The notes under the pieces are model-generated. The model had not been told where the DNA came from, did not search any database, and was given only the letters and a program-made list of their open reading frames with translations. A stretch of DNA of 64,000 nt from a virus, in IMG/VR virus record IMGVR_UViG_3300018080_000015, positions 24,187-88,186 of that record, one strand, 5' to 3'. Positions 1 through 64,000 of this stretch are shown piece after piece (the first letter of the stretch is position 1; the number at the start of each line of letters is the position of its first letter). The position numbers and the translations under genes were made by a program.

Positions 1-10
1 CACGTTCCCA

Positions 11-1042
11 TCACAAGGCCTTCGTTGCAGTCGCTGCGGTGTTTTGGTGCACCACCCAAGGCGGAACGACCGGAGCGCCGAGCCCGGAGAGGATTCCCTG
101 TACAACCGAGGCCCACGCGTCGAACTGAGTCCAGTTAGCCTCATTTGCGGCGCCGAGAGCTACCGGATCTACTGCTCCGGCCCCGAGCTTGATCTCAGTG
201 CCAGCGAAGGTGATCGACCCTACGCACGTGAGCGTGACTGGAGAGGCGCCCATGGAGATCTGCGAGGCAGCGAGGTTGATCAGCGGGCCTTGAAGGGTGA
301 TTCCGGTCAGTGCCACCTCGACCTTCGCAAGCTCGATGAGACCAGTCGGGTCCTTCACTGCGAGGGTGATGTTTCCCAGGCCGCCGAGGGTCTCGAGTAG
401 GATGTCTGTGAGATACGTACGGAGCGAAAATCCGCTCATGAACGTAACAGCAGCTTCGCCTGTAGTACTGACCTTCGCGTCCCCGACGATGGCAGTGAGA
501 ACGCCGTTCAGCGCCTTCGTGCGGAGGAGCCCTAGGATCGTCTTGGTGACCCCGCCTTTGATCGTCTTCGTCTCTGACTTGGCTTCGACGGTGCGCGGCC
601 CGTTGGTCGTCTCTGAGGTGGATGCTGCGGTGCGCTCGAGCTTCCCTCGAGCTTCTTCTGTGATGTCCCGCGCCGTCGTCTTTTTCGCTCCCGAGAGCGT
701 ACGAACTTGCTTCCCGTCGACCGACTTCTCGTCGTCTCCTGCGATGTAGGCGTCGAGATTAGCGTTACGGACAGCTCGGTTGTTTTGGACGACTCCGACG
801 ACAGCAGGGTGGTCGGGGTGTCCGTTGAAAAACATGACACCGACTGTGTTCCCAACTTGAGGGGTTTTATTTTCACCACTCCCCTGTCCTCCGGTATCGT
901 AGAAGATACGTGCCCACGGCAGATTTGAGACTGGTTCGTCTTCACGCCACACCCCCGGGACGAAGACCCGCACGCGGTTTTCGTGTTCTGGATCATCGTT
1001 GTCGCGGACCACACCCTCGAAGAGCCCGTGCAGTTTATTCAT
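11..1042 (-). CDS. Baseplate spike protein, gpV/gp5 OB-fold type
   Basis: Forms the membrane-piercing spike under the baseplate hub. Residues about 5-95 match the OB-fold seen at the start of phage spike proteins, with the characteristic stretch GNTVGVMFFNGHPDHPAVVGVV. The C-terminal half is rich in short beta-strand repeats (for example LINLAASQISMG), as expected for a trimeric beta-helix. I chose the ATG at 1042 because it overlaps the stop of the upstream hub gene (ATGAATAA); the longer ORF start lacks support. It gives 343 aa. It is the last gene in the window and follows the hub gene, which is the usual order. The family assignment is firm; the exact fold of the tip is inference. Confidence 0.85.
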   Translation of the reverse strand: MNKLHGLFEGVVRDNDDPEHENRVRVFVPGVWREDEPVSNLPWARIFYDTGGQGSGENKTPQVGNTVGVMFFNGHPDHPAVVGVVQNNRAVRNANLDAYIAGDDEKSVDGKQVRTLSGAKKTTARDITEEARGKLERTAASTSETTNGPRTVEAKSETKTIKGGVTKTILGLLRTKALNGVLTAIVGDAKVSTTGEAAVTFMSGFSLRTYLTDILLETLGGLGNITLAVKDPTGLIELAKVEVALTGITLQGPLINLAASQISMGASPVTLTCVGSITFAGTEIKLGAGAVDPVALGAANEANWTQFDAWASVVQGILSGLGAPVVPPWVVHQNTAATATKAL

Positions 1043-2963
1043 AGCGCACGCTCTCCCCGACGACATGGTAGCCGTCTGCCGTCACGTCGATCACGTCGGT
1101 TCCGATCTGTTTGGGCGGCTTGTACGGGTTGTGTGGGGGCGCTGTCCGGGCTTGTTTCGACGGTAGGTCCACAGTCGGCTTGTTGGGAGGCTTAGTCGAC
1201 TCAGCACTGCCTGTGAAAGTCGCGGAGATGTCCCCTCCGGAGCCGCGCACAGAGGTGCTATCTATGAGCCAAGGACCGACGACGTCTTCGTCCATCACAC
1301 CAACGATCTGTACGACATCACGCGGTCTCAGTAGCCGACCGGTTACAGTACCGGAGATCCGACGCTTGGCCCACCGTGAGAAGGTGGCCTGGTTGAAGTT
1401 ACGCACGGAAAGTGACCAAGCATCCTTCAGCGGAGAACCGGCGATGAAGCGCGCTCGAGCGCCCGCTCGTTTCTCTGCGTTGGGATCGATGAGCATCTGC
1501 CCTTTGACAGCCTCCAAAAGGGCCTCGCGCTGGGTGTCCCGAAACGAGATGGCCGATTGGATTTGAGCTTCCTGCTGTACGCTCCCCGGATCGGTCGTTG
1601 CTCGAGCGGCGCCGATCCGCGCGTCGGCTTCAGCGTTTATGAGACCCGCTGCAACGAGTATGGTACGTCTATCTGCCTCCGGAAGTGCTCCCACACCTTC
1701 GGGTAGCTGCAACTGGGAATGGAGACCGACCCGATCAGCGCGGTTGGCTGCGGTGCGGCCTATCACTCGATCGTCCTGGATGATGTCTCGCTCTCCCCCG
1801 TGCAAGATATGACCGGCCGTGCTCGTGGCAGAGAAGGTCTCATCGAGCACGAACGAGTCGTAGTCCCACTCGATCTCCTGATAGTCCTTCAAGGTCTTAC
1901 CGTCAGGACCGACACCTGACGATTTCGCGGCGAGCCCAGCAACGCGCGTGCGGGCCGAGTCTGTGATGGAGTAGTCGTTGAGAATGGGCGGAGACGTATC
2001 CCAGTCAGGTATGAACTCCTTTGCGTGGCACGCATAGTAGAGCTGAATGATGGGCGTGGCACCGACTTGTTTGAGAGAGTAGAGCTCAGGCTTCCGTTTG
2101 GCCTTGTGTCCGGTTGCAAGAAGAGTGGATAGGTCTTCAGATTCTGTTGGCTGTGTGGGCTGCAGTGATTCAGCGAGTTGGTTTTGGATTCCAGCGAGGC
2201 GATTTTGATTGCGAAACTTCGCGTCGTAGACGAGCGCCTCAAACTGATCGGGGGAAGCGGTCTCTAGGATTTCGGCCAGTTCTTTCTCGTAGAGCTGACC
2301 GGCGAGGAGCGAGCGCTTCATCGCGTACTTTCGGAGCTGCTCTTCTCTTCCGTTGCTCGACCACTTCATCTTGGGCAGCGACGGAGCGCCAGGCCTCGGC
2401 GTCGGTTTGAAGATGAGCGTCTTGCCATTGACAACCTGGAAGTCAAAGTCCTCGTCCTGAGCGAGGCCTTCCAGTAGCTCGCCAAGCGACGACGTGCCCG
2501 CAGATATCGTCGGGTACACGATAGCTGACTCGACGACGTCGGCCTCTAGACCGAGTGCTGCAGCAGCTGCAATCGCAACGTCTGAGGCTTTGGCGTTCGT
2601 GAACACCTGTTGAAAGCCCGTCTCCGAGAGCCCAACAGACTTGTCGACGGCTGTGAGCGTGAGTTTGAACATCCCACCCCCAGACGGAGCTCGCGTTCGG
2701 TCTTTGATGATGTAGGTGTCTTCTCTGTAGTCTCCGTCTTCGTAGCCGAAGACCCACGTGATCAGGCTGTTGCGCTTGAGCCTCGGGTCGTTGAAGATCT
2801 CGTCACTGTCGATGCCCTCGAAGGTCACCGAGAGCTGTCCAGGCTTCCCCCGCTTTTCGTTCAGCGAGACGGTCGTAGCGTCCACTCCAAGAATGTCGAC
2901 TGCTGGAGTGCGCTGCGGTCCGAGGTAGACCTGGTAGTATCCGGATCCGGGAACGAGAGGCAT
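1035..2963 (-). CDS. Baseplate hub protein, late control D (gpD/gp27-like)
   Basis: Likely forms the ring that joins tail tube to spike. The 642 aa product opens with a gpD-type N-terminus (PAVDILGVDATTVSLNEKRG, then LSVTFEGIDSD and WVFGYEDGDY), typical of hub proteins that build tube-like beta-barrels. The C-terminal part carries RRISGTVTGRLLRPRDVVQI, resembling the second barrel of these proteins. The middle (about residues 200-440) is longer than in compact gpD proteins and has no motif I can name. It overlaps the spike gene by 8 bases and abuts the LysM-like gene as TAATG, so the three are translationally coupled. Confidence 0.8.
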   Translation of the reverse strand: MPLVPGSGYYQVYLGPQRTPAVDILGVDATTVSLNEKRGKPGQLSVTFEGIDSDEIFNDPRLKRNSLITWVFGYEDGDYREDTYIIKDRTRAPSGGGMFKLTLTAVDKSVGLSETGFQQVFTNAKASDVAIAAAAALGLEADVVESAIVYPTISAGTSSLGELLEGLAQDEDFDFQVVNGKTLIFKPTPRPGAPSLPKMKWSSNGREEQLRKYAMKRSLLAGQLYEKELAEILETASPDQFEALVYDAKFRNQNRLAGIQNQLAESLQPTQPTESEDLSTLLATGHKAKRKPELYSLKQVGATPIIQLYYACHAKEFIPDWDTSPPILNDYSITDSARTRVAGLAAKSSGVGPDGKTLKDYQEIEWDYDSFVLDETFSATSTAGHILHGGERDIIQDDRVIGRTAANRADRVGLHSQLQLPEGVGALPEADRRTILVAAGLINAEADARIGAARATTDPGSVQQEAQIQSAISFRDTQREALLEAVKGQMLIDPNAEKRAGARARFIAGSPLKDAWSLSVRNFNQATFSRWAKRRISGTVTGRLLRPRDVVQIVGVMDEDVVGPWLIDSTSVRGSGGDISATFTGSAESTKPPNKPTVDLPSKQARTAPPHNPYKPPKQIGTDVIDVTADGYHVVGESVRYE

Positions 2964-3439
2964 TACGAAACCTGAAAGTCGACAGAGGCCTCTTCAAGAG
3001 ACCGCTCGTGGCGGGTGAGAACTACGCGCAGGGCGTCTTGCGCGGTCGGAACCACAGGAGCTGAGAGGCTCACGTCCAAGTCGACTTCTCCTGCGCCCGA
3101 CAGGTTGATGCGGCGAGCCCGTCGAATGAGCTCGAAGAGCACGTCATCAGTCAGGTATCGGATCTCGAACTGCTGCGGTAGATAGTACGTGTGGTTCCAC
3201 TGCGTCGGATTTGGGATCTTGTTCCACTCGGCGATGAGCCCCCACCGCAGACCGCTGTCTCCGTAGAGACGATGCGAAACCTCCCAGAGCCGCATCGGGA
3301 AGGGAAGACGAAACTTTCTGAAGAGTGGGGAGAACTCTGGCACGGGATACGGGCGTTGCACTGCAAACGCTGCCTCTCCGCGGCGAACGAACACCGCGCC
3401 GTTTGCTAGGTCTGAGATGCGCGTGAACTTCTGCGGCAT
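2963..3439 (-). CDS. LysM-like baseplate/tail protein (gpX or gp53 type)
   Basis: A 158 aa protein with a LysM-like core at about residues 48-80 (LWEVSHRLYGDSGLRWGLI followed by AEWNKIPNP). In contractile tails small LysM-containing proteins stabilise the hub or wedge and sit between tape measure and hub genes, as here. The C-terminal region (about 95-158) is acidic and hydrophobic without a clear motif. Its start overlaps the stop of the upstream gene (TAATG) and its own stop overlaps the hub gene start. A wedge role rather than a hub role cannot be excluded. Confidence 0.65.
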   Translation of the reverse strand: MPQKFTRISDLANGAVFVRRGEAAFAVQRPYPVPEFSPLFRKFRLPFPMRLWEVSHRLYGDSGLRWGLIAEWNKIPNPTQWNHTYYLPQQFEIRYLTDDVLFELIRRARRINLSGAGEVDLDVSLSAPVVPTAQDALRVVLTRHERSLEEASVDFQVS

Positions 3440-4176
3440 TACAGCCCCCTATAGGCGTCAGACCACTCGAAGTCAGGCTCGAACTCCTCTCCAGGCTCCG
3501 GAGAGAACGGAAGCTCTCCCAAGTCTTCGAGCTGCAAATCGTCGTTCTCGATCTGATAGTAGGGCTCCAGCTCGTCCCACGCTGGATCCCAATCCGGATC
3601 AACGCCCACCGCAGGGTCGGCCGGAGGAACGGGATCCCAACTGCTGAGAAGGTTCCCTCCGGAGCGCACCGAGAGGGCATCGAGGATATCGGAGCCCTGC
3701 GCTTCTACAAAAGAGAGCGAGACCATTGCAACACGCGGGTGAAGCTCTTCTGTGGTGAAGCTCCCCCACACGACGTTCATGTCGCGGATGATGACAGGGA
3801 GCGAGAAGAGGCGCCCGAGGTTGAGCAACACAGGCGTGATTCGCTTCCGGCCGGTTGCCTCGTGCACGACCCTGGGGCACGACAGAGACGCGATCCAGTT
3901 GACTTGGCGCTTCACCCAGTCCGTGTTCTTTGTCTTTCGATCGACGGCGTAGAAACTGAGGTCGAAGGAGATGGTGCGGTCGCCACTGGCGTTGGCGCCG
4001 ATGCGCGGAGTAGAAAAGCCGGGGATGGGCACTGAGCGGACCACGGCGCTTCTTCGGTCGTTGATCTGCTTCGGCGCGTGCTGCATCTCGAGCGTGTCGC
4101 CGGCGTACAGATCCTTGATGAAACACAAGGAGCGCTGCATGACGTGTTCGCTGAGTCTCTCGTTGTTGATCGGCAT
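3439..4176 (-). CDS. Baseplate/tube-initiator protein, contractile injection system tube type
   Basis: The 245 aa protein lies between the tape measure and the LysM-like protein, the usual place for the first tube or baseplate ring protein. Residues about 20-75 read like a tube-type start (LYAGDTLEMQHAP, then SFDLSFYAVDR), and VNWIASL with LNLGRLFSLPVIIRDMNV looks like the beta-sandwich of tube initiators. The last 60 residues are very acidic and proline-rich (DPAVGVDPDWDPAWDELEP), probably disordered. The family placement is inference from position and these segments; no catalytic motif is present. Confidence 0.5.
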   Translation of the reverse strand: MPINNERLSEHVMQRSLCFIKDLYAGDTLEMQHAPKQINDRRSAVVRSVPIPGFSTPRIGANASGDRTISFDLSFYAVDRKTKNTDWVKRQVNWIASLSCPRVVHEATGRKRITPVLLNLGRLFSLPVIIRDMNVVWGSFTTEELHPRVAMVSLSFVEAQGSDILDALSVRSGGNLLSSWDPVPPADPAVGVDPDWDPAWDELEPYYQIENDDLQLEDLGELPFSPEPGEEFEPDFEWSDAYRGL

Positions 4177-4178
4177 CG

Positions 4179-7016
4179 CTACCTCATGCTGTTGTGGCCG
4201 CGATCAAGGTTGAGCTGTCCTGCCAGCGATTCGTGCCCTGAAGAGCCCGGTCCGCCCGAGCCCGGAATCTGCCGGATGAGGTCGTTCCCGTTTTCAGTCA
4301 GCCCCAACTGTTTCATCATGAGCTCATTGTTCTTCCTCGACTCCCCGAGCAGTTTGCGTAGTTCGTCGGTCGACTCTTTGTTCTGTTCGGCGACGTACTT
4401 TGAGAGCTTTTCGTTGTCCTCTGCTGTGGTTTCAGGGCCTTTACCTATCTCCTGTGCGCGCTTCCATGCTCTTTTGGATCCCCACGCGATTTCACCTCCA
4501 GCTTCTTCATCTCCTCCTGTGATCCAGTTGAGCGCCTTGTAGCCCGGGATCACCGTCTCGAAGAAAGTCTTCGCTGCGGAGCTTCCCATCTCAATCTTAT
4601 CGGTGAAGCTGTCCCACCAGGCAAATGCGCTACCGAGAGCCGTCTCGCTGAACCAGTCCCTGATGCTCTTACCGAGTGAATCAATGGATTCCCAGAGAGC
4701 GTCTGAGGTTTCCGAAATGACGGTAAATGCCTCAGCAACTTTGCCTAGCGAGCCTCCGGTGATCCACGTCACCTTTTCGAATAGCCAGGCGAAGGCACGA
4801 GCGATCATCGACACGCCCTGAGCGAGCTTTATGACGGGATCGAGCAATCGACGAACCACGCTCTCGACGAGAGACATTTCGCTGTCTGACGACCGGAGCA
4901 TATCGATCATCGGCCCGAAGTGCGACGTCAGGACGGTCCAGATTGAATCGAGAGCACCCCACGCGTTCTGAAGACCTTCCCAGAAGTCAGAAAAAGCCTT
5001 CCCGAGATGTTCGTATAGGATGGCTCCCACCTCCATCCCTACCTCGACGACAGCGCCCATGCCTTCTCGGATGATATCGAGCACCGGCTTGATGCGACTG
5101 TAGACCTCATTCGCGACGTTGAGCACCCTGGTGACGAAGCCCATGAACTGGGTCGCCTTCTCGATAATCCAATCGACTCCGGCCTTGGCGACTTCGACGG
5201 GGTCTGAAAGGTCTAGCCCTTCAAACATCCCGCCGAAGATGTTTTTCAGTCCACCGACCTGCATGTCGAAGATGTTTTGTATCGCCTCCAGAAGTGGGCT
5301 GAGCATCTTCGAGAAGGGCTCGATGAGCAGAGGTGCTTTGGTGCCAATGTACTCGAAGAGCTCTGTCGCGCCTTCTTTGATCTTTCCGAACCAGGAGCCG
5401 ATTTCGATCACGACGTCGAGCGTGCCATCTCGCCTGAGCTTGTCCGCAAGCTCAGAATCGATAGAGGCCATTCCATTCGAGAACGACGTGACTACCTGCC
5501 AGACGCCTTGTATCCCTCGCGTGAGCTTTCGTAGCTCTTCGCCGATACCTGAGAGGTTGTTCTCCCACGCGTAGTACAACCCGTATCCAGCCGCTGCGAG
5601 GAGACCCACAACGGCGAGGAGCCCACTGAAGCCTACAATCACGGGCAAGCTCGCGCTCATGATGCTCGGGAGCACCTGCACACCGAGCATGGCGAGGTTT
5701 GTCACAAGCCCCAACGACTTGCCTGCGCCGAGCGTCAACGCGGATGCAATGGTCGCGATGACGAAGCCGACCTCGACCAGTCTCGGGTGTTCGCGCGTGA
5801 GCTCGACGAAACGGTTCACCAGTTCGGTCGCCCGCAAACTTGCTCGGCCGATCATGGCACCCAGTCGCTCGAAGGAACCCCGCAGCTCTTCAACGAACTT
5901 CTTGTCCTCACTCATGCGGGTCAGCATGTCGAGGACGCCCGTCTTCTCGTCGTTCATGAGCGCTGGAGTGAGACCGGCGACGAGACCCTCACCGACGAGA
6001 CCAAGTAGGTTCTGCTTGATGTCACCGATGTTTTGCATCACCTGGTACCAGTTCTTCTCCGCAGCCTTCCCAGCTCCACCGTAGACGCGGGCGATAATGC
6101 CGAAGATGACATCTGCGCGCTCCTGAGCCGTCTTGGCGGCCTTGAACGCGCGGGTCTCCGCCTCGTTCTGCACCCCATCAAAGAGCGCGCGGAAGTTGCG
6201 CATTTGGCCCTGGATCGCCATCGGGAAGTGGCGGCCCATGATCATGTGGGGATCCTGCGCACTCTCCGCGAGAAGATCGTTCACCAGCTCCAGACCCGTG
6301 ATCTGGGTCTTCTGCATCTTCCCCGCGATGAGAGTCTCGACGTTGTACGTCTTCAGCGCGTCGGCTTGTTGGCGCTTGAACGTCGTGAAGAGATTCATCG
6401 CCTGGAGCGTGTCGAGCGACGTCTTCGCAGACACCTCCATGACTGTGGTCATCGCTTGACCGGCAGCCTCAGTGTCTCCCTTGAATACACGAGACATTGT
6501 GGTGCGTTGGCGCTGGAACTGCTGACCCAGATTCAGGATCCCAGTCAGGGCTCCACGCACGGAGTTCACCATGCGCTGTCCAGCCATCTCGATTCGCCCG
6601 GCCACCATCGAGAGGTTCTGCAGGGATAGAGCGTCCGCGGCTCGCCGTGCGTCGTCCGCGGTGCGATTGGTAGCGTTGGCAACCTGTTCGGAGCCCCTCA
6701 CGGCCCCATCTACAGAGGCCGGGTCGTAGAGATGCGGAGCTACGTGAACACCCGCGGCGCCTGTCTTAGGACCTATCGTGGCCCCTCCCGTGAGCGTTCT
6801 ACCCAGGCCGGGGACGATGGGCGCGGCTTTGTTGGCGAGCACCTTTTGGTACTTGCCCATCGTGGCCGAAAGGCGGTTGAAGGCTGCATCTGCGGCCTGA
6901 GCTCCGGCTCGCTGCTGTAGAAGGCCGCGTGTGATCGTCTGAATCGAGCGCGTCGTCTCTTGGGCCTTCTCCAGGACGAAGGCTGCACCCGCTACGAATG
7001 TGCTATCCGCTGGCAT
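4179..7016 (-). CDS. Tail tape measure protein
   Basis: At 945 aa this is the longest gene. It is predicted to span the tail lumen and set tail length. It shows the usual make-up: an N-terminal alpha-helical, Ala/Gln-rich region (residues 1-200), a hydrophobic central section near residues 415-480 with several consecutive membrane-like helices (VGFVIATIASALTLGAG, LPVIVGFSGLLAVVGLLAAAG), then long amphipathic helices. It directly follows the chaperone frameshift pair and precedes baseplate genes, the canonical order. I see no lysozyme or peptidase motif in the C-terminus, so it appears to lack the cell-wall enzyme that some tape measures carry. Confidence 0.9.
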   Translation of the reverse strand: MPADSTFVAGAAFVLEKAQETTRSIQTITRGLLQQRAGAQAADAAFNRLSATMGKYQKVLANKAAPIVPGLGRTLTGGATIGPKTGAAGVHVAPHLYDPASVDGAVRGSEQVANATNRTADDARRAADALSLQNLSMVAGRIEMAGQRMVNSVRGALTGILNLGQQFQRQRTTMSRVFKGDTEAAGQAMTTVMEVSAKTSLDTLQAMNLFTTFKRQQADALKTYNVETLIAGKMQKTQITGLELVNDLLAESAQDPHMIMGRHFPMAIQGQMRNFRALFDGVQNEAETRAFKAAKTAQERADVIFGIIARVYGGAGKAAEKNWYQVMQNIGDIKQNLLGLVGEGLVAGLTPALMNDEKTGVLDMLTRMSEDKKFVEELRGSFERLGAMIGRASLRATELVNRFVELTREHPRLVEVGFVIATIASALTLGAGKSLGLVTNLAMLGVQVLPSIMSASLPVIVGFSGLLAVVGLLAAAGYGLYYAWENNLSGIGEELRKLTRGIQGVWQVVTSFSNGMASIDSELADKLRRDGTLDVVIEIGSWFGKIKEGATELFEYIGTKAPLLIEPFSKMLSPLLEAIQNIFDMQVGGLKNIFGGMFEGLDLSDPVEVAKAGVDWIIEKATQFMGFVTRVLNVANEVYSRIKPVLDIIREGMGAVVEVGMEVGAILYEHLGKAFSDFWEGLQNAWGALDSIWTVLTSHFGPMIDMLRSSDSEMSLVESVVRRLLDPVIKLAQGVSMIARAFAWLFEKVTWITGGSLGKVAEAFTVISETSDALWESIDSLGKSIRDWFSETALGSAFAWWDSFTDKIEMGSSAAKTFFETVIPGYKALNWITGGDEEAGGEIAWGSKRAWKRAQEIGKGPETTAEDNEKLSKYVAEQNKESTDELRKLLGESRKNNELMMKQLGLTENGNDLIRQIPGSGGPGSSGHESLAGQLNLDRGHNSMR

Positions 7017-7019
7017 ACC

Positions 7020-7220
7020 TCAGAGCTCCGTGCCCTTGTCCCTCTTTCGACCTTCAGCCACTCGTTTGAGTGCCTTGACGATATCTCTACGATAGACGCT
7101 GGGCATGGAGAGCACAAACTCGGGAGTGAGCCCAAATTCAGATGTGCACCAGAAGACAAACTCCCAGACGTCGACTACATCGCTTGCTTCAGGGGCAAGT
7201 AGAAGGTTCCCGCGAAAGGG
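7020..7220 (-). CDS. Tail assembly chaperone, -1 frameshift extension (gpT-like part)
   Basis: This open segment ends three bases before the tape measure gene and lies in the -1 frame of the chaperone ORF. Reading on from the slippery heptamer at 7214-7220 it would add about 64 residues (starting RGNLLLAPEASD and ending KRDKGTEL), helical and charged at the end. No start codon with a ribosome binding site precedes it, which argues that it is reached only by frameshifting. The arrangement (short and extended product just before the tape measure) is the classic gpG/gpGT one. It is inferred from frame layout; no peptide evidence exists here. Confidence 0.6.
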   Translation of the reverse strand, partial: PFRGNLLLAPEASDVVDVWEFVFWCTSEFGLTPEFVLSMPSVYRRDIVKALKRVAEGRKRDKGTEL

Positions 7221-8098
7221 ATGAGCTGCCTCACTTGACGCTTGCACTTGTCGCACACGACGATCATGTTCTGGTTGATGCCGCCGTTTTGGCCCTCCAC
7301 CATGTTGAAGACGTCGACTGTGACCGCCGAGGGCCACTTTTTGATCTCCGCGCGCAAGTAGGCCGACTCCTGCTTGTCCTTGCCCTTCGTGAGGTCGATC
7401 TTTCTGGAAGGCCAGTAAATCCGCCGCACGATGTGCACCAGCAGCTGATACAGAGATTCTTCGTCCTGGTAGGCCTGGTATCGAGCGAGCGCGCGCTGCG
7501 CTGAGATACGCAATGGCTCACAGAAGATTTGGAAGTCCTGTCCAAACTTCTCACCGCTGTAGACGAGGTCTGGCGGGTAGTCCGAGAGGTGTCCTTCGGG
7601 GACGTCGACCCAGTGCTCGTTCATCCACGCGATGTTGTCGTGTCCCTTCTCTGGCACCTTCCGGAGCTCGGCGTTGATCTCGTGGCACGCACAGTCCGGA
7701 TTCGAGCACTCGTAGAGATAGCGCTTGCACTCGCGTAACTCGAGCTCTGGGTTGGTCGTCTCTTTGCACCGACAGGTCCAGGTGAAGGGCATCTTGGAGC
7801 CGTACGAGGCAACTCGGGCGAGGTAGTTGGCGTCCAGTTGCTCGTAGAGAAGCATGTTGTTGACGTCGAAGCCCTTGTGCTCTTCGACTGTGCCGGCGTG
7901 CACGTGCCGTTGCGTAATCCAGCATAGAGCATCTACGAGCTCTTCGGGGCTCTCGCTCTTCTCCGCGCTCAGATATCGAACGGTTGTCTTGTGGTCGAAT
8001 GGAATGCCGACGACGCGCCGCCCCGTGCAGGTGATGCCGGGCATGAGAGGAAGCAGATCGGCCCACTCGTTCGTGGGCACTACGATATTTTTCGCCAT
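7175..8098 (-). CDS. Tail assembly chaperone / hub-assembly protein, zero-frame product (gpG position)
   Basis: A 307 aa protein between the tail tube and tape measure genes. It is unusually large and cysteine-rich for a tail chaperone: WTCRCKETTNPE, YLYECSNPDCACHE and a final CDKCKRQV look like metal-binding pairs. The middle has WPSRKIDLTKGKDKQES. It ends LPLKQAM two codons after a region open in the -1 frame. Its length and cysteines also fit the T4-like hub assembly proteins found at this locus in larger myoviruses, so chaperone is a positional call. The start ATG lies downstream of a strong mRNA hairpin (8133-8172). Confidence 0.55.
   Translation of the reverse strand: MAKNIVVPTNEWADLLPLMPGITCTGRRVVGIPFDHKTTVRYLSAEKSESPEELVDALCWITQRHVHAGTVEEHKGFDVNNMLLYEQLDANYLARVASYGSKMPFTWTCRCKETTNPELELRECKRYLYECSNPDCACHEINAELRKVPEKGHDNIAWMNEHWVDVPEGHLSDYPPDLVYSGEKFGQDFQIFCEPLRISAQRALARYQAYQDEESLYQLLVHIVRRIYWPSRKIDLTKGKDKQESAYLRAEIKKWPSAVTVDVFNMVEGQNGGINQNMIVVCDKCKRQVRQLIPFAGTFYLPLKQAM
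7214..7220 (-). promoter_or_regulatory. Predicted -1 ribosomal frameshift heptamer C CCT TTC
   Basis: On the minus strand the seven bases CCCTTTC are placed in the zero frame as C CCT TTC, exactly the X XXY YYZ pattern, so both tRNAs can re-pair after slipping to CCC TTT. The -1 frame is open upstream and downstream and runs to just before the tape measure start. I did not find a clear downstream pseudoknot by eye. Confidence 0.55.
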
Positions 8099-8132
8099 GG
8101 TTTCTTCCTGGTCCGCGGGGACAAGATGCCTT

Positions 8133-8172
8133 CAGCAGTGTGCACTCGGAGGTCCCTTCCGAGTGCGTGCTG
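8133..8172 (-). other. Strong mRNA hairpin between tube and chaperone genes
   Basis: A perfect 9-bp stem (GCACTCGGA with TCCGAGTGC, arms 8142-8150 and 8158-8166) is extended by an outer CAGCA/TGCTG stem. No T-run follows on the minus strand, so it is not a normal terminator. It sits after the abundant tube gene and could lower or stabilise downstream mRNA. The rest of the 117-base gap (8099-8215) holds nothing else I recognise. Confidence 0.6.
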
Positions 8173-8215
8173 AGTCCCGGTTAAGGCTCTTCACGCGGCT
8201 ATTGTAACTGAGTGA

Positions 8216-8689
8216 CTACGCGGGGAGAAGGTAGAACTTCGTGCAGGCGATCGTCAGGTTCTCGATGAGCTTGTCGGCCTTATTCGTGGCGTCGAAAGCC
8301 AGCCCTGGAATCTGTTTGACGAACGCGTCTTCGGCGACGTAGGTGGCCTGGGGCTCGTTCGCACCGTCGAGGCGCTCGAGCGTCAGCGTGCGGAAGTAGT
8401 CGGACGGAACTCCGCCGATGTTGGTCTGCGGATCGTAGGCCTGACGGAACCACTCCCACGCCCACTGATCGGCAGCGTCGCTCATGACGATCTTTTCGAG
8501 TTTGAGGTCCCCGCAGGTGTAACCGCCTGCGGTCTTGTGGTCGAAGCCCTCGCCCCCAGATGCGTGCTTCACCTCTTCGAGGTTCACATCTGCGATCGTG
8601 ACCTTCTCACACAGAGCCGTGTCCAGCCCGTTCACGAGGAGCCGGAACCGAAAGCCGAGCGCTGGATTGGGCGTTGACGTTGTTGGCAT
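8216..8689 (-). CDS. Tail tube protein, T4 gp19 type
   Basis: A 157 aa protein of the size and pattern of contractile tail tube subunits. It opens with NPALGFRFRLLVNGLDTALC, then has the typical loop around VNLEEVKHASGG, then LKLEKIVMSDAADQWAWEWF, and a final strand pair LIENLTIACTKFYLLPA. It follows the sheath gene and precedes the chaperone gene, the standard order. Hexameric rings of this protein would form the DNA conduit. The SD is AGGAGAGG before the ATG. Confidence 0.85.
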   Translation of the reverse strand: MPTTSTPNPALGFRFRLLVNGLDTALCEKVTIADVNLEEVKHASGGEGFDHKTAGGYTCGDLKLEKIVMSDAADQWAWEWFRQAYDPQTNIGGVPSDYFRTLTLERLDGANEPQATYVAEDAFVKQIPGLAFDATNKADKLIENLTIACTKFYLLPA

Positions 8690-8737
8690 TTTCCTCTCCT
8701 TCTTTGCGAGGCTCAGGCTCGCGACTCGGCTTGGCTC

Positions 8738-10966
8738 TTACAGTTCGGTGTAGTTCACACCCGTGGAGTCCACGATCAGCAGGAAGTCGATCAGTTTGAC
8801 AGCTCCGACGGGCTTACATCGGAACAGGATGTGAAACTCCCCCGCGTCAACAACATCAGCGGTGTTGATCACGCCATCGGAGATGTTCTTTGCCTCCTGA
8901 TCGCAGTTGATGAAGTATCCTTCGCCCTCTCCGCCCTGGAAGGCCCGGCTCGCGGCGTAGCGGTCTGCTACGGTCTTGATTGCCCGGTACCCCTTGCGCC
9001 ACAGCAGCGTGTCGACCGGGTCGTCGAGTAGGTTGTCAAGGAGCGGCTTGACGTCGCGGCGGAACTGACAGAGGCAGCGCCGCACGTTGAGGAACATGGT
9101 CTTCTTCTGCTCTCGCAGGAGCGTGAGGTTTCCTCGAGCCCTGACGATGCCTTCGGCCTCTTCGAACCAGTTGATGCCCTGCTCGTCCATCGCGTCCTTT
9201 TCGTCGTCGGTGGACTGCACGAGAAGAGACACGGCTCGGGTCTTACCGCGGGCTTTGCCACTGGGAGCGAGCCACGGACCCGGGACGTTGTCGGAGTCGC
9301 CGACTACTAGTGCATCGTTGGTGGCAAGCACACCCGCCATCGCGCCTGAATTTTCGTAGAAGGCGGTCTCCCCCGACGCTGAGAGCTCATCGACGAACTC
9401 GAGCTCGCCCCAGTGCATGCAGGAGAAGCTCGAGTTGATCTCCGTGCCGCCAGCGTAGGCGCCGGTCTGCTTTCGGAAATCCTGGACGTCGGTCGGGCTC
9501 AATCCCGCAGGCACGGACTGGTGAGCGACAAGGTCCTTTGCCGTGGCCCAAGTGTCGAAGAGCCGCTGTTGGGTGTTCGCGGTGAGACCAGGCACGAAGG
9601 CGTCGATGAAATCGATGTTGGAGTTCAGTCCGTAGATGCCGGTCTTGAACGCTTCGACGCCGAGCCGAGTCGTGGCAGTCATGCCGGTCGCACCATCGGC
9701 ACCGCTCGCAAGAACGTAGGAGCCGTTCGCAGGACGGTTGTCGGGCGGTGTGTTGGGGGACGATTCGTCCGTGAAGAGCCAGTGCGCACTCACAAGACCT
9801 TCGACGTCAGTGATCGCGATGTTGTCGTAGGTCTCCGCGAGGATACCCAGAGACGTGTTCGCGCTGATCACCATCTTGAAGAGGTTTGCGTCGGACACGT
9901 CTGAGGCATCCGAGATGGTGATCGTCATCCCGTTGGCCCAGGAGCCCTCCTCTCGAGCGGTCACGGTCAGTGTGTCTTGACCGGCCGCGACGTCGCCTCC
10001 GTACGTACGCCCGGGAGCACCGTCGGTCCATCCCCACTGTGTCACGGGCACCGCGTCACCGTTGAATCCGAGGTACACGGCGGCGCCAGTCGCGTCGGTC
10101 GTGAGCGTGAGCGTGGGAGCCGAGTACGTTGGTGTGAGGCCAGCGATTGGATTCGCAACGAGGTAATCGTACAGATCCTCTGCGCTCACGTTCTTGATGT
10201 TGGGGAAGGTGTTCGGCCCTGCGGAAGCCTGCTCCGTGGTGGAGAAACCGAGGGCGGCGTTGGCAGTGCCGCCAACGACCTGGATGTATGAAGCGCTCCC
10301 TTGAGAATCGCTGATGAGCGTGACCTTCCCCGGGTTCGCCTCGACTGCATTGGCACCAGCCATCCGACCGTCGTTCAGAGCAATGCACACCTCAGCCGCT
10401 GTCGCGTTGGCCGGATCGACGAAGTCCCCCGCCAGGAGATCGACGTACTGAGTTCCACCCTGATCGACTTTGATCTGTAGCGCATAGCCTGCGACGGAGA
10501 AGTCATAAGTTTCTGCTCCAGATTCTACGGTCGCCGCCACGCCGTTGAAATCGACATCTGTCTCGACGCTGTTGACGTCGACAGTCACCTTGTCGCCGTT
10601 GTTGAACGACAGTCCTGTCTCTGCGGTGGTTTGCACGGCACCCGTGGCAGTCGTGCCGTTGTCTTCGATCGTCTTCGAAGCCGGTACAGACGTGCGGGTA
10701 TCGAAATCACCGACGTCTGTCATGTGCACCGACCGGGAGAAGCGAACGCGACAGCCCGCCTCGATGGCGCGGCGCACGAGCGCGACGGTGTTATCGTCGG
10801 CCAGTTCGGTGCCGATGCGGTACTTCATCTCGGGGACCGAACTCAGTAGCACATTTCCGCCGAGAGTGCCTTTCATGGCAGGCCCGGCGAAGGCCACAAT
10901 GGCTCCCTTCGCGAGTCGGATGGAGCTCTGGTCTACTTCGGTGAAACGGGTTTGCGCGCGTGCCAT
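8738..10966 (-). CDS. Tail sheath protein
   Basis: A 742 aa contractile sheath protein. The C-terminal 250 residues carry the conserved sheath core (MFLNVRRCLCQFRRDVKPL, DDPVDTLLWRKG, and a final FHILFRCKPVGAVKLIDFLLIV). The N-terminus gives AKGAIVAFAGPAMKGTLGGNV, typical of sheath subunits. Residues about 85-370 form a large inserted region rich in beta-strands and small residues (GDKVTVDVNSVETDVDFNG and similar) that probably decorates the outside of the sheath. This makes it longer than the roughly 400-500 aa minimal sheath. It lies directly upstream of the tube gene in transcription. Confidence 0.85.
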   Translation of the reverse strand: MARAQTRFTEVDQSSIRLAKGAIVAFAGPAMKGTLGGNVLLSSVPEMKYRIGTELADDNTVALVRRAIEAGCRVRFSRSVHMTDVGDFDTRTSVPASKTIEDNGTTATGAVQTTAETGLSFNNGDKVTVDVNSVETDVDFNGVAATVESGAETYDFSVAGYALQIKVDQGGTQYVDLLAGDFVDPANATAAEVCIALNDGRMAGANAVEANPGKVTLISDSQGSASYIQVVGGTANAALGFSTTEQASAGPNTFPNIKNVSAEDLYDYLVANPIAGLTPTYSAPTLTLTTDATGAAVYLGFNGDAVPVTQWGWTDGAPGRTYGGDVAAGQDTLTVTAREEGSWANGMTITISDASDVSDANLFKMVISANTSLGILAETYDNIAITDVEGLVSAHWLFTDESSPNTPPDNRPANGSYVLASGADGATGMTATTRLGVEAFKTGIYGLNSNIDFIDAFVPGLTANTQQRLFDTWATAKDLVAHQSVPAGLSPTDVQDFRKQTGAYAGGTEINSSFSCMHWGELEFVDELSASGETAFYENSGAMAGVLATNDALVVGDSDNVPGPWLAPSGKARGKTRAVSLLVQSTDDEKDAMDEQGINWFEEAEGIVRARGNLTLLREQKKTMFLNVRRCLCQFRRDVKPLLDNLLDDPVDTLLWRKGYRAIKTVADRYAASRAFQGGEGEGYFINCDQEAKNISDGVINTADVVDAGEFHILFRCKPVGAVKLIDFLLIVDSTGVNYTEL

Positions 10967-11039
10967 CTGTCAAACTCCTCGTGTCCAGACTCTATCAGGC
11001 GGACCCAGTGTACTGTTTTTTGTTGTCTGAGGCGAGAGC

Positions 11040-11471
11040 TCACGCACGAAACCCGGCAGCGCGAAAGCGTGCGGGGAGCGTGGGTAGTAGTCGCCTGAAT
11101 GCTGTGTCGATGTGGGGTCGTGGAGGCATGCGCGCTGTCCCGTATCGCAGCCACCGGTAAATCGTGTCCCAGGGTACGCCCGACGGGCCGTGTGTTCCGC
11201 TCGGGGGCAGTCCGGCGTAGTTGTGTGAGAACTCGCCTCCTGCCTTTCTCCCTTGAAAGCGCCCAAAGTGCTCAACGTACTGGGTGGTATCAACGAGGGT
11301 TATCCCCGCCTTCTTGGACGGAGGCTGTATCTCGTTGGCCATTACCTCTCGCTTGGCCTCCGCGACGACGTCGTCGAGGAACTGGTTCGTCACCTCGAGC
11401 AAGCGCTGATATGCTCTGCCCTCGAGCGACTCGAGCCAAGCCATAGCGGCATCCCAGTCACCAGTGAGCAT
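11040..11471 (-). CDS. Probable tail completion / neck protein (HK97 gp10-like)
   Basis: A 143 aa basic protein with an alpha-helical N-terminus (WLESLEGRAYQRLLEVTNQFLDDV) and a C-terminal RYGTARMPPRPHIDTAFRRLLP. The ending RMPPRPHIDTAF resembles the conserved MPARPFLRPAL-type ending of HK97 gp10-like proteins, which help close head or tail ends. Its position just upstream of the sheath gene fits a terminator role. The similarity is short, so alternatives remain open. The 73-base gap below it (10967-11039) contains no gene. Confidence 0.45.
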   Translation of the reverse strand: MLTGDWDAAMAWLESLEGRAYQRLLEVTNQFLDDVVAEAKREVMANEIQPPSKKAGITLVDTTQYVEHFGRFQGRKAGGEFSHNYAGLPPSGTHGPSGVPWDTIYRWLRYGTARMPPRPHIDTAFRRLLPTLPARFRAAGFRA

Positions 11472-11480
11472 GGGCTCCTC

Positions 11481-12224
11481 TTACGAGAGCTTGTTGTACC
11501 CCAGAGACCAACCGTCGCCGTCCCACTCGACGTTGGCCTCACCGTAATCAGCGTCGATTGCGATGGAGTCGTTGCCGTCGATCTGCCCGCCCTCGACAGC
11601 AGACGCGGTGAGCACTGCGGAGACCGCAAGATCTCCCGTCCCAACCAGTTCGATCTCGACGTCTTCGTAGGTGAACTCCTCACCGTAGTTGTCGCCTGTG
11701 AAGGTGGTGTCCGGTGCGGTACCGGCAACCGTGATGTCCTCCGCTGCGAGCGCTGCGATGGCGGCGGTCTCAAAGTCGTCGACCTCGTCGTTCAGCGTGG
11801 TGCTGGTGCACACGAGCTCTATATCGACGCCGTTGATCGTCGCTTTCATCTTGTCTCCGACTTCTGGTGTGCCGGAGAAGGTGAGGGTCAGAAGCTGCTT
11901 GCGCTGCCCGATGATGGAGATGTTGTTGGTGTCAGCGTCGCCCTTCTTGTCCTTGATGCGGTGACGCTGACCTTTCCCGGCACTGGCCGGAAGCTGCACC
12001 TCGGTGGCCGCTCCGACGGCTCTGTTCGCGTAGAAGGTCTCGTCGTAGGCGTTGAGTGCGAAAGCGGCTTCTGCGCCGGCTTCCTCGCGGATGTTGCCGC
12101 GCAGGATCGCTCCACCCTCTCGATGGTTGTCCGTGTCGAAGAACGGCGCAATGACACTGACGCCTTCCTCGTAGTTCATGTCGGACAGTCCGTCCGTGGT
12201 GCCGTGCTTGTTGATGACCGTCAT
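11481..12224 (-). CDS. Virion structural protein, possible decoration protein
   Basis: A 247 aa acidic, beta-rich protein that I do not recognise by name. The middle (GDKMKATINGVDIELVCTSTTLNDEVDDFETAAIAALAAE) resembles the immunoglobulin-like repeats found in the insertion of the sheath protein of this phage, which suggests a surface-exposed structural protein. The start overlaps the stop of the small upstream gene as ATGA. Placement between membrane/coiled-coil small proteins and the sheath group gives no better clue. Confidence 0.45.
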   Translation of the reverse strand: MTVINKHGTTDGLSDMNYEEGVSVIAPFFDTDNHREGGAILRGNIREEAGAEAAFALNAYDETFYANRAVGAATEVQLPASAGKGQRHRIKDKKGDADTNNISIIGQRKQLLTLTFSGTPEVGDKMKATINGVDIELVCTSTTLNDEVDDFETAAIAALAAEDITVAGTAPDTTFTGDNYGEEFTYEDVEIELVGTGDLAVSAVLTASAVEGGQIDGNDSIAIDADYGEANVEWDGDGWSLGYNKLS

Positions 12225-12373
12225 TGCTGGTTTCCTCCGCTCTTGGTTTTTTCAGGCGCTCTGACCTTCTTTGACCCGATTCGCTCGAACTTTAGAATCG
12301 CAGATTCCAAGAGCTCTCTTTCGGTGCGGGTGTCTTCCGGCTCAGGCTGCGCCGCAGTTGCGCTCATGCTCAT
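12221..12373 (-). CDS. Small hypothetical protein, translationally coupled
   Basis: About 50 aa. I place the start at the ATG at 12373, which overlaps the upstream stop as ATGA; a second ATG lies two codons later. The N-terminus is polar (ATAAQPEPEDTRTERELLE) and the rest helical and basic (AILKFERIGSKKVRAPEKT). Its own stop overlaps the next start as ATGA. The longer ORF upstream of this ATG has no ribosome binding site and is probably not translated. Confidence 0.5.
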   Translation of the reverse strand: MSMSATAAQPEPEDTRTERELLESAILKFERIGSKKVRAPEKTKSGGNQQ

Positions 12374-12681
12374 ACCTTCAACAGCGCCACTATGATTGAA
12401 GCAAGCGCAGCGATCAAGGCTACTATGATGCCTCCAGCGACGGCTATTTTCTGTGTTCGTGTTTCTTGTTCTTTCTTCTCCTGCTTCTCTCGCCACATCT
12501 TGAGGGAGACGATTGATGCCTCGGCTGTGCCTACGCGACCCTCAAGCTTCAGCAGTGCAATGGCGACGTCCCGGTGTCCGTCGGCAATCACTTCTATTTC
12601 CTGATCGCGTTTTTCGCACGGGATAGCATCGAGCTTCGTCTCGATCCGAACCAGTCTGGATTTTATGTCCTCTTCGTTCAT
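12370..12681 (-). CDS. Small membrane protein with coiled coil (XhlA/holin-like)
   Basis: A 103 aa protein with an amphipathic coiled-coil N-terminus (LVRIETKLDAI, IALLKLEGRVGTAEASIVSL) and a single C-terminal membrane helix (IAVAGGIIVALIAALASIIVALL). This architecture is that of XhlA-type hemolysin/holin-associated proteins. A role in lysis or in anchoring a virion component is possible. It overlaps both neighbours by four bases. It is far from the endolysin gene, which weakens the lysis reading. Confidence 0.5.
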   Translation of the reverse strand: MNEEDIKSRLVRIETKLDAIPCEKRDQEIEVIADGHRDVAIALLKLEGRVGTAEASIVSLKMWREKQEKKEQETRTQKIAVAGGIIVALIAALASIIVALLKV

Positions 12682-13040
12682 TTTGAGGCTGTACTCTGTA
12701 GCTGGATTACAAACGGCGAAATCAGCATCCGCCAGTCCTCAGTGGGCGGCTTGATCAGTACGTCTCCAACATAATCTCCGACGGCGATTGTTAGCTCTGC
12801 CGCCGTGAACGTGATCCGGGCCTTTCCGGGGTCAGTGCCCTGATCCAGCAGCTCGATTCCCGAGCCGACGGTCTTTTCCCATAGAAGCGTGTCGTCGTCC
12901 CCAGTACCGTCTCTGGCTGTGTGCTTGAGATCATAACCGGTCAACACCTGCAGCGCTCCGGCTGGGTCTCGAGCAGTGATGATGTAGTGGCCTTCGACGT
13001 TCTGATGGAGCTCAACGACGTCGCCGCAGCAATCCGACAT
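12678..13040 (-). CDS. Baseplate upper protein-like (BppU N-terminal type) structural protein
   Basis: A 120 aa beta-rich protein. The pattern LKHTARDGTGDDDTLLWEKT, GSGIELLDQGTDPGKARITF, then TIAVGDYVGDVLI matches the compact beta-sandwich found at the N-terminus of BppU-like baseplate proteins, where it attaches receptor-binding parts. I start it at the ATG at 13040, just after the TGA of the preceding gene; the longer ORF start lies inside that gene. It sits beside the large fibre gene, consistent with a fibre-attachment job. Confidence 0.5.
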   Translation of the reverse strand: MSDCCGDVVELHQNVEGHYIITARDPAGALQVLTGYDLKHTARDGTGDDDTLLWEKTVGSGIELLDQGTDPGKARITFTAAELTIAVGDYVGDVLIKPPTEDWRMLISPFVIQLQSTASK

Positions 13041-13041
13041 T

Positions 13042-13353
13042 TCAGTCCTCCCCGCACGGAGTGAGAGCGCCCGAGAATCTTTCAGTCTCAAAAGAGCCGG
13101 AGAAGCGCTCGGCGCTCAGTGCTCCGTCATAGCCCTCTTGCTCTAGTGTAGCGGAGAAGTTTTCAGCTGCACATATGCCGGAATAGGCCTCGCGCGAAAG
13201 AGTACCAACCAGGCATTCCGGGACCGGATCGAGCGTGTTGATCCACGTCCACAGGAGCTGATCCCGTCGAGATTCCTCCAGCACCAGCCGAGAGCCTGGT
13301 GTGGGCTTGCTCAGCGGAATCAGGTTGGTCTGTACACCCTGATTGATGATCAT
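13042..13353 (-). CDS. Small repeat-containing protein next to the fibre
   Basis: A 103 aa protein of unknown function. Its C-terminal half is built of a degenerate 10-residue unit: EAYSGICAAE, ENFSATLEQE, EGYDGALSAE, ERFSGSFETE, ERFSGALTP. The repeated aromatic-Ser/Asp-Gly pattern suggests stacked beta turns. Its start overlaps the stop of the fibre gene as ATGA, so the two are coupled. It could be a fibre chaperone or a cap. Confidence 0.45.
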   Translation of the reverse strand: MIINQGVQTNLIPLSKPTPGSRLVLEESRRDQLLWTWINTLDPVPECLVGTLSREAYSGICAAENFSATLEQEGYDGALSAERFSGSFETERFSGALTPCGED

Positions 13354-15542
13354 ACGACTTCAGGCACGGAGAGCCCGGTGGCTCCTACGTAAGTGTCTGG
13401 TCCGTTGGTGACGGTGGCGACCACGATGAGGAGTGTCCCCTCTTCAGGAAGCACGTCTATATGGTCGATGTACACGTCCCAGTACCCTTGCGCGTTCGGC
13501 GAGAGCCCGGAGACGGAGTGCACCACAGAGCCGTTCAGCAGTACGGAGAGGGCGAGCGTCGCCCCGGGCATCGGAGTGAACTGTCTTTCGAGCTCGACGC
13601 GTACAGCTCCGTACAGGCCTGCTGGTGCGGACGTTTTATCCACCCAGCTTTGAACCACCTGCTGCAAAGAGCCTTGCCAATCTCCAGAGCCGTGAGCAGC
13701 GGAGAGCTCCGTGTCCACGTCGGTCGGAGTATGACTCGACCGACTGGACACTGCGGTGTCGAGGTAATCCAGGAGCGCAGCTCGGATGCTTGTAAGGCCT
13801 TGAGCATCGAGGACTGCAGTGATATCAGCGCTCGAGAGATCGTTGAGCGCTGCGACGGCCGCGATGACTGCAGCGACTGCAGCTTGCGTAGTGCTGTGTG
13901 CTGCCTGCTGGAGCGATTCGTCCGCGGGATCTGAGGGGAGTCGCCCGTCAATCGCCGCAGTGTCCGTGAGGATATCGTCGAGCCGGTTTTGTGCCTCACC
14001 AGCACTATCCGGATCGGTGTGCGTGGTGATGTCCTCGTCCCAGACGGCCGATGCGATTGCAGCCGCCCCGCCAGCACCCTCCCAGCTCCCCGACCCGTGT
14101 TCAATCGAGAGCAAGATGTCCACGTCTGTCTGGCTGTGCGAGCTGCGACTACTGACCGCGGCGTCCAGAAAGTCGAGTAGCGCTGCTCGCACAGCGGTGT
14201 ATCCCTGAGCTGTCAGCGCCGCCTGGACGTCGGCTGAGCTCAGGTCGTTCAATGCGTTGATCGCTGCAACAGTCGCAGCATGCAGGGCAGCCAAATCGCT
14301 CTGATCGGCCGGATCGGCCGGCAGCCTCGAGTCGATCGCATCGGTATCTGCAAGGACATCCTGTAAGTCCCCTCCACCAGCAGGAGAGGCTTGAGATCCA
14401 ACGACTCCAAGCGCCCCGCGAATCTGTTCGCGCTCTGCACTCGTCCAGTCCTGTGCACTTGTACCTTCCCATGAACCACCCCCATGCGACGCTGAAAGTT
14501 CGGTGTCGACGTCGGCAGCTGAGTGACTAGAGCGGGAGCTAATCGCCGCGTCGAGAAAATCCAACAGGGCGGCTCGAACCGATGTGTAGCCTTGAGCCGT
14601 CATGGCGGACTGCACGTCCGCTTGAGACAAATCGTTGAGAGCAGCTATCGCTGCCTGCGTCGCCGCATGGGCCGCCTGCTGCAGAGACTCATCCGCAGGA
14701 TCCGAAGGCAGCCTCGTATCGATAGCGTCTGTGTCCGCCAGAATTGCCGCGATATCCGCCCCGTCGAACGGCGTCGAATCTGAGAGGATGGCATCTCGTA
14801 CGTCCGCAGCAGAATGAGAAGACCTGGAGGAGACGGTTGCGTCGAGGTTGTCGATCAGTGCTGCGCGGGCGACCGAGTAGCCTTGAGACGTCATCGCCGC
14901 TTGCACGTCCGCCTGTGAGAGATCGCTGAGCGCGGCAATGTCCGCAACGACAGACGAAATCGCGGCGTCCAAGTTGTCGAGTAGGGCCGCTCGAACAGTT
15001 GTGTATCCTTGGGCAGTAAGCGCGGACTGCACGTCTGCCTGAGAGAGGTTGTTCAAAGCGGCGATATCGGCCTGTGTTTGAGCATGCGCCGCTTGTTGGA
15101 GAGACTCGTCAGCAGGATCGGTCGGAAGACGGCTGTCGATGGCATCCGTATCCGCAAGAACAGCGTCGAGGTCTGCCGGCATGTTCGCCGCCGCGAGCTC
15201 ATCCAGGTATCCAGCCCGTGCGGCCGTGTACCCCGCAGCGCTCATCTCTTCGGCTACGGTAGACGCTACAAACAGGTCTGTGGCGCGCATGTGGTCGGGG
15301 CTTTCGGTCGTGTGCCCGCTGTCTGTATAGACGATGTACACCCCCACCACGTAATCCAGTGAGGGCATTGCATAGCCATCGTCGACGTAGAGGCCGTTTG
15401 CGACGTGAGACAGATCGCGCGTCGTGATGAGCGTGCCACTCGGATTGTAGAGCTCGCACTGCGGGTACATGCCCGTATCTCCGTCTTCGAGCTGGAGAGT
15501 AAGCGGAAGGTTGTCCCCGACTTGAAAGCGCACGTTGGGCAT
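13350..15542 (-). CDS. Tail fibre protein built of repeated modules
   Basis: A 730 aa fibre. Residues 1-110 form a BppU-like attachment region (LPLTLQLEDGDTGMYPQCELY, YVVGVYIVYTDSGH). Residues about 120-620 contain five copies of a helical module with consensus ADVQ-A-T-QGYT--RAALLD-LDAA-SS, alternating with DTDAIDSRLP-DPADESLQ segments and SSHS-ADVDTELSA-HG-G-W linkers. Such ALLDNLDAA-type repeats are common in phage fibres and form long trimeric shafts. The last 100 residues are a beta-rich domain (ATLALSVLLNGSVVHSV). The modules are similar at DNA level too, so copy number could change by recombination. Confidence 0.75.
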   Translation of the reverse strand: MPNVRFQVGDNLPLTLQLEDGDTGMYPQCELYNPSGTLITTRDLSHVANGLYVDDGYAMPSLDYVVGVYIVYTDSGHTTESPDHMRATDLFVASTVAEEMSAAGYTAARAGYLDELAAANMPADLDAVLADTDAIDSRLPTDPADESLQQAAHAQTQADIAALNNLSQADVQSALTAQGYTTVRAALLDNLDAAISSVVADIAALSDLSQADVQAAMTSQGYSVARAALIDNLDATVSSRSSHSAADVRDAILSDSTPFDGADIAAILADTDAIDTRLPSDPADESLQQAAHAATQAAIAALNDLSQADVQSAMTAQGYTSVRAALLDFLDAAISSRSSHSAADVDTELSASHGGGSWEGTSAQDWTSAEREQIRGALGVVGSQASPAGGGDLQDVLADTDAIDSRLPADPADQSDLAALHAATVAAINALNDLSSADVQAALTAQGYTAVRAALLDFLDAAVSSRSSHSQTDVDILLSIEHGSGSWEGAGGAAAIASAVWDEDITTHTDPDSAGEAQNRLDDILTDTAAIDGRLPSDPADESLQQAAHSTTQAAVAAVIAAVAALNDLSSADITAVLDAQGLTSIRAALLDYLDTAVSSRSSHTPTDVDTELSAAHGSGDWQGSLQQVVQSWVDKTSAPAGLYGAVRVELERQFTPMPGATLALSVLLNGSVVHSVSGLSPNAQGYWDVYIDHIDVLPEEGTLLIVVATVTNGPDTYVGATGLSVPEVV
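13680..15200 (-). repeat. Tandem fibre-module repeats inside the fibre gene
   Basis: Five imperfect copies of a coding unit (protein consensus QGYT--RAALLD-LDAA-SS) recur through this interval at uneven spacing with DTDAID-RLP-DPADES units between them. Copies are close enough in DNA to permit unequal recombination. Confidence 0.7.
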
Positions 15543-15551
15543 GACTGTCTC

Positions 15552-15938
15552 TTACGGGTCGTAGGTGTCGATCTCCCCAGGCGGGATGAGGCCGACCGAA
15601 GAAAGGTACACGTACAGGGAAATCTCGATGTCCTCGAAGTAGTTGCTGTCGGGATCGATATCCGCTTTGAGCCACAGCCAGTAGTCCCCCGTCTCGGGAG
15701 TGCTATCTGAGAACTCAACGTGGATACCCGGCACTCCAGGCACCTCACAGGGGATCCCGTTGAAAAAGGCGCAGTACGCGAACCACGCTTCGAATTTACC
15801 CTCTTTGTTGAGGTAGGCTCTGGCGTGCTCGTGGCTGTGCTTGCACAGCTTCAGATGAGTGAGTGGGATGCCGGGGTCGACGCCTCCCGGCCACTCCGCG
15901 TCGATGGGCGTGTCGAGCTCCCAGATTTTCTGAGACAT
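15552..15938 (-). CDS. Hypothetical tail-region protein
   Basis: A 128 aa acidic protein starting at ATG 15938 (KIWELDTPIDAEWPGG). It has LKLCKHSHEHARAYLNKEGK and a beta-rich C-terminus (GDYWLWLKADIDPDSNYFED). The His/Cys cluster near residue 30 might bind a metal. It overlaps the end of the glycosyltransferase gene by 88 bases, a longer overlap than usual here, but coding looks convincing in both frames. It precedes the fibre gene, so a fibre accessory role is possible. I do not recognise the family. Confidence 0.5.
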   Translation of the reverse strand: MSQKIWELDTPIDAEWPGGVDPGIPLTHLKLCKHSHEHARAYLNKEGKFEAWFAYCAFFNGIPCEVPGVPGIHVEFSDSTPETGDYWLWLKADIDPDSNYFEDIEISLYVYLSSVGLIPPGEIDTYDP

Positions 15939-17122
15939 GCCTCGTATACCTCCAATGTCTGAGCTGCAGGACTGTCCCAAGAGTAGCGCTTTGCGGTCTC
16001 GAGCGCACGATCTACTCGACTCTGATCGGGCATCCAAGCTCGCAGGGCAGAAACCAGACCACCGACCGTCGGCTCGATGATAACGGCGTTGGTGTCATTG
16101 CAGAAAGAACCGAGACCGCCGACGCCCGTTGTGATCAGTGGCACAGAAGCTGCCATCCATTCGAGCGCCACGATACCAAAGGGCTCGTGCAGCGAGGGCA
16201 CGAGGCCGACCGTAGCCGATTTCAGTCGCGCCCACTTGGGGAGGCCAAAGTCCTCTTCGCGCGACCAGGTGACGTTGGGGGTTGCCGCAATGAGCCCATC
16301 CATGATAGGCACCATCTCCTCCAGCGAGGGCGAGATAGCCGCTTGGATGAGGAAGTCCCACTCTGGGAGCTCTTTTGCGGCATCAACGACCAGCTGCAGA
16401 CCCTTCGAGGGAACCAACCTACCGACGAAGGCAGCCAGAGGTCTGTCTGACTCTCGCCGTTCGGGCTTGACGGCCGCGAAAGCCTCCCAGTCCACCCCGT
16501 TTGGGATGACGCGAATCTTTTCGGGGGGAACCAGAAATGTCTCTTCGAGCATCTTCCGATAGGAAGGGCTTACAGCAATCACCCTGTTGGCTGTGTGGTA
16601 CGCGTGAAGTTCCGTCTCGCAGCCCCACTCATAGTTCGGAAGGCTATCCGGGTGCACCGACGTGTGACTGAGATGTGACGTCACAACGAGATGGGCTCGG
16701 TGCGCGAGACAGGCCACCTTGGCGACGGGCAAGAGATGGGTCTCGTGCATGTGAACCAGATCGAAGTGCTCGTGCGCGAAGAAGTGAGCCCAATTGCAGA
16801 CGAAGTTTTCGAACTTCACCACCTCGTGAGCCATGCCCTTGACCAGGTCCATGTTGTGCTCGTTGAGGTTTCGGATGTGAAGCAGCCGATAAGAACCGGT
16901 AGGAGCTCCGGCCCGCCACTCCGGCTCTGATACCTCCCGCGGCACCCCATCTTCGACGATCAACAGTCGCTGGTACTGGTCCTTGCCGATGCCCATCAGC
17001 GTGAGGTCGACGTGCTCGCACAGACGGCTGGCGATGGACAACACGTGTACTCCAAGACCTCCCTGTGGTTCGAAGGGACTCTCAAACAGCAGCATCAAGA
17101 CTCTAGGGCGTTCGCCAGACAC
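15851..17122 (-). CDS. Glycosyltransferase, GT4 family (GT-B fold)
   Basis: Predicted to move a sugar from a nucleotide-sugar donor to an unknown acceptor. The 423 aa protein has the GT-B two-domain plan: N-terminal PRVLMLLFESPFEPQGGLGVHV, and a C-terminal domain with IRVIPNGVDWEAF, AAFVGRLVPSKGLQLV and the donor-site signature LVPSLHEPFGIVALEWMAA (the E-x7-E type motif of GT4). The start is likely the GTG at 17122, overlapping the upstream gene; an ATG at 17095 would cut into the first strand. Sitting in the fibre/baseplate cluster, it could glycosylate virion proteins or alter the host surface; the target is unknown. Confidence 0.8.
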   Translation of the reverse strand: MSGERPRVLMLLFESPFEPQGGLGVHVLSIASRLCEHVDLTLMGIGKDQYQRLLIVEDGVPREVSEPEWRAGAPTGSYRLLHIRNLNEHNMDLVKGMAHEVVKFENFVCNWAHFFAHEHFDLVHMHETHLLPVAKVACLAHRAHLVVTSHLSHTSVHPDSLPNYEWGCETELHAYHTANRVIAVSPSYRKMLEETFLVPPEKIRVIPNGVDWEAFAAVKPERRESDRPLAAFVGRLVPSKGLQLVVDAAKELPEWDFLIQAAISPSLEEMVPIMDGLIAATPNVTWSREEDFGLPKWARLKSATVGLVPSLHEPFGIVALEWMAASVPLITTGVGGLGSFCNDTNAVIIEPTVGGLVSALRAWMPDQSRVDRALETAKRYSWDSPAAQTLEVYEACLRKSGSSTRPSTRSGREASTPASHSLI

Positions 17123-17612
17123 GGTACTCCACCTCCAGATCGACCCGAGCGGTGATGCCAGCACTCGGGTGCGTGTTCTTCATCTCAACCTTCAGGGTGT
17201 CCCCATCGATCCACGCACGGTTGATGAAGGTCCAGTAGTTCCCCGTTCCGGAGCCGGCCCCAAAGTTGAACGACGACAGCTTCCCATCGTCGGAGTACGA
17301 CCACCACTGCGTCCAGAAGTCGTAGCAGGTGTAGGCGATACCGCTGGGGTACCCCGGGATCGTCGTGTACTTGTCGTCGACAGACTGCGCCACGGAATCG
17401 GCGTCGCTCCGGGTTGCCAGGATAGCTGCTCCAATCCGCCGATGGTTCGGGGCAGCGTTGGGGATCCCCAAAAAGACAAGTGCGACGTCGTAGTCGTCTC
17501 GGTCGAGCTGAATCTCTACCGTGTACGTTCCACCAGCTCCCGAACACACTTCGTTGGAAACGCTCGCGCGGCCGCGTCTGAATCCGAACGGTAGGAGCCG
17601 GGAGAAGGCCAT
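17103..17612 (-). CDS. Hypothetical virion-type protein, paralog A
   Basis: A 169 aa beta-rich protein, paralogous to the adjacent upstream gene. Shared blocks are FRRGRASVSNE / FQRGRASISDS, DRDDYDVALVFLGIPN / DRSDYNIGMLFLGLPN, TTIPGYPSG / TTIPSYPSG and the ending EVEYRVWR / EAEWRVWR. It has a glycine-rich loop (GAGSGTGNYW) before its last strands. Function is unknown; the location beside fibre and glycosyltransferase genes suggests an adhesin or surface protein. Confidence 0.55.
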   Translation of the reverse strand: MAFSRLLPFGFRRGRASVSNEVCSGAGGTYTVEIQLDRDDYDVALVFLGIPNAAPNHRRIGAAILATRSDADSVAQSVDDKYTTIPGYPSGIAYTCYDFWTQWWSYSDDGKLSSFNFGAGSGTGNYWTFINRAWIDGDTLKVEMKNTHPSAGITARVDLEVEYRVWRTP

Positions 17613-17613
17613 G

Positions 17614-18114
17614 TCAGCTCCTCCAGACGCGCCATTCGGCCTCGAAGATCAGGTTGGCTGCGACGGTCGCGTGGCTGTTTGAAAAGGTGATCTCCAGGTT
17701 GGAGCCGTTGATGCGGCACGAGTCGATCCTAACTGGCGTGGCCGTGCCGCCCCCGCCGCCCCCGAAGTACCGCTCAGAAAGAAACGCGTCGTCCGAGTAG
17801 GAATACCAACTGTGCCGCCACACGGTGACGGTGTACGGAAGGCCACTGGGGTAGGATGGGATCGTGGTCCAGGCGAGTTTGGTTGCCTGACTCACCGCGT
17901 CGTCCGCGTCGTCCGTGAACAGGATTCCTGCGGTCACTCGTCGACGGCTAGTCAGAGACACTGTGTTCGGGAGGCCGAGAAACAGCATCCCGATGTTGTA
18001 GTCGCTACGGTCGAGCGAGACCTGGATGGTTTTGGTGCCTGCGGCCGGAATACTGTCCGAGATGGACGCGCGCCCACGTTGGAATGACAGTGCTTGGTAT
18101 TCCGACTTTGCCAT
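17614..18114 (-). CDS. Hypothetical virion-type protein, paralog B
   Basis: A 166 aa beta-rich protein, a tandem paralog of the gene that follows it. Conserved blocks are QRGRASISDS, LDRSDYNIGMLFLGLPN, TTIPSYPSGLPYTV and a glycine run (YFGGGGGGTATP) at the same place as the glycine loop in its partner. The two genes have clearly diverged (roughly one third identical by eye), so the duplication is old. Its start overlaps the upstream stop. Confidence 0.55.
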   Translation of the reverse strand: MAKSEYQALSFQRGRASISDSIPAAGTKTIQVSLDRSDYNIGMLFLGLPNTVSLTSRRRVTAGILFTDDADDAVSQATKLAWTTIPSYPSGLPYTVTVWRHSWYSYSDDAFLSERYFGGGGGGTATPVRIDSCRINGSNLEITFSNSHATVAANLIFEAEWRVWRS

Positions 18115-18452
18115 CAGCCATTGATGATGTTGCGGAGCTTGTTTCTGCAGTTCTCGAGGGGATCGAGACAGCGGTGCACGCCCGCCACAAGGGCCTCTTG
18201 GATGTCCCCCACGGCGTCACTGTACTTGTACTTGCCGTGAGTCTTCTTCCTGAAAACCCCCCTGTAACTCCACGTCTCGTTTTCGGCATCCCAGATCGCT
18301 CGTACGCCCACGATCCCCAGTTTGGTCTTGGACAACACGAGCACATCGTCTGAGCCGCGCTTGGGAAGAGACACGGTCTTCTTCCCAGGCAACTGCCCGC
18401 CGAAGACGTTGAGGATTGCCGCGGACACTGCGATCTGTTCTGGGCTGAACAT
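18114..18452 (-). CDS. Hypothetical protein
   Basis: A 112 aa basic protein, unrecognised. It begins FSPEQIAVSAAILNVFGGQLP, has a beta-rich centre (RAIWDAENETWSYRGVFRKK) and ends with a helix containing two cysteines (GVHRCLDPLENCRNKLRNI). Its stop overlaps the start of the tandem paralog pair. An 18-bp palindrome lies 60 bases upstream of the start and may be part of its control region. Confidence 0.4.
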   Translation of the reverse strand: MFSPEQIAVSAAILNVFGGQLPGKKTVSLPKRGSDDVLVLSKTKLGIVGVRAIWDAENETWSYRGVFRKKTHGKYKYSDAVGDIQEALVAGVHRCLDPLENCRNKLRNIING

Positions 18453-18511
18453 AGACGCCTCGGATCGATTGATCTGGTGAACCTCGAGGTCTTCTGGATC
18501 AGTTGGTGTGC

Positions 18512-18529
18512 TCCGAGCTCGAGCTCGGA
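18512..18529. promoter_or_regulatory. Perfect 18-bp palindrome in an intergenic gap
   Basis: TCCGAGCTCGAGCTCGGA reads the same on both strands. It lies in the 94-base gap between the lipoprotein gene and the next gene, with GATC repeats on both sides. It could be an operator for a dimeric protein or an mRNA hairpin; nothing else in the gap (18453-18546) is recognisable. Confidence 0.45.
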
Positions 18530-18546
18530 CAGATCAAACGATCTGC

Positions 18547-18927
18547 TTACGTGTCGGGCTCGGGAGCTGACGGGCAGATCGAAGGATCTCCGATGGCGAG
18601 ATAATCGAACTGGCCAACCGCCTCGATGGAGATGATGAGCAACAGGCAATGAACGGGCTCTTCCTTCTCGAGGTCGAGCGCAGTGTAGCGTGTCGTGATC
18701 TCCGTCGGGATGCCAAAGAGCTGAAGCTGTGATGTCGCCTCGATGTCGACTTGGTAGCCAGTCGTCTCGTCGGCGAATCGGGTGTTGAGCTCCACGTCCT
18801 GGAACTTCACGAAGAGCTCCGGATCGAGGTTGGCGTTACCCTGCGGACCACACCCGGCGAGCAACACGATCGCGAGGAACAGCGTGACAATTGCGATGTA
18901 GTAGAGAATGTTTGGCCTCCAGAACAT
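18547..18927 (-). CDS. Predicted lipoprotein in the structural cluster
   Basis: A 126 aa protein with a type II signal peptide: charged start (FWRPN), hydrophobic helix (YYIAIVTLFLAIVLLAGC) and a lipobox LLAGC with the acceptor Cys at about residue 26. The mature part is acidic and beta-rich (FVKFQDVELNTRFADET). It would be lipidated and held in a membrane. Options are superinfection exclusion, an o-spanin-like lysis role, or a virion-associated lipoprotein. It is larger than typical Rz1 proteins and lacks their proline richness. Confidence 0.6.
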   Translation of the reverse strand: MFWRPNILYYIAIVTLFLAIVLLAGCGPQGNANLDPELFVKFQDVELNTRFADETTGYQVDIEATSQLQLFGIPTEITTRYTALDLEKEEPVHCLLLIISIEAVGQFDYLAIGDPSICPSAPEPDT

Positions 18928-18936
18928 GTGATCCTC

Positions 18937-19518
18937 CTACGGTCGTTTCGGGATGATGTCCATATCGACATCTGCGCTCGACGCTCGGAAAGCAATCTTT
19001 GGGTAGGTACTGGGAGACGGGTTGCGGATGTAAACGAGCTCGTCTGCGATGAGCACAGCGTCATTCTCGTCGCCGTTGTCACCGACAGCCGAAACGGCCG
19101 CGGCATCGCCCGTATCCCCACCCGCAAGACCTGTGGTGGTCTCGTTGACGGTCTCCACTTGGAACGGCCCGCCTGAAGTGACCACGATGCGCGTGTGCGT
19201 CGCATCGATCGCCTCCAGGATGAGGCCGACAGCGCTCGAGGTGAGCCCGCGCAGGTAGTTCCCGACTGCGAAGAGCCCGTCATCGCCGGCTATCGCGCCG
19301 TGAGTCAGAACCACATCGGTGAAGCACCGAACCTCAGACGGATCCAGTGCAGCGCCGCCGATGCGCACATGGCACTCTTCTGTCGGCCGCACGCGGATGT
19401 GCGTCTTGTTCGTATCCGGCCAGTCGATCACAAGGCCGTCGGTCTTTGAGATGCCGGTGTGGCGCTGACAGGCCTGCTGGCTTTCGAGCGGCTCAACGAT
19501 TTCTGCTATTTCGGCCAC
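18937..19518 (-). CDS. Hypothetical structural protein
   Basis: A 193 aa acidic, beta-rich protein with Gly/Ala-rich turns (GLAGGDTGDAAAVSAVGDNGDENDA). Its composition is that of capsid decoration or neck proteins, and it lies between neck-type genes and the lipoprotein gene. I cannot assign a family. It ends DVDMDIIPKRP. Confidence 0.4.
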   Translation of the reverse strand: MAEIAEIVEPLESQQACQRHTGISKTDGLVIDWPDTNKTHIRVRPTEECHVRIGGAALDPSEVRCFTDVVLTHGAIAGDDGLFAVGNYLRGLTSSAVGLILEAIDATHTRIVVTSGGPFQVETVNETTTGLAGGDTGDAAAVSAVGDNGDENDAVLIADELVYIRNPSPSTYPKIAFRASSADVDMDIIPKRP

Positions 19519-19527
19519 GACTGACTC

Positions 19528-20205
19528 CTACTCTTCTGTCAGGTCTACGACGTCGAGCACGTCACCGTCCAGGTTCTCAATCTGCGTGCGGATGAGCTTG
19601 CAAGTCTTTCCTTCGTACTGCTGCGAGCTCGCCGGCATGAGACGGGTCTGACCCTGCACCCGGTACACGGTCCGGAAATAGCGGGACTTCACCTCGTCCT
19701 GTCTGTCTGACATCCGACCCGCCCCTTGAAACACAAAGCGTACAGGAAAAGATATGGCTCCGATAGTGCTTCCGAGAGGCGCCGCGTCGATCACAGTGTC
19801 GTACACCGGACCGAAGTATCGGTCGATTTCTACTTCGATCTGCGTGAGCCATGTGTCGTGTGGGCTCCGTATGTCGAGCTGCCACTCGAGGTCGACGGGC
19901 CGGGGATAGGGAGCCTGAATCGCATTCTCGTTTGTTGGCACGTCGAGGTGATCCCAGATGCGAGCTCCGGTCGCGAGCGGGCGCGTCGTAGAGATCTCCG
20001 GTCGGTTCATGCGCTGGACGGCGCAAAAGGGGCGCGTGATTTGAGGCGCATCGAGGAGCTGCAGGTACTCACTCGCTCCGTAGCGCACGACGGTCATGGA
20101 GCTGTCTGGGGTGTAGCCGTTGTAAGTGTCCAGCGAGAACGACTCCTGGTAGACCGGTAGGGTGTCGAGGAGCTCAAACAGCTTGATTTCCGTCGCTAAG
20201 ATCAT
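19528..20205 (-). CDS. Probable neck/tail-terminator protein
   Basis: A 225 aa protein in the block between major capsid and sheath genes where head-completion and tail-terminator proteins are encoded. It opens with an amphipathic helix (ATEIKLFELLDTLP) and continues with beta-rich sequence (LEWQLDIRSPHDTWLTQIEVEI; FPVRFVFQGAGRM). This alternation is compatible with a tail terminator. The start overlaps the upstream stop as ATGA. The assignment is by position. Confidence 0.4.
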   Translation of the reverse strand: MILATEIKLFELLDTLPVYQESFSLDTYNGYTPDSSMTVVRYGASEYLQLLDAPQITRPFCAVQRMNRPEISTTRPLATGARIWDHLDVPTNENAIQAPYPRPVDLEWQLDIRSPHDTWLTQIEVEIDRYFGPVYDTVIDAAPLGSTIGAISFPVRFVFQGAGRMSDRQDEVKSRYFRTVYRVQGQTRLMPASSQQYEGKTCKLIRTQIENLDGDVLDVVDLTEE

Positions 20206-20651
20206 TCGGGTACTTGCGTCCGTCGGGTCAAGTCGAGCCTGGTTGTGAACGTCTCGTGGCCCATCCCAAGCGCTCTGGTGTGTCCAAGGATGGTGTGCGG
20301 GACGGAGTCGACGGTGATCAGATCTCGGTTGGTGATCGAGTTGCTATCAAAGTCGGACGTGAGCACCCAGATAACGCGCGTCGAGCGCTCGTCTACGCCC
20401 CACGCTCTCTTTTCTTCTGGGGTGGGATCCGTGACAACGAGTGCGTCGAGCGGGGTCGCAGTGTCGTGGTTGGGCTTCGCGTCCCCCATCGCTCGGATGA
20501 CCTCAGCGTTCCCCAGGTACTTACGAAGCCGCACGTCATAGCCTACTTCACCATCCGCAGCACACTCGCTGTTGATGAGCTTCTTGAAGGCGCACGCTTT
20601 CATCTGGTTGTGGATGGCGCGCATTCGGTGCGTGATGTAGGGCGCTGGCAT
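20202..20651 (-). CDS. Probable head-closure / neck protein
   Basis: A 149 aa protein with an N-terminal helix (MRAIHNQMKACAFKKLINSE) followed by beta strands (STRVIWVLTSDFDSNSITNRDLITVD and TILGHTRALGMGHE). The order helix then small beta-barrel, and the position after the connector-type gene, suit a head-closure protein that seals the filled capsid. Not recognised at family level. Confidence 0.4.
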   Translation of the reverse strand: MPAPYITHRMRAIHNQMKACAFKKLINSECAADGEVGYDVRLRKYLGNAEVIRAMGDAKPNHDTATPLDALVVTDPTPEEKRAWGVDERSTRVIWVLTSDFDSNSITNRDLITVDSVPHTILGHTRALGMGHETFTTRLDLTRRTQVPE

Positions 20652-20655
20652 GGCT

Positions 20656-21354
20656 CTATCCTATGTGGATGGATTGACCGCGCCCGCTCTTCGACTCAGC
20701 CAGTTCGACCTCACGGGTGAACATGGTCTTCAACGTGTCCACCTGGATCGCAACTGACGAGCCTCCGATGGAGACGCTCGGGTGTCGACCCAGTTCTTCG
20801 ACAATGGCACGGGAGAGGTACGCCGCAAACAAGTGGCGCAGTGCCTGACGGTACTTCCGCGGGACGGCGTCGAACTGAGCAGCCGTATCGAGCGTCCACA
20901 TGTCGTGCGTCTTTAGGTAGAGCGTGCGCCCGGTTTCTGGCGTCGGAAGCACCTGCACCTTGTCGCCTGTGATCATGACCGAATCAATGCGGTAGCGCTC
21001 GAGGCGCTTCTGTGCAACTTCGGCCGCGACTTGCCCGCCGTGCAGGCCTTCGTAGTAGCCAAGCTCGGCGATGGAGTAGTCAGCACCGAGTAGGTTGGAG
21101 CCTGTGTGTATGGTCTGCCCGTCTACGGGACTCCAGTCCGTGACGTGCATGATCCCGGTGTCCGGGAAGTCATAGAGCGTCTGTCCCGCCACGAGTTGGA
21201 GCGTATGCTCTCCCAGCTGCGGATTCAGACGCGAAAAGTGCTCCACCACATCGTCCAGCACAAGGCTTCGGATCTCATCGTCCGTTATCGCAAGGTCGCA
21301 GACGCGGCCCACGATGACACGGGCGTATTTCAGGAGATCCGAAAGGAACGACAT
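20656..21354 (-). CDS. Probable head-tail connector / neck protein
   Basis: A 232 aa protein. The N-terminus is helical (LSDLLKYARVIVGRVCDLAITDDEIRSLVLDDVVEHF), the middle beta-rich with YDFPDTGIMHVTDW, and the C-terminus helical (YRQALRHLFAAYLSRAIVEELG). This helix-strand-helix plan resembles adaptor proteins that bind the portal. The gene lies after the capsid group and before head-closure candidates. Confidence 0.45.
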   Translation of the reverse strand: MSFLSDLLKYARVIVGRVCDLAITDDEIRSLVLDDVVEHFSRLNPQLGEHTLQLVAGQTLYDFPDTGIMHVTDWSPVDGQTIHTGSNLLGADYSIAELGYYEGLHGGQVAAEVAQKRLERYRIDSVMITGDKVQVLPTPETGRTLYLKTHDMWTLDTAAQFDAVPRKYRQALRHLFAAYLSRAIVEELGRHPSVSIGGSSVAIQVDTLKTMFTREVELAESKSGRGQSIHIG

Positions 21355-21360
21355 AGCGGA

Positions 21361-21951
21361 TTAGATCGAGGAGTGCCCTGGGATGATGATCGTCTTGCCC
21401 CTCGGGTCTCCCCGGAAGGCGATCAGTACGCGAGGGCGCAGCCGACCCCAGTTGGGAAAGAGCTTCTTCGAACAGATGGCGCCGCGAGGAATCTCGTAGG
21501 TCATCTGATCCGCACCCTCGAGCAGGACACTCTTCGCCCGGTTGTTGATGTTGATCAGGCACTCGTCGCGCTCGACCTTGTATGGCTTCCGACCAGAGAG
21601 CTTTTTCACGATCGGCCACTGAGCGGCAACCTCTTCCTCTGTAGCTCGAGCGAGAGCGCGACGTGCGAGCTCTTTCGACGCAGCCACATCCTCGGCGGCC
21701 TTGCGCTTGGCCTTTTCGACCGCGAGCTGCTTCTTGAGCTTTGCGATCTCTTTCTGGACCGCGGCGGAAGCTTCTTCGTCGGCCTCGGCCTCAGCAGAGG
21801 CAGCAGCCTCCTCTTTGGTCTCGGCTTTCTTCGCCGTGCTGGCCCTGTCCTCGAGAGCGGCCTCGAGTTCGGTGTCTTCTGCCTTGGTCTTCTTGGTCGT
21901 TTTCTTCGTCTTCTTTGACGAAGCCTTCTTTGTGCTGGTCTTCTTCGCCAT
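21361..21951 (-). CDS. Lysine/alanine-rich coiled-coil protein with a small C-terminal domain
   Basis: A 196 aa protein. Residues 1-35 are almost only Lys, Thr and Ser (AKKTSTKKASSKKTKKTTKK). Residues 40-110 form an acidic-basic coiled coil (AAVQKEIAKLKKQLAVEKAKRKAAED), and residues 115-196 a folded domain ending with GKTIIIPGHSSI. It follows the major capsid gene, separated by a terminator-like hairpin. The very basic tail could contact DNA. No family recognised. Confidence 0.5.
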   Translation of the reverse strand: MAKKTSTKKASSKKTKKTTKKTKAEDTELEAALEDRASTAKKAETKEEAAASAEAEADEEASAAVQKEIAKLKKQLAVEKAKRKAAEDVAASKELARRALARATEEEVAAQWPIVKKLSGRKPYKVERDECLININNRAKSVLLEGADQMTYEIPRGAICSKKLFPNWGRLRPRVLIAFRGDPRGKTIIIPGHSSI

Positions 21952-21977
21952 GGTTTTTTCCTTCGGTCCCGTGTTGG

Positions 21978-22012
21978 AAAAACTGAGAGGCAGCGGTCCC
22001 GAGCCGCCTCAG
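21978..22012 (-). terminator. Rho-independent-type terminator after the major capsid gene
   Basis: Just after the capsid gene stop, the minus strand has GAGGC-GG ... CC-GCTGCCTC closing a hairpin, then TCAGTTTTT. Partial readthrough is likely because the next gene is only 27 bases downstream. Such a signal would make capsid mRNA more abundant than downstream mRNA. Confidence 0.6.
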
Positions 22013-22016
22013 ACTG

Positions 22017-23615
22017 CTACGTGGTCACCGCCATCGTGGCGAACTGGGTATCATCAATCATGCGACGGCCAACTCGCGCCTGCGCCGCCTGTCCGCTCTC
22101 CAGGTTGAGGGTCTGGTTCCAGACTCTCGGGGTGATGAAGAACGGCATGAAGATGGTGATCACGTAGTTGCTGCGGAACGGATTGATCGCCGGCCACCCG
22201 AAGAAGCCCTGGGTGTCCGCAAGCCGCGGGCTCTGGTAGACGGTCCACCGGTCGCCGATGGTGCCGAGCAGAACGCGCTGCTGGATCTGCGCCCGAGTGT
22301 TGCTCTCGAGTCCAGCCTGCGCCTGCGGCGCCGCGGTGAACTCCTCGAGCTTCATCAGACGTGTGGTGATGCCCACGCCACCGACGAAGTAGGTCGGCCA
22401 CTGTCGATGCGTCGCAAAGAGGCTCTGCGAGGCTTCGATCATCTTGTGGTAGATCTTCTTGTCGTAGAAGTGACGCGCCTGGGACGTGGTGTCGCCGGGG
22501 AGGTAGCCGGAGGCGTCGAAGATCGCCTGGGTGCCACCGGCCTGGTTGAGGACCTGAGTGAGCACTGCGGCGTCGAACGCCTGGTAGAGCTCTTCGGACA
22601 GCATAGCCGGGTTCTCGGCCATCATGTTCAGCCTGTAGTAGGCTGCCGCGTCCTGCTCCGACTTCAGGCTCCAGATGTGCGCGAGGGTCATCTCCTCGCC
22701 AGTCACGTCCAGGAGCTCCATGGTGTACGTGACCTTGTTGGCCGCGTCGCTCTCCTGGCGCACATCGTAGGTGCACTCGATGACTGCACCGTCGGCGGGG
22801 GCTACGACGAGCAGGATCTGGTCCACGCCGCCTGCGCCTGTCCCATCCCCGATGGTGTAGTCGGTGGTGAGCGTCTGCTCCACACCGTCGACGTACACCA
22901 CGTGGTCGTAGGTCGGGTGCCGATCCAGATCGAAGTCGGTCTCGATCGCATCACCTTCGCCTACCTGCTCACCGTAGACGCGAGCGCCCGCGAAGTACGG
23001 ATCGAAGTTGGAGCCTGCGTACGGATGAATCTCGGTGTCCGCGGTGGCTCCGCCGACGACAGTGGTGTCGTACTTGCGCTTGTAGAAGGGCACCTTGACG
23101 TCGGGCTGCGTGACCGGAATGACCTGGAACAGGCTGCGGAACAGCATCGCGGGGATGAGCCGACGGGCCTGCGCCAGGGCGACGGTGACAAACGAAGCGA
23201 TGTTGCTGGTGGAAGTGTTCTCCATCAGGAACTCGATCGGATGCTGGTTCACGATATGCGGAGCGATGTCAGCGTACTGCCGACGAATCTCGGTCCACAC
23301 GTTGTCCAGAACGATCTCGGCGCCGCGACGCAGCAGAGCGTTCTTTCGGCCTTTGTAGGCCTCCGAGGTGAAGAGTGGAGCCCAGAACTGACGACGGCGC
23401 TCGTTCTCGTAGAGATACGCAGGCTGGTACTGGATCTCCCGCATCCGCTCGTCGAACTCGGACCCACGATCGACTGTCATGTTCGATAGCACGCTGCGCC
23501 CGATCTTTTCGCGGGTCTTGACGTCTGTGCTCTGCTGCTGGAAGGCGTTGAAGCTGTCTCCTTCGAAGAATGGCTTCAGACCTTCGATGTCCATGAGCAG
23601 GTTGTCTGCTGGCAT
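22017..23615 (-). CDS. Major capsid protein
   Basis: A 532 aa protein directly after the protease-scaffold gene, with strong SD (GGGAGG), as expected for the most abundant head protein. It has an N-terminal region (KPFFEGDSFNAFQQQSTDVKTREKIG) that the prohead protease may trim, LIPAMLFRSLFQVIPVTQPDVKVPFYKRK typical of capsid strands, and a C-terminal WPAINPFRSNYVITIFMPFF. Residues about 205-300 look like an inserted beta domain (VVYVDGVEQTLTTDYTIGDG). The HK97 fold is assumed from order and length. Confidence 0.8.
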   Translation of the reverse strand: MPADNLLMDIEGLKPFFEGDSFNAFQQQSTDVKTREKIGRSVLSNMTVDRGSEFDERMREIQYQPAYLYENERRRQFWAPLFTSEAYKGRKNALLRRGAEIVLDNVWTEIRRQYADIAPHIVNQHPIEFLMENTSTSNIASFVTVALAQARRLIPAMLFRSLFQVIPVTQPDVKVPFYKRKYDTTVVGGATADTEIHPYAGSNFDPYFAGARVYGEQVGEGDAIETDFDLDRHPTYDHVVYVDGVEQTLTTDYTIGDGTGAGGVDQILLVVAPADGAVIECTYDVRQESDAANKVTYTMELLDVTGEEMTLAHIWSLKSEQDAAAYYRLNMMAENPAMLSEELYQAFDAAVLTQVLNQAGGTQAIFDASGYLPGDTTSQARHFYDKKIYHKMIEASQSLFATHRQWPTYFVGGVGITTRLMKLEEFTAAPQAQAGLESNTRAQIQQRVLLGTIGDRWTVYQSPRLADTQGFFGWPAINPFRSNYVITIFMPFFITPRVWNQTLNLESGQAAQARVGRRMIDDTQFATMAVTT

Positions 23616-23656
23616 TTTGAACCTCCCTTTTGGGTCTTTTTCTCCTGGTAGGACAA

Positions 23657-23673
23657 GCCCCCTATTCGGGGGC
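23657..23673 (-). other. Hairpin between scaffold and major capsid genes
   Basis: GCCCCC-GAATA-GGGGGC forms a 6-bp stem (arms 23657-23662 and 23668-23673) in the 74-base gap upstream of the capsid gene. No T-run follows. It may separate or protect the capsid message. Confidence 0.5.
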
Positions 23674-23689
23674 AGGTCTGAGTCCGCTC

Positions 23690-24340
23690 TCAGCTGAAGT
23701 AGAGATCCTCAGCTTCAGTGTCGCCGACCTTCTCGGCGAGATCGATGCGCTGCTCTTCCTCAGCCCGCACCGGGTCAGCGACGCGCCCGTTGCCCGCGGC
23801 CTTCTCGGGATTCAGGTTGATATCGCGAGCGCGCTTGGTGATCGCACCGACGAAACCTTCGACGATACTGACCCGCGACTCCATCACTTCGTCGTCGACA
23901 GGGACGTTGCTCTCGGTGATCACGAGAGGGAGCATGATATCAGCGAACTTGCTGTGCTTGCTCGCCTTCAGCTTCTCGATGATGGAGTTGCGCATCTCGT
24001 TGAAGTGGTTGACCGTCTGAAGACGCTCAACCTGCTCGCGCAGTTCCATCACCTCGGGATCGACCTCCACGAAAGCCTCCGGATACTGCTCCTGGAGCGC
24101 TTCGATAGACCCACCGAGCTCTTCGACCTGAGCGGCGAGCTCGGCCTTCTCGTTGGTGAGAGCCTCGATCTGCTCGGCCTGCTCCTCGACCAGTGTCGCG
24201 ATGGAAGCAAGCTTCTCGGTCAGGTCTTCCCCTTCCTCGATAAGACTCGCTTCGACGGCGGCCTCGGTCAGCACCTCGAGCTTGAGTTCGGCGAGCGCCT
24301 CGGCGTGCTGCTCGCGCAGTTCTTTCAGTGTCAGTGGCAT
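23690..24340 (-). CDS. Nested scaffold protein, internal in-frame start
   Basis: The last 216 residues of the protease-scaffold ORF begin PLTLKELREQHAEALAELK and form a long coiled coil (EEQAEQIEALTNEKAELAAQVEEL), the normal make-up of a capsid scaffold. The ATG at 24340 is preceded by AGGGAGGA at correct spacing inside the larger gene. This mirrors the lambda C/Nu3 arrangement, where scaffold is made from an internal start. The second translation start is an inference from the ribosome binding site. Confidence 0.65.
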   Translation of the reverse strand: MPLTLKELREQHAEALAELKLEVLTEAAVEASLIEEGEDLTEKLASIATLVEEQAEQIEALTNEKAELAAQVEELGGSIEALQEQYPEAFVEVDPEVMELREQVERLQTVNHFNEMRNSIIEKLKASKHSKFADIMLPLVITESNVPVDDEVMESRVSIVEGFVGAITKRARDINLNPEKAAGNGRVADPVRAEEEQRIDLAEKVGDTEAEDLYFS

Positions 24341-25846
24341 GATGTCCTCCCTGTTGGGGATTTGGTCCGAGGACTCTGAAAGAACGGGAGTGTTGTCTAC
24401 CCCCTCGGACCTGGTTTCCTTTCTAGGATGAAAGATAGCGCCTTGTACACTCTGCCGTCCAGGGACATCATCCCATCCCTGAAACTGGAACTTCGAGATT
24501 ACCAGAAACGGCTTGGGCGGTTGAAGGTTTTCTGGGATTTCGACTGCGCCGCTCGCGCGGAGACGGAGCCGCTCGGTTGCGCGCCGGGCCTGCTCGTCTG
24601 GGTGCATCCCGACTTCGCCGAATTGACTCTTGTAGTAGGTCTCTGCGCGGACCTTACCCCGGGTGCGCGAAGATGTGGGCAGCGCTCCGCCTGCGGCGAG
24701 CACGACTGCTGCGTTTTGCCCCTCGGGCATAGTGTTAAGGATGTCGCGTACGACACCGACCTGCCCTGTGCTCTCGTTGTACGTCACGTCGCGGATGAGC
24801 CCGGAGACGTCTGACATCGCCGGCTCCTTCGGGATGGACGCCGGAGTCTTTCTCGCGGGATGTCCGCCGAGAGCAAATATCTCTCCACGATTCGCGGCTC
24901 TCGCTGCCTCACGCACGGCGAGAGGCATGTCGGCAGCCTCATAGACGCGTTGGTTGCGGTTCTTCTTCCCTGCGACCTGAGCTTCCTTGTACGTGATCCG
25001 CGCGAGCACGCCAGGCGGAAGATTCTTGCGCTTCTTTTTCAGCTGAACTTTTCTCTGATGAAAAGGCTCGATGTTGTCAGAAGACGTGTTTTCCGTCGCT
25101 TCGACCACGTGACCGCAGTTAGGACACGTCGTCCCGGAAAACACCGTACCGCATTTCGGGCAGCGAATACTGCGCCGCCGTCCCGCCCCGTGCGGACCTT
25201 TTCCGTCCTGAAGCCCTCCTCCGCGCGGTGTTTTTCCACAAGGTCCGACAGCCTCACACCAAAGCTCGAAGAAAACCTCAAGCTCGGCAGCGGGCACGCC
25301 TTCTCCGAGGAGCTCAACGAAACCATCCCAGGCTTCGGAGCGCGTCTTCTCCCTCATCGACTTGAAGCACTTCATCTGCTTCGCACGCTCAAGAATGCAC
25401 TGTCGAATCAGAGGCACTGACTCGCGGTGCTTCGTGGTTGAGCCGAGCCGTCCGAGAGCTGCACGCACGTGATCGCAATCGGGTACCGGGAAGGAGCGCT
25501 CTGGGCCACAGAAGGTTGCGGCCGGGAGAGCTTTGCGGGCCTTCGCAGTGAGAGCGCCCGAGCCGCTCTTCTTTTTGGAGAGCATCTCAGTCCACGACTC
25601 GTAGGCCTCGAACTCTTCCCAGTCGATGTCGTCCGGGTAATCATCCTCACAGCACAGCGGGGTGTCGGGGCCTTCGTGGAGCTGCTCTTCGAAGTCCTCA
25701 GCGAACTCGACCGTGAAGTCGCCGCCGCAGCTCTCCGTGAAGGTGACGTAGCCGTCTTCGTCCTGGTGCTTCTCGAGAATCTCCACCAGCTCCTCGAGAG
25801 AGTTGGTGGACTCGCACAAGACATCAAGATCTAGAACTCTAGGCAT
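23690..25846 (-). CDS. Fused prohead maturation protease and scaffold protein
   Basis: A 718 aa fusion. Residues 1-110 are acidic. Residues about 105-165 hold the phage-typical ATFCGPERSFPVPDCDHVRAA motif. A zinc ribbon (CPKCGTVFSGTTCPNCG) follows near 230. Residues about 275-420 look like a T4 gp21-type serine protease: NRNQRVYEAADMP, the putative catalytic His in LGGHP, and the Ser in LPTSSRTRG. Residues about 503-718 are a coiled-coil scaffold. The protease would cut scaffold and capsid N-termini during maturation. The internal ATG at 24340 has a strong SD, so scaffold is probably also made alone. Position just before the capsid gene supports this. Confidence 0.75.
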   Translation of the reverse strand: MPRVLDLDVLCESTNSLEELVEILEKHQDEDGYVTFTESCGGDFTVEFAEDFEEQLHEGPDTPLCCEDDYPDDIDWEEFEAYESWTEMLSKKKSGSGALTAKARKALPAATFCGPERSFPVPDCDHVRAALGRLGSTTKHRESVPLIRQCILERAKQMKCFKSMREKTRSEAWDGFVELLGEGVPAAELEVFFELWCEAVGPCGKTPRGGGLQDGKGPHGAGRRRSIRCPKCGTVFSGTTCPNCGHVVEATENTSSDNIEPFHQRKVQLKKKRKNLPPGVLARITYKEAQVAGKKNRNQRVYEAADMPLAVREAARAANRGEIFALGGHPARKTPASIPKEPAMSDVSGLIRDVTYNESTGQVGVVRDILNTMPEGQNAAVVLAAGGALPTSSRTRGKVRAETYYKSQFGEVGMHPDEQARRATERLRLRASGAVEIPENLQPPKPFLVISKFQFQGWDDVPGRQSVQGAIFHPRKETRSEGVDNTPVLSESSDQIPNREDIMPLTLKELREQHAEALAELKLEVLTEAAVEASLIEEGEDLTEKLASIATLVEEQAEQIEALTNEKAELAAQVEELGGSIEALQEQYPEAFVEVDPEVMELREQVERLQTVNHFNEMRNSIIEKLKASKHSKFADIMLPLVITESNVPVDDEVMESRVSIVEGFVGAITKRARDINLNPEKAAGNGRVADPVRAEEEQRIDLAEKVGDTEAEDLYFS

Positions 25847-25856
25847 GATCCTACTC

Positions 25857-26216
25857 CTAGCGGCGGTTTCCTGGCCTACTTCGATCGGCGGCGGAACGTA
25901 GCTCTGTCACCTCCACGCTCAATCGCTTTCCGTCTTCCAGCCTTCCACTTTTGCCGAGCGCGCTTTTTTTTTTTGCTGCTTTTTCCTGCGCCTTGCGAGC
26001 GGCCGGATCGTATCTGTACTGTCCGGGCTTATCCTTGACGACGTTGGCTCGCTCTCCGGGGGACATGCCGCCCTGTTTATTGAGACGAGATTGCCATTGC
26101 TTCTGGCGTTTTTTTCCGGCGCGTCGCTCTTTTCCTGCTGCTCGCCTCGCGGCTTTCCACCTCCCGCCTGCCTCTTCAATTCGTTCCATGCTCTGAGCAA
26201 TGGCCTCGATTGACAT
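25857..26216 (-). CDS. Small highly basic head-region protein
   Basis: A 119 aa protein rich in Lys, Arg and Ala (WKAARRAAGKERRAGKKRQKQW; RKAQEKAAKKKSALGKSG). It probably binds nucleic acid or a protein partner during head assembly. The gene contains a run of eleven A residues (minus strand, 25964-25974) at which polymerase or ribosome slippage could give a shorter -1-frame ending. Start ATG follows the stop of the upstream gene directly (TAGATG). Confidence 0.5.
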   Translation of the reverse strand: MSIEAIAQSMERIEEAGGRWKAARRAAGKERRAGKKRQKQWQSRLNKQGGMSPGERANVVKDKPGQYRYDPAARKAQEKAAKKKSALGKSGRLEDGKRLSVEVTELRSAADRSRPGNRR

Positions 26217-26714
26217 CTACTTTCCTCCCAGCTTCGCGAGCGTTTGCTTTGCGTTGGCGATTGCCTTCTGGGCCATCTCCTTCTGCCGCTTCATGATCTT
26301 TTCCTTCTTTGCGGCTGTGCGACGAAGAAGCTTGGCTCGAATCAGTGCGATGGGCTTGGCGAAGGCCTCTTCTATCTCCTCTGGATTGTCCTCGATGTAC
26401 GTGTTGAGCTCGAAGGCAATCTCAGGGCCGTTCCGCCAACGAGAGACAACCACCCGATCCATCTCGTCCGCAGGACCTAGCTTCAACACCTTGTTGTTCT
26501 CGCGTTGAATCGCTCTGACTACAAGATCGACAAGCGAGTCTGCGAGCCGCTCACGGATGTCGTACTCGCCCTCAGAGAAGATTCGATCGGCGGCTTGTCC
26601 GATTGCGGAGAGGCTCTCGGGAGCTGTGAGCTTCTTTTTCTTGCGCTTCTTTTTCTTCTTCAAAGCTGCGCTGCCCATCCCCGCGCATTCGGTGGTCTCG
26701 ATGTCCTGTCCCAT
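26217..26714 (-). CDS. Lysine-rich helical head-region protein
   Basis: A 165 aa protein with a poly-Lys stretch near residue 18-29 (LKKKKKRKKKKL), then a predicted helical domain (SLSAIGQAADRIFSEGEYDIRERLADSLVDLVV), and a C-terminal coiled coil (AKKEKIMKRQKEMAQKAIANAKQTL). No family recognised. It lies between the Mu F-like head protein and the small basic protein. The 59-base gap above it (26715-26773) shows no gene. Confidence 0.45.
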   Translation of the reverse strand: MGQDIETTECAGMGSAALKKKKKRKKKKLTAPESLSAIGQAADRIFSEGEYDIRERLADSLVDLVVRAIQRENNKVLKLGPADEMDRVVVSRWRNGPEIAFELNTYIEDNPEEIEEAFAKPIALIRAKLLRRTAAKKEKIMKRQKEMAQKAIANAKQTLAKLGGK

Positions 26715-26773
26715 GTATCACCTCCCCGTGGTTCCGATTCAAGATACTGGTCTTCGTAGCTGTAAAGCAAGGC

Positions 26774-27586
26774 TCACTTGCGCGGGAGCACGATACTGGC
26801 GGGAGGAACAACGTATCGTTTCCCAGGTCTATGGAGCGGCATTCCACGGGCAGTGAACATCGACCGCAGTGTTCCTGCCCGCTCCGAGTGCACGACGAGA
26901 AAACACCGACAGTTCATCAAACACCGAGTTGACCCGTCTCGAGGTAGAGCTGGAAGGTCGACCTTCCGGTAGGGCGAGCCCGCTTCAAACCACAGACAGT
27001 CCTGACAGTGCTCGGCGGGAGTAGTGTGCCACGATATCCAGGTGTCGTCTCCCATGCCGGAGAGAACCCCGCCGAGGTACATCTGATCGAGCGCGTTGGC
27101 GTACATACCGGCTCGAGTGAAGTCCTTCATCCTGTGCACTCGAGGAGTGATTTCCTGTGCGCCTGCAGCCTGGTCTACCCAACGGCGGAAGTGCATGCGT
27201 TGCACGTCGAGGAAGCCGTGCATGTGGAGCCTGTCATTGGCGTTGAGCGGGCGGTCCTTGAGTGTGCGCACACCAGCTCGGTACGCTCCGTCGGCCGCGG
27301 CCCGCACGTACGTGCCGAACTGCTTGAGCGCCGCTGTGGGCTTCATGCGGCCGGCCCTGACCTTGGCAATCAACGCGAGCACCCCGATGCGGAACGAGTC
27401 CTTGTTGACCTGTCCGGTGCGGGAGCTTTGCGGGAGCGCCAGCGTGCGGGAGCCAGTGGCCTCTAGCAAAAACTCGGGGTCGAAGCCAATGATACAGCCG
27501 TACTCGTAGACAATCTCGTAGCGCTCGATTTCCTGGATAGTCCAACCGACACGAAGAGCCTCCAGTATTTGAAGGTGTGCATCCAC
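26774..27586 (-). CDS. Phage head morphogenesis protein, Mu F / SPP1 gp7 type
   Basis: About 270 aa. The diagnostic part is near the C-terminus: WHTTPAEHCQDCLWFEAGSP, then LPALPRDGSTRCLMNCRCFL, with the C-x2-C and C-x3-C-x-C cysteines typical of the Mu F-like domain. These minor head proteins associate with the portal and may enter the cell with DNA. I prefer the GTG at 27586 (after GAGGGGTAGG, just behind the upstream stop); the longer ORF start at 27646 would overlap the preceding gene by 59 bases. Confidence 0.7.
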   Translation of the reverse strand: MDAHLQILEALRVGWTIQEIERYEIVYEYGCIIGFDPEFLLEATGSRTLALPQSSRTGQVNKDSFRIGVLALIAKVRAGRMKPTAALKQFGTYVRAAADGAYRAGVRTLKDRPLNANDRLHMHGFLDVQRMHFRRWVDQAAGAQEITPRVHRMKDFTRAGMYANALDQMYLGGVLSGMGDDTWISWHTTPAEHCQDCLWFEAGSPYRKVDLPALPRDGSTRCLMNCRCFLVVHSERAGTLRSMFTARGMPLHRPGKRYVVPPASIVLPRK

Positions 27587-27587
27587 C

Positions 27588-27914
27588 CTACCCCTCGACC
27601 GATCGCACCAGAGCGCTGACCTCGGGAACCAGCGGGGGATTGACAACGCGCACTTGTTTGTGTCTGGGGTGCTTCAACCAAATTCCGATTGTACGCATGA
27701 GCCACACCCAGTTCCCGGGAGAAGGACCCGGGATCGAGTACCCAGCGCCCTCCTCCTCCTCGAGAATTAGATCTACCGGAAGTCGCATGAGCTGCTTCAC
27801 GAGTTTTGCCTCGGGACCCATCACCGAGGCTTTTCCTTTGTCCCAGCGCTCGTACTCGAATGTGACCGTCGTGTTTTGGTTCTGCTTGTTGGTGACAACA
27901 ACTCGCGCGATCAT
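27588..27914 (-). CDS. Hypothetical protein in the head cluster
   Basis: A 108 aa protein with an N-terminal beta hairpin (ARVVVTNKQNQNTTVTFEYERW), an acidic loop (LEEEEGAGYSIPGPSPG) and a helix (NWVWLMRTIGIWLKHPRH). Not recognised. It overlaps the upstream zincin gene as ATGA and ends two bases before the Mu F-like start, so all three are co-translated. Confidence 0.45.
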   Translation of the reverse strand: MIARVVVTNKQNQNTTVTFEYERWDKGKASVMGPEAKLVKQLMRLPVDLILEEEEGAGYSIPGPSPGNWVWLMRTIGIWLKHPRHKQVRVVNPPLVPEVSALVRSVEG

Positions 27915-29902
27915 GGTCTATACCCCCACTCACCTGTGGTGACCCCATAGATGAGGACAAAGTGCTCTGGGTCGAAGTCGTAGAGTGACTTCATTCCTTG
28001 CGGTGTATCAAAGAACTGCATCCCCACAGAAATCACTTCAGAAGACCGATTTCCCTCGTAGAACCGTCCGACATAGGGACGGGCAAAGCCGTCTGGCATG
28101 CCGCGGTCTCTGTTCTTGTGGGTGGTAGCCTCTCGCAGCTGCCAACTGTTTAGCTCTTCAATATCCCAACCCGCCTTGAGAGCGACGCGCGCTATCTTCT
28201 GTCCGTATTTGAAGGTTTCATACTGCTTCGTCTCGGGGTCATAGATTTTGCCCTGCTGAGCACGGCCGAGCACGAAGTGCGTCGCTGCATCGGAGACGCG
28301 GCCGTTGCTATGCTCGAGCCAGTGCCCCATTTCATGGATTACGACATTCCTGCGGTTCGAGACAGTGATGTGGTTTGCCGTATAGGCAAAGGCGCCGCCC
28401 CCGTATTCGCTTGTCCCGCCACTGATAATCAACGGACCCTCGTCGTTACCGTAGGGCTGCTTGCCCCCAGGCATACAATCGCGGTGAACCAGACGTTGGA
28501 ACTGATCCACCCCGTCCATGACGGTGTCGCGTTTCCCGGTAACAGCGACTGGGATCGGCAGCTGATTCTTTTCCTTCGTGATTTCCTCTCGGAGCCGAGC
28601 GAAGTCGGCTTCTGTCGGATTTTTCCCAAGACGACGCTGCAGATCCTGGGACATGCGCTGGTGGGTGTCCTTGTACTCTTTTTCCTGCAGCTGGTATTTC
28701 AGCGACTCTGGTGTATCGATCTGCCGCGCCATGCGCTGCTTCGCCTTCATAACCTCAGCAGCATTGTTGAACTCCCGCTCCTCCGGAGTGGCCTCCCGCC
28801 CCCATTTCCGTACCTTGGCTGCTTCTTTGCTCGCCACCTCTTCCTGGCGCATGATCTCATCGTGCTTTTCGTTCGTGAAAGCCCGGTTGATACCAGCGCG
28901 CCCCATGTATTTGACGTCTCCGGGTTTGAGGTCTTGAAGCTCGACCTGCATTTGCCGTTCTGCCTCCGTCCCCCGCCTTGAGCCCCCGATTTGGAAGTTC
29001 TTGGGATCTGAAATCCCCGCGTAAGGCTCCCGAGGTGCGACCCTCTCAGATCGATCTGCCTCCTCTTTCTTGGCACCCTCCCCCTCTTTTTTCTTGGCCT
29101 CAGCTTTCTTCTTTTCTTCCTCGACTTCCCTCTTTTTCTTCGCCTCTTCTTCAGCCTTCCGCTTTTCCTCGGCTTCCCTCTTTTTCTTCGCCTCTTCAGC
29201 TCGCTTCTTGGCCTCCGCTTTTTTCTTCTCGTCAGCCTTCTTTTTGGCCTCTTCCTTCTTCTTCGCTTCGTCGGCCTTTCTCTTTTCTGCTTCGGCCTTC
29301 TTCTTGGCCTCTTCTTTCTTCTTCTTGTCTGCCTCGGCCTTCTTCTTTTTCTCGTCCGCAGCCCTCTTTTTCTTCTCCGCCGCTTCCTTCTTTTTGGCCT
29401 CAGTCTTCTTCTTGGCCTCTTCTTTTTTCCTCGCCGCCTCAGCCTTCTTCTTTGTCCGCTCCTTCGCCGCCTCTTTCTTCTTCGCAGGCTTCTTCTTGGT
29501 GGGCTTCTTTTTCGGCTCGGCTTTCTTCGAGGCCTTCTGAAGGAGCTCGATGCGCGCGGTTACTTTGGCCATGTCGTACCGCAACGCTCCCTGCTTGGTG
29601 ATCGGCGTGGTACTCAGCTTTCCCTCAAGCGCCCTCCTCTCACTTTGTGCGGCAGCAAGAGCCCTCTCCTTCCCCTCGGCGCTCTTGGGCACACCTTTTG
29701 GAAACAGATCCTTCTTCACGAAGCCCATCGAAGCCAGTGTCTGACCCTGACCTATTCGACACGTCTTAGCCGGAGAGATGTGCGATGCTCCGCAGGGTAT
29801 GCCCCCTCCCCTTCCGCGTCTTGCTTCGTTGATAATCTGCATCGACTCGGCGATTCGGGTGAGCTTGCTACGGGCAAGAATGCTCTTTCTGATGCACTCC
29901 AC
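27911..29902 (-). CDS. Lysine-rich coiled-coil protein fused to a zincin metallopeptidase domain
   Basis: A 663 aa protein. Residues about 120-290 are a low-complexity KKAEAKKKEEA-type coiled coil resembling the TolA helix. Residues about 470-663 contain the zinc motif HEMGH (NVVIHEMGHWLEHSN) and a downstream candidate third ligand Glu in RSSEVISVGMQFF. The protein probably cleaves a phage or host protein; a structural, inactive role is also possible. It lies between portal and Mu F-like genes, where virion-packaged proteins that enter with DNA are often encoded. The fusion of such a long Lys/Glu helix with a zincin is unusual. Confidence 0.6.
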   Translation of the reverse strand: MECIRKSILARSKLTRIAESMQIINEARRGRGGGIPCGASHISPAKTCRIGQGQTLASMGFVKKDLFPKGVPKSAEGKERALAAAQSERRALEGKLSTTPITKQGALRYDMAKVTARIELLQKASKKAEPKKKPTKKKPAKKKEAAKERTKKKAEAARKKEEAKKKTEAKKKEAAEKKKRAADEKKKKAEADKKKKEEAKKKAEAEKRKADEAKKKEEAKKKADEKKKAEAKKRAEEAKKKREAEEKRKAEEEAKKKREVEEEKKKAEAKKKEGEGAKKEEADRSERVAPREPYAGISDPKNFQIGGSRRGTEAERQMQVELQDLKPGDVKYMGRAGINRAFTNEKHDEIMRQEEVASKEAAKVRKWGREATPEEREFNNAAEVMKAKQRMARQIDTPESLKYQLQEKEYKDTHQRMSQDLQRRLGKNPTEADFARLREEITKEKNQLPIPVAVTGKRDTVMDGVDQFQRLVHRDCMPGGKQPYGNDEGPLIISGGTSEYGGGAFAYTANHITVSNRRNVVIHEMGHWLEHSNGRVSDAATHFVLGRAQQGKIYDPETKQYETFKYGQKIARVALKAGWDIEELNSWQLREATTHKNRDRGMPDGFARPYVGRFYEGNRSSEVISVGMQFFDTPQGMKSLYDFDPEHFVLIYGVTTGEWGYRP

Positions 29903-30059
29903 GTTTCCAAATCCTCTCTATGTCTGCAGATAGACGACCGGTTCCCGGTACTTCAGCGAGCTTCGCTTGAATCGCTCGCAAGGTCACAAGAGCTAGGAAG
30001 TACTGCGTGGGGTCGCCTTTACGGGCGAGACTCCCGGCCTCCACGTCGCTGGTACCCAT
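29868..30059 (-). CDS. Small ORF before the zincin gene
   Basis: A possible 63 aa protein starting at ATG 30059 and containing a convincing helix (QYFLALVTLRAIQAKLAEV). It overlaps the end of the 80-aa gene in another frame and the start of the zincin gene by 35 bases. The ribosome binding site is weak. It could be an unused frame. Confidence 0.3.
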   Translation of the reverse strand: MGTSDVEAGSLARKGDPTQYFLALVTLRAIQAKLAEVPGTGRLSADIERIWKRGVHQKEHSCP

Positions 30060-30235
30060 CCGGTGTCTCTCTCGAGGATGACATACGCTGTGGGCTCTCT
30101 TTGGGTGCGTGTGTGAGACAAACTTATTGTGTGAGCGCTCCATCCGTCCTCCGCCGCCGCCATCAGATAGAACTCGAGCTTGTTCCACGGCACCTTTTCC
30201 GCCTTGTACTCGTACAACATCTTATGTTTCTGCAT
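29993..30235 (-). CDS. Small hypothetical protein
   Basis: An 80 aa protein starting QKHKMLYEYKAEKVPWNKLEF and containing AYVILERDTGW. The N-terminal two thirds look like a folded alpha/beta peptide that predicts contact with a larger partner (the YKAEKVPWNKLEF type start is seen in small phage proteins). It follows the portal gene by nine bases and has an ATG start. Confidence 0.4.
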   Translation of the reverse strand: MQKHKMLYEYKAEKVPWNKLEFYLMAAAEDGWSAHTISLSHTRTQREPTAYVILERDTGWVPATWRPGVSPVKATPRSTS

Positions 30236-30244
30236 GGTCGGCTC

Positions 30245-32029
30245 CTAAACCGATGGGATGTGGGGCACCGTGTTTGGGATCTGGTGGCTGCGAGAGATGT
30301 GCCCGAGCATCTCCTCGACGCAGAACTTGAGCTCGTCAAGATCCGCACGCAGCTCAGTGTCGTTGTCGGCGAGCCCGTAGAGCACCTCGCCCAGTTCCGA
30401 AGCGTAGTCGGAGAGAATCATACCCTCACGGGTACCAGCACGACCGAGCCGGGGCGTGGGCGGGTAGGGAGGCCTGCCGTTGCCCTGATCAGGTTGTGGT
30501 GGACCGGGAGGCTGTTGTCCTGGAGGCGGCCCGAAACGCTGCTGCATCTGCTGGGTGCGCTCCCGCTGCTTGAGCATCATCTCCAGCGTCTCTTTGACCT
30601 TATCGTCGTCGTAGCCGAGCGCTGCCTTCATGATGGCCTCGTCGGGCAGGAACATGACGCCCTTGTACTTCGCGGCCAGGTCTGCGCGGAGCATCTGCAT
30701 CCGCACATAGGCCTCGTCATCGTGGTGCGTCAGAGACGGCCATTCGAAGACGAGACGGCGCTCTCGCAGGAAGTCGATGGAGATGCCGTACGAGGCAAGG
30801 GCGTAGAAGTAGATCTCTGCCATGCCCGTCTCGAAGTAGCCTCGGATGCGGCGACACGCGCGCATGAAGCTGAGCACTTGCTCGTCGATCACGTTCCGAA
30901 TGTTCGGGCCTGTGAGACCGAGCCATGCCTCGGGGATGCGAACGCCTGCGAGGAGGTAGCGGTACTTGTGAGCGACATCCTGGATCTGCCCCACGGACGA
31001 GTCCCCCGGGATCTGAGCGATCTCGTTGTTCTTGTCCGTGAAGATGTCCTCCTCCTCCAGTATCGGGTTGCGCCCTTGCCGGGTCTGCCCGTTGTTCGGG
31101 TCGATCCAAGAGCGCTTGGTGAGGAGCTCTTTCTGCTTCTTGATGAAGGTCTCTTTGTCGTCCCCCATCAGCTTTCCGCACTCGAGCCGCCATAGGAGCC
31201 GACGGTGCGCCTTTGTGAGCCTGGCGATGGTGAGGCCTTGCTCGATGAGCTTGATCTCGTTGCACTGGGGCACCATCGAGACGAGCAGGGATTCCCCGTA
31301 GCCAGACTGGAGTTCGGATGCCATGCGGAAGTGTTGGATCTGCCAGGCGTCGAACGTGACCTCTCCGCCCTCTCCGACACCTCTGAGTGCGACGCTGCCA
31401 TACTCGGGGAGCTGGCTGTATGGTTTCTCCGGATCGAGCCGACCGTCGGGAAGCTGGTTGCGGAACATGTTGCGCTTCTCGAGGCGCTGCAGCCGCACCA
31501 TACCCTCGGGCATGAAGACCTTCTCGATCCAGTCTTCCCCGGCCCAACACATGTCGTAGACGATGTTCCAGGCGAAGCTCGGGAGCTTGAGCCTATCGTC
31601 GACCTCCTTGATCTCCTCCTTCAGCAGTTCGTCGTTGTCGCTGAAGTGGACCGAGTAGGTCTTCTTGTCGCCTTCTCCAGGCACTGGCTCGATGGCGGAA
31701 CCGCCCGCCACGTAGTCAGCATAGATCTCGATGGAGCGCTTGACGACCGAAAGCTCGAGACAGCCCTTGAAGGACTGAAGCCGTGCGCGTCGGGTGCGAC
31801 CGGGAGTGAGCGCCTCCTCGAGCTCTTGGTACTTCGAGACGAAACCTTGGTCTCGGATGTCCTTGAAGCGCTCCGAAGCTGTGTCGTGGCGGTGCTCGCC
31901 CTTCGTCAGCGGCGTTGGGTCGCCCCCGAAGAAGAGGTTTCGGATGGTGTCCACCAGCGCTTCGGAGAGCTCTTCGCCTTTAGGGATCTCCTCGGAGAGC
32001 GCTGTGCGGATTTCTTCGTTGGTTGGCAT
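30245..32029 (-). CDS. Portal protein
   Basis: A 594 aa protein that would form the dodecameric DNA gate in one capsid vertex. It shows portal features: RSIEIYADYVAGG near residue 100, VYDMCWAGEDWIEKVFM, then YLLAGVRIPEAWLGLTGPN around the clip/stem region and a long helix (RACRRIRGYFETGMAEIYFYAL). Residues about 480-530 are Pro/Gln/Gly-rich (PPPGQQPPGPPQPD), a flexible barrel or tail segment. Location after the large terminase gene is canonical. Confidence 0.85.
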   Translation of the reverse strand: MPTNEEIRTALSEEIPKGEELSEALVDTIRNLFFGGDPTPLTKGEHRHDTASERFKDIRDQGFVSKYQELEEALTPGRTRRARLQSFKGCLELSVVKRSIEIYADYVAGGSAIEPVPGEGDKKTYSVHFSDNDELLKEEIKEVDDRLKLPSFAWNIVYDMCWAGEDWIEKVFMPEGMVRLQRLEKRNMFRNQLPDGRLDPEKPYSQLPEYGSVALRGVGEGGEVTFDAWQIQHFRMASELQSGYGESLLVSMVPQCNEIKLIEQGLTIARLTKAHRRLLWRLECGKLMGDDKETFIKKQKELLTKRSWIDPNNGQTRQGRNPILEEEDIFTDKNNEIAQIPGDSSVGQIQDVAHKYRYLLAGVRIPEAWLGLTGPNIRNVIDEQVLSFMRACRRIRGYFETGMAEIYFYALASYGISIDFLRERRLVFEWPSLTHHDDEAYVRMQMLRADLAAKYKGVMFLPDEAIMKAALGYDDDKVKETLEMMLKQRERTQQMQQRFGPPPGQQPPGPPQPDQGNGRPPYPPTPRLGRAGTREGMILSDYASELGEVLYGLADNDTELRADLDELKFCVEEMLGHISRSHQIPNTVPHIPSV

Positions 32030-32035
32030 CAGCTT

Positions 32036-32155
32036 TTACCTTGGACCTTGCGAATGCGCTTCACTGACTTGCGGAGCCGTTTCATCTTCGGTTCTCGAGC
32101 TGCCCTGTAGTCTGGGCGCTTCCCAGATGCGAAGGACGTTCTCTCGTATTTCCAC
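32036..32155 (-). CDS. Very small ORF before the portal gene (frame uncertain)
   Basis: AGGAGG lies seven bases before a GTG at 32155, giving 39 codons. A second frame from the same place reads basic (KRLRKSVKRIRKVQGKS) and ends as TGATG on the portal start, which looks more gene-like but lacks a normal start codon. The ribosome binding site shows that something is translated here; which frame is unclear. Confidence 0.3.
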   Translation of the reverse strand: MEIRENVLRIWEAPRLQGSSRTEDETAPQVSEAHSQGPR

Positions 32156-32190
32156 GTGCCTACCTCCTGGTGGGACCTAGCTTAGAGCGC

Positions 32191-32538
32191 TCACGGTCTC
32201 CGGTCCAGCGTGAGCCCGCGCAAATCGACGTAGCTCTGGAAGGTGCGGATTGGTGGGCACCGGCTGGCAATGAGCTCGGGCGGTCCGTTGACGAAACAGT
32301 GCTTGTGTCTGCCCTCGAAGTTCTCAAGGAGCTTGAGCGCGAGCTCTTCCTGATTCGACTTCTCGGGCACGGGCCAATCGTAGAAGAGCCAGACCGATTG
32401 ACCGCAGCCGTGACAGCACAGCTCTAGGACGATGAAGCCGAGCCGTTTGACGTCTTCGTCGCAAAGGAAACAGTGGCGATGCACGTGCGGGGAGCGCGCG
32501 TTGCACTTCGTCACGTAAAATCGCTCTGGCTCGGACAT
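32191..32538 (-). CDS. Cysteine/histidine-rich small protein after the large terminase
   Basis: A 115 aa protein with candidate zinc sites: KCNARSPHVHRHCFLCDED and LELCCHGCGQSV, then HKHCF. The start ATG overlaps the terminase stop as TGATG. It may be a zinc-binding partner of the packaging motor or a late regulator. I do not recognise a named family. Confidence 0.5.
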   Translation of the reverse strand: MSEPERFYVTKCNARSPHVHRHCFLCDEDVKRLGFIVLELCCHGCGQSVWLFYDWPVPEKSNQEELALKLLENFEGRHKHCFVNGPPELIASRCPPIRTFQSYVDLRGLTLDRRP

Positions 32539-34703
32539 CACAGATTGAAGTTGAAGTCTGCGAAGGGATCGGTGTTGACGTTCTCAGGAGCGCTACCGCC
32601 CATGATCTTGAGGAGCTGGCGTTCGGCCGAGTTGGCGATGTCCAGCTTCTCCATCTCCCCGAGGGTAAACGGCACCGGCTTCCTGATCACGTGAAAATCG
32701 CGAGCGATGTGCGCATGAACCGCAGCCACGCAGTCTGCCACGTCCTTGGTTCCGAGTGTGCCGTCCGCACGAGTCGCAGTGCAGTTGATCTTGTCGAGCT
32801 CGGTGTCGTACTCGAGCGAGCTGCAGTCCATGAAGAAAGGCTCGTAGGCGTAGAAGCTCGTGCGCCTGTCGATCATTGACTGTCGAAGGTACTCGTACGG
32901 TGCTGTGGTGCGCTCGAGGGAGAGAAGCTCGGCCTCGATGCCCACTGCTTCGAAGGCGTCGATGGAATCGGCCGATTGGAACTGGTCGAAGGAAACCCGC
33001 TCGAAGCCAGGATACTCGCCGAAGGCGTAGCACGCCCAGATGATATCCCTCAGACGACGGGGCTCGAGCTTGCCCCCGGGCGGAGCGTAGAACCTGCACA
33101 TCACGTCGATGATGGTGATCGGGCGCTCTTCGACGAAGAAGATCCAGCCCCCTTCAACCTCTTCGTTCTCTTCCTTTACGATGCGCTGCTTGTAGCCGCC
33201 GAAGTGACCGATGGCGAAAGCAGCCCCGCACTTCGTCCGTGCAAGGTCGCCGTGGACGTAGCGGGTCCTGTGCGGGTTGACCTTGGGGTACTTGGCGAAG
33301 TTCTCCGCAGTCTTGTGGTGGTCGTAGCGGGTCGGGTCGAACAGCTCGCCCTTCGAGTTGAGGAGCTGGGTCGGGAACTTCGAGCGAAGAATCTGGGATG
33401 CAGAGATGCCTTGAGGCTCCGGGAGCTTGAACGGGTGCTCCCTGGGGATGTCTCCGCAATCCTCGAGCCCCACACAGCCCCTGTAGATCGACGTCTCCTC
33501 CATGAACGGATTGCGGGCCAGGATGGACCAGCCCGAGATGTCCTTGATGGCTTTGTGCAGGTTGTCGATGTAGAGGTCTTTGAGCTTGTGTGGAACAGCC
33601 TGGATGCGACACCCGGCCGGCATGCGATCAGCGAGCTTCTTCAGGTCTGCTTTTTCGACTTGGTCGTCGTCCCCAAGCATACGAGACGGGTTCGCAGCGT
33701 TGCCAAGGAAGATGTAGAAGCGCTTGGTCCCGTACTTGTGGTCTGGACGGGACATCTTGGGGAGCCACTGGGGGTAGTCCAAGACGGCGACGCGGGGATT
33801 GCCCTTCGAGGTTTCGATTCTGCGCTCGAGAAAGTCGCCGGGGAACTGCTTCGAGGAGATCATGTAGAGCCGGGCGAGTACGAAGTCCTCTTCAGTGACG
33901 TAGCGGGATGCTTGGCGGCCCGCGAAGGCGTCGAAAAGCACCTTGGCCTGGTCATACTCTCCGGCGAGTTTGGAGTGGCGGGATTGTGCAGCTCCGACCA
34001 TGAAGTTGAGCTCGTCGAGACAGCCCCCGATGACGTTCTCGCCCAGGATGGAGCTCTCGCGGGAGTTGCCCGCCATCCAGACGACGTTCTGCTTCGGCCA
34101 CCAAAGCATGTCCTTGCCCGTGGGCCTGAACAGCTCGTGGTTTTGGAAGAGAGGTGAGGCCATCAGCGCATCGGTGACGTAGTTCCACATGACGTCGTGG
34201 GCACTGCGGCCGTCGACGGAAAGTGTGGCGAAGACGATGCGGGAGTCTGGAGCGTTGTCGAAGATACTTTGCGGGTTCTTCCGACAGAGCGTGTGATAGA
34301 GCTCGTAGGAGATCCCCATGTGCGCAGCGTAGTTCTTTCCCCACCCAATAGCCCCCGTCAGGATGACCTGCTTGATGAAGGGATTGTTCAGGATACGACA
34401 AAGACGGTCGAGCAGCAGCGGGTGTAGGTTGCGCCCCCGGTGCCCCATGTAGTCGTTGTCGAGAAAGAACTGCCGCGGAGAGACGGGCGGGATGTAGAAG
34501 TGCTCAGAGTCGAGCGCGTTGCGCGTTGGGGTCTTGGCCGCGTTGGTCTTTCTCTGCTTGACGCGCTCTTGGAGCTCTCGGATGAGAATGCCGCGTTGGA
34601 CTGGCGAGAATCGGTTGAGGCGCTCGATGATCGGAGGAGGAGATGGGATCTGTTCCCATCCCCCGAGCCCCTCTACCAGATGCTGGCCAATGTCAGCGCC
34701 CAT
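32538..34703 (-). CDS. Large terminase subunit (ATPase and nuclease)
   Basis: A 721 aa DNA packaging motor. The ATPase domain has a Walker A-like LTGAIGWGKNYAAH at about residue 115 and a Walker B with catalytic acid GGCLDELNFM at about 228. The C-terminal nuclease domain starts near 460 with YVHGDLARTKCGAAFAIGHFGG (the first acidic metal ligand in HGDLA) and has RVSFDQFQSADSI and later TRADGTLGTKDVADCVAA. It cuts concatemers and pumps DNA into the head through the portal. Spacing to the portal gene is normal; the small terminase candidate is about 9 kb away, an unusual separation. Confidence 0.85.
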   Translation of the reverse strand: MGADIGQHLVEGLGGWEQIPSPPPIIERLNRFSPVQRGILIRELQERVKQRKTNAAKTPTRNALDSEHFYIPPVSPRQFFLDNDYMGHRGRNLHPLLLDRLCRILNNPFIKQVILTGAIGWGKNYAAHMGISYELYHTLCRKNPQSIFDNAPDSRIVFATLSVDGRSAHDVMWNYVTDALMASPLFQNHELFRPTGKDMLWWPKQNVVWMAGNSRESSILGENVIGGCLDELNFMVGAAQSRHSKLAGEYDQAKVLFDAFAGRQASRYVTEEDFVLARLYMISSKQFPGDFLERRIETSKGNPRVAVLDYPQWLPKMSRPDHKYGTKRFYIFLGNAANPSRMLGDDDQVEKADLKKLADRMPAGCRIQAVPHKLKDLYIDNLHKAIKDISGWSILARNPFMEETSIYRGCVGLEDCGDIPREHPFKLPEPQGISASQILRSKFPTQLLNSKGELFDPTRYDHHKTAENFAKYPKVNPHRTRYVHGDLARTKCGAAFAIGHFGGYKQRIVKEENEEVEGGWIFFVEERPITIIDVMCRFYAPPGGKLEPRRLRDIIWACYAFGEYPGFERVSFDQFQSADSIDAFEAVGIEAELLSLERTTAPYEYLRQSMIDRRTSFYAYEPFFMDCSSLEYDTELDKINCTATRADGTLGTKDVADCVAAVHAHIARDFHVIRKPVPFTLGEMEKLDIANSAERQLLKIMGGSAPENVNTDPFADFNFNL

Positions 34704-34708
34704 GCTGC

Positions 34709-34906
34709 TCAGCCGTGGATATCAAACTCATCGTCGGCCTCTGTAAGGTAAACGCCGCGCGCCGCAAGATCGTTTCGAGCCATGAGCTCAGCGGTGGATC
34801 GGTCGTGGCCTTTGGCCCTGTACGACTCGATGAGCCTGGCGAGCGTGATCGGCTCACCGGTGGAACTTTCGAGCCAGGCCTCAGAACGGGTTTGTTTTGT
34901 CGTCAT
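34709..34906 (-). CDS. Small hypothetical protein before the large terminase
   Basis: A 65 aa protein starting TTKQTRSEAWLESSTG with a helical centre (LARLIESYRAKGHDRSTAELM) and acidic end (YLTEADDEFDIHG). The helix spacing suggests a small DNA-binding or adaptor fold, but this is weak. The start lies inside the end of the preceding zinc-protein gene. Confidence 0.45.
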   Translation of the reverse strand: MTTKQTRSEAWLESSTGEPITLARLIESYRAKGHDRSTAELMARNDLAARGVYLTEADDEFDIHG

Positions 34907-35126
34907 GATCGTCCCTCTCCGGGCAGTGCTCGATGTGATGATCCCACATTTCGAGCTTGAGTTGTCGCCAGCGTCCAAGGACACTGTGACGCCTTTTGTA
35001 CCGCCAGTCTACAGGATCATCGCTCGAGCTCCACATCATCCACCAGACGTCGCGGTAGGTGCAGCCCGTGCGAAAGGTATCGTAATCCAACCCGCAGTGA
35101 GGGCACCGCTCGGACATATCCGCCAT
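34881..35126 (-). CDS. Small zinc-type protein (SERCPHCGLDYDTFRTG)
   Basis: An 81 aa protein whose start SERCPHCGLDYDTFRTGCTYRD and following WWMMWSSSDDPVDWRYKRR form a pattern I associate with small conserved phage proteins near packaging genes. One CPHC pair plus a later HHIEHC could bind zinc. The start is ATG 35126 (a second ATG lies three codons on). Function unknown. Bases 35127-35250 contain two strong hairpins but no gene. Confidence 0.5.
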   Translation of the reverse strand: MADMSERCPHCGLDYDTFRTGCTYRDVWWMMWSSSDDPVDWRYKRRHSVLGRWRQLKLEMWDHHIEHCPERDDHDDKTNPF

Positions 35127-35128
35127 CG

Positions 35129-35242
35129 TGCACCTCAGAAGTGGCCAGGGGAGGGGAGAGCTCCCCCGGCCTGTGGTGCAAACGCGCCCCCGTAAGCACG
35201 TGTGGTCTTGCACCGAGCTGGTTGTGATCATAGCACCTCGTG
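35129..35242 (-). other. Two large hairpins in a noncoding gap
   Basis: The first (about 35129-35183) pairs TGCACC with GGTGCA and encloses GGCC ... GGGGAG/CTCCCC ... GGCC. The second (about 35211-35242) pairs TTGCAC-GAG with CTCGTGCAA. Neither has a following T-run in the direction of transcription. They may process or stabilise mRNA. Confidence 0.4.
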
Positions 35243-35250
35243 CAAACGAT

Positions 35251-35553
35251 TCACCAGAGGCGATAGACGCCCCAAGGTCGACGAGACTCAGACAACGACA
35301 ACTCCTCCAGATGCCGCACATAGGCCCATGCGGTAGCTGTGGGATCTGGAAGCACCTGTGAGGCTAGTAGATACTCGAAAACCACCGTCTGCATCTGCCA
35401 CAGCCGACAACCCCATTTCCTAGTTCCTTTACACGTATCCGATCCATAACAGTCTTGGTGTCTCGCGCGCGCGCGAGCGTCGAGCCAAGTCCAGCGTTCA
35501 TGCGGGATCGCTCGGATCGCCCTTGACGAAGTTAGCGTCATCCAGCATCGCAC
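35251..35553 (-). CDS. Uncertain ORF upstream of the hairpin gap
   Basis: A 100-codon frame whose C-terminal part is protein-like (QTVVFEYLLASQVLPDP, YVRHLEELSLSESRRPWG). No good ribosome binding site supports the first ATG, and it overlaps the preceding gene by 56 bases. An internal ATG at 35394 would give 47 aa. A competing frame (ATG 35501, overlapping the upstream stop as ATGA) gives 45 aa with a CGRC pair. One small gene is probably here; which start is right is open. Confidence 0.35.
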   Translation of the reverse strand: MRCWMTLTSSRAIRAIPHERWTWLDARARARHQDCYGSDTCKGTRKWGCRLWQMQTVVFEYLLASQVLPDPTATAWAYVRHLEELSLSESRRPWGVYRLW

Positions 35554-35927
35554 AAAGCTTCGTTTTGCCCCTCACCCTCAACTCGTTCATGTGCTCACGC
35601 TGAATATCCTCGACTATCATGGCCACTTCGAACGGGTGGTAGAAGCCCTTGTACCGAACCACCGTGCCGATAGGCTCTGAAAGCTGCTTTCGCGCCTCCG
35701 CGAGTGTCCGCTTCCTAGACCAGTAATGCTTGCCGAAGACGAGAACGTTTCCTGCGTCGTCGTAGACGGTCCAAATGCGCCCGTAGGCCGACATGGTTCT
35801 GAACACGTGGACCTTCATGCTATCGCCTGAGAGGTCCGTGCAGCTTTTCTTCAGGAACTGCGTACGGGCCTGTGGTGCTTTTGTGCCCATTGCTACCTCC
35901 TAGTAGGCTTTACACATATCTGATTCC
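35419..35927 (-). repeat. Direct repeat flanking a small gene (possible promoter/leader)
   Basis: Two similar stretches, 35419-35445 and 35899-35927, share CCTAGT then CTTTACAC-TATC-GAT on the plus strand. On the minus strand the motif reads ATC-GATA-GTGTAAAG followed by CTAGG. One copy lies just upstream of the gene at 35890 and the other in the next gap, so both could be promoters or leaders of the same class. Confidence 0.4.
35498..35890 (-). CDS. Hypothetical protein
   Basis: A 130 aa protein starting at ATG 35890 behind AGGAGGT. The fold looks alpha/beta: KVHVFRTMSAYGRIWTVYDDAG, NVLVFGKHYWSRKRTLAEARKQL, then VRYKGFYHPFEVAMIVEDIQ. It is basic overall. Not recognised. Its leader carries one copy of the direct repeat described at 35899-35927. 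Confidence 0.45.
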   Translation of the reverse strand: MGTKAPQARTQFLKKSCTDLSGDSMKVHVFRTMSAYGRIWTVYDDAGNVLVFGKHYWSRKRTLAEARKQLSEPIGTVVRYKGFYHPFEVAMIVEDIQREHMNELRVRGKTKLCAMLDDANFVKGDPSDPA

Positions 35928-35985
35928 AAGGGAGAATTTCACGTCCCTAAGATTCTCGGGGGAAAAGCTGCACGCAGTCAATGCG

Positions 35986-36240
35986 TTAAAGCTCCTCCCC
36001 GAGAGCCTCAGCTGCGTCTCGGATGAGCCCCATGTGATACCAATCCTCCCGCAGAAACTTGTTGGCATCGTTGTACAGCGACACGATGTTGTCCTGGTTG
36101 CTTCGTGGGGCGCCCATGACATCGCAGAGCTGCCTGAGTCTCCCGGCAGCGAGCGCGAGCTTGTAGAGCTGCTTGCAGTGACACGGAAAGTTCTCAGGCA
36201 GGGCTCCTGAGTTGTGAGGACAATGGGGTAGGTGCTTCAT
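35986..36240 (-). CDS. Small Cys/His-containing hypothetical protein
   Basis: An 84 aa protein. The N-terminus has HLPHCPHNSG and NFPCHCKQL, a possible CxH/CxC zinc site, followed by helices (LYKLALAAGRLRQLCDVMG; ANKFLREDWYHMGLIRDAAE). Function unknown. The 101-base gap 36241-36341 above it has no supported gene. Confidence 0.45.
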   Translation of the reverse strand: MKHLPHCPHNSGALPENFPCHCKQLYKLALAAGRLRQLCDVMGAPRSNQDNIVSLYNDANKFLREDWYHMGLIRDAAEALGEEL

Positions 36241-36341
36241 TTTTTACGTCCTGGAAATAACGCCGACTTCAAAACGAGGCAAAGACCTGATGGTGCTCGG
36301 CGTGGTAGATGACCTTTGAAGACGAGAACGCGGGAGCTGGC

Positions 36342-36959
36342 TCAATCGCTTTTACGGAGTAGAACAGTTTGCTTCACGTTGTAGCCGTGCTCGAGCCAAA
36401 CCTTCCACCTCAGCAACTCCTCTACGGCGGGGGACTTGAAGGGCTCCTTCAGCATGTCGATGGGGCGGAAGCCTCCCGGCTCGCAATCGGTGTTCTCCTT
36501 GAGCACCCTGTGTCGGGAGTCTTCGACGGTGTTCGTCACCAGGATGGCAGAGCTCTCCTCGAAGTAGAGGGTGAGCATGCGGAGGCACTCCCACAGAGGC
36601 CAATGCTGAAGCACGTCCTTGACGATGATGAGGTCTGCGCGGACGGTGAAGTCCCGGATGTCGGCACAGACGAAAGCGATATTGCGCTTTGCGAAGCGGG
36701 CGGAGAGCTTTCTGATTAGAGGCTCGACAACGTCCACGCCGAGGTAGTCGACGTTGCCCCAGTCGACGTGCCGGGAGAATGTCCAATCTCCGCAGCCGAG
36801 ATCCAGGACCGTCTTGATGCCGCGCTCCGCGATGAGAGCCTCCAGGAGCTCTCTGTAGGGCTTCGTGGCCGTGAGGGTAGAGCCGCAGCCGCTGATGGGG
36901 TCGTGGGGCGAGACGGCCCATTCTCGCTGCTCGTAGATACGGGTGAATGTCTGCCTCAT
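36342..36959 (-). CDS. Class I SAM-dependent methyltransferase
   Basis: A 205 aa Rossmann-fold methyltransferase. Motif I is VLDLGCGDWTFS at about residue 51, the acidic end of strand 2 is YLGVDVVEPLI, motif for strand 3 FVCADIRDF and the post-I motif DLIIVKDVLQHWP, as in small-molecule or cap-type methyltransferases. No DPPY/NPPY motif is present, so DNA adenine/cytosine-N4 methylation is unlikely. The substrate is unknown. It is coupled to the upstream zinc-protein gene (ATGA). Confidence 0.7.
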   Translation of the reverse strand: MRQTFTRIYEQREWAVSPHDPISGCGSTLTATKPYRELLEALIAERGIKTVLDLGCGDWTFSRHVDWGNVDYLGVDVVEPLIRKLSARFAKRNIAFVCADIRDFTVRADLIIVKDVLQHWPLWECLRMLTLYFEESSAILVTNTVEDSRHRVLKENTDCEPGGFRPIDMLKEPFKSPAVEELLRWKVWLEHGYNVKQTVLLRKSD

Positions 36960-37153
36960 GGCTTCACCGGGTCTGGGGTAAAGTAGAGTGGGATGTACGG
37001 ATACAGCCGCAGTCGATTCTTACATCGGGAGCAGATATCCACAAACCGACCCCCTTCTTCAGAAATACAGACACCAAAGTGCTCGGCGGGATACATCTCG
37101 CAGAGCTCGCAGTGAATGACATCTCCGCACTCGTCCTTCCTGTGCTTGCTCAT
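36956..37153 (-). CDS. Small zinc-finger protein
   Basis: A 65 aa protein with two CxxC pairs (HCELCEMYPAEHFGVC and ICSRCKNRL), likely one zinc site. I start it at ATG 37153, which overlaps the upstream stop as ATGA; the longer ORF lies in the shadow of other genes. It resembles small phage zinc proteins of unknown role. Confidence 0.5.
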   Translation of the reverse strand: MSKHRKDECGDVIHCELCEMYPAEHFGVCISEEGGRFVDICSRCKNRLRLYPYIPLYFTPDPVKP

Positions 37154-37374
37154 GTGTCCTCTCGAGGAAATGTCTTCGATAGCTGCTCGAAGAAGCTCCG
37201 CGTCTTCTCGTCGTAGGGGATCAGTGCCCCCGCAAAGTCGCCCGATGACTTGTAGGCGTACTGCCTGTTGCAACGGTGACAGCGGACGAGCAAGCTCTGC
37301 CCACTGAGCGCCCGCTCGAAGACGAGTTGGTGGCCAAAGACGAGACAGATCAGGCGCCGGAAGAGAAGAATCAT
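37150..37374 (-). CDS. Small protein of DUF1660-like type
   Basis: A 74 aa protein: FRRLICLVFGHQLVFERA then LVRCHRCNRQYAYKS. A hydrophobic N-terminal segment with a GH motif followed by a single CxxC is the layout of small prophage proteins of the DUF1660 kind. Function unknown. Start overlaps the preceding small gene stop as ATGA (GAATGA). Confidence 0.45.
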   Translation of the reverse strand: MILLFRRLICLVFGHQLVFERALSGQSLLVRCHRCNRQYAYKSSGDFAGALIPYDEKTRSFFEQLSKTFPREDT

Positions 37375-37523
37375 TCTTCAGGCTCCTCATTCGGATCTGG
37401 CATGGGAACAATCCAAGTGGGCTGGTTGAAGTGCACTGTAGCCTCCTTGAGTAGAGCGGTGCTTGCCCCCTTCAGCTTTTTGATGTTTTCCTCGGTCTTG
37501 GAGTCATCCCTCGAAGTCCTCAT
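37371..37523 (-). CDS. Small coupled protein after the endolysin
   Basis: A 50 aa protein starting at ATG 37523 inside the end of the endolysin gene. It reads RTSRDDSKTEENIKKLKGAS, then ATVHFNQPTWIVPMPDP and a poly-acid end (NEEPEE). Codon use and the ATGA overlap with the next gene support it as real. Function unknown. Confidence 0.5.
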   Translation of the reverse strand: MRTSRDDSKTEENIKKLKGASTALLKEATVHFNQPTWIVPMPDPNEEPEE

Positions 37524-39636
37524 CACTGAAGCGAAGAGCGTGGCAAATGTAGTATTCGCGCTTCTTCGCGAACTGCTTGAAGGGACGCACCTTCACGATC
37601 ACCCCTTCCATTTTCGAGCCGTCTGGACCAAAGCCCTTGGCGTTGCCCTCGATGAGCAGGATCCCCTCGCCTTTTTCAAACCGCTGAGTGTGCTTGTTGG
37701 GCATAGCATCCCATACGTCCTGCGGAATACCAGACGTGTGCCCGAGAGTCCCGAGGCACAGCGTGATGTGGTTGCCGTCTCGCTTCTTCCCGTTGCCAAC
37801 CACGACCACATCACCAGGCCGAATGCGTTTCCTCACGTACTCAAGTCCAGAATCGTTCGGAAGTTGGTTGATATCGAACACCCGCCGATCTGTGTGCGGC
37901 TTCCGGTTCGGGTGCTCCTTCGTCGGGCCCCAGTTCTTCCCCTCGCCGTCGAGCCAATCTTGAATGCGGGCTGTCGAGGCGAGAGCGAGCTGCCGGATGC
38001 GCTTGTTGAGGCGCCCCCCGAAGCATGCTGCCACGAACGCGCCGCACCAAGCTGACTGGCCGTTGCGCGCGTACCGATCAAGCCAGTGCCAGTACATCCC
38101 CAGCTCGTCACGGATGAAGCCGTCGATCTCCCCACAGTTCTCGCCCGGAGGTTCGTGAATGCCCTTGCGCCAGAACCCCAGCGCGCAATCGAGCGTCTGC
38201 CGAGTATACCTCTCCGCCTTTGGTACGATGGTGCCCGTGATCTCGACTGGGACCACCATCTCGCTCATCGAGAAGTCCCGCCTCGTGCGCCTGAGCTCAT
38301 CAACGGACCGCTTCACGAGCCGATCCAGTGCTCTCTCGGTAAGTACTTCCGCGAACGCGGGAGCCCCGTCGAAAAAGGCTGCGAGAGCCTCTACTGTCTT
38401 CGGCCCGTAAATGCCATCGATTTCTCCCACGTATTCATTGTACAAGAGACGCTGTATCGCCTTCACCGTGTGACTCTTGTTGCCCCGCACAGCGACGTTT
38501 TCGTTATCCAGTTTTGTCATGGTCCCGCTCCTTCGAAAAACAACCCCGCAGGGCTGCGTGATGGGCATGCCGTCGTCCACCTCCACCGTCGCGATTTCGA
38601 TCCGTGCCCATTCAGGCTTTGTTCCGTCGACTCGGATAACGTCGCGAGTGTAGGCGAGAGCGTCTGCGGAGACGCTGGTAGGAGCTCGACCGATAAACTC
38701 CTCCATGCTTTGAATGAGCTCCCAGCGCTCAAGGTGGTCGTATAGATTTTCATCACAGTAGGCGGTTTCAAGGATCTTGGTCTCCATGTAGTCGTTTCCT
38801 ACGATCTCGATGGCCTCATTGATGATCGAGCGCATTCCGCCAGCGCCGCGTGAGTTGGTCAGGCGAATGAGCCCGGCGAGGCTCGTCGCGAACACCCAGT
38901 CATACTGCGCCATCATCTCGAGCCCAGGAGGCGAATAGCTGGCCAGCCACTCGCGCACACAGAGCTTCACGATATCTGGATGCTGCGCGATCTCCCACCA
39001 ACCCGAGAGCAGCCAGTCGTAGCGCTCCTTGTAGGGCTCCTTGCCGCGTTGGATGTGGATGTTGGAGCGAATCCAGTTCTCGTTGACCATCAGGCCTGCA
39101 GCCTCTTCGCCCCAGGCCCACTTGGCGAGCTTGGGAGCCTCTTGCGCAATGGTCGCCAGGAGTTTTGGTGCTGTGTCGCTCCACCAGTGGGCGATGCCGA
39201 TGGAGAGCTCGTCCAGCGAGATCCAGGAGTCGGGGCTCCGGGAGAAGGTCACGTCTTTCCAGCCCGAGACGAGCAAGCACAGCCCGGCCTCGAAAGTGCC
39301 CGTGCTCGTGGTCTCCTCCCACGCAGGGCACTTTTGCCTGTAGACGTTGGGGCAGTGGTCGTAGCCCCACATCTCCTCTGGCGGAGGCACGACGTGCTTC
39401 GGCGGGAAGGGTGATTCGGTCAGACCGGGGCTTGAGCGCATCGCTTGGTAGGTGGCCGGGCCGATCTTGCCGTCGGCGTCTAGGTCGTTCGCCTTCTGCC
39501 AGCAGGTAACAGCTTCGACGGTGTCCGGCCCCCAGTAGCCGTCGAGCTCGACGCCCACGAGTCCCTGGAGCTCCAATGTCTCGTTTTTGTCGTAGCGAGC
39601 TTTGTTGTAGTCGATGGCTGCTTGGATTGTGCTCAT
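37504..39636 (-). CDS. Multidomain endolysin / cell wall hydrolase
   Basis: A 710 aa protein that would degrade host peptidoglycan. Domain order: peptidoglycan-binding repeat 1 at about 20-70 (LDGYWGPDTVEAVTCWQKAND, ADGKIGPATYQAM); a helical catalytic-like domain at about 100-330 (WAWGEEAAGLMVNENWIRSN) resembling lysozyme/chitosanase folds; peptidoglycan-binding repeat 2 at about 385-425 (VGEIDGIYGPKTVEALAAF); and a C-terminal CHAP/NlpC-like domain at about 500-690 with Cys in SAWCGAFVAACFG, His in KRDGNHITLCLG and RPGDVVVVGN. It is far larger than most soluble endolysins, so a virion-associated role is possible, but nearby membrane proteins favour lysis. Confidence 0.7.
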   Translation of the reverse strand: MSTIQAAIDYNKARYDKNETLELQGLVGVELDGYWGPDTVEAVTCWQKANDLDADGKIGPATYQAMRSSPGLTESPFPPKHVVPPPEEMWGYDHCPNVYRQKCPAWEETTSTGTFEAGLCLLVSGWKDVTFSRSPDSWISLDELSIGIAHWWSDTAPKLLATIAQEAPKLAKWAWGEEAAGLMVNENWIRSNIHIQRGKEPYKERYDWLLSGWWEIAQHPDIVKLCVREWLASYSPPGLEMMAQYDWVFATSLAGLIRLTNSRGAGGMRSIINEAIEIVGNDYMETKILETAYCDENLYDHLERWELIQSMEEFIGRAPTSVSADALAYTRDVIRVDGTKPEWARIEIATVEVDDGMPITQPCGVVFRRSGTMTKLDNENVAVRGNKSHTVKAIQRLLYNEYVGEIDGIYGPKTVEALAAFFDGAPAFAEVLTERALDRLVKRSVDELRRTRRDFSMSEMVVPVEITGTIVPKAERYTRQTLDCALGFWRKGIHEPPGENCGEIDGFIRDELGMYWHWLDRYARNGQSAWCGAFVAACFGGRLNKRIRQLALASTARIQDWLDGEGKNWGPTKEHPNRKPHTDRRVFDINQLPNDSGLEYVRKRIRPGDVVVVGNGKKRDGNHITLCLGTLGHTSGIPQDVWDAMPNKHTQRFEKGEGILLIEGNAKGFGPDGSKMEGVIVKVRPFKQFAKKREYYICHALRFSDEDFEG

Positions 39637-39686
39637 TTCGGTAGTCTCCTTCGGCTAACGCGATCACCTTGCGACCGCCGATGCCG

Positions 39687-40244
39687 TTACTCTTCTCTGT
39701 TTTCTCTTCGCTCACGTTGTTTCTCCATTTTCAGGGCTCGTTGGTGTAGATACTCCTCGACCCGGGACAGGGAAGGCTCATCGAAGCGGAGCTGCTCGTT
39801 GCTCAGTACGATATCATCCACCCTGGTTACGAGGAACTTCACAAGCTCTGCGGGCGGAGGCACCTGAACCAGCACTCGCTGTCTCTCCCAGAGCCGAGGA
39901 AACATTGTCAAGTCCAGATCACGCACGAAGTGCAACTCCCGGTTCTCGATCTGGTGGTCGTCAACGAGGCGGCGCCACTGTAGCGCGCTCGTTGGTGTCA
40001 TGGTGCTCACGTACTGCCCGGAGCGTAGCAGCTTCCATCCGGGCGCCAGGAAACCAATCTTGGTGCCGGAGTGGCTTGAGATCACCTTCAGCTCCACGCA
40101 GTGCACGCCCGAACGGACGACGTCAAACGTCCGCACACAGGCGCGAGCGTTATCCCGCCCCGCTCGCGCCTCGAGCTCTTTGTCGGCTGGCTCGAGCTCA
40201 AGGAGACGCCTCCTGCGCTCCGGACTGTCAATTGGCCGCACCAC
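39687..40244 (-). CDS. Hypothetical protein upstream of the endolysin
   Basis: A 185 aa protein, charged and mainly helical at both ends (RRRLLELEPADKELEARAGRD; VEEYLHQRALKMEKQRERRENREE) with a beta core (VRSGVHCVELKVISSHSGTKIGF). No family recognised. It overlaps the zinc-protein gene upstream by 17 bases and ends 50 bases before the endolysin start. Confidence 0.4.
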   Translation of the reverse strand: MVRPIDSPERRRRLLELEPADKELEARAGRDNARACVRTFDVVRSGVHCVELKVISSHSGTKIGFLAPGWKLLRSGQYVSTMTPTSALQWRRLVDDHQIENRELHFVRDLDLTMFPRLWERQRVLVQVPPPAELVKFLVTRVDDIVLSNEQLRFDEPSLSRVEEYLHQRALKMEKQRERRENREE

Positions 40245-40680
40245 CTTCCTCCTCCTGGCACCTACCGTCTTTCTTGCGCTCCGGAAAGTGTCCTGTCTCT
40301 ATGAAGGTGTTCTTGCAGTCCATACAGACCAGGATCCCACCAGTGCGCCTCCGTTCGCGGCTCGGCTGTCTGCACCACTCACAGAGAAAATCCTCACGAA
40401 CTCGCTCGTTGCAGATTCTACAACGTGGGTAGTCAAGAGCGTCCGGATACACCCCCGCGTCGTGTTTGCAGTCCGAGTGGTTCTCGTAGTTGGGCGCATC
40501 CGGATCTGGCCCTAAAGGGTCCTCCTCCACGAGCTTTGCAGACGCAAGATAGTTGAGCGCTGCCGAGAGATCTCTAATACAGTCAGCCAAGTGACCCACA
40601 TCATCGGCGGTCAGCTGCTCGACCACATCAACGATCTCATGCGCGGCGCGCAAGAGCTTATCGTGCTGCTCTTTGTTCAC
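40228..40680 (-). CDS. Zinc-finger protein with helical N-terminus
   Basis: A 150 aa protein starting at GTG 40680 (GGGAGG with six-base spacing). Residues 1-60 are helical (HDKLLRAAHEIVDVVEQLTADDVGHLADCIRDLSAALN); the C-terminal half has CRICNERVREDFLCEWC and LVCMDC, two zinc-type sites. A role in nucleic acid or protein binding is likely but unspecified. Confidence 0.5.
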   Translation of the reverse strand: MNKEQHDKLLRAAHEIVDVVEQLTADDVGHLADCIRDLSAALNYLASAKLVEEDPLGPDPDAPNYENHSDCKHDAGVYPDALDYPRCRICNERVREDFLCEWCRQPSRERRRTGGILVCMDCKNTFIETGHFPERKKDGRCQEEEGGAAN

Positions 40681-40732
40681 GGTGCCTCCCTTACTTGCTT
40701 TTGGGGACACTACCGAGAACGCAGAAACGATC

Positions 40733-40813
40733 TCAATCGTTTTCTTCGGGGATCGGAGCCCAGGAAGCTACCTTGGCCGCGAGCTCGAGTTCGTGAAACC
40801 GTGCGTAGCTCAT
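40733..40813 (-). CDS. 26-residue coupled mini-ORF
   Basis: ATG at 40813 overlaps the metallopeptidase stop as ATGA. It encodes SYARFHELELAAKVASWAPI then PEEND. The N-terminal residues form an amphipathic helix. Short but in the coding style of the neighbourhood; function unknown. Confidence 0.4.
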   Translation of the reverse strand: MSYARFHELELAAKVASWAPIPEEND

Positions 40814-41415
40814 ACTGTTTCCACCCCCATACCTTGCAGGATTGCGATGCACTGTCTCGAGGACTCACTTACAACGCCTCCGCGGCGGATGATGTGCGTG
40901 GAGGATAAGAGGTACTGGCGCACAAAGACAATGTCAGCTGGAGAGCACTTGTAGACTTCGAGCCTCTGAGCCAGCAGTCGGGGCTCCATGAGCTGCCCGT
41001 GGAGGAACCAGTGGAGCTCCATGTTGCACCGGAGCGCCTCGGCCTCGTAGCGAGCCCTGTGTGTCGAGCTCGAGAGGTACTTCCAGGTGTACTCCATCCC
41101 GAGCGTCTCGTACTGGACGATGTGCTGGAACTCGTGAGCGCAGCATCGAATCTGGGAGTCGAGCTCACGTGCGAAGTAATCCCCAGGCTTGAACGGGAGT
41201 GCCATGCGACGAAAGTAGGTCGTGGCGAACCTGGTCATGAACTTGTCGGAGTCCATGATGCCCATGAACTGGAGAAAGCGTCCGGCCGCTTGCATCTCCT
41301 TCGCAGAGCTCTTGTCTAGAATCTTGGTCTTGTGTTTGGCGGCCATCTGAGAGTAGAGGCTTGCGACGATAGCACCGCGGTCGGCGGGCTTCAGTTCGTG
41401 GAATCCGGTTGCCAT
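40810..41415 (-). CDS. Predicted zinc metallopeptidase (HEFQH)
   Basis: A 201 aa protein with the zincin motif HEFQH in IRCCAHEFQHIVQYETLG at about residue 94 and a downstream acidic helix (RARYEAEALRCNMELHWF) that can give the third ligand. No signal peptide is seen, so it would act inside the host cell or on phage proteins. The pattern of a zinc helix then a Tyr/Glu-rich helix resembles DUF4157-like or related small zincins. It is the second HExxH protein of this phage. Confidence 0.6.
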   Translation of the reverse strand: MATGFHELKPADRGAIVASLYSQMAAKHKTKILDKSSAKEMQAAGRFLQFMGIMDSDKFMTRFATTYFRRMALPFKPGDYFARELDSQIRCCAHEFQHIVQYETLGMEYTWKYLSSSTHRARYEAEALRCNMELHWFLHGQLMEPRLLAQRLEVYKCSPADIVFVRQYLLSSTHIIRRGGVVSESSRQCIAILQGMGVETV

Positions 41416-41416
41416 A

Positions 41417-41536
41417 TTATGCTTCCCCTTCGGGCTCAGACATCATGAGATCGACGATCGCGCACCTGTTCTCGGGCTCCACGTCGGCAAGTATTTCCTT
41501 GAAGGCGTCTTCCTGCTTCTTGCGACCCCACTCCAT
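41417..41536 (-). CDS. Small acidic protein, short ORF
   Basis: From ATG 41536 it gives 39 aa (EWGRKKQEDAFKEILADVEP, then ENRCAIVDLMMSEPEGEA). The frame extends upstream without a stop, and a TTG at 41563 behind GGAG would give 48 aa starting FDCFLELGMEW, which looks equally protein-like. The stop precedes the metallopeptidase start by one base. Function unknown. Confidence 0.45.
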   Translation of the reverse strand: MEWGRKKQEDAFKEILADVEPENRCAIVDLMMSEPEGEA

Positions 41537-41606
41537 CCCAAGCTCAAGGAAACAGTCAAACAAAAGCAAGACTCCGATCGTGCTTCATGTGGACGAGAAC
41601 ACAGAC

Positions 41607-41813
41607 CTACTCCGGATCGTTTTCGGGCTCAAAGCGCACGCCAAGCTCGGCCTGGATCTCTTCGTCCGAGAGCCCACACAGCCGCAGAAACTTCTCGGCG
41701 ACCTCCGGGGTTGAGAACCGGATCCAGGTCGGCTTGGCCTTGCACTTGTGGTACAAATCGTTGGAGACCTGCACCATCTTCTCGTAGAGCTTGCGGTCGA
41801 ACTGCTCGCTCAC
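41607..41813 (-). CDS. Small hypothetical protein
   Basis: A 68 aa protein from GTG 41813 (GGGAGGG just upstream, overlapping the previous stop as GTGA). It reads SEQFDRKLYEKMVQVSNDLY and WIRFSTPEVAEKFLRLCGLS, a helix-strand-helix peptide ending in acids. Function unknown. Confidence 0.45.
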   Translation of the reverse strand: MSEQFDRKLYEKMVQVSNDLYHKCKAKPTWIRFSTPEVAEKFLRLCGLSDEEIQAELGVRFEPENDPE

Positions 41814-42049
41814 GCGGCCCTCCCGCACTGACACATCTCGGAAAGAGACTCGGCCAGCGCCTCGGCGTACCAGCGCTCCTCGCACGCGGTGGAGATGGCT
41901 GGAATGTGCATCGAGCTCTTTCGACCGCAGGCTGAGCACTGGACGGTCAGAAGCGAATCCGTCTCAGAAAGGTACTCTGCCTGCATTGGTGGCCGCAGCT
42001 CGTACTTGACGGCGCCGCCACATACACAGATGGATACTTTGGTGCTCAT
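41810..42049 (-). CDS. Small zinc-ribbon protein
   Basis: A 79 aa protein starting at ATG 42049 (coupled ATGA). It has CVCGG near the N-terminus, VQCSACGRKS in the middle and EMCQCGRA at the end: three CxC/CxxC pairs suggesting one or two zinc sites. Function unknown; one of several small zinc proteins in this region. Confidence 0.5.
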   Translation of the reverse strand: MSTKVSICVCGGAVKYELRPPMQAEYLSETDSLLTVQCSACGRKSSMHIPAISTACEERWYAEALAESLSEMCQCGRAA

Positions 42050-42366
42050 GGTCCCTGCCCCTGTTTCTCTGGCACGCACGTGTGAGAGGTGTAGGGCTCC
42101 GTATCTGGAGTCTCCTCTGTGTACTCGACGCACACCCACGTGCCGTCCAGCTCGTTACAATCGGTCACAACGACCCACTGTCCCATTGGGTCACACACTT
42201 GTGCCTCATTCGCGTTGCACCTGGTGTTGTGTGTCGTGCACTCCCTCGGAGGCGGAGCCGTGCAGGAGTAGAGAAAATGCCCGCCCACGAGAACGAACAT
42301 CACGATCAGTAGTATCACGAGCATGTCCTCTATGATCCCCCAACGCTTTGAACTGACCTGCAGCAT
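42046..42366 (-). CDS. Membrane-anchored cysteine-rich exported protein
   Basis: A 106 aa protein with one N-terminal membrane helix (MLVILLIVMFVLVGGHFLYSC) and an outside domain with regularly spaced cysteines (RECTTHNTRCNANEAQVCDP, then VVVTDCNELDGTWVCVE). The C-x6-C-x8-C-x10-C spacing looks like a small disulfide-stabilised, adhesive or EGF-like domain. I start it at ATG 42366 after GGAGGGGG. It lies in the lysis region; it may be a spanin-like or superinfection-exclusion protein. Disulfides imply export to an oxidising compartment. Confidence 0.5.
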   Translation of the reverse strand: MLQVSSKRWGIIEDMLVILLIVMFVLVGGHFLYSCTAPPPRECTTHNTRCNANEAQVCDPMGQWVVVTDCNELDGTWVCVEYTEETPDTEPYTSHTCVPEKQGQGP

Positions 42367-42417
42367 ACACCCCCTCCTTGGTTCCACTGTACGCGCCCGA
42401 GGCCCGTATTCAAAACC

Positions 42418-42873
42418 TTACTCTTTGAACTGTACCTTTCCAGTGCATTGCACCTTATCAGATTTTGGTGTGGGAAGAGGCCTGGAGCGAGCTTGATCAG
42501 CCACGACCTTCTTCATTTTCACATCCATCTTCTCCAGGAACGCAGGCTCCGCACTTTTCGTGAGCCTCGCGCGCAGGAAGACCACCTCCGCCTCGAGCGC
42601 CTCTATCCGGGCCGCGAGAATGGCTGAGGAGTCCTGGACAGCTCCTCGAGCATCCTGAACAGCTTCCTGGGCGTCCCCAGTTTCGTCGTCCACCTCTTCG
42701 ATCTGCTCCTGCGTCTCCCGGAGCTCGGCCCGAATCTCGGCGTACCAGCCTGCGAGCACCTTTCCCGTGAAGCCCAAGATGAGCAGGCACGCAGCGACGA
42801 TCGCCACGCGCTTGGCCCATTTATTCTGAAAGGCTCTGGCTATCGCTCCTTGCGGGGTCGTCGGGGTGCTCAT
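42418..42873 (-). CDS. Inner-membrane coiled-coil protein, i-spanin-like
   Basis: A 151 aa protein with a short cytoplasmic start, one membrane helix (AIVAACLLILGFTGKVLAGW) and a long periplasmic coiled coil (EIRAELRETQEQIEEVDDET; AARIEALEAEVVFLRARLT). This is the plan of inner-membrane spanins, which bridge the envelope at the last step of lysis in Gram-negative hosts. No embedded o-spanin ORF is obvious inside it, though the cysteine-rich membrane protein follows. Lysis role is inferred. Confidence 0.5.
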   Translation of the reverse strand: MSTPTTPQGAIARAFQNKWAKRVAIVAACLLILGFTGKVLAGWYAEIRAELRETQEQIEEVDDETGDAQEAVQDARGAVQDSSAILAARIEALEAEVVFLRARLTKSAEPAFLEKMDVKMKKVVADQARSRPLPTPKSDKVQCTGKVQFKE

Positions 42874-43012
42874 AGGGGATCTCCTGCTGTTCGGCCAACA
42901 AGGACTTGAGTCCCTTGAGCTCTTTCACCGAGTTGGCCATGAGCGACTGCTCAATCATCCAAAGGCGTTCTCGAGCGCTGATGTTCTTCTCCCAATCTTC
43001 TGACGCGGCCAT
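42821..43012 (-). CDS. Small hypothetical protein
   Basis: A 63 aa helical protein starting at ATG 43012 (GGAGAGGAG just upstream): ERLWMIEQSLMANSVKELKG then an acidic tail (IPYEHPDDPARSD). It overlaps the spanin-like start by 53 bases. A small cytoplasmic partner of a membrane protein is possible; no family recognised. Confidence 0.4.
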   Translation of the reverse strand: MAASEDWEKNISARERLWMIEQSLMANSVKELKGLKSLLAEQQEIPYEHPDDPARSDSQSLSE

Positions 43013-43229
43013 CTCCTCTCCTGTGTCTACGCATCGATAGCGTGCCGAGCAATCGCGCCATAGACGGAGAAACACCTCCCAGGGGGACCACAACGTCCTT
43101 CCCACAGCGTGAGCACCATACCCGAAGGCACGGGTGCCTCACGTCCCCAGCGTACGGCTCCTCGGCGTACGCGAGTGGCTGCCCGCAGCTACAAGCCTCC
43201 GCATAGAGACCGCGATCGGCTAATGACAC
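42951..43229 (-). CDS. Small zinc-type protein
   Basis: A 92 aa protein from GTG 43229 (GGAGGTAGAT upstream). Residues 12-45 contain CSCGQPLAY and RVWCSRCGKDVVVPLGG, a zinc ribbon. The last 25 residues are Arg-rich and overlap the next gene, so the true product may be read only in part. Function unknown. Confidence 0.4.
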   Translation of the reverse strand: MSLADRGLYAEACSCGQPLAYAEEPYAGDVRHPCLRVWCSRCGKDVVVPLGGVSPSMARLLGTLSMRRHRRGDGRVRRLGEEHQRSRTPLDD

Positions 43230-43253
43230 ATCTACCTCCGCTTGTCTGTCCGA

Positions 43254-43859
43254 CTATTCGGTGTCGGATGGCGTTTCCTTCATCAAGAACGCCAGGCCCG
43301 AGATTTCCGCTTCTTTCTCGAGAGCGTCCATGACTTGAATCAGAGCCTCCCGAGCTTGTGCGTCGTCGGCCACCTCGGTGATGCCGGAGGCCTGAGCCAC
43401 GACAGCCGGGTCGATACCTTTGTTCTTCAGCACGTGGAGAAGAGCCGGGATGAACTGGATAAGCAGCGTCTCGGTGGGGAGCACCTGCTGCTGGGTCACT
43501 CGGCGCCGGATGGCTGTGACCATCTGCTTGCCCGTTTCCGGGTCGATGGTCTGCGGGTCGATGGTCTGGTCGATGGTCGTCGTGGTGACGGTTGTCTTCC
43601 CGCTGAGCCGCTCGAGCAGCGCCCGGAACACCTCTTGGATGATGTCGTCCTCGTCCCTGATAGAGATGTTCTTGAAGTAATGGATGGCGTCATCAGTGAG
43701 AATCCGGAACTCCTCGTGACGCTTGCGCCAGTTGTAGTAGGTCTGCGGGCTGATCCCGACGGCCTCGCACGCGGCCTTTGCCTCGCCACAGCGCCTCAGC
43801 ACGTGCGCGACCTTCCCGATGTTCTCTGGCGTGTACATACTTACTCCGCGAGCAGCCAT
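43254..43859 (-). CDS. Probable small terminase subunit / HTH DNA-binding protein
   Basis: A 201 aa protein beginning at ATG 43859 (AGGAGG). Residues 15-60 are a helix-turn-helix: VAHVLRRCGEAKAACEAVGI then SPQTYYNWRKRHEEF, the type found in phage small terminases and transposase-like regulators. The rest is helical (TETLLIQFIPALLHVLKNKG). It would recognise the packaging site and load the large subunit. It is about 9 kb from the large terminase gene, so a late transcription regulator is the main alternative. Confidence 0.55.
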   Translation of the reverse strand: MAARGVSMYTPENIGKVAHVLRRCGEAKAACEAVGISPQTYYNWRKRHEEFRILTDDAIHYFKNISIRDEDDIIQEVFRALLERLSGKTTVTTTTIDQTIDPQTIDPETGKQMVTAIRRRVTQQQVLPTETLLIQFIPALLHVLKNKGIDPAVVAQASGITEVADDAQAREALIQVMDALEKEAEISGLAFLMKETPSDTE

Positions 43860-43903
43860 GATTCCTCCTGAGCTTGCGTGTCCCTGTAACATATCAGGAG
43901 AGT

Positions 43904-43951
43904 GAAAACGAAAAAAGGCCGAGCCCGAAGGCCCAGCCTTTTTTCGTTTTC
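43904..43951. terminator. Strong bidirectional terminator
   Basis: Perfect 16-bp inverted repeat GAAAACGAAAAAAGGC ... GCCTTTTTTCGTTTTC (arms 43904-43919 and 43936-43951). A T-rich arm follows the G/C core in both directions. It ends the transcript from the upstream small basic gene (43965) and isolates the terminase/lysis operon. Confidence 0.85.
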
Positions 43952-43964
43952 CCGGATGATCCGC

Positions 43965-44219
43965 TTATCGCGGGCCGCCCCTCATGGGGATGCCTAGTCG
44001 TGCACCTCCCGCTCCGGCGAGCCCGGCCATGTTGGTTGCTCCCTGCCGCGCCAGGTTCTGGGCTTTCGCTCGCTGCGCGACGCGACGTTCACGTCGCCGC
44101 AACTCTGCCCGAGCGACGCCAATCCTCCCGCGCCGGCCAGTAGCCGGTGCCATCCCGGCCGCCGCTCGCGCCGCCTGCCACTGCGCCCTCTGCCGCAGCA
44201 AATCTCTTCCCCTTCCCAT
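43965..44219 (-). CDS. Small Arg/Ala-rich basic protein
   Basis: An 84 aa, extremely basic protein (RDLLRQRAQWQAARAAAG; RRRERRVAQRAKAQNLARQG) with a Gly/Met-rich end (LAGAGGARLGIPMRGGPR). Start ATG 44219 follows GGGAGGTAGATC. It may bind DNA or RNA as a condensation or ejection protein. Its gene has a leader of three tandem hairpins and is closed by the strong terminator, so it is probably transcribed as its own unit. Confidence 0.5.
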   Translation of the reverse strand: MGRGRDLLRQRAQWQAARAAAGMAPATGRRGRIGVARAELRRRERRVAQRAKAQNLARQGATNMAGLAGAGGARLGIPMRGGPR

Positions 44220-44234
44220 GATCTACCTCCCTAA

Positions 44235-44298
44235 TCGAACTGCGTTTGGTTCGACCGGGAGCTTGCAGTAGGACTCCCGGCCTAGAGCCTCAAGGCTC
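44235..44298 (-). promoter_or_regulatory. Leader RNA with three consecutive hairpins
   Basis: Between two genes the minus-strand RNA would form GAGCC-TTGA-GGCTC, then CCGGGAG ... CTCCCGG (7 bp), then TCGAAC ... GTTCGA (6 bp), directly followed by GGGAGG of the next gene. The compact run suggests a structured 5' leader that controls translation or mRNA life. Confidence 0.5.
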
Positions 44299-44300
44299 GG

Positions 44301-44501
44301 TCAGTCACCTCCATCGTCAGACGGTCTCGCATAGGCTAGACGGTTACAGTATCCCGTCGCCCGTCGCGTGGACGGGAGAAGGGATGTCTGCAGCCGTCTG
44401 ACTACACAAGACACCTTGCGGATGCGTCGGTGGAAAGTCCTGAGACCTACCCGAAACACCATCAAGGCCCGTCTTGAGATGGATGTCCTTACTGCGGACA
44501 T
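44301..44501 (-). CDS. Small basic protein
   Basis: A 66 aa protein from ATG 44501 (GGAGGACTAC upstream): SAVRTSISRRALMVFRVGLR and RRIRKVSCVVRRLQTSLLP. It is rich in Arg and Ser with hydrophobic patches, like a small nucleic acid-binding or membrane-active peptide. A short hairpin (GGTGC-ACTAC-GCACC) lies in its leader. Function unknown. Confidence 0.4.
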   Translation of the reverse strand: MSAVRTSISRRALMVFRVGLRTFHRRIRKVSCVVRRLQTSLLPSTRRATGYCNRLAYARPSDDGGD

Positions 44502-44573
44502 GTAGTCCTCCTTCGGTGCACTACGCACCAGACGTACCCAAGATACTACCCGGCGCGGCGGAAGTCCAGGACG

Positions 44574-44993
44574 TCACTCTTTTTTTGCAGCCCTCCCTTT
44601 CATCTTCTCCCGCTTTTTGCGGTCTGCCTCTGCCCGGGCCTTCGCCCTCTTTTTTGCCTTAGCAGCCTTCTTCTTCACGTCCTGCGCGAGCGACCTCTTC
44701 TTCTTCTTCAGCTTCGGCAGATAGTAGATCTTGTAGTGCCGGTTCAGAAAGTCAGAGATGTATTCGCAGTCGTCCATGACCAGCTCCCCATCCCTGGTAA
44801 GGAGAGCTCCTGCGCCTTTGCACTTCTTGCACGTCGATCCGTCCTCGAGCAGACCAGTCTCCTCGCAGTGCTCACACGGAAGCTCGAGAGGCATATCTGT
44901 GCTCTCGACGACCTCTCCTGACCCAGCGCATACCGGGCATACAATGGATTTTAGTTCCTGCTCTTCCGACTTCTTTGTTTTCTTTTTAGCCAC
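44574..44993 (-). CDS. DnaJ-type zinc protein with Lys/Arg tail
   Basis: A 139 aa protein with CxxCxGxG-type repeats: VCPVCAGSGEV, PCEHCEETG, CKKCKGAGAL, the pattern of the DnaJ central zinc domain. The J domain itself is absent. The C-terminal 50 residues are Lys/Arg-rich (KLKKKKRSLAQDVKKKAAKA). It may bind unfolded proteins or nucleic acid. The gene at 53673-55007 repeats this combination on a larger scale. Confidence 0.55.
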   Translation of the reverse strand: MAKKKTKKSEEQELKSIVCPVCAGSGEVVESTDMPLELPCEHCEETGLLEDGSTCKKCKGAGALLTRDGELVMDDCEYISDFLNRHYKIYYLPKLKKKKRSLAQDVKKKAAKAKKRAKARAEADRKKREKMKGRAAKKE

Positions 44994-45005
44994 TGAAGTG
45001 TCCTC

Positions 45006-45917
45006 CTACTTCTTCTTCCTGGTCTTGCGCTTCTTTGGTTTCTCCTCCGACGGAGCAGGTGGAGGCACATAGTGCGGGAGACACAGCTCCAACAGGCGGT
45101 CAGCCGCCTTCTCCTCTCCGAGGACCTGCCGCACCACGTCGGCGTCCTCCCCATCGAAGTACAGACGGATGTTGAGGGAGTTGGTCTCCCTGCGGATCAT
45201 CTCGCGCTCTTCTTTATTCTTGGCCTCTCTGATTCGCTTCTCTTGCTCACGAAGACGATCGGAAGCCTCAGCGGTCATCGCTGTGGGCGCTCGGTGCGCC
45301 TCGCCCACACTCGTCCCCATATCCTTCTGAGGCAACCACGCTTCATTGAACTCGTCGCCGGCGAGGGCCGCCGCGGCTGTCGCGTCTTCGAGGAGCCGAT
45401 CCATCTCGTCCTCGTCGATCATGAGGCTGTCCATGGCGTGGTCGAGAGCACCGAGCTCACGCAGGTCTTCGAACACCCCAACCATTAGTTCGTGGTCCTC
45501 TGAGCCGCGAGCGCGGTTGTGCCGAAGAGTGGCAATGCGCATCTGTTCGTCGGTCATGTCCGTGATGACCACAGGAATCTGCGGCATATCGAGAGCCCGA
45601 CCAGCTCGCCAACGGTGCTCACCATCGACAATCACGAGCTGTCCCTTGAGCTTACCCTTCTTCTCCTTCCGTACGACGACGGGCTGAGTGAACCCGTCTT
45701 CCATGATAGAACGGAGCAGAAGCTCAAAGTCATGATCGGTTTGGCGGTTCGGGTTGTACTTGTTCGGGTTGAGCTCATCTGTGTCGACGTAGGTGATCTC
45801 GAGCTTCTTCAGACGCTTTGCCTTCTTCGCGATCTCCTTCTTCGACCTGCGCATCAGGTTCGCGAGAACCTTCTTCTCATGCGTTTTGAACGTGTCTGTT
45901 GTCGTCGACTTTGCCAT
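45006..45917 (-). CDS. ParB-domain protein (N-terminal nuclease-like fold), copy 1
   Basis: A 303 aa protein. Residues about 40-135 form a ParB/sulfiredoxin-like domain: DELNPNKYNPNRQTDHDFEL, GFTQPVVVRK, then the signature LVIVDGEHRWRAGRAL and IPVVITD. The C-terminal half is charged and helical and ends in Lys/Arg. ParB-like domains bind DNA or nucleotides (CTP in true ParB). It is directly followed by a PAPS-reductase-like gene; this pairing recalls the IbrB/IbrA couple, where the ParB-like and PAPS-reductase-like proteins act together. No centromere role is implied. Confidence 0.7.
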   Translation of the reverse strand: MAKSTTTDTFKTHEKKVLANLMRRSKKEIAKKAKRLKKLEITYVDTDELNPNKYNPNRQTDHDFELLLRSIMEDGFTQPVVVRKEKKGKLKGQLVIVDGEHRWRAGRALDMPQIPVVITDMTDEQMRIATLRHNRARGSEDHELMVGVFEDLRELGALDHAMDSLMIDEDEMDRLLEDATAAAALAGDEFNEAWLPQKDMGTSVGEAHRAPTAMTAEASDRLREQEKRIREAKNKEEREMIRRETNSLNIRLYFDGEDADVVRQVLGEEKAADRLLELCLPHYVPPPAPSEEKPKKRKTRKKK

Positions 45918-45920
45918 CGA

Positions 45921-47060
45921 TCACTCCTCGTGGAATAGCCCACCTGGGCGAAAATCTTCTGGGTCCATTGGGGGGAGCACGGACTCCTGAACCTTTACTA
46001 AGAGCACCAACGGATCTCCGCTCCACATCTTGTGAGCTGCTTCTTTCCACGATGGAAGGATGGTGCATAGTCCGCAGTTCTTAGCCTGCGGTAGCTCTCC
46101 GGATGAATGACGTGCGTGCTGTGCTAGCGCCGCTTCAATCACTCCCGCGGATCGAAGAGCAATCCAGTCCGGAGCTTCCTCTACACACTCACGCCAAAAG
46201 CACTCTTCCCAGCTCTCGTTGAGCTTCCTACGAGGCTGAACGAGCTTCTTACCAAAACGCGCGGCATTCCTGGTACCCGGACAGCGCACACATAGCCTAT
46301 CGAACCACCGAGGCCAGGCCTTCGCGGCCGCCTCGAGCATGTCCGCCCCCTGTGGCACTGTTGTTACTGGTCCGATCCGCATGCGTGCGGCCTTGAAACC
46401 GAGCTTGTACAGAACGTCATAGGCCTTGTTGTAGTCCCACTTGAACTTAGCCATCGCCAGCCACACGTCCTTGTCGCGCCAATCATAGATCGGCTTCGCA
46501 GTGCGTATGCGATCGTGTGGCTTGGAGAGGAAGCCCTTCGACGAGTAAATGGACATCATCCTGTACCGAGACTCATCGATGCGAATACCGATGACCTGCA
46601 CAAGATGCTTTCCTGGAGCCGGAGGAAAGTTGTCGAGCCTGGACAACGTCTGCTGGTTGCACGCGTGCGAGTCAAACTGTGCAAAAACTGGTGGCTTCCG
46701 CATCCACTTGTCCGGATCCATCTCTGGGTCGAAGGTCCAATACCACGGGTTGGATCGATTCCAGATGTTCGGCTGTGCCATGTACGAGTAGTACCAATGA
46801 AAGTTTACGTCAGGCCGAGCCGCCACGCGCTCACAGTAGTCGAAGGTGCCGGGGAGGCAAATCTCTTCGTCCCGGTGCACCACCTCAACTGGTAGTCTTC
46901 CGGTGCGCTTCGCCGCCTCCAGGCATACGTGTAGGACACACGTGGAGTCTTTGCCGCCACTAAAGGAGACCACGACGCGGTGACCAGCCCGGTAGACCGC
47001 CTCCATGCGAGCAACGGCCTCTTCCCAGACGTTCTTTCCGAGCATTTTGCGGCGGCCCAT
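45921..47060 (-). CDS. PAPS-reductase-like ATP pyrophosphatase (IbrA/DUF3440 type)
   Basis: A 379 aa protein of the adenine-nucleotide alpha-hydrolase superfamily. The PP-loop SFSGGKDSTCVLHVCLEA lies at about residue 32, with VEVVHRDEEICLPGTFDY after it and IGIRIDESRYRMM in the middle. Cysteines in LCVRCPGTR and NCGLCTILPSW may hold a metal. PAPS reductases reduce sulfate donors, but phage relatives usually lack that pathway and may modify nucleic acid or act as regulators. It lies between two ParB-domain genes and overlaps the upstream one by one base as TGATG. Confidence 0.75.
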   Translation of the reverse strand: MGRRKMLGKNVWEEAVARMEAVYRAGHRVVVSFSGGKDSTCVLHVCLEAAKRTGRLPVEVVHRDEEICLPGTFDYCERVAARPDVNFHWYYSYMAQPNIWNRSNPWYWTFDPEMDPDKWMRKPPVFAQFDSHACNQQTLSRLDNFPPAPGKHLVQVIGIRIDESRYRMMSIYSSKGFLSKPHDRIRTAKPIYDWRDKDVWLAMAKFKWDYNKAYDVLYKLGFKAARMRIGPVTTVPQGADMLEAAAKAWPRWFDRLCVRCPGTRNAARFGKKLVQPRRKLNESWEECFWRECVEEAPDWIALRSAGVIEAALAQHARHSSGELPQAKNCGLCTILPSWKEAAHKMWSGDPLVLLVKVQESVLPPMDPEDFRPGGLFHEE

Positions 47061-47788
47061 CAGTTCTCCTCCCAGTACTCAATCAGGAAGATGAGGGCAG
47101 CGGCGTCGGTTTCGAGGCCCTGCTCGTTCATGATGGTATCGAACGTCTCCTCGACCCGCTCATGCTCCGCTGGAGAGAAAAAAAGAGTGAGGCGCTTGAT
47201 TGAGCCGTCCACGGTCGGCCCTGCGTCCGAGCTCGTGTGTGCGGCCCCCTCGAGCTCTGTGTCCCCCGGGTCTTGCTCCCCACCCTCGTCGTCGTCTTCC
47301 TCAGACTCGTCTTCCTCCTCGTCCTCCTCAGATTCGTCTTCCTCCTCGTCCTCCTCGCAGAAGTACTGCTCGATGAGAGCATCCACTTCGTCCTGATCGA
47401 ATCCTGTGCCCTCGACCGAGCCCGCGATCTCATCCAGCTCCCGCAACATGTCCGCGAGGAGCTCACCGTCATAGGTCGCATGATCAGAGGTCTTGTTGTC
47501 GGCCAAGAGCAACCGACGCTGCATCGCTTCCGGCAGGTCCACGTACTGCACAGGCAGACGCGAATAGCCGAGCTCGACCGCTGCACGGAAGCGGGTGTTG
47601 CCGATTAGGACCGTTCCCAGGTCCGTCGGCTTCTTTCCCTTTTGAACGATGAGACTGCCCCAGAACCCATTCTCAGCGATGGACTCTTTGGTCCGCCGCA
47701 GGTCGCCGCGCCGAGGATTTCTCGGGTGGGTCTGCAGTCGATCCACCGCAACCATGTTCACCTGAGCCTTTGTCACGAACTCACTCAT
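47060..47788 (-). CDS. ParB-domain protein with acidic linker, copy 2
   Basis: A 242 aa protein starting at ATG 47788, coupled to the sigma-like gene. Residues 10-110 are ParB-like: VDRLQTHPRNPRRGDLRRTK, NGFWGSLIVQK, VLIGNTRFRAAVELGYSRLP and LADNKTSDHATYD. Here the signature is GNTRFRAA instead of GEHRWRA, as in many phage and plasmid ParB-like proteins. Residues about 145-175 are an acidic run (EEDEEEDESEEDEEEDE), followed by a small C-terminal domain (KRLTLFFSPAEHERVEETFD) that looks like a ribbon-helix-helix or dimerisation part. Confidence 0.7.
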   Translation of the reverse strand: MSEFVTKAQVNMVAVDRLQTHPRNPRRGDLRRTKESIAENGFWGSLIVQKGKKPTDLGTVLIGNTRFRAAVELGYSRLPVQYVDLPEAMQRRLLLADNKTSDHATYDGELLADMLRELDEIAGSVEGTGFDQDEVDALIEQYFCEEDEEEDESEEDEEEDESEEDDDEGGEQDPGDTELEGAAHTSSDAGPTVDGSIKRLTLFFSPAEHERVEETFDTIMNEQGLETDAAALIFLIEYWEEN

Positions 47789-48389
47789 ATGCTTTCTCCT
47801 GCCACTTGATATACGACCACTCAGCATCGAGGTCGCCGATGATTTGGTATGCACGACTGAGCGGGATTCCCGTCTCTCGATTCAGCGCGTAGAGATTGCG
47901 TTTCTCGGCGCGGAGCATATCAGTCATCACCATCGCGTGCTCGAGCCCACACTCCCACGCCGCCTGGTAGAGCTTCTCGACGAGCTCTACCTCTGCCGTG
48001 AGACGCTCGGGCGAAAACGATCTTGAAGACCAGTCCAACGCGTCGAGCCACACGTCGGTAGACGCAGGCTGTATCTCAACCCACTCCCCGTCGGTGCCGC
48101 GCGTGCACTGTGAGAAGAGATCCGCCCGGTCCGCGGGACGGACTGAGAGCCACCTGTAGATGGAGATGACCTTGTTGCGGAGGCTTTGCAAGACCAGATC
48201 CTCGAGCTCCTCTAGAGGTAAGTCAGCCCCATAGTAGCTCAGGACACGAACAATCGTCTCGAGCCCGACGGATCTGAGGTCGTCGTAGCTCATGAATGGG
48301 TTTCCGTCGCTGTATCCGCGACTGAATCTACGAGCGCTATGCTCTACAAGCTTAATCAGCCTCCTCATGAGGCTCGGTTTCGCGTACAC
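47781..48389 (-). CDS. Sigma-70-like transcription factor
   Basis: A 202 aa protein with a region-2-like segment (NPFMSYDDLRSVGLETIVRV, then LEDLVLQSLRNKVISIYRWL) and a C-terminal helix-turn-helix resembling region 4 (YALNRETGIPLSRAYQIIGD). It probably redirects host RNA polymerase to phage promoters. I choose the GTG at 48389 behind GGGAGG; the longer ORF start overlaps the upstream gene more. It heads a group followed by ParB, PAPS-reductase-like and zinc genes, and it may control the late operons downstream. Confidence 0.6.
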   Translation of the reverse strand: MYAKPSLMRRLIKLVEHSARRFSRGYSDGNPFMSYDDLRSVGLETIVRVLSYYGADLPLEELEDLVLQSLRNKVISIYRWLSVRPADRADLFSQCTRGTDGEWVEIQPASTDVWLDALDWSSRSFSPERLTAEVELVEKLYQAAWECGLEHAMVMTDMLRAEKRNLYALNRETGIPLSRAYQIIGDLDAEWSYIKWQEKAYE

Positions 48390-48876
48390 ATTCACCTCCC
48401 TGGGCGATAAGACCACACGCCCGGTGTACACCAAGGTTTTTCTCCTCGTCAGTCTCGAGGAGTTCGTTGCACTGCGTACAACGAAGTTGAATGATGCGGA
48501 CCACGACTCTGGGCCGCCACTTCCACGGGTTGAGAATCACGTCTGCGAGCATTCTTGTCACCGTGGTATCTACCACAGCGTCCACCTTCACGCCGAACTC
48601 GTCGACGACTCCCAGTGGGACGAACTCTTCGGGGTGCTCGTTCCACTGCCCCTTTGGACCCTCGTATGTGCTCACTAGACGCTGACCACCTACGGTATAG
48701 AAAAGACACACAAGCTGACCGTCAGTGCTCGCGCCGAACTCCACGATGATGACCCCATTGTGCCTGAGCGGATCGAACACGCCGTCGAAGACAGACTTCG
48801 CGGGCTCGACTCGAGCTTGCTCGGACGTAGGGTACTGGACACCGTCGATTTCAAGATCGGCGAAGCGACTGCTCAT
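48352..48876 (-). CDS. Hypothetical protein with C-terminal zinc pair
   Basis: A 174 aa protein. The N-terminal part is beta-rich (RHNGVIIVEFGASTDGQLVC, then LFYTVGGQRLVSTYEG). Near residue 132 it has LRCTQCNELLETDEEKNLGV then HRAC, a possible zinc site. Function unknown. It overlaps the sigma-like gene by 38 bases. Confidence 0.4.
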   Translation of the reverse strand: MSSRFADLEIDGVQYPTSEQARVEPAKSVFDGVFDPLRHNGVIIVEFGASTDGQLVCLFYTVGGQRLVSTYEGPKGQWNEHPEEFVPLGVVDEFGVKVDAVVDTTVTRMLADVILNPWKWRPRVVVRIIQLRCTQCNELLETDEEKNLGVHRACGLIAQGGECVRETEPHEEAD

Positions 48877-48881
48877 CTCTT

Positions 48882-49592
48882 TTATCCTCCCGATACCTTT
48901 GATCCTACTTCATTCGGATCAGTGCTGTCAACCGCATTATTGCTTGATTTGCGCGTTTTTTGATAGGCTCTGAAGCCCTCTTTCGCAAGGACTGCGAGCG
49001 CCCGATCCGTCTTCCGAATCTGCGTTTTTGGTTTGCGCTTGCCGGGGAGATACAGGCTCCACGGTTTGCGGACACTCTCCCGACCCAGCTTCGCCACGAG
49101 GCGGCCATCGAGCTCGAGCTTGATCCACTGCTTCGTTTTGGTGAGCTTGGCCCCCGTCAGCTTTCGCCAAATCGTGAAGATACGGGCTGCCCGTTTCGGC
49201 GACTCCTCCAGGCAGGCCTTCCAGACGTCCTCTACGAACTCCGGCGTGGCGTAGACTGTCCCCTCCCGGCGCACGCCACCCTCCGCGGGAGCGAACTCGA
49301 GCCGCAGCGCCCCATCGGCCACGAGCGTCACGAGGTACAGGTTCTGCGGGCTCGGCCCGGAGCGTCGGGTCGTCCAGTTCTGGATGGTGTTCGTGCCCCC
49401 AGCCTTCCCCTCATCTCGAGCGTACCAGTCGAGCGCCTGACACAGCTCCACGTAGGTGCAATAGCGCCTCGTCCAGTGCTCGCTCTTCGGCCCGGTGATC
49501 CGGTGCACCGCATCCAGTGCGGCCCTGCGGTCGGTTTCTCGCTGGGCCTGTTCACGCTCCTGAAGGAGCTCTGAGACTAGCTGGTCAAGCAT
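48882..49592 (-). CDS. Hypothetical basic protein
   Basis: A 236 aa protein starting at ATG 49592 behind GGAGAGGAGG. It is helical at the start (LVSELLQEREQAQRETDRRA), mixed in the middle (IQNWTTRRSGPSPQNLYLVT) and basic at the end (KLGRESVRKPWSLYLPGKRK). It may be DNA-binding, possibly with an HTH around residue 68-85. It is the first gene after the terminator at 49665-49706, so a promoter must lie in the 70 bases above it; a TTGACA box is present at 49639-49644 but its -10 partner is poor. Confidence 0.45.
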   Translation of the reverse strand: MLDQLVSELLQEREQAQRETDRRAALDAVHRITGPKSEHWTRRYCTYVELCQALDWYARDEGKAGGTNTIQNWTTRRSGPSPQNLYLVTLVADGALRLEFAPAEGGVRREGTVYATPEFVEDVWKACLEESPKRAARIFTIWRKLTGAKLTKTKQWIKLELDGRLVAKLGRESVRKPWSLYLPGKRKPKTQIRKTDRALAVLAKEGFRAYQKTRKSSNNAVDSTDPNEVGSKVSGG

Positions 49593-49664
49593 GATTTTCC
49601 TCCTCTCCTGGAATCGCTACCACATGCCTCCGGTGCGTGTCAAGATCACATGCATCTGAAAAAT

Positions 49665-49706
49665 GAAAAGCCCCCAAGGAACGTCCCTGTCCCCTGGGGG
49701 CTTTTC
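49665..49706. terminator. Bidirectional terminator
   Basis: GAAAAGCCCCCA ... TGGGGGCTTTTC (arms 49665-49676 and 49695-49706), a 12-bp perfect stem with A/T tails in both directions. It separates the small-gene region from the sigma/ParB operon. Confidence 0.8.
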
Positions 49707-49726
49707 CCGCGTGGAGGCACACACGG

Positions 49727-50422
49727 TCACTCGATGTCCTTGAGCCTGGTGATTCGACACCGCTTCCACCCGCGCGGCTCGACCCTGAACCTCGTGGTCT
49801 GAACACCCGACACCTTAGCGGATGCGCTGATCACCCTCTCGGCTTCGGCGACGGTGCAATCGTCGCATTCGATCGCCTCGCCTACCTGGATGGTCTCTGC
49901 GCCGCAAGGAGACACATAAGGCCAAAGGCTCGTGCTCCCTGTCAAGAGGTAGAGCGTCGTCGGCAGCTCGTCAACGTCCCTATAGAAAGCATCCCCACAG
50001 GAACCAATCAGCCGTCCATCTGTCGTTTTGCCCGTAACCGTAATCATCTCGCCACACACAGTGCAAACCTCGTGCGGCCCGTCCCACACCCTGATGGTGT
50101 GGTGCCCCTCCGCGTCGATCCACACCTCCACTGGAGTGGTGAGGTTCGAGCACGTGTTCACGTTCTGAATCGCTGTCATGAACACGTCTCGAAGATCGGG
50201 CAAGTCCTCCTGTATCTCCCCTCCCGCGTATTCTCCGGGCTTGAGAAACGACTGCAGGAAGCAACTTGCCACGAGCTCCCGGTACTCGTCGTCTGGCATG
50301 ACCGAAAGGGCCATCCACACTGAGTAGGGTCGCTCCTTCTCCTCGTCTGTGTACTCGTCGCGGTCGTAGGGCTCTCCCTCGGCGAAGAAGAACTCTGGTG
50401 AGAACGATAGTTCAAAACTCAT
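49727..50422 (-). CDS. Hypothetical protein with zinc-type cysteines
   Basis: A 231 aa acidic protein starting SFELSFSPEFFFAEGEPYDR. It has VWDGPHEVCTVCGEMITVTG with a CxxC, a GSCGD loop and IECDDCTVAEAE, giving three cysteine pairs. The end is basic (RVEPRGWKRCRITRLKD). It is not bracketed by an inverted repeat, unlike the genes above it, and lies just before the terminator. Function unknown. Confidence 0.45.
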   Translation of the reverse strand: MSFELSFSPEFFFAEGEPYDRDEYTDEEKERPYSVWMALSVMPDDEYRELVASCFLQSFLKPGEYAGGEIQEDLPDLRDVFMTAIQNVNTCSNLTTPVEVWIDAEGHHTIRVWDGPHEVCTVCGEMITVTGKTTDGRLIGSCGDAFYRDVDELPTTLYLLTGSTSLWPYVSPCGAETIQVGEAIECDDCTVAEAERVISASAKVSGVQTTRFRVEPRGWKRCRITRLKDIE

Positions 50423-50440
50423 CGTTTCCTCCCTGTTGTT

Positions 50441-50847
50441 CGCTATGCTCTCGGTGACGCGCTCCGGCTACTGGTTAGATGATTCGGCTAAAGCCGACGC
50501 TCCTGATGACGTCTTCGATCGGAGTCTTGGCGTCCACGGTCTCACCCTGACGGTCCGAGCCCAAGAGAACGCCGTTGCCGGCGAAGAAATCCTGGTGGGC
50601 GCCTTCGAGCGTGAAGCCGTAGCGGACTGGCTTCAAGAGCCCCTCGTCGTCGACGTACACGGTATCCCTGTTGGGGAACATGTGCGCCAATGCGACGCAA
50701 CTAAACTTGCCCGCTCCGTAGATGTGCCTGATGTCGCTGTCGGGAAATGAAGTCTCCACGACCCTCTGGTTCTTGGCATCGATGATAATTGCTCTGATAC
50801 TCATGGTGTGCATCCTTGGTTGGAGCGCGCCACTGAGAGCATAGCGA
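50441..50847. repeat. Inverted repeat pair 1 around one gene
   Basis: Arms 50441-50466 and 50822-50847 are reverse complements at 24 of 26 positions (TCGCTATGCTCTC-GTG-CGCGCTCC). They enclose the gene 50475-50804: the right arm lies just upstream of its ribosome binding site, the left arm just after its stop. Confidence 0.75.
50475..50804 (-). CDS. DUF3846-like small protein
   Basis: A 109 aa protein starting at ATG 50804 (a second ATG three codons upstream is also possible). It contains VYVDDEGLLKPVRYGFTLEG, AHQDFFAGNGVLLGSDRQGE and TVDAKTPIEDV, the usual pattern of DUF3846 proteins (a strand pair followed by a GN-LV loop), which occur widely in phages and plasmids with unknown function. 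It is the only gene inside repeat pair 1. Confidence 0.55.
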   Translation of the reverse strand: MSIRAIIIDAKNQRVVETSFPDSDIRHIYGAGKFSCVALAHMFPNRDTVYVDDEGLLKPVRYGFTLEGAHQDFFAGNGVLLGSDRQGETVDAKTPIEDVIRSVGFSRII

Positions 50848-50890
50848 GGTTTGGTGTTGTACGCACAACCACGGCGGCCACTGTTTCTAC

Positions 50891-51175
50891 TTAATAGTCA
50901 AAATGTGAGTAGGTCGACGCCTCGCACTCCCCGGCACAATCTGTACCGCAATGCGGGCACACCCACTCCTGCTCTTCCGCGAAGATCGCGTCTTGGCACT
51001 TCTGGCAACACCCGCTGATGCGGTACTCCTGCCTGGAGATCTCGTCCTTGAACTCCGTCGCCAGCCCGCCACACCACGTGCACAAATCCTTTCGGATCTG
51101 CCCGCGGCGAGACTTGCCAATCACGAAGTCGAGGAACTGTTCGACTCCTTCGCTCTTCTTACTTGGTTCTGCCAC
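50891..51175 (-). CDS. Conserved-type small zinc protein (DLCTWCGG)
   Basis: A 94 aa protein starting at GTG 51175 (GGAGGGG upstream). It reads KKSEGVEQFLDFVIGKSRRG, then DLCTWCGGLATEFKDEISRQ, EYRISGCCQKCQDAIFAEE and CPHCGTDC, giving three zinc-type pairs. This motif set is one I associate with a small protein found in many phages. Role unknown. Confidence 0.55.
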   Translation of the reverse strand: MAEPSKKSEGVEQFLDFVIGKSRRGQIRKDLCTWCGGLATEFKDEISRQEYRISGCCQKCQDAIFAEEQEWVCPHCGTDCAGECEASTYSHFDY

Positions 51176-51338
51176 GACCCCTCCACACATTGAAGTATGA
51201 GAACTGCTTGGTTCCGCACGTGCACGGGTGTGGTGGGACGATTGTCCCGTCACTGAAGAGACACCATCGCGAGTGTTTTTTCACTCGGACTGTCTCCTCT
51301 CCCGGACGCCGGAGCAAAACGGCCTGTTTCTTCGTCAT
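51159..51338 (-). CDS. Small hypothetical protein
   Basis: A 59 aa protein from ATG 51338, overlapping the upstream stop as ATGA: TKKQAVLLRRPGEETVRVKK then CTCGTKQFSYFNVWRG. One CxC/C set suggests a metal site. Function unknown; member of the three-gene block inside repeat pair 2. Confidence 0.45.
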   Translation of the reverse strand: MTKKQAVLLRRPGEETVRVKKHSRWCLFSDGTIVPPHPCTCGTKQFSYFNVWRGRGRTK

Positions 51339-51559
51339 ATCACGAGCACTCTGACGCCCCCACTCATGTGAGGGACGAGCGGCACCCAAATGCCGTCAAT
51401 GCGGACTTCCGCATCGTCTGAGAGCACCACCTCATCGCCGCCGATTCCGAAGCACGGCACTGGCCGCACGTAGTAGCGACGCTTTCCGTCGATCTCCTCG
51501 AAATCTGCTCGAGCGCTTAGAACGTCCACGAGTCTGTCTGTTGATCCTATCCATCCCAT
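51335..51559 (-). CDS. Small hypothetical protein
   Basis: A 74 aa protein from ATG 51559 (GGAGG with a five-base gap). It is beta-rich (RRYYVRPVPCFGIGGDEVVL then VRIDGIWVPLVPHMSGGVRV) after a short helix (STDRLVDVLSARADF). Unrecognised. It is the first gene of the block inside repeat pair 2. Confidence 0.45.
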   Translation of the reverse strand: MGWIGSTDRLVDVLSARADFEEIDGKRRYYVRPVPCFGIGGDEVVLSDDAEVRIDGIWVPLVPHMSGGVRVLVI

Positions 51560-51662
51560 GTTTGCCTCCACTGTGGTGGCCGCCGTGGGTGTACGTACAA
51601 CTACTGTTGATGACATCCGGTGCGGTACCTCTCACGAGAACGTGGTCCCCGTGGAGACCGTT

Positions 51663-51872
51663 TTATATCACGAACACCTCTGCGCTTGTGGCCTCGGACC
51701 AATCGCTCTGTTCATCCCAATAGATCTCATTAGCGATGTTGTCGAGCGCCTGGATCAATGAGCCTTTCCAAACCGCTTTACCGTCATCATCGAAGAACTG
51801 CACCTCAAGCTCATTGAGCTCCGCGACTATGTCGCTGAGGACTGCAACACGAGCTGACATACTCCAACTCAT
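51663..51872 (-). CDS. Small hypothetical protein
   Basis: A 69 aa protein from ATG 51872, coupled as ATGA. It has VLSDIVAELNELEVQFFDDDG, KAVWKGSLIQALDNIANEIY and a final ATSAEVFVI. The FFDDDGKAVWKG loop suggests a beta hairpin on a helical scaffold. Function unknown. Confidence 0.45.
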   Translation of the reverse strand: MSWSMSARVAVLSDIVAELNELEVQFFDDDGKAVWKGSLIQALDNIANEIYWDEQSDWSEATSAEVFVI

Positions 51873-52090
51873 ACTGCGGCCCTGATCGCTTCCTTGAGCG
51901 TCTTGAAGCGGCCTTTCTGAACTGCGGGAGCGGCGTCGGGATCGTTGGAGCCTGGTGTGAGCCAAAGCACCTTATAGAGATTCCACACCCACAGTCCCTT
52001 GCGCACGAACCATTTACGATTCGGCGACACGTACGAACCTCTCCTGCTTTTCGTCCACCCGTATCGGATGGTCTCTTTCTGTTCCGTCAT
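51869..52090 (-). CDS. Small basic hypothetical protein
   Basis: A 73 aa protein: YGWTKSRRGSYVSPNRKWFV then KGLWVWNLYKVLW and GRFKTLKEAIRAAV. Basic and aromatic, of the kind that wraps a short strand pair with a final helix, typical of small phage proteins. Function unknown. Start ATG 52090. Confidence 0.45.
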   Translation of the reverse strand: MTEQKETIRYGWTKSRRGSYVSPNRKWFVRKGLWVWNLYKVLWLTPGSNDPDAAPAVQKGRFKTLKEAIRAAV

Positions 52091-52105
52091 GATGCCTCCT
52101 ATGCA

Positions 52106-52628
52106 TCGAGGGCACGACGCAAAGCACGAGCCTGTTTTACTCTACTTGCCTGTTGGCATGCGGAGCCGGCGAAGCGTCGTCAACTGTGCCTCCCTATCTA
52201 GTAGGAACCACAAAGCCGACCGATAAGCCGCCTCCTGGGTTGAGGGAGGACCATCGAGAACGTGGTCCACCACGTCAACCACCGTCTCCACGCACTGTGC
52301 CATCGTGGCCGTCTTGAAGAACTCCTCAAGACCGCTGAAGGTCCCTCCTTCGTCAAGCGAATCGATGAGCCTCTGCATGCTCGCGTCAAACCACGGGCGC
52401 TCCCCTATCTCGAATCCGCGACCGTGTTTCTTTCTGGAGCGAAGCCATCGAAACTTGTCCGCAAGCCCCTCTGGTATTCCTCCCGGTTTGGGTCCTACCG
52501 GGAGAGAGTGCCCGAGCTGAGTCGGAATCTCCCGGTTGAATACTACTGACTTGTGAGTAATCTTCTCTTCCATGTTACCTCCCTTGGTACTGTAACGGGG
52601 AGGCTCGTGCTTTGCGGCGCGCCCTCGA
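52106..52628. repeat. Inverted repeat pair 4 around one gene, nested in pair 3
   Basis: Arms 52106-52133 and 52601-52628 match in reverse complement at 26 of 28 positions (TCGAGGGC-CG-CGCAAAGCACGAGCCT). They enclose the gene 52142-52573 and lie entirely inside pair 3. Confidence 0.75.
52142..52573 (-). CDS. Hypothetical protein
   Basis: A 143 aa protein: VVFNREIPTQLGHSLPVGPKP, RPWFDASMQRLIDSLDEGG, then a helical part ATMAQCVETVVDVVDHVLDG and AAYRSALWFLLDREAQLTTL. No family recognised; helical C-terminus and a proline-rich middle. It is alone inside repeat pair 4. Confidence 0.4.
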   Translation of the reverse strand: MEEKITHKSVVFNREIPTQLGHSLPVGPKPGGIPEGLADKFRWLRSRKKHGRGFEIGERPWFDASMQRLIDSLDEGGTFSGLEEFFKTATMAQCVETVVDVVDHVLDGPPSTQEAAYRSALWFLLDREAQLTTLRRLRMPTGK

Positions 52629-52698
52629 CTGAATCGTCAGTGAGAGGCACCGCACTGGATGTCATCGGATGTGCTTCCGCTTGGGACCGCGAGCGGTT

Positions 52699-53145
52699 TT
52701 ACATTTTCGCTCGCTCTGTTCTGAGATGTCGAATGTCTTCGATGATTGATTCCCTGTCCGACTCTACAAGATGCAAAGCCGAACCAACCCTGCGCACCCA
52801 CTCTTGTCCTCGAATCACGTCCCGCTCTGGAGTATGCGGATGCCCCATAAAGAGGTCCGCTGTGTGCTGAACACCCCTCATTGCGGCCTCACGCTGTGTC
52901 GTCGAACCGAACGTTGAAGCTCGCGCCGTGAGATTCCCTTTCCGGAGATAAACGTATGTCCACCCACCGAGATAAGGCTGAACCACAAGCGCCAAGATGT
53001 CCCCAATTCCTCGGACGATCAATAGATTGTCTGAGGAGTCGAGCTTGTAGAGCTCCACGGCGGCCTGACTAAGTGCTGCCTCGCGGGCGAGTTTGAGCGT
53101 CCTGTCTTTTTTCACGATCGGGCCGATTCTGAATTCCCGTGCCAT
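52699..53145 (-). CDS. Hypothetical protein
   Basis: A 148 aa protein from ATG 53145 (GGAGGTAACT): REFRIGPIVKKDRTLKLARE, then NLLIVRGIGDILALVVQPYL and GWTYVYLRKGNLTARASTFG, and a helical C-terminus (DRESIIEDIRHLRTERAKM). The start suggests a small alpha/beta fold. Function unknown. Confidence 0.45.
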   Translation of the reverse strand: MAREFRIGPIVKKDRTLKLAREAALSQAAVELYKLDSSDNLLIVRGIGDILALVVQPYLGGWTYVYLRKGNLTARASTFGSTTQREAAMRGVQHTADLFMGHPHTPERDVIRGQEWVRRVGSALHLVESDRESIIEDIRHLRTERAKM

Positions 53146-53161
53146 AGTTACCTCCACTCTT

Positions 53162-53589
53162 GATGTGAACATCACTGTGGCCACCACGATTTCTAGTCTA
53201 GCGCAACATCCCCCGCGCGGGAGGATCACTGCGCTTCGTACGGCGAAAAGCCTCACCCTTGAGCCATCCTGTGGTCTCGTATCGATCGGAGAGTAGATAC
53301 CTCCGCGCACGCGCAACTGCCTCGTTTTTGTCCACGCACGCCACCACGAACCGAACCGGATTGAATCTGAGGTTCGTCTTTGCGAGCGCATTCGCAAACT
53401 CTTGCGCGATACAATGCCTGATGTCGAACGCTATCCCCTCCTCGTCGGATAGATCGTCCCACTGTTCCAAGTGAGCGCGAACGATCGTTTCGAGGGGGAG
53501 AGACGCTATCACTCTGGCGATTAGATCGAAGTGTTTCTTTGTCATCGTCTGTGCCTCCTTTTTGTGGTGGCCACAACGATGCTCACATC
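53162..53589. repeat. Inverted repeat pair 6 around one gene, nested in pair 5
   Basis: Arms 53162-53187 and 53564-53589 match in reverse complement at 23 of 26 positions (GTGGTGGCCACA--GATG-TCACATC). All three differences leave G-U pairs in the leftward RNA. They enclose the gene 53198-53545. Confidence 0.75.
53198..53545 (-). CDS. Conserved-type small phage protein (MTKKHF)
   Basis: A 115 aa protein starting TKKHFDLIARVIASLPLETI, with FDIRHCIAQEFANALAKTN and PVRFVVACVDKNEAV. The opening KKHF and the helical pattern followed by FD/NPRF-like residues is common in a small protein family of many phages with unknown function. Start ATG 53545 behind AAGGAGG. It is alone inside pair 6. Confidence 0.5.
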   Translation of the reverse strand: MTKKHFDLIARVIASLPLETIVRAHLEQWDDLSDEEGIAFDIRHCIAQEFANALAKTNLRFNPVRFVVACVDKNEAVARARRYLLSDRYETTGWLKGEAFRRTKRSDPPARGMLR

Positions 53590-53672
53590 CACTGGGGCTC
53601 GCGGCCCCAAGTGGAAGCACATCCTTCGGTTAGCTCGCCAAGCTGTGCGCCCGTCCGGGCGCGAGCGAAGGG

Positions 53673-55007
53673 CTACTTCTTGCCCTTCTTGCTGGTCTTC
53701 TTCTTCCCTCCTTTCTTGGTCTTCTTACTGGTCTTCTTCTCTCCCTTCTTGGCCTTCGCGGGCTGCTCCGCGATCTCCCCGGCGATAGCCCTATTCCCGA
53801 CCTCCACGGGCTGCTCGACGTTGACGTTTCCGCCCGGAACCTGTCTGAGCGGCTTGAGCTGCACGAGCCCATAGTTCTTGGACGCGCTATGCCGCGCGAG
53901 GAAAATCGCTGCGGCTTGCCCGCCCATGAGGACATCCTTGCCTGCCTTGGTGGGAATCCACCCCATGTTGCACTTCGTGCAATCGAGCATCCTGAGTACA
54001 TCTTCGTCCGGAGAATCCGGGAGAAGCTTGTATCCCTCGCACTCTGTGCACGGCACCTCGAGCGGATCTGAGAAGGCTGCCGTGGAACGCTCATACTCAT
54101 CGCGGAGAGTCTTGAGCTGTTTCTGGGCCTTTTTGAGCTCCCGCTCAAAAATCCGCCCCTCCTTGGTCTTGGCTGCCTTGAGGTTTCCCTTCTCGGTGTA
54201 GAACTCGCTGGTCTTCTTCTTCTTGCCCTTGGACGTCTTGTCCTTCTCTGCGCTCTTGGACTTCTTGGGCTTGAGGCCCTCATCATCCTTGGCCAGAGCT
54301 TCGTCGAGGGCGACCTTGAGCCGCCGACACTTGGCCTGCTGATCGTCGGTCTTGAGCCTGGCGAGCTTCGCCTCTTGCTCTGCCTTCGACCATTCCTTGT
54401 AGACCTTGGTCCGCTTGCTCTTGCCTTCTGCCTTCTCGGCCAATTTCTCGGCCTGGGCCTTGGCCTCCTTGGCCGTCTTCACGAGAGCTCTGAGCTCCGC
54501 ACGTTCGTCCTCGAGCTCCTGCTCGAGTTCCTTGACGGATTTCTCGGGTTCGGAAGCCTCTGCCTCTTCCTCGGACTCTTCGTCCTCGTCATCTGGCTCG
54601 TCTTCTTCTTCCTCCTCCTCCGCTTCTGCGTCCTCGAAGTCCGACTCGTCGTCATCATCCTGCTCTTCGTCTTCTTCCTCCTCCTCGAAGTCTTCTGATT
54701 CCTCCTCGTCATCGTCGTCCCACTCGAAGCTGTCGTCCTCTTCGTCTTCGTACTCCAGCCAATGCTCGAGAAGAGCCTCGAGCGGCTCGCCCTTGGAGAT
54801 CTGAGCTTGGGTGTAGAGCCCAATCTCATCTCCCTCCTGGTCGAGCGCTGCGATCTTGCCCTTCGTCGTCTTGCTGGGGACCAACATGCCGAGTTCATCG
54901 TTGTCTTCCTCGGGAAGGACGACTCTGTAGCCTTTGATGCTCTTGTCGGGCACCACGTGGACCACTGAACCGAGAACCTTGCGCTTGATCACTTTCTTCT
55001 TCGCCAT
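53673..55007 (-). CDS. Large charged protein with acidic core, zinc pair and Lys tail
   Basis: A 444 aa protein from ATG 55007. Residues 1-80 fold with beta strands (KGYRVVLPEEDNDELGMLVP). Residues about 90-160 are an acidic run (EEEEEDEEQDDDDESDFEDA). A Lys/Ala coiled coil follows. Near residue 350 are CTECEGYKLLPDSPDE and LDCTKCNMGW, a DnaJ-like zinc site. The last 40 residues are Lys/Ser/Thr (KKTSKKTKKGGKKKTSKKGK), similar to the tail of the 44574 protein. It resembles a DNA mimic or nucleoid-binding protein; a chaperone-like role is possible. First gene inside pair 7. Confidence 0.5.
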   Translation of the reverse strand: MAKKKVIKRKVLGSVVHVVPDKSIKGYRVVLPEEDNDELGMLVPSKTTKGKIAALDQEGDEIGLYTQAQISKGEPLEALLEHWLEYEDEEDDSFEWDDDDEEESEDFEEEEEDEEQDDDDESDFEDAEAEEEEEEDEPDDEDEESEEEAEASEPEKSVKELEQELEDERAELRALVKTAKEAKAQAEKLAEKAEGKSKRTKVYKEWSKAEQEAKLARLKTDDQQAKCRRLKVALDEALAKDDEGLKPKKSKSAEKDKTSKGKKKKTSEFYTEKGNLKAAKTKEGRIFERELKKAQKQLKTLRDEYERSTAAFSDPLEVPCTECEGYKLLPDSPDEDVLRMLDCTKCNMGWIPTKAGKDVLMGGQAAAIFLARHSASKNYGLVQLKPLRQVPGGNVNVEQPVEVGNRAIAGEIAEQPAKAKKGEKKTSKKTKKGGKKKTSKKGKK

Positions 55008-55088
55008 GCTGTGTACCTCCCTTACGGGTTCACGAACGACCCACCCACTGCGGGTCGACACCGCGCAAGCCATCACCTGCGCTGCCTC

Positions 55089-55439
55089 CTACCGCGGAGG
55101 CAATCCTCGAGCGGCACGACGTCTCTCCTGATCGTAGTCGGTGTCACGAGCTGCACCCGGCAACTGCTCCACCATTTTCTCGACCAAGGCCTGAGAGTCG
55201 CACCGCACGAAGAAGTTGCGTCCTTTGGCCTCGAACCACAACTTCTGAATGCACCAACCGTGACCGCACTCGCACTCACCGTATTCCCTGCGGACGACGA
55301 CCTCGACGGTCGAGATATCGGCATCCTCTGGGTCTTCGGCGTCCACATCATAGATGTAGTAGCGAGCGCGGACGTCTGGCTCATCGCCATGGTCCGCTTC
55401 GCATGCAACACACTGCCACATATGCTTTCTCCGGGACAT
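55089..55439 (-). CDS. Zinc-type small protein
   Basis: A 116 aa protein from ATG 55439, coupled as TGATG. It has WQCVACEADHGDEPDVRARY, YGECECGHGWCIQKLWFEA and FFVRCDSQALVEKMVEQLP. The cysteine pattern CxxC, CxCGHGWC is a zinc ribbon. Function unknown; nested inside pairs 7 and 8. Confidence 0.5.
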   Translation of the reverse strand: MSRRKHMWQCVACEADHGDEPDVRARYYIYDVDAEDPEDADISTVEVVVRREYGECECGHGWCIQKLWFEAKGRNFFVRCDSQALVEKMVEQLPGAARDTDYDQERRRAARGLPPR

Positions 55440-55702
55440 CACCATCCTCCGTTCTCGCCTGAGAGGAACATCTCCCACACTTTCTGAGGCTCACCGCCCA
55501 AGCACGGGATCGTGCCTGGGTCGCCTCTATCTTCTTCGGTGGCTTCGAGAGCCTGCTGGAGCGTGAGCTCCATGCATTCCTCGTCGCCCTCCTGAGCGAA
55601 GTAGATAGCCTCTTGAAAGAGGTAGAGGCTCTCATAGCGATCTGCGTGGAATTGAACGTCGTCCGGATTGAGCTGTTTCATGCGCTCGAAGAGCTTGGAC
55701 AT
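55439..55702 (-). CDS. Small hypothetical protein
   Basis: An 87 aa acidic, helical protein from ATG 55702: SKLFERMKQLNPDDVQFHAD, FQEAIYFAQEGDEECMELT and PQKVWEMFLSGENGGW. Unrecognised. A 6-bp hairpin (GCCCGG-CTCAGT-CCGGGC, 55722-55739) lies 20 bases upstream of its start and may regulate the block. Confidence 0.45.
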   Translation of the reverse strand: MSKLFERMKQLNPDDVQFHADRYESLYLFQEAIYFAQEGDEECMELTLQQALEATEEDRGDPGTIPCLGGEPQKVWEMFLSGENGGW

Positions 55703-55721
55703 CACGTACCCCCATTGTAAG

Positions 55722-55739
55722 GCCCGGACTGAGCCGGGC
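55722..55739 (-). other. Hairpin upstream of the 55702 gene
   Basis: GCCCGG-CTCAGT-CCGGGC on the minus strand, immediately followed by CTTACAATGG. It is a local stem inside the right-arm side of pairs 7/8 and might end the previous transcript or cap the leader. Confidence 0.45.
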
Positions 55740-55821
55740 GGTTGATGGATTGCGCGGTGCCCGCGAACTGTGCTCGGATGGACGCACAACTTGGCGAACT
55801 AACCTGGTCGCTTGCTTCACA

Positions 55822-56201
55822 CACTTGCCGTGTCGCGCGCACCCAACCACTACCTGTTAGGGTAGTCGTTCATGGGAAACGCGCGGTTATCACGATTCCC
55901 GACGCACTCTGTCATGGGAGCGACGTTCATGGACCCACAAACGAGGCACACGAACAACTGCTTCCCACTCGGAGAGCATCGATGAATCGGGACATACTGA
56001 CCCGGATGCGGATCCGATGGGCTATCCTCGAAAGGAACCGTCGCCCTGGGGACGAGCAAGCCCCGACGGGCCAATCCGTCCACGATTTTAGCTACGAGCT
56101 GCGGCTCGCGTTCACAAAACTCCGGGTCCGCAAACCTTCTGATGTCGAGCTTCATTTGACTCATGACGTCCTCCTGTTGGGTGAGCACGACATGGCAAGT
56201 G
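55822..56201. repeat. Inverted repeat pair 9 around one gene
   Basis: Arms 55822-55847 and 56176-56201 match in reverse complement at 23 of 26 positions (CACTTGCC-TGTCG-GC-CACCCAAC). The left arm ends two bases before the stop codon of the enclosed gene (55850-56164); the right arm touches the left arm of pair 10. Confidence 0.75.
55850..56164 (-). CDS. Small zinc-type hypothetical protein
   Basis: A 104 aa protein from ATG 56164 (AGGAGG). It starts SQMKLDIRRFADPEFCEREP, has a GLLVPRATVPFEDSPSD segment and a CLVCGSMNVAPMTEC pair. The C-terminus is polar. Unrecognised. Alone inside pair 9; the enclosing arms almost touch its coding ends. Confidence 0.45.
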   Translation of the reverse strand: MSQMKLDIRRFADPEFCEREPQLVAKIVDGLARRGLLVPRATVPFEDSPSDPHPGQYVPIHRCSPSGKQLFVCLVCGSMNVAPMTECVGNRDNRAFPMNDYPNR

Positions 56202-56596
56202 GCTGGTTGAACTCCTTTCGTGTGCGCTCTCTATGCTGTTATCTCATGTCCTGTTCGAAACCTTGCGCGATGGCGGACTGTTCGAATTCTTCGAGTTTGT
56301 CCCACCAATGACGCGCCTTGTCATCGTTCTGGAGCGACCGTCGCCCACAAGGGTACTCGACGGTGCCGTTACTGCCATCTCCTCCCAACGGAGTCGGGTT
56401 CTTGGATTCTGCAAGAATCCTCCAAAGCTTGGAATAGAGCTCACGCCACGACTTTCCTTCTGGCATGAACCTTTCGTAATCCACGCACTCTGCGACTTCA
56501 TCCGCTGTCCAATACTCAAGCCCTTCTGGCATTTTCACGCTCATAACTCACCTCCCTACTGCACTCGAGAGCGCACACGGGAGGAGTTCAACCTGC
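56202..56596. repeat. Inverted repeat pair 10 around one gene
   Basis: Arms 56202-56231 and 56567-56596 match in reverse complement at 27 of 30 positions (GC-GGTTGAACTCCT--CGTGTGCGCTCTC). They enclose 56239-56544, and the left arm begins exactly where the right arm of pair 9 ends. Confidence 0.75.
56239..56544 (-). CDS. Hypothetical protein
   Basis: A 101 aa acidic protein: LEYWTADEVAECVDYERFMP, then GKSWRELYSKLWRILAESKN and ARHWWDKLEEFEQSAIAQGF. The W-containing helical ends could form a small bundle. Function unknown. Start ATG 56544 with GGGAGG. Alone inside pair 10. Confidence 0.45.
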   Translation of the reverse strand: MSVKMPEGLEYWTADEVAECVDYERFMPEGKSWRELYSKLWRILAESKNPTPLGGDGSNGTVEYPCGRRSLQNDDKARHWWDKLEEFEQSAIAQGFEQDMR

Positions 56597-56605
56597 TTGC
56601 TTCGC

Positions 56606-56927
56606 TTGACAACAACGCACCCTCCGCGCCCCTTACTGACGCGGTGACCGCTAGATGAAACCGAGAAGCATCATCCAACTGGGCACTCCATGCTCACACA
56701 CGCCGTCTGGTTCTACCCAACACCCGCAAGAAGTGTAGCAACCCGACTCCCTTGCCCACGCTTCGAGCTGTTCGATGTCCGGCTTCGGCTCGACGATATC
56801 GACCCGACGCTGTTTCCCGCCCATTCGAAGAATGATGAAATCGGCGTGACTGGCGTCCTCTGCGAAAGTACTCATGCTGTTCCTCCGTCCTGTTGATTAA
56901 GGGGTCCGGAGGATGCGCTGTTGTCAA
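56606..56927. repeat. Inverted repeat pair 11 around one gene
   Basis: Arms 56606-56635 and 56898-56927 match in reverse complement at 26 of 30 positions (TTGACAACA-CGCA-CCTCCG--CCCCTTA). They enclose 56651-56875. The right arm overlaps the left arm of pair 12 by five bases. Confidence 0.7.
56651..56875 (-). CDS. Small hypothetical protein
   Basis: A 74 aa protein: STFAEDASHADFIILRMGGK, RVDIVEPKPDIEQLEAWARE and SGCYTSCGCWVEPDGVCEHG. The C-terminal cysteine group could bind zinc. Unrecognised. Start ATG 56875 behind GGAGGAACAGC. Alone inside pair 11. Confidence 0.45.
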   Translation of the reverse strand: MSTFAEDASHADFIILRMGGKQRRVDIVEPKPDIEQLEAWARESGCYTSCGCWVEPDGVCEHGVPSWMMLLGFI

Positions 56928-56955
56928 AGACACGTCACAAGGCGCGAGGCTAGGA

Positions 56956-57483
56956 TTATAGTGAAATAACCGAGCCCGACCTGGGCTCGGTCGGGACTAG
57001 CGCTTCAAGCTCCGCGGGGATTCGAATCTGACTCAACACTTCCCATCGAAGCGCGGTAGGCATCGCCGCCCAAAGCTCACTGCGGTAGTGATGCTCGGAA
57101 TCCATCGGAGCGCAATCACTGATGTAGAAATCCACGTAGTGATAGACGGCGAGCCACATCTGCTTTCTGCGTAGAAACGTGGCTCGAGAGCGACTCACCT
57201 CCTGGTTCTTTTCGCTCTCGAGTGTCCACACTCCACACGGTCCGACTGAGTAATACGGCTCGTCTTCCGTCGTTTCAAGCTGCTCTTCAAGCAACCCATC
57301 CACCGCGGCCCCCTTGACGAGATCCTGGATGCTTTCCACCATCCATTGGTGTTCCTCGTCTGTGAGCTTGAACGCCCGGTCGCGCACGTTCCTGATCTTG
57401 TATCGGACATGCGCGATGTAGACGCCATCGCCCTGGAATTCCGTGGTGTCGGGAAATTCTCGTTTCAATGTTGGTCTGGTCAT
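56956..57483 (-). CDS. Hypothetical protein
   Basis: A 175 aa protein from ATG 57483 (GGAGGCACT): TRPTLKREFPDTTEFQGDGV, YIAHVRYKIRNVRDRAFKLT, DEEHQWMVESIQDLVKGAAV, then WLAVYHYVDFYISDCAPMDS. Mixed helix/strand, no family recognised. The last codons (PRSGSVISL) overlap a terminator hairpin. Alone inside pair 12. Confidence 0.45.
   Translation of the reverse strand: MTRPTLKREFPDTTEFQGDGVYIAHVRYKIRNVRDRAFKLTDEEHQWMVESIQDLVKGAAVDGLLEEQLETTEDEPYYSVGPCGVWTLESEKNQEVSRSRATFLRRKQMWLAVYHYVDFYISDCAPMDSEHHYRSELWAAMPTALRWEVLSQIRIPAELEALVPTEPRSGSVISL
56961..56990 (-). terminator. Terminator overlapping a gene end
   Basis: CCGAGCCC-AGGTC-GGGCTCGG (arms 56970-56977 and 56983-56990) is followed on the minus strand by TTATTTCAC. 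The stem lies within the last codons of the preceding gene, so it costs no extra space. Confidence 0.55.
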
Positions 57484-57573
57484 AGTGCCTCCACAAAACT
57501 CGCGCCTTGTGAGCTGCCTTTGACCTCTGGTTGGCTCCTTTGCTCGCGCCACAAGTCGAGCTTGTGACGGAGG

Positions 57574-57825
57574 TTAACGAAAGTCTTTCGGACTGGGACC
57601 GAATCCTCCGATCCTACCGGGACAATTCGGCGCGTAGGATCGTGAGATGGTACGGCCCGCTTTGATAGAATCAAAGCGGGCTGCGCCGTCTCCGTACACC
57701 CGACACGATTCCTCAACCCCAGCCCATACACACGCGTTGACAATAGCACCCGATACTTCGGGCACTATCCAACGCGCTTCGCGCGCCTTCGCGCGCCTTC
57801 GACGCTTGCGCTTGCGTTTCGCCAT
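57574..57825 (-). CDS. Small protein with very basic start
   Basis: An 83 aa protein from ATG 57825 (AAGGAGAAAGC). The start AKRKRKRRRRAKAREARWIV is extremely basic, then AIVNACVWAGVEESCRVYGD and a polar end. The gene contains a 12-bp perfect stem (57655-57681). The basic start suggests nucleic acid binding. The C-terminal half is less convincing as protein. Confidence 0.4.
   Translation of the reverse strand: MAKRKRKRRRRAKAREARWIVPEVSGAIVNACVWAGVEESCRVYGDGAARFDSIKAGRTISRSYAPNCPGRIGGFGPSPKDFR
57655..57681. repeat. Perfect 12-bp hairpin inside a small gene
   Basis: GCCCGCTTTGAT-AGA-ATCAAAGCGGGC has a three-base loop and no mismatch. No T-run follows, so it is not a standard terminator. It is also codable, so it may have a role in mRNA folding or be a DNA site. 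Confidence 0.5.
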
Positions 57826-58195
57826 GCTTTCTCCTTGGTTTGTGGAGCGAGCGAAGCAAGCCAACCATATCTCGTATACACTCCGATCCTACTACCCACC
57901 AAAGGGGAGGATACTCGGAGCTACGTTTGTCAAATATGCGGTCAAACGGTGCACAACGTGAGGGAAGCACTAGGGGAGCGCTAGCGGCTTTCGAGAGGCG
58001 CCCCTCAAGCATCCCATTGCGACCACCATACGGGGAGGGAGACTTAAAGCCTTACCAACCTTGCGCGCCCGAAGCACGCCGCTCAACTTCCATGTCGCGG
58101 CTCGCGCGAAGCCTTGTCTCTCCACGCCACCTTGATATTGGTTAGCTCTACTAATCGCTAGATGTACCCTAAGATGTCAACGTTGTGCGGCTCTA

Positions 58196-58339
58196 ACCGT
58201 GTGCTCGCACGGTCGCCCCCCTCCGAGGGGAACACGAGCCCCGTCGCGGGTAGTATCCCGCTCCCAAGCGGTTACTTGGGACCCGATCGTTGATCCACGA
58301 TCCGTGCCGATTACACACATTCGGTGCATGAAAAGCACC
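58196..58339. ncRNA. Run of six short hairpins (possible structured RNA or origin)
   Basis: In order: ACCGTG/CACGGT, CCCCT/AGGGG, GCGGG/CCCGC, CCCAAG/CTTGGG, GATCGT/ACGATC, GGTGC/GCACC. Three in a row have loops of exactly six bases, and CACG (58233) can pair with CGTG (58303) to close three of them in a cloverleaf-like shape of 74 bases. It is not a recognisable tRNA. Strand is not determined. Confidence 0.35.
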
Positions 58340-58401
58340 AAGTCAAGCAATGGTGCGGGTTTGCGCGTACCTCGCGAGGCTTTTCACGCATCGAATGTAT
58401 G

Positions 58402-58518
58402 ACAAGGTGTCACGGTTTTTCGACCCCACTTGTAAACGCGCGTTCACACGCCGATTTCAAGGCCCCACAAGGCCCACAAGGCGCTTGACACGAATGCGGA
58501 GGATGACAAGGGACAAGG
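58402..58518. repeat. Five ACAAGG repeats (iteron-like)
   Basis: ACAAGG starts at 58402, 58467, 58476, 58506 and 58513, all on the plus strand. The first copy is within the palindrome TGACAAGGTGTCA. Spacing of the pairs is 9 and 7 bases. Such short clustered repeats occur at initiator binding sites, but a role here is not shown. Confidence 0.3.
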
Positions 58519-58605
58519 CCTTGCTCGCGGTCTCGGAGCGTGCGAGAGACCTTGCCGGCCATGCCCACCCGCACCCGCGCACCCACGCACCCGCGAGGCG
58601 CTGAG

Positions 58606-59559
58606 CTACCGACGGCGAGCGAGCCAGCTCGAGAACACGCTCCCGCTCTCGCGCGGGGCACTGGAGAGGAGCTCGTCGTAGGTGTACTCAGTCGCACGCT
58701 CGACCCTCCGGCGTAGGTCAGGCACGGAGTCGGGGTCTTCGTCCCCAGTGAAGTGCACGATGCGTACCCGCTTGCCGACCTCCAGGAGCGCGAGCGCGAG
58801 CTTGCGGGCCTCCTGGGTAGCATCACCGTCGTAGGCGACATACAGGAGCTCCTGTGGCGCTCCTACGAGGCGCTCGAGCTGGGGCTCGGAGAAGCTCTTG
58901 CCGAACGTGGCGACAGCCTGGGGACCGAGCGCACACGCGGCGGGGATTCCCTCAGCGATGAAGATGTAATCGTTGGCCGGAGAGAGCGCCTTGTCAGCGT
59001 TGAAGAGGAGGCTCTTGCGGCGGGTGCCGGGAGCAGACATCCAGCGCTTGGACTTCTCCGTGGCGTCCATGTAGCGGGCCTGATAGCCCTTGTAGCCACC
59101 GTCGTATAGCGGGAAGATGGCTGAACGACGGAGACGCACGTACTTCTTTGTAGTGCCTACGTCCCGCCCGGTGCCGTCCACCACAGTGAGGAAGACGGAG
59201 CCTTCGTAGTTCGAGCCGCAGACGCCGAACTCTCGGATTTGCTCTGCAGTGAACCCGCGTCGGACGAGGTATCTGAATGGGGCGCTGTTGGGCCTCAATG
59301 GGGAAGCCTCAATCTGCTCGAGCGTGGGCGGGAGCCACGAGAGCTCTTGCTTAGGCCCGACGCTCGGGATGTAGCCGATTTGCGCGAGGCGGAACACTGA
59401 GCCCTTGTACTGGCACCTCATGCAGTAGAAAGCACCAGACTGCGCGTTGACGTAGAGCTTCGGAGCCCCACACTCGCCGCAGTGAAAGAGCATCTCGCGC
59501 GGGTCGGTGTTGAGCGCCCGCCCGAAGAGCTCCACTGCGATGTCACGCGCGCGACTCAT
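58606..59559 (-). CDS. DNA primase, zinc ribbon plus Toprim
   Basis: A 317 aa primase that makes RNA primers for phage replication. The N-terminus has a zinc ribbon: LFHCGECGAPKLYVN and FYCMRCQYKG (residues about 24-54). Residues about 190-280 are Toprim-like: the acidic start in YIFIAEGIPAACALGP, then LLYVAYDGDATQEARKLALA with the DGD-type motif. It is shorter than bacterial DnaG because the helicase-binding C-terminus is reduced. Start ATG 59559 follows CGGGAGAGC and overlaps the upstream gene by 17 bases. Confidence 0.75.
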   Translation of the reverse strand: MSRARDIAVELFGRALNTDPREMLFHCGECGAPKLYVNAQSGAFYCMRCQYKGSVFRLAQIGYIPSVGPKQELSWLPPTLEQIEASPLRPNSAPFRYLVRRGFTAEQIREFGVCGSNYEGSVFLTVVDGTGRDVGTTKKYVRLRRSAIFPLYDGGYKGYQARYMDATEKSKRWMSAPGTRRKSLLFNADKALSPANDYIFIAEGIPAACALGPQAVATFGKSFSEPQLERLVGAPQELLYVAYDGDATQEARKLALALLEVGKRVRIVHFTGDEDPDSVPDLRRRVERATEYTYDELLSSAPRESGSVFSSWLARRR

Positions 59560-59770
59560 GCTCTCCCGGTCTCGCACACACTGGACAATAGCAGCCTGGT
59601 CCCATCAGTATCGCGAAGAGCCCAATGATGTACCCCCAACCGTGATCTGCGTGGGCTTTCTCGCACGCACGCAACTCCGGCGCAGCTCCACGACCGACGT
59701 GAAGCTCAAGAGTACAACCACAGCTGTCGCACTCCAACGTGGCATGCTGCTTCTTCATCGTAACCGGCAT
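59543..59770 (-). CDS. Small zinc-type membrane-active protein
   Basis: A 75 aa protein: ATLECDSCGCTLELHVGRG, WGYIIGLFAILMGPGCYCPV then CARPG. It has CDSCGC and CYCPVC metal-type pairs and one short hydrophobic stretch (IIGLFAILMG). Start ATG 59770 behind AGGAGAAGG. It is coupled to the primase gene; its function is unknown. Confidence 0.5.
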   Translation of the reverse strand: MPVTMKKQHATLECDSCGCTLELHVGRGAAPELRACEKAHADHGWGYIIGLFAILMGPGCYCPVCARPGEHESRA

Positions 59771-59793
59771 ATTCCTTCTCCTGTTTTCGGGGA

Positions 59794-60003
59794 TGCGACC
59801 GGAACTTACTCAGCTTTGCGAGCCATGCACGATCGTATTTTGGCTTTTGCGAAGCAGGGAGCAACCGAAGCTTGCGACCCTTTTTCGCCCAGCGAAAAAT
59901 AACAAAGATAGGATCGTGCAACTCCCAGGACGTTGGGTGTGTCCTGGAAGGGACGAGCAATTCACACGCACGGCGTATCGCCGCACCTAAGCTACCGGTC
60001 GCA
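59794..60003 (-). ncRNA. Branched structured RNA candidate
   Basis: An outer stem pairs TGCGACCGG-A-CTTA (59794-59808) with its imperfect reverse complement at 59988-60003. Inside are a stem GCACGATC-TAT-TT (59827-59841 with 59904-59919) that encloses a TTTCGC/GCGAAA hairpin, a hairpin CCAGGAC/GTCCTGG (59925-59947) and a hairpin CGGCG-TAT-CGCCG (59971-59983). A long minus-strand frame (59706-60284) crosses it but has no good start and crosses the tRNA-like element, so I think the region is noncoding. Confidence 0.4.
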
Positions 60004-60005
60004 AA

Positions 60006-60077
60006 GCGAGGGATGGGAATCGAACCCACAAACCGCCAGGGAGGTTGATTGAGACGGCGCACCTTTGCTTCCCTCGC
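60006..60077 (-). tRNA. tRNA-like element, anticodon arm atypical
   Basis: On the minus strand a perfect 7-bp acceptor stem (GCGAGGG with CCCTCGC) is combined with a T-arm GTGGG-TTCGATT-CCCAT, and total length is 72 bases, as in a tRNA. The middle does not fold as a normal D-arm plus anticodon arm: the best stem is CCGTC/GGCGG with a 15-base loop. No CCA is encoded. It may be a degenerate tRNA, a tRNA-like RNA, or an intron-like variant. No anticodon is claimed. Confidence 0.4.
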
Positions 60078-60246
60078 AAGCTGGGTGGTTCCAATCGGAG
60101 TGAGGCCCACCCAATACATCCGACTCGAGCGGGAGCCGGATTGGCTCATACTACATCGTCCTGCCCTCCATCGTTTGAGCATTTTTCGTCCTAAAAACTG
60201 TCCCGGACCACCTCGGCGTGGTCTCTTCTCTCTTCTACGGGAACGC
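60078..60246. other. Gap with hairpins downstream of the SANT-like gene
   Basis: No gene is supported. It holds a GACCAC-CTCGGC-GTGGTC hairpin (60206-60223) followed, in transcription, by CGGGACAGTTTTT, a weak terminator, and a stem around CCAAT/ATTGG (about 60110-60149). Confidence 0.4.
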
Positions 60247-60612
60247 CTACTCTGCGGAAACCGTTTCGCGCCACTCGATCCCAAGCTCGAGCAGCGTTAC
60301 TCCGAGCATAGCCTCGATTCTACCCAGCCGCTCCTCGACGCGATCCCAGGCATCCGCCTCGTGCTCGAAGCACAATGCAGTCGCCACGGACCATCCGTCT
60401 TCGTGCATCTCCGGATCACGCTCCCGTATCAAGGAAAGGCGCTTGCGGCACGCCTCTCCACTGACAGCAATATCGCGCGAGGCCATCCACCCGGCCACCG
60501 CGCTCCACCAGTCCGCCTTCTTGCCGAAGGTCTCACGCAGATCCACGAGGCACTCCACGGCCTCCAACAGAACCTGCTCGTCCTCATCCGTCCACGAGTG
60601 TCTCGTCGCCAC
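60247..60612 (-). CDS. SANT/Myb-like DNA-binding protein
   Basis: A 121 aa protein starting at GTG 60612 (GGAGGTAGACA). Residues 4-60 resemble a SANT/Myb trihelix: HSWTDEDEQVLLEAVECLVD then WWSAVAGWMASRDIAVSGEA and CRKRL. The C-terminus is helical and acidic (WDRVEERLGRIEAMLGVTLL). It probably binds DNA or a replication partner. Coupled to the upstream small gene by a 29-base overlap. Confidence 0.5.
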   Translation of the reverse strand: MATRHSWTDEDEQVLLEAVECLVDLRETFGKKADWWSAVAGWMASRDIAVSGEACRKRLSLIRERDPEMHEDGWSVATALCFEHEADAWDRVEERLGRIEAMLGVTLLELGIEWRETVSAE

Positions 60613-60775
60613 TGTCTACCTCCTTTCGTCGCAGCCTCGACGCGCACAGACGAAATGCCTGCGCAAGCGCCACCCATTGTCGTCTGTCCCAATACTCCAC
60701 GAGAGAGCCGCCCCTATCAGCCTCGACAGCCCACTCGTCGAACTCCCGAGCAATGACCTCCAACTGCTTTATCAC
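60584..60775 (-). CDS. Small hypothetical protein
   Basis: A 63 aa protein from GTG 60775, overlapping the upstream stop as GTGA: IKQLEVIAREFDEWAVEADR, WVALAQAFRLCASRLRRKEV and an acidic end. A small helical protein, function unknown, in the replication gene group. Confidence 0.45.
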   Translation of the reverse strand: MIKQLEVIAREFDEWAVEADRGGSLVEYWDRRQWVALAQAFRLCASRLRRKEVDSGDETLVDG

Positions 60776-60972
60776 CTCAGCCCCTTCGCCTTCGCGATCC
60801 ACTCAGTCACCTCAAGTGTACCGACGTCGTTCTTGTGCTCGATGTCTGTCTCCCCATACACGATTTGTGAGCGAGGAAACCAGACCTCTTCTCCGTCGGG
60901 CATCTCGACCAGAAGCGCACGCTCTGTAGATGCGACGACCATGCAATCGTAGAACGTCACTGTGTCACTCAT
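60772..60972 (-). CDS. Small hypothetical protein
   Basis: A 66 aa protein: SDTVTFYDCMVVASTERALL, VEMPDGEEVWFPRSQIVYGE and a final helix EVTEWIAKAKGLR. The central PDG-EVWFPRSQI looks like a small beta-barrel of unknown function, often seen next to phage helicases. ATG 60972 overlaps the helicase stop by eight bases. Confidence 0.5.
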   Translation of the reverse strand: MSDTVTFYDCMVVASTERALLVEMPDGEEVWFPRSQIVYGETDIEHKNDVGTLEVTEWIAKAKGLR

Positions 60973-62281
60973 CGTCTTCGTCCTCCAGATCGAAATCGAG
61001 AGAGAATCCGTCTCCCTCCCAGGGGGAGACGATCATGTTGGTACACCCCATGTCCACGCCGAACATGAGCAGTCTGCGGGGTGGTCCCCACCGATTCTTC
61101 ATCCCGAAGATTCCAAACTGGCCCTCGGTCTCGAGCTTGTTCTTCTCGAGATGAATCGACCAGAAGCCGTCCAGGGCGTTCGACTTGCCTCCGGAGCCCT
61201 CGACCTGACCGAACTGCTCGATACCCTCCCATTGGCCCTTACCGGGCTGCGTGGCACCCCAACCGACGCATCCCATCTCTTCGATGATGCCGTGGAACTG
61301 AGCGTAGAGCCGAGCTTGGTCGACCCAGTAGTTGCCAGAGCCGGAGATGTCCGTGATGTTGAGCAGCTCGAAGTAGTCGAGGAACACGACGTCAGGCTTC
61401 GGGTCCAGCGAGCGGAGATAGGCGCCGACCTGGGTGATATCCATCGAGTAGGGGTAGAACTTCACGCAGAAGAGGTTGCCGCCCGCGCGCTCGATAGCCT
61501 TTCGAGCTCGCGCCAGTGATCTCTTGCCTTTGTCGGTCTTGAGCTCCCAGAGCGGGAGCCCGGTCGTGATCATGTCCGTCCTGGCGAAGATGGAGGCCTT
61601 CTTCATCTCGTAGCTGAGATAGACCACGTAGGCGCCTTGCTTCATCGCGTTCACTGCGAGGTTGTTCATCATGCGGGTCTTGCCAGCACCCTGCCCACCG
61701 ACAATCACCTCGAGCTCGCCGACAGCTGGGCCTCCGTCCGTCAACGCGTCCCAATCGTCGTAGCCTGTTAGCCAGCGGCGCCCGCGACCCATCGGGTCGT
61801 CCTTGTAGCGCTCGTCTGCATCCTCATCGAGCCATGTACCGTCGTCGACCGCAGACGAGGTTGTCTGCGCCCGAGAGACCGCCTTCATCGCCGCACCGCG
61901 GTCTCCTGCGTTCACAAGGTCCATCGCCTCGGCGATACACTTCTGAGCGTGCGCGAGCTCGATGAGATCCTTCAGTTCGTCCCCGTAGATCTTCTGCACT
62001 TCGTCTGTCGGGAGCTTGAAGGCGCGCTTGGCGAACTTCACACAGCGCTTTGCGTTGGCCTTGTGTTCGCTCCCGAGCTCTGTGACGAACGTGCGCTTGG
62101 ACGGTACGCGCCCCAGTTTGTCGAAGAGTCGGAGGAGGGTTCGCGTGCACCGCACAGCCGTCGGTGCCGCGAAGATATCCTCCGACACCATGGACCTGTG
62201 TTTCGAGAGAACGTCTGAGATAAGTAAGGCTGCGAAGAGCCGAAGTTGAAGGTGTAGCTCAACCTGAGCATCATCACTCAT
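60965..62281 (-). CDS. DnaB-like replicative helicase
   Basis: A 438 aa helicase starting at ATG 62281 (GGAGGAGG). Walker A is VGGQGAGKTRMMNNLAVN at about residue 195, Walker B DVVFLDYFELLNI at about 300. The N-terminal half is helical as in DnaB. ATP-driven unwinding at the phage fork together with the primase encoded nearby is likely. Residues beyond about 345 (VGWGATQPGKGQW) contain a Q-rich loop similar to the RecA-like motif 3. Overlaps the upstream small gene. Confidence 0.75.
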   Translation of the reverse strand: MSDDAQVELHLQLRLFAALLISDVLSKHRSMVSEDIFAAPTAVRCTRTLLRLFDKLGRVPSKRTFVTELGSEHKANAKRCVKFAKRAFKLPTDEVQKIYGDELKDLIELAHAQKCIAEAMDLVNAGDRGAAMKAVSRAQTTSSAVDDGTWLDEDADERYKDDPMGRGRRWLTGYDDWDALTDGGPAVGELEVIVGGQGAGKTRMMNNLAVNAMKQGAYVVYLSYEMKKASIFARTDMITTGLPLWELKTDKGKRSLARARKAIERAGGNLFCVKFYPYSMDITQVGAYLRSLDPKPDVVFLDYFELLNITDISGSGNYWVDQARLYAQFHGIIEEMGCVGWGATQPGKGQWEGIEQFGQVEGSGGKSNALDGFWSIHLEKNKLETEGQFGIFGMKNRWGPPRRLLMFGVDMGCTNMIVSPWEGDGFSLDFDLEDEDDE

Positions 62282-62462
62282 CGCCCTCCTCCTCCTCTCG
62301 CTCGTCCCTGAGCTCATCGAGGATTTGGTTGTTCAGTTCTTCTACGAGCGCCTCATAGATGCCAGATATTGACATCAACTCCCCGGGCGACATGCGCTCG
62401 AGTAGCTCCATCAGTTTCGCGTCGAACATTTCGTTTGTGACCCATGAATAGTCCTGACTCAC
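62274..62462 (-). CDS. Small acidic protein upstream of the DnaB-like gene
   Basis: A 62 aa protein from GTG 62462 (GGGAGGTAGAAAG). It reads SQDYSWVTNEMFDAKLMELL, ERMSPGELMSISGIYEALVE and a run of acids at the end. The MSPGELMSISGIYEALVEELN pattern is familiar in small phage proteins close to helicases. It may load or inhibit the helicase; this is speculation. Confidence 0.5.
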   Translation of the reverse strand: MSQDYSWVTNEMFDAKLMELLERMSPGELMSISGIYEALVEELNNQILDELRDEREEEEGDE

Positions 62463-62466
62463 CTTT

Positions 62467-63993
62467 CTACCTCCCCTTGGTTCGGATAGTCTGCATCGGA
62501 GCGCCCCACTTGAGGTGTTCCTCGTCAAGTAACGTGAGAAGCCCAGAAAGCGATGTGGTCGTGTAGGTTGTGATGGCCTTGTCAGACTTCCAAATCACGA
62601 GCCGCCTGTTCGCCTGGCCCGTGCCGAAGCGAACCATGTCCGCGAAGTCAACCAGCACGAGGTGACGCCGGGACGACTTGCCGAATCGCATCCCCCGGCC
62701 GAGAATCTGCGGGCTTCGTACGTGGGTAGTTTGTTTTCCTATCGGACCTGCGATGATGATGGCCGAGATGGCGTCCTCAGACACACCAACCTCGAAGACG
62801 TTCGACCCGACGAGAAACTCGATCCGCCGCTGAGCAAAGAGACGCATCACTTGCTTGCGCTCTTTCGGCTGCTGCGGGCCGTAGTAGAGCATCGCCGTGC
62901 CATACTTCTTCAGCATCCGCACAAGAGTCTTCGCGTGCGGGTTCACGCTCCCAGTCGAGATCACTACTCGATGTCCGTACGCCCGCGAGAGCTGCACGGC
63001 GACTCTGACCACTTCTTCGTTGCGCTCCTTCGAGGCGACAATGTGGTCGTGAAACTGCCTGTAGCTCTTCGGATCAAACTTCCGATATTGTCGTCTGTAC
63101 ATGAAGACGTGCGGCTCGGCCGAGTAACCGTGTTTCACCAGATATGAGTTGGTGACTCGGTAGATCACAGGCCCGAAGCACCCTACTGTCACAGCATCGT
63201 AGCCCGAATCCTTCCGGAAAGGCTCGCCAGACATCCCGAGGCGCGCCCACGCCCACATGTTGTCGTAGAGACGCTGCTCCGCGGGCGTGTGCTCGTGACA
63301 CTCGTCCTTGATCAGTACACCGAACGTGTTGAGCCAATTGAGAGTTTGTCTGCGGTTTTGTCGAAGCCGGGCGAGAAGCGTGGACACGGCAGCCCACACG
63401 ATCCGCTCGCCGGAAAGCTCGGAGCCCTTCACCAGCCCCACATCCCGCAGCCGCATGTCGTACCGCATCGCATCATAGCCCTGAACCGCAAGGAAGCTCC
63501 GCTTGTAGGGCACTGTGATGAGTATTCGTTCGTTTGGGAAGCGCTCACAAAGCATCCCAGCCATGTAGGTCTTGCCCGCGTTCACGGCGCACCGCCAGAT
63601 TCCACGCGGGATCTTCTCAAACACATCGACCCCCTTCACCTGGTGGGGGCGATAGTCAATGTCGAGCGACCTATCGGCCGAGCGAGACAGCCCACACATC
63701 CGTCGGAGAAGCCGATTGATCGTCGGATTCACTTCTGCCTCGGTGACTATCTCGGCCACGAGCTTCAAGACCGGAACCGTGGAGCCGTGCTTCTTCTCGA
63801 TGTACACGCACACAGGAAGGCGGTTGTGCTTGAACCACCACTTGAGCACTGCCCACACAAGCCCCGTCCGGAACGTACCGTCTTTGTGAATCAGCTTGAT
63901 CTTGCCGCCACTCACCATTCGGTGGAGTCTACGGTCGTAGTACTTCGTCGGCCTCTCGAACTCAGCGATGAGAGAGCGCACTTGCCCTTCCAC
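62467..63993 (-). CDS. SF2 DNA/RNA helicase, UvsW-like (may be cut by the window edge)
   Basis: At least 508 aa. RecA-like domain 1 has a Walker A-type motif WRCAVNAGKTYMAGMLCERF at about residue 135 and the DEAH-type box LIKDECHEHTPA at about 220. Domain 2 has VVISTGSVNPHAK and motif VI QILGRGMRFGKSS. UvsW-like helicases act on recombination intermediates and forks. The visible start is a GTG at 63993 close to the window end, so the true N-terminus may lie outside. Confidence 0.75.
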   Translation of the reverse strand: MEGQVRSLIAEFERPTKYYDRRLHRMVSGGKIKLIHKDGTFRTGLVWAVLKWWFKHNRLPVCVYIEKKHGSTVPVLKLVAEIVTEAEVNPTINRLLRRMCGLSRSADRSLDIDYRPHQVKGVDVFEKIPRGIWRCAVNAGKTYMAGMLCERFPNERILITVPYKRSFLAVQGYDAMRYDMRLRDVGLVKGSELSGERIVWAAVSTLLARLRQNRRQTLNWLNTFGVLIKDECHEHTPAEQRLYDNMWAWARLGMSGEPFRKDSGYDAVTVGCFGPVIYRVTNSYLVKHGYSAEPHVFMYRRQYRKFDPKSYRQFHDHIVASKERNEEVVRVAVQLSRAYGHRVVISTGSVNPHAKTLVRMLKKYGTAMLYYGPQQPKERKQVMRLFAQRRIEFLVGSNVFEVGVSEDAISAIIIAGPIGKQTTHVRSPQILGRGMRFGKSSRRHLVLVDFADMVRFGTGQANRRLVIWKSDKAITTYTTTSLSGLLTLLDEEHLKWGAPMQTIRTKGR

Positions 63994-64000
63994 CGACGAA

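Follow-up and report, generated by a model that had tools for sequence, protein, structure and literature searches.

A chain of gene blocks in a viral genome, each bracketed by its own long-range inverted repeat

Introduction

Why should almost all the small genes and overlapping gene groups of a presumed viral operon of 17-18 genes each have their own unique pair of inverted-repeat arms? RNase III is known to bind two double-stranded RNA duplexes flanking 16S and 23S rRNA, with complementary sequences 1700 nt apart (PMC8708148, citing Young & Steitz 1978), and ribosome termination structures (RTSs) are present where the intergenic distance is >25 nt and depleted below it (PMC7518266). A preliminary description of a locus in the virus record IMGVR_UViG_3300018080_000015 claimed thirteen pairs of inverted repeats, and proposed that they are long-range mRNA stems that circularise or insulate each message, RNase III processing sites, or the ends of exchangeable gene cassettes. 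In this paper we compare the chain with shuffled and unrelated sequence, place its arms relative to the genes, fold the predicted transcript and weigh these explanations against each other.

Methods

The window, that is, the whole stretch of DNA analysed, is 64,000 nt long and covers positions 24,187-88,186 of the 88,186-bp record; coordinates are those of the window. Inverted-repeat pairs were scored at +2 for a match and -3 for a mismatch, the strong pairs being those that scored 37-46.

Results and discussion

Eleven strong ungapped pairs were found, with arms of 26-33 nt, 85-93% identity and spacings of 262-2111 nt, together with a weaker twelfth (55059-55085/55733-55759, 81%, score 29) and a thirteenth (57529-57555/57842-57865) that aligns only with a one-base gap. 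This last pair is the weakest and, without the gap, does not rise above background. The thirteen pairs claimed were thus all recovered, and two that had been aligned by hand, 56202-56231 with 56567-56596 (27/30) and 51609-51635 with 52640-52666 (25/27), were exact. The pair that encloses the largest block (53628-53660/55772-55804; 28/33, score 41, loop of 2111 nt) was absent from the output of the standard finder and evident in a separate scan. Together the 13 pairs tile 50440-57865 of the window, and the parts, read along the minus strand, are as follows.

57842..57865, minus, block 1 5' arm (gapped stem)
57574..57825, minus, gene 1, 83 aa (basic N-terminus MAKRKRKRRRR; ATG start, Shine-Dalgarno AAGGAG; no family match)
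57529..57555, minus, block 1 3' arm (gapped stem; 21/24 paired in the fold)
57499..57524, minus, block 2 5' arm (pair score 37)
56956..57483, minus, gene 2, 175 aa (without homologue)
56923..56948, minus, block 2 3' arm
56898..56927, minus, block 3 5' arm (pair score 40)
56651..56875, minus, gene 3, 74 aa
56606..56635, minus, block 3 3' arm
56567..56596, minus, block 4 5' arm (pair score 45)
56239..56544, minus, gene 4, 101 aa
56202..56231, minus, block 4 3' arm
56176..56201, minus, block 5 5' arm (pair score 37)
55850..56164, minus, gene 5, 104 aa
55822..55847, minus, block 5 3' arm
55772..55804, minus, block 6 outer 5' arm (score 41, 28/33)
55733..55759, minus, block 6 inner-stem 5' arm (weaker pair, score 29)
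55439..55702, minus, gene 6, 87 aa
55089..55442, minus, gene 7, 117 aa (overlaps gene 6)
55059..55085, minus, block 6 inner-stem 3' arm
53673..55007, minus, gene 8, 444 aa (charged; Cys-rich segment; sub-threshold Anti-TRAP zinc match)
53628..53660, minus, block 6 outer 3' arm
53597..53624, minus, block 7 outer 5' arm (pair score 46)
53564..53589, minus, block 7 inner-stem 5' arm (pair score 37)
53198..53545, minus, gene 9, 115 aa
53162..53187, minus, block 7 inner-stem 3' arm
52699..53145, minus, gene 10, 148 aa
52667..52694, minus, block 7 outer 3' arm
52640..52666, minus, block 8 outer 5' arm (pair score 44)
52601..52628, minus, block 8 inner-stem 5' arm (pair score 46)
52142..52573, minus, gene 11, 143 aa
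52106..52133, minus, block 8 inner-stem 3' arm
51869..52090, minus, gene 12, 73 aa
51663..51860, minus, gene 13, 65 aa
51609..51635, minus, block 8 outer 3' arm
51576..51601, minus, block 9 5' arm (pair score 42)
51335..51559, minus, gene 14, 74 aa
51159..51338, minus, gene 15, 59 aa (overlaps gene 14)
50891..51175, minus, gene 16 (probable GTG start; overlaps gene 15)
50856..50881, minus, block 9 3' arm
50822..50847, minus, block 10 5' arm (pair score 42)
50475..50804, minus, gene 17, 109 aa (DUF3846-like, just below the Pfam cut-off)
50440..50465, minus, block 10 3' arm, the last of the chain
49727..50422, minus, gene 18, last of the presumed operon (not bracketed)
49665..49706, minus, intrinsic terminator closing the presumed operon (18-bp stem, 10 GC pairs, T-rich tail)

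This chain is real and lies far beyond chance. In 100 dinucleotide shuffles of the region the best score had a median of 25 and a maximum of 35, and when only the intergenic gaps were shuffled, a check proposed in the preliminary description, the median was 25, the maximum 30, and a pair of at least 36 appeared in 0 of 300 shuffles. The top long-range pair in the rest of the record scored 30 (gapped self-BLAST), against 37-46 in the chain. All 26 arms lie wholly outside open reading frames, where they occupy 712 of the 1222 non-coding nt (chance approximately 3e-25), and none of the 13 pairs crosses another (chance approximately 1e-7). A survey of 4.8 Mb (overlaps included) of other viral and prophage DNA gave 27 pairs scoring at least 36 but no second chain; the loci L111, L115, L123, L125, L280, L290 and L314 hold single or crossing pairs, and those with several pairs reuse one arm or a common motif. 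On the two kinds of shuffle and this survey, a chance origin of the chain was ruled out.

Each arm of the 11 strong pairs finds its best complement in the whole record in its own partner, and the arms of the 81% pair are likewise best matched across their gene block. Arms of different blocks are unrelated, as had been supposed, since their best similarity (19) falls inside the shuffled range of 14-22. The sequence common to all copies that a transposon or MITE would require is therefore missing, and dispersed repeats were rejected. Because it is pairing and not sequence that the blocks have in common, the arms most likely act by pairing in the transcript.

All of the genes are on the minus strand, so the arm originally described as the left one, just after the stop codon, is the 3' arm of the RNA; with that correction the described placement holds. 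The 3' arm begins 2-27 nt past the stop codon and the 5' arm of the nearest stem mostly ends 11-30 nt before the start codon, just outside the Shine-Dalgarno sequence (SD). Every intergenic gap of at least 51 nt bears an arm, and no gap of 8 nt or less does. The bracketing of genes and overlapping groups was likewise confirmed, but not as one group for each pair, as three blocks are nested within larger ones; inner blocks always lie directly behind an outer 5' arm. The 3' arm of block 2 overlaps the 5' arm of block 3 by 5 nt, the 5' arm of block 5 adjoins the 3' arm of block 4 with 0 nt between them, and the outer 5' arm of block 8 adjoins the outer 3' arm of block 7. Since neighbouring arms abut, the predicted structure of the operon RNA is a row of ten closed loops, of which three contain an inner one.

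In the minimum free energy fold of the 8.35-kb operon RNA, 11 of the 13 stems were formed and two were displaced by alternative pairings. Folds of single blocks gave mean pair probabilities of 0.88-0.99 (ten strong stems where computed), and duplex energies were -45 to -64 kcal/mol. On these models the long mRNA would take the form of successive closed loops, each holding one gene or gene group; formation of the loops in vivo is inferred. Substitutions between arms are mostly transitions (24/31) and are concentrated mid-helix (p 0.0015), and most helices have a true mismatch near the centre. G-U outnumbers A-C on the transcribed strand by only 15 to 9 (p 0.15), so the transcribed strand is not proven by the sequence.

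The chain lies upstream of a strong intrinsic terminator (49706-49665), with gene 18 between the two. GC and GC3 are rather uniform across the blocks. No promoter was identified upstream of 57865, and the phage record encodes no recognisable RNase III. Neither integrase nor transposase was recognised among the genes scanned, and no IntI-type tyrosine recombinase was found in the larger phage proteins or block genes scanned, which did not include every ORF. Intrinsic terminators at the 3' arms are unsupported, the sole strong minus-strand terminator being the one that follows gene 18. The relatives found in a search for covariation in the arms were remote. Scanned with primase, gene 2, DnaB or sheath as single proteins, viral_contigs yielded one remote match at most; alignment scans with primase, terminase and polymerase found remote relatives only, at no more than 36% identity; genome_contigs held ten terminase relatives at 22-28%; and tblastn of the retrieved loci revealed no homologue of any block ORF.

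The explanation that we favour, although we hold it at not quite even confidence, is that the arms are mRNA-processing and insulation stems cut by the host RNase III. The analogy for this proposed role is with the helices around 16S and 23S in pre-rRNA, and both cleavage and helix formation in vivo are inferred in the absence of RNA data. A polycistronic mRNA of early or accessory genes would be made from the minus strand, from approximately 57.9 kb to the terminator at 49.67 kb. As each 3' arm is made it would pair with the 5' arm transcribed 0.3-2.2 kb earlier, closing a gene or overlapping group into a loop, and the finished RNA would be a row of such loops. RNase III, which must be assumed to come from the host as none is recognisable in the record, would cleave the helices of approximately 26-33 bp and so split the operon into single-block mRNAs. 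The remaining half helix may keep both ends of each block mRNA together, guarding them against exonucleases and insulating translation of the block from its neighbours. Counted in support were the partner-specific complementarity without a sequence common to the blocks; the non-crossing, abutting and strictly non-coding layout; stem lengths and loop sizes like those of pre-rRNA, with a terminator at the chain end; and the predicted folds and duplex energies with the mostly-transition, mid-helix substitutions. Counted against it were the slight excess of G-U over A-C, which leaves the strand unproven, the lack of a relative in which to look for covariation, the central mismatches, which could equally mean that cleavage is resisted or limited, and the last gene (18) without a stem, the unidentified promoter and the two stems replaced in the fold.

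Pre-rRNA stems likewise join distant arms into a long helix around one unit of a polycistronic transcript, with units serially bracketed (PMC8708148), and this the phage chain does. The chain differs in that it encloses protein-coding cistrons with 13 stems, some nested and each of private sequence, and cleavage has not been shown; no structural RNA is enclosed, only ORFs with SDs, and tRNA or Rfam elements were rejected as an explanation, there being no tRNA and no Rfam match at gathering score. The intercistronic RNase III sites of phage T7 (R1.1 and others) also divide a phage polycistronic mRNA at double-stranded RNA, but R1.1 is a local stem (PMC8708148), whereas the chain arms pair across a gene and not with the adjacent arm; for the 11 strong pairs and the 81% pair the best complement is across the block and not in the same gap. 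RTSs resemble the chain in placing stable structure just past stops in longer gaps only, and this the chain satisfies, although RTSs are scored as local structures (PMC7518266) and the partner of a chain arm is at the opposite end of its gene block. Operon RNA in ORF-sized structural units has also been described as ORF-centric mRNA structure (PMC5318159). Pairing between the 5'-UTR and 3'-UTR of icaR in Staphylococcus aureus uses a short motif and hides the SD (PMC3868564), whereas the phage helices are 26-33 bp long, do not cover the SD and form a chain. Repeated motifs of actinophages (SAS/ESAS, and the inverted repeats of clusters EG and O; PMC7302621) are likewise intergenic, at gene starts and of unknown function, but are one sequence present many times, partly as short palindromes; the phage pairs are unique and split across a gene, and no conserved motif recurs at their gene starts. 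Nor does the layout fit integron attC sites, imperfect hairpins wholly at one cassette end, as adjacent arms are not mutual complements.

Several rivals to processing by RNase III must be considered. The same helices may remain uncut and act as closed loops or insulators. Each would hold the stop region of its block beside that block's own ribosome binding site, impede the passage of terminating or scanning ribosomes into the block that follows, promote re-initiation within its own block and shield the RNA. We consider this unlikely, though not to be set aside. In its favour are the spacing of arms from stops and starts, the rule by which gaps carry arms, which matches that reported for RTSs, and the central mismatches, which could mark off a loop-holding outer half of the helix from an inner half that ribosomes open. 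Against it, insulation would need no more than a local hairpin, much simpler to evolve than thirteen partners at long range, and the inner half of each helix should be opened again and again by terminating ribosomes. Alternatively, the loops may serve as a regulatory switch, opened or closed by a factor of the phage or the host (dsRNA-binding protein, helicase or antisense RNA) so as to time the expression of each block. The architecture is uniform across the whole operon, and small basic or Cys-rich proteins (genes 1 and 8) could bind nucleic acid; with the SDs outside the helices, however, closing a loop does not directly hide a start site, and no regulator was identified, which leaves this reading very improbable.

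Exchangeable DNA modules, whose ends would be recombination ends or form single-stranded hairpins or cruciforms, are also improbable, if less so than a switch. The end-to-end tiling, inner blocks directly behind an outer 5' arm (nesting then being the record of one module inserted into another) and orphan block genes for which no homologue was found speak for cassettes. Different blocks, however, lack the common arm sequence that a common transposase or recombinase needs, 85-93% arm identity is poor for homologous exchange, GC and GC3 are rather uniform, no integrase or transposase was recognised among the scanned genes, and the chain coincides with one presumed transcription unit. Among the three original candidates, therefore, partner specificity, fold, placement and terminator favour the RNA family as a whole, and cassettes, though less likely on this evidence, are still possible. 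That the chain is a functionless accident or mutational by-product is scarcely credible: template switching can generate inverted repeats, but none of the gap-only shuffles reached 36, nothing similar exists in the rest of the record or the 4.8 Mb of other sequence, and the arms are regularly positioned relative to stops and SDs.

Whether uncut or released by RNase III, private closed loops in a chain, with the end of every cistron tied to its own start, might give autonomous, insulated and possibly self-recycling block mRNAs, a suggestion that we make only tentatively. No published description of a layout with a private stem for each gene block was found in the open-licence literature. If the helices form, the virus has given each gene or gene group of a whole operon its own long-range helix, and long-range pairing can partition a bacterial-type mRNA cistron by cistron. 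The locus would then offer a natural setting in which to ask whether a tie between stop and start alters translation or stability, as well as design rules for gene insulation in synthetic operons, and would connect messenger RNA with a device, the processing stem, that has been known from pre-rRNA since 1978. A chain of this kind would, if true, be a new mode of phage gene expression, an equivalent in mRNA of those processing stems and a naturally occurring closed-loop mRNA of bacterial type.

Two Rfam matches fell below gathering score, neither of them at the arms. Gene 16 matched phrog_19722 (E 2e-7) with a query construct starting 3 nt upstream.

Gene content of the phage and of the chain

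The source record (88,186 bp, of which the 64-kb window is G000:C1:24187-88186) belongs to a contractile-tailed phage, with a tail sheath, portal and major capsid protein among its recognised proteins, and it encodes a DnaG-like primase, a DnaB-like helicase, a RecA-like protein, a 5'-3' exonuclease and a family A DNA polymerase that carries a fused uracil-glycosylase-like domain. No close relative was present in the collections searched. In L004, one ORF (3772-6888) joins a family A DNA polymerase to an N-terminal uracil-DNA-glycosylase-superfamily domain. The large terminase (32538-34703) has no PHROG or Pfam match and is identified by tblastn alone (27% to Vibrio phage Ares1).

Seventeen small genes occupy 50440-57865, every one on the minus strand and nearly all with a good Shine-Dalgarno sequence. 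Family searches gave no match for almost all of them, and no homologues of the block ORFs were found in the loci compared. In the 444-aa protein of 53673-55007, extended acidic and Lys-rich stretches accompany a Cys-rich segment that bears a weak likeness to Anti-TRAP zinc domains.

Inverted repeats and their arrangement

Inverted matches were sought without gaps (match +2, mismatch -3) across the whole record. Eleven pairs scored 37-46, all of them within the chain, and gapped self-BLAST of the record recovered the same eleven and nothing further above 30. Shuffling the whole region gave a median best score of 25 and a maximum of 35 (100 trials), and shuffling only the intergenic gaps, the control proposed in the preliminary description, gave a maximum of 30 (300 trials). 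Two further pairs are less secure:

55059-55085/55733-55759: twelfth pair, 81% complementary, core score 29
57529-57555/57842-57865: thirteenth pair, requires a one-base gap, without which it is not above background; the least certain of all

Across the first twelve pairs (24 arms), no sequence in the 88-kb record complements an arm better than its partner does (29-46, vs 19-24 for the next best). The existence of the pairs is near-certain for this one genome and operon.

In the RNA sense, each unit consists of a 5' arm, usually 11-30 nt, a start codon, the gene or genes, a stop codon, 2-27 nt and a 3' arm. Ten top-level units follow in succession, with 0-17 nt between a 3' arm and the next 5' arm, except at one junction where the arms overlap by 5 nt. 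Three of them enclose an inner unit, which in every case follows the outer 5' arm immediately (7-12 nt), and its 3' arm is followed at short distance (about 50 nt in block 6) by the start of the next gene. None of the 13 pairs cross (chance about 1e-7). No arm overlaps an ORF, and arms make up 712 of 1222 non-coding bases. The earlier observation that almost every gap over about 45 bases carries an arm holds for all gaps of at least 51 nt; gaps of 8 nt or less and overlapping genes have none. A short motif, GAAGCAAGC / GCTTGCTTC, recurs at 55806-55816 and 56597-56605, in spacers between stems, and at 57846-57860, in the block 1 arm.

Applied to other viral and prophage DNA (4.8 Mb, with overlaps), the identical detector found 27 pairs scoring at least 36, none of which formed a chain of unique, non-crossing pairs; multi-pair loci there reused one arm or a common repeated motif. 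In L123, from a distant phage, AT-rich intergenic regions (920-5690) repeat a TTGTGTACAAT-like motif that gives many crossing pairs and looks like an operator family, and L302, another viral contig, has a 67-nt inverted repeat with a 58-nt spacer (14349-14540). No published description of the layout was found, only related single cases; since subscription literature was mostly outside the search, an earlier description is not excluded.

Probable pairing in RNA and possible function

Arms of different blocks resemble one another no more than shuffled arms do (best score 19, shuffled range 14-22), which bears out the initial impression that the repeats differ from block to block. What the arms have in common is therefore not a sequence but the complementarity of two specific arms, which, judged from sequence, is the hallmark of a structure folded from a single strand. 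Exchangeable DNA cassettes remain a possible but improbable reading, because recognition by a recombinase or DNA-binding protein would call for a common sequence, and arms of different blocks share none. Computed minus-strand RNA duplex energies are -45 to -64 kcal/mol. In folds of single blocks, every strong stem computed had a mean pair probability of 0.88-0.99, the inner 55059/55733 stem reached 0.58 and the gapped stem 0.51; a fold of the 8.35-kb operon formed 11 of 13 stems. It is likely, without RNA data or a relative, that the stems form in RNA. The eleven strong stems contain 31 non-Watson-Crick positions on the transcribed strand (15 G-U, 9 A-C, 7 transversions), and the excess of G-U over A-C is in the expected direction but not significant (p 0.15). 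Within 50440-57524 the irregular positions sit mid-helix and avoid helix ends more than expected (p 0.0015), with one true mismatch near the centre of most stems, often leaving halves of roughly 10-16 bp; the test allowed for the scoring but was devised after the pattern was seen, so this is a lead only.

The nearest known design is bacterial pre-rRNA, in which, according to PMC8708148 (citing Young & Steitz 1978), 16S is enclosed by a helix between complementary sequences 1700 nt apart, 23S by a second helix, and RNase III cuts both. The chain resembles it in helix length, serial arrangement and loop size (262-2111 nt), and on the strength of that agreement we tentatively regard processing by host RNase III, at slightly under an even chance, as the single most likely function. 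The enzyme would cut the block helices and release separate block mRNAs with ends still paired; the phage record contains no recognisable RNase III gene. The strongest competing reading has the helices acting without being cut. Each 3' arm lies where ribosome termination structures lie and obeys their gap-length rule (PMC7518266), and each 5' arm ends just before the ribosome-binding site, so that a block's stop would be held close to its own start. Cutting by RNase III and uncut action are not exclusive, and from one genome and one operon the specific function remains open.

Borders of the presumed operon and local hairpins

The borders are as follows:

49727-50422: last gene of the presumed operon, without a stem of its own
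49706-49665, minus strand: very strong intrinsic terminator with 18 pairs, separating gene 49727-50422 from gene 48882-49592
57866-58605: about 740 nt, gene-free, from the primase stop to chain gene 1
58314-58336/58379-58401: 23-nt inverted repeat with a 42-nt loop, inside this stretch

The strong terminator after the last gene places the chain inside a single presumed transcription unit, which would start at some point in the 740-nt non-coding stretch before 57865. The minus strand of 57866-58605, a stretch that is perhaps an operon promoter/leader or an origin, yielded no sigma-70-like promoter. The window's other strong local hairpin, a near-perfect 22-nt hairpin with an A/T-rich base at 43904-43951, is probably a terminator.
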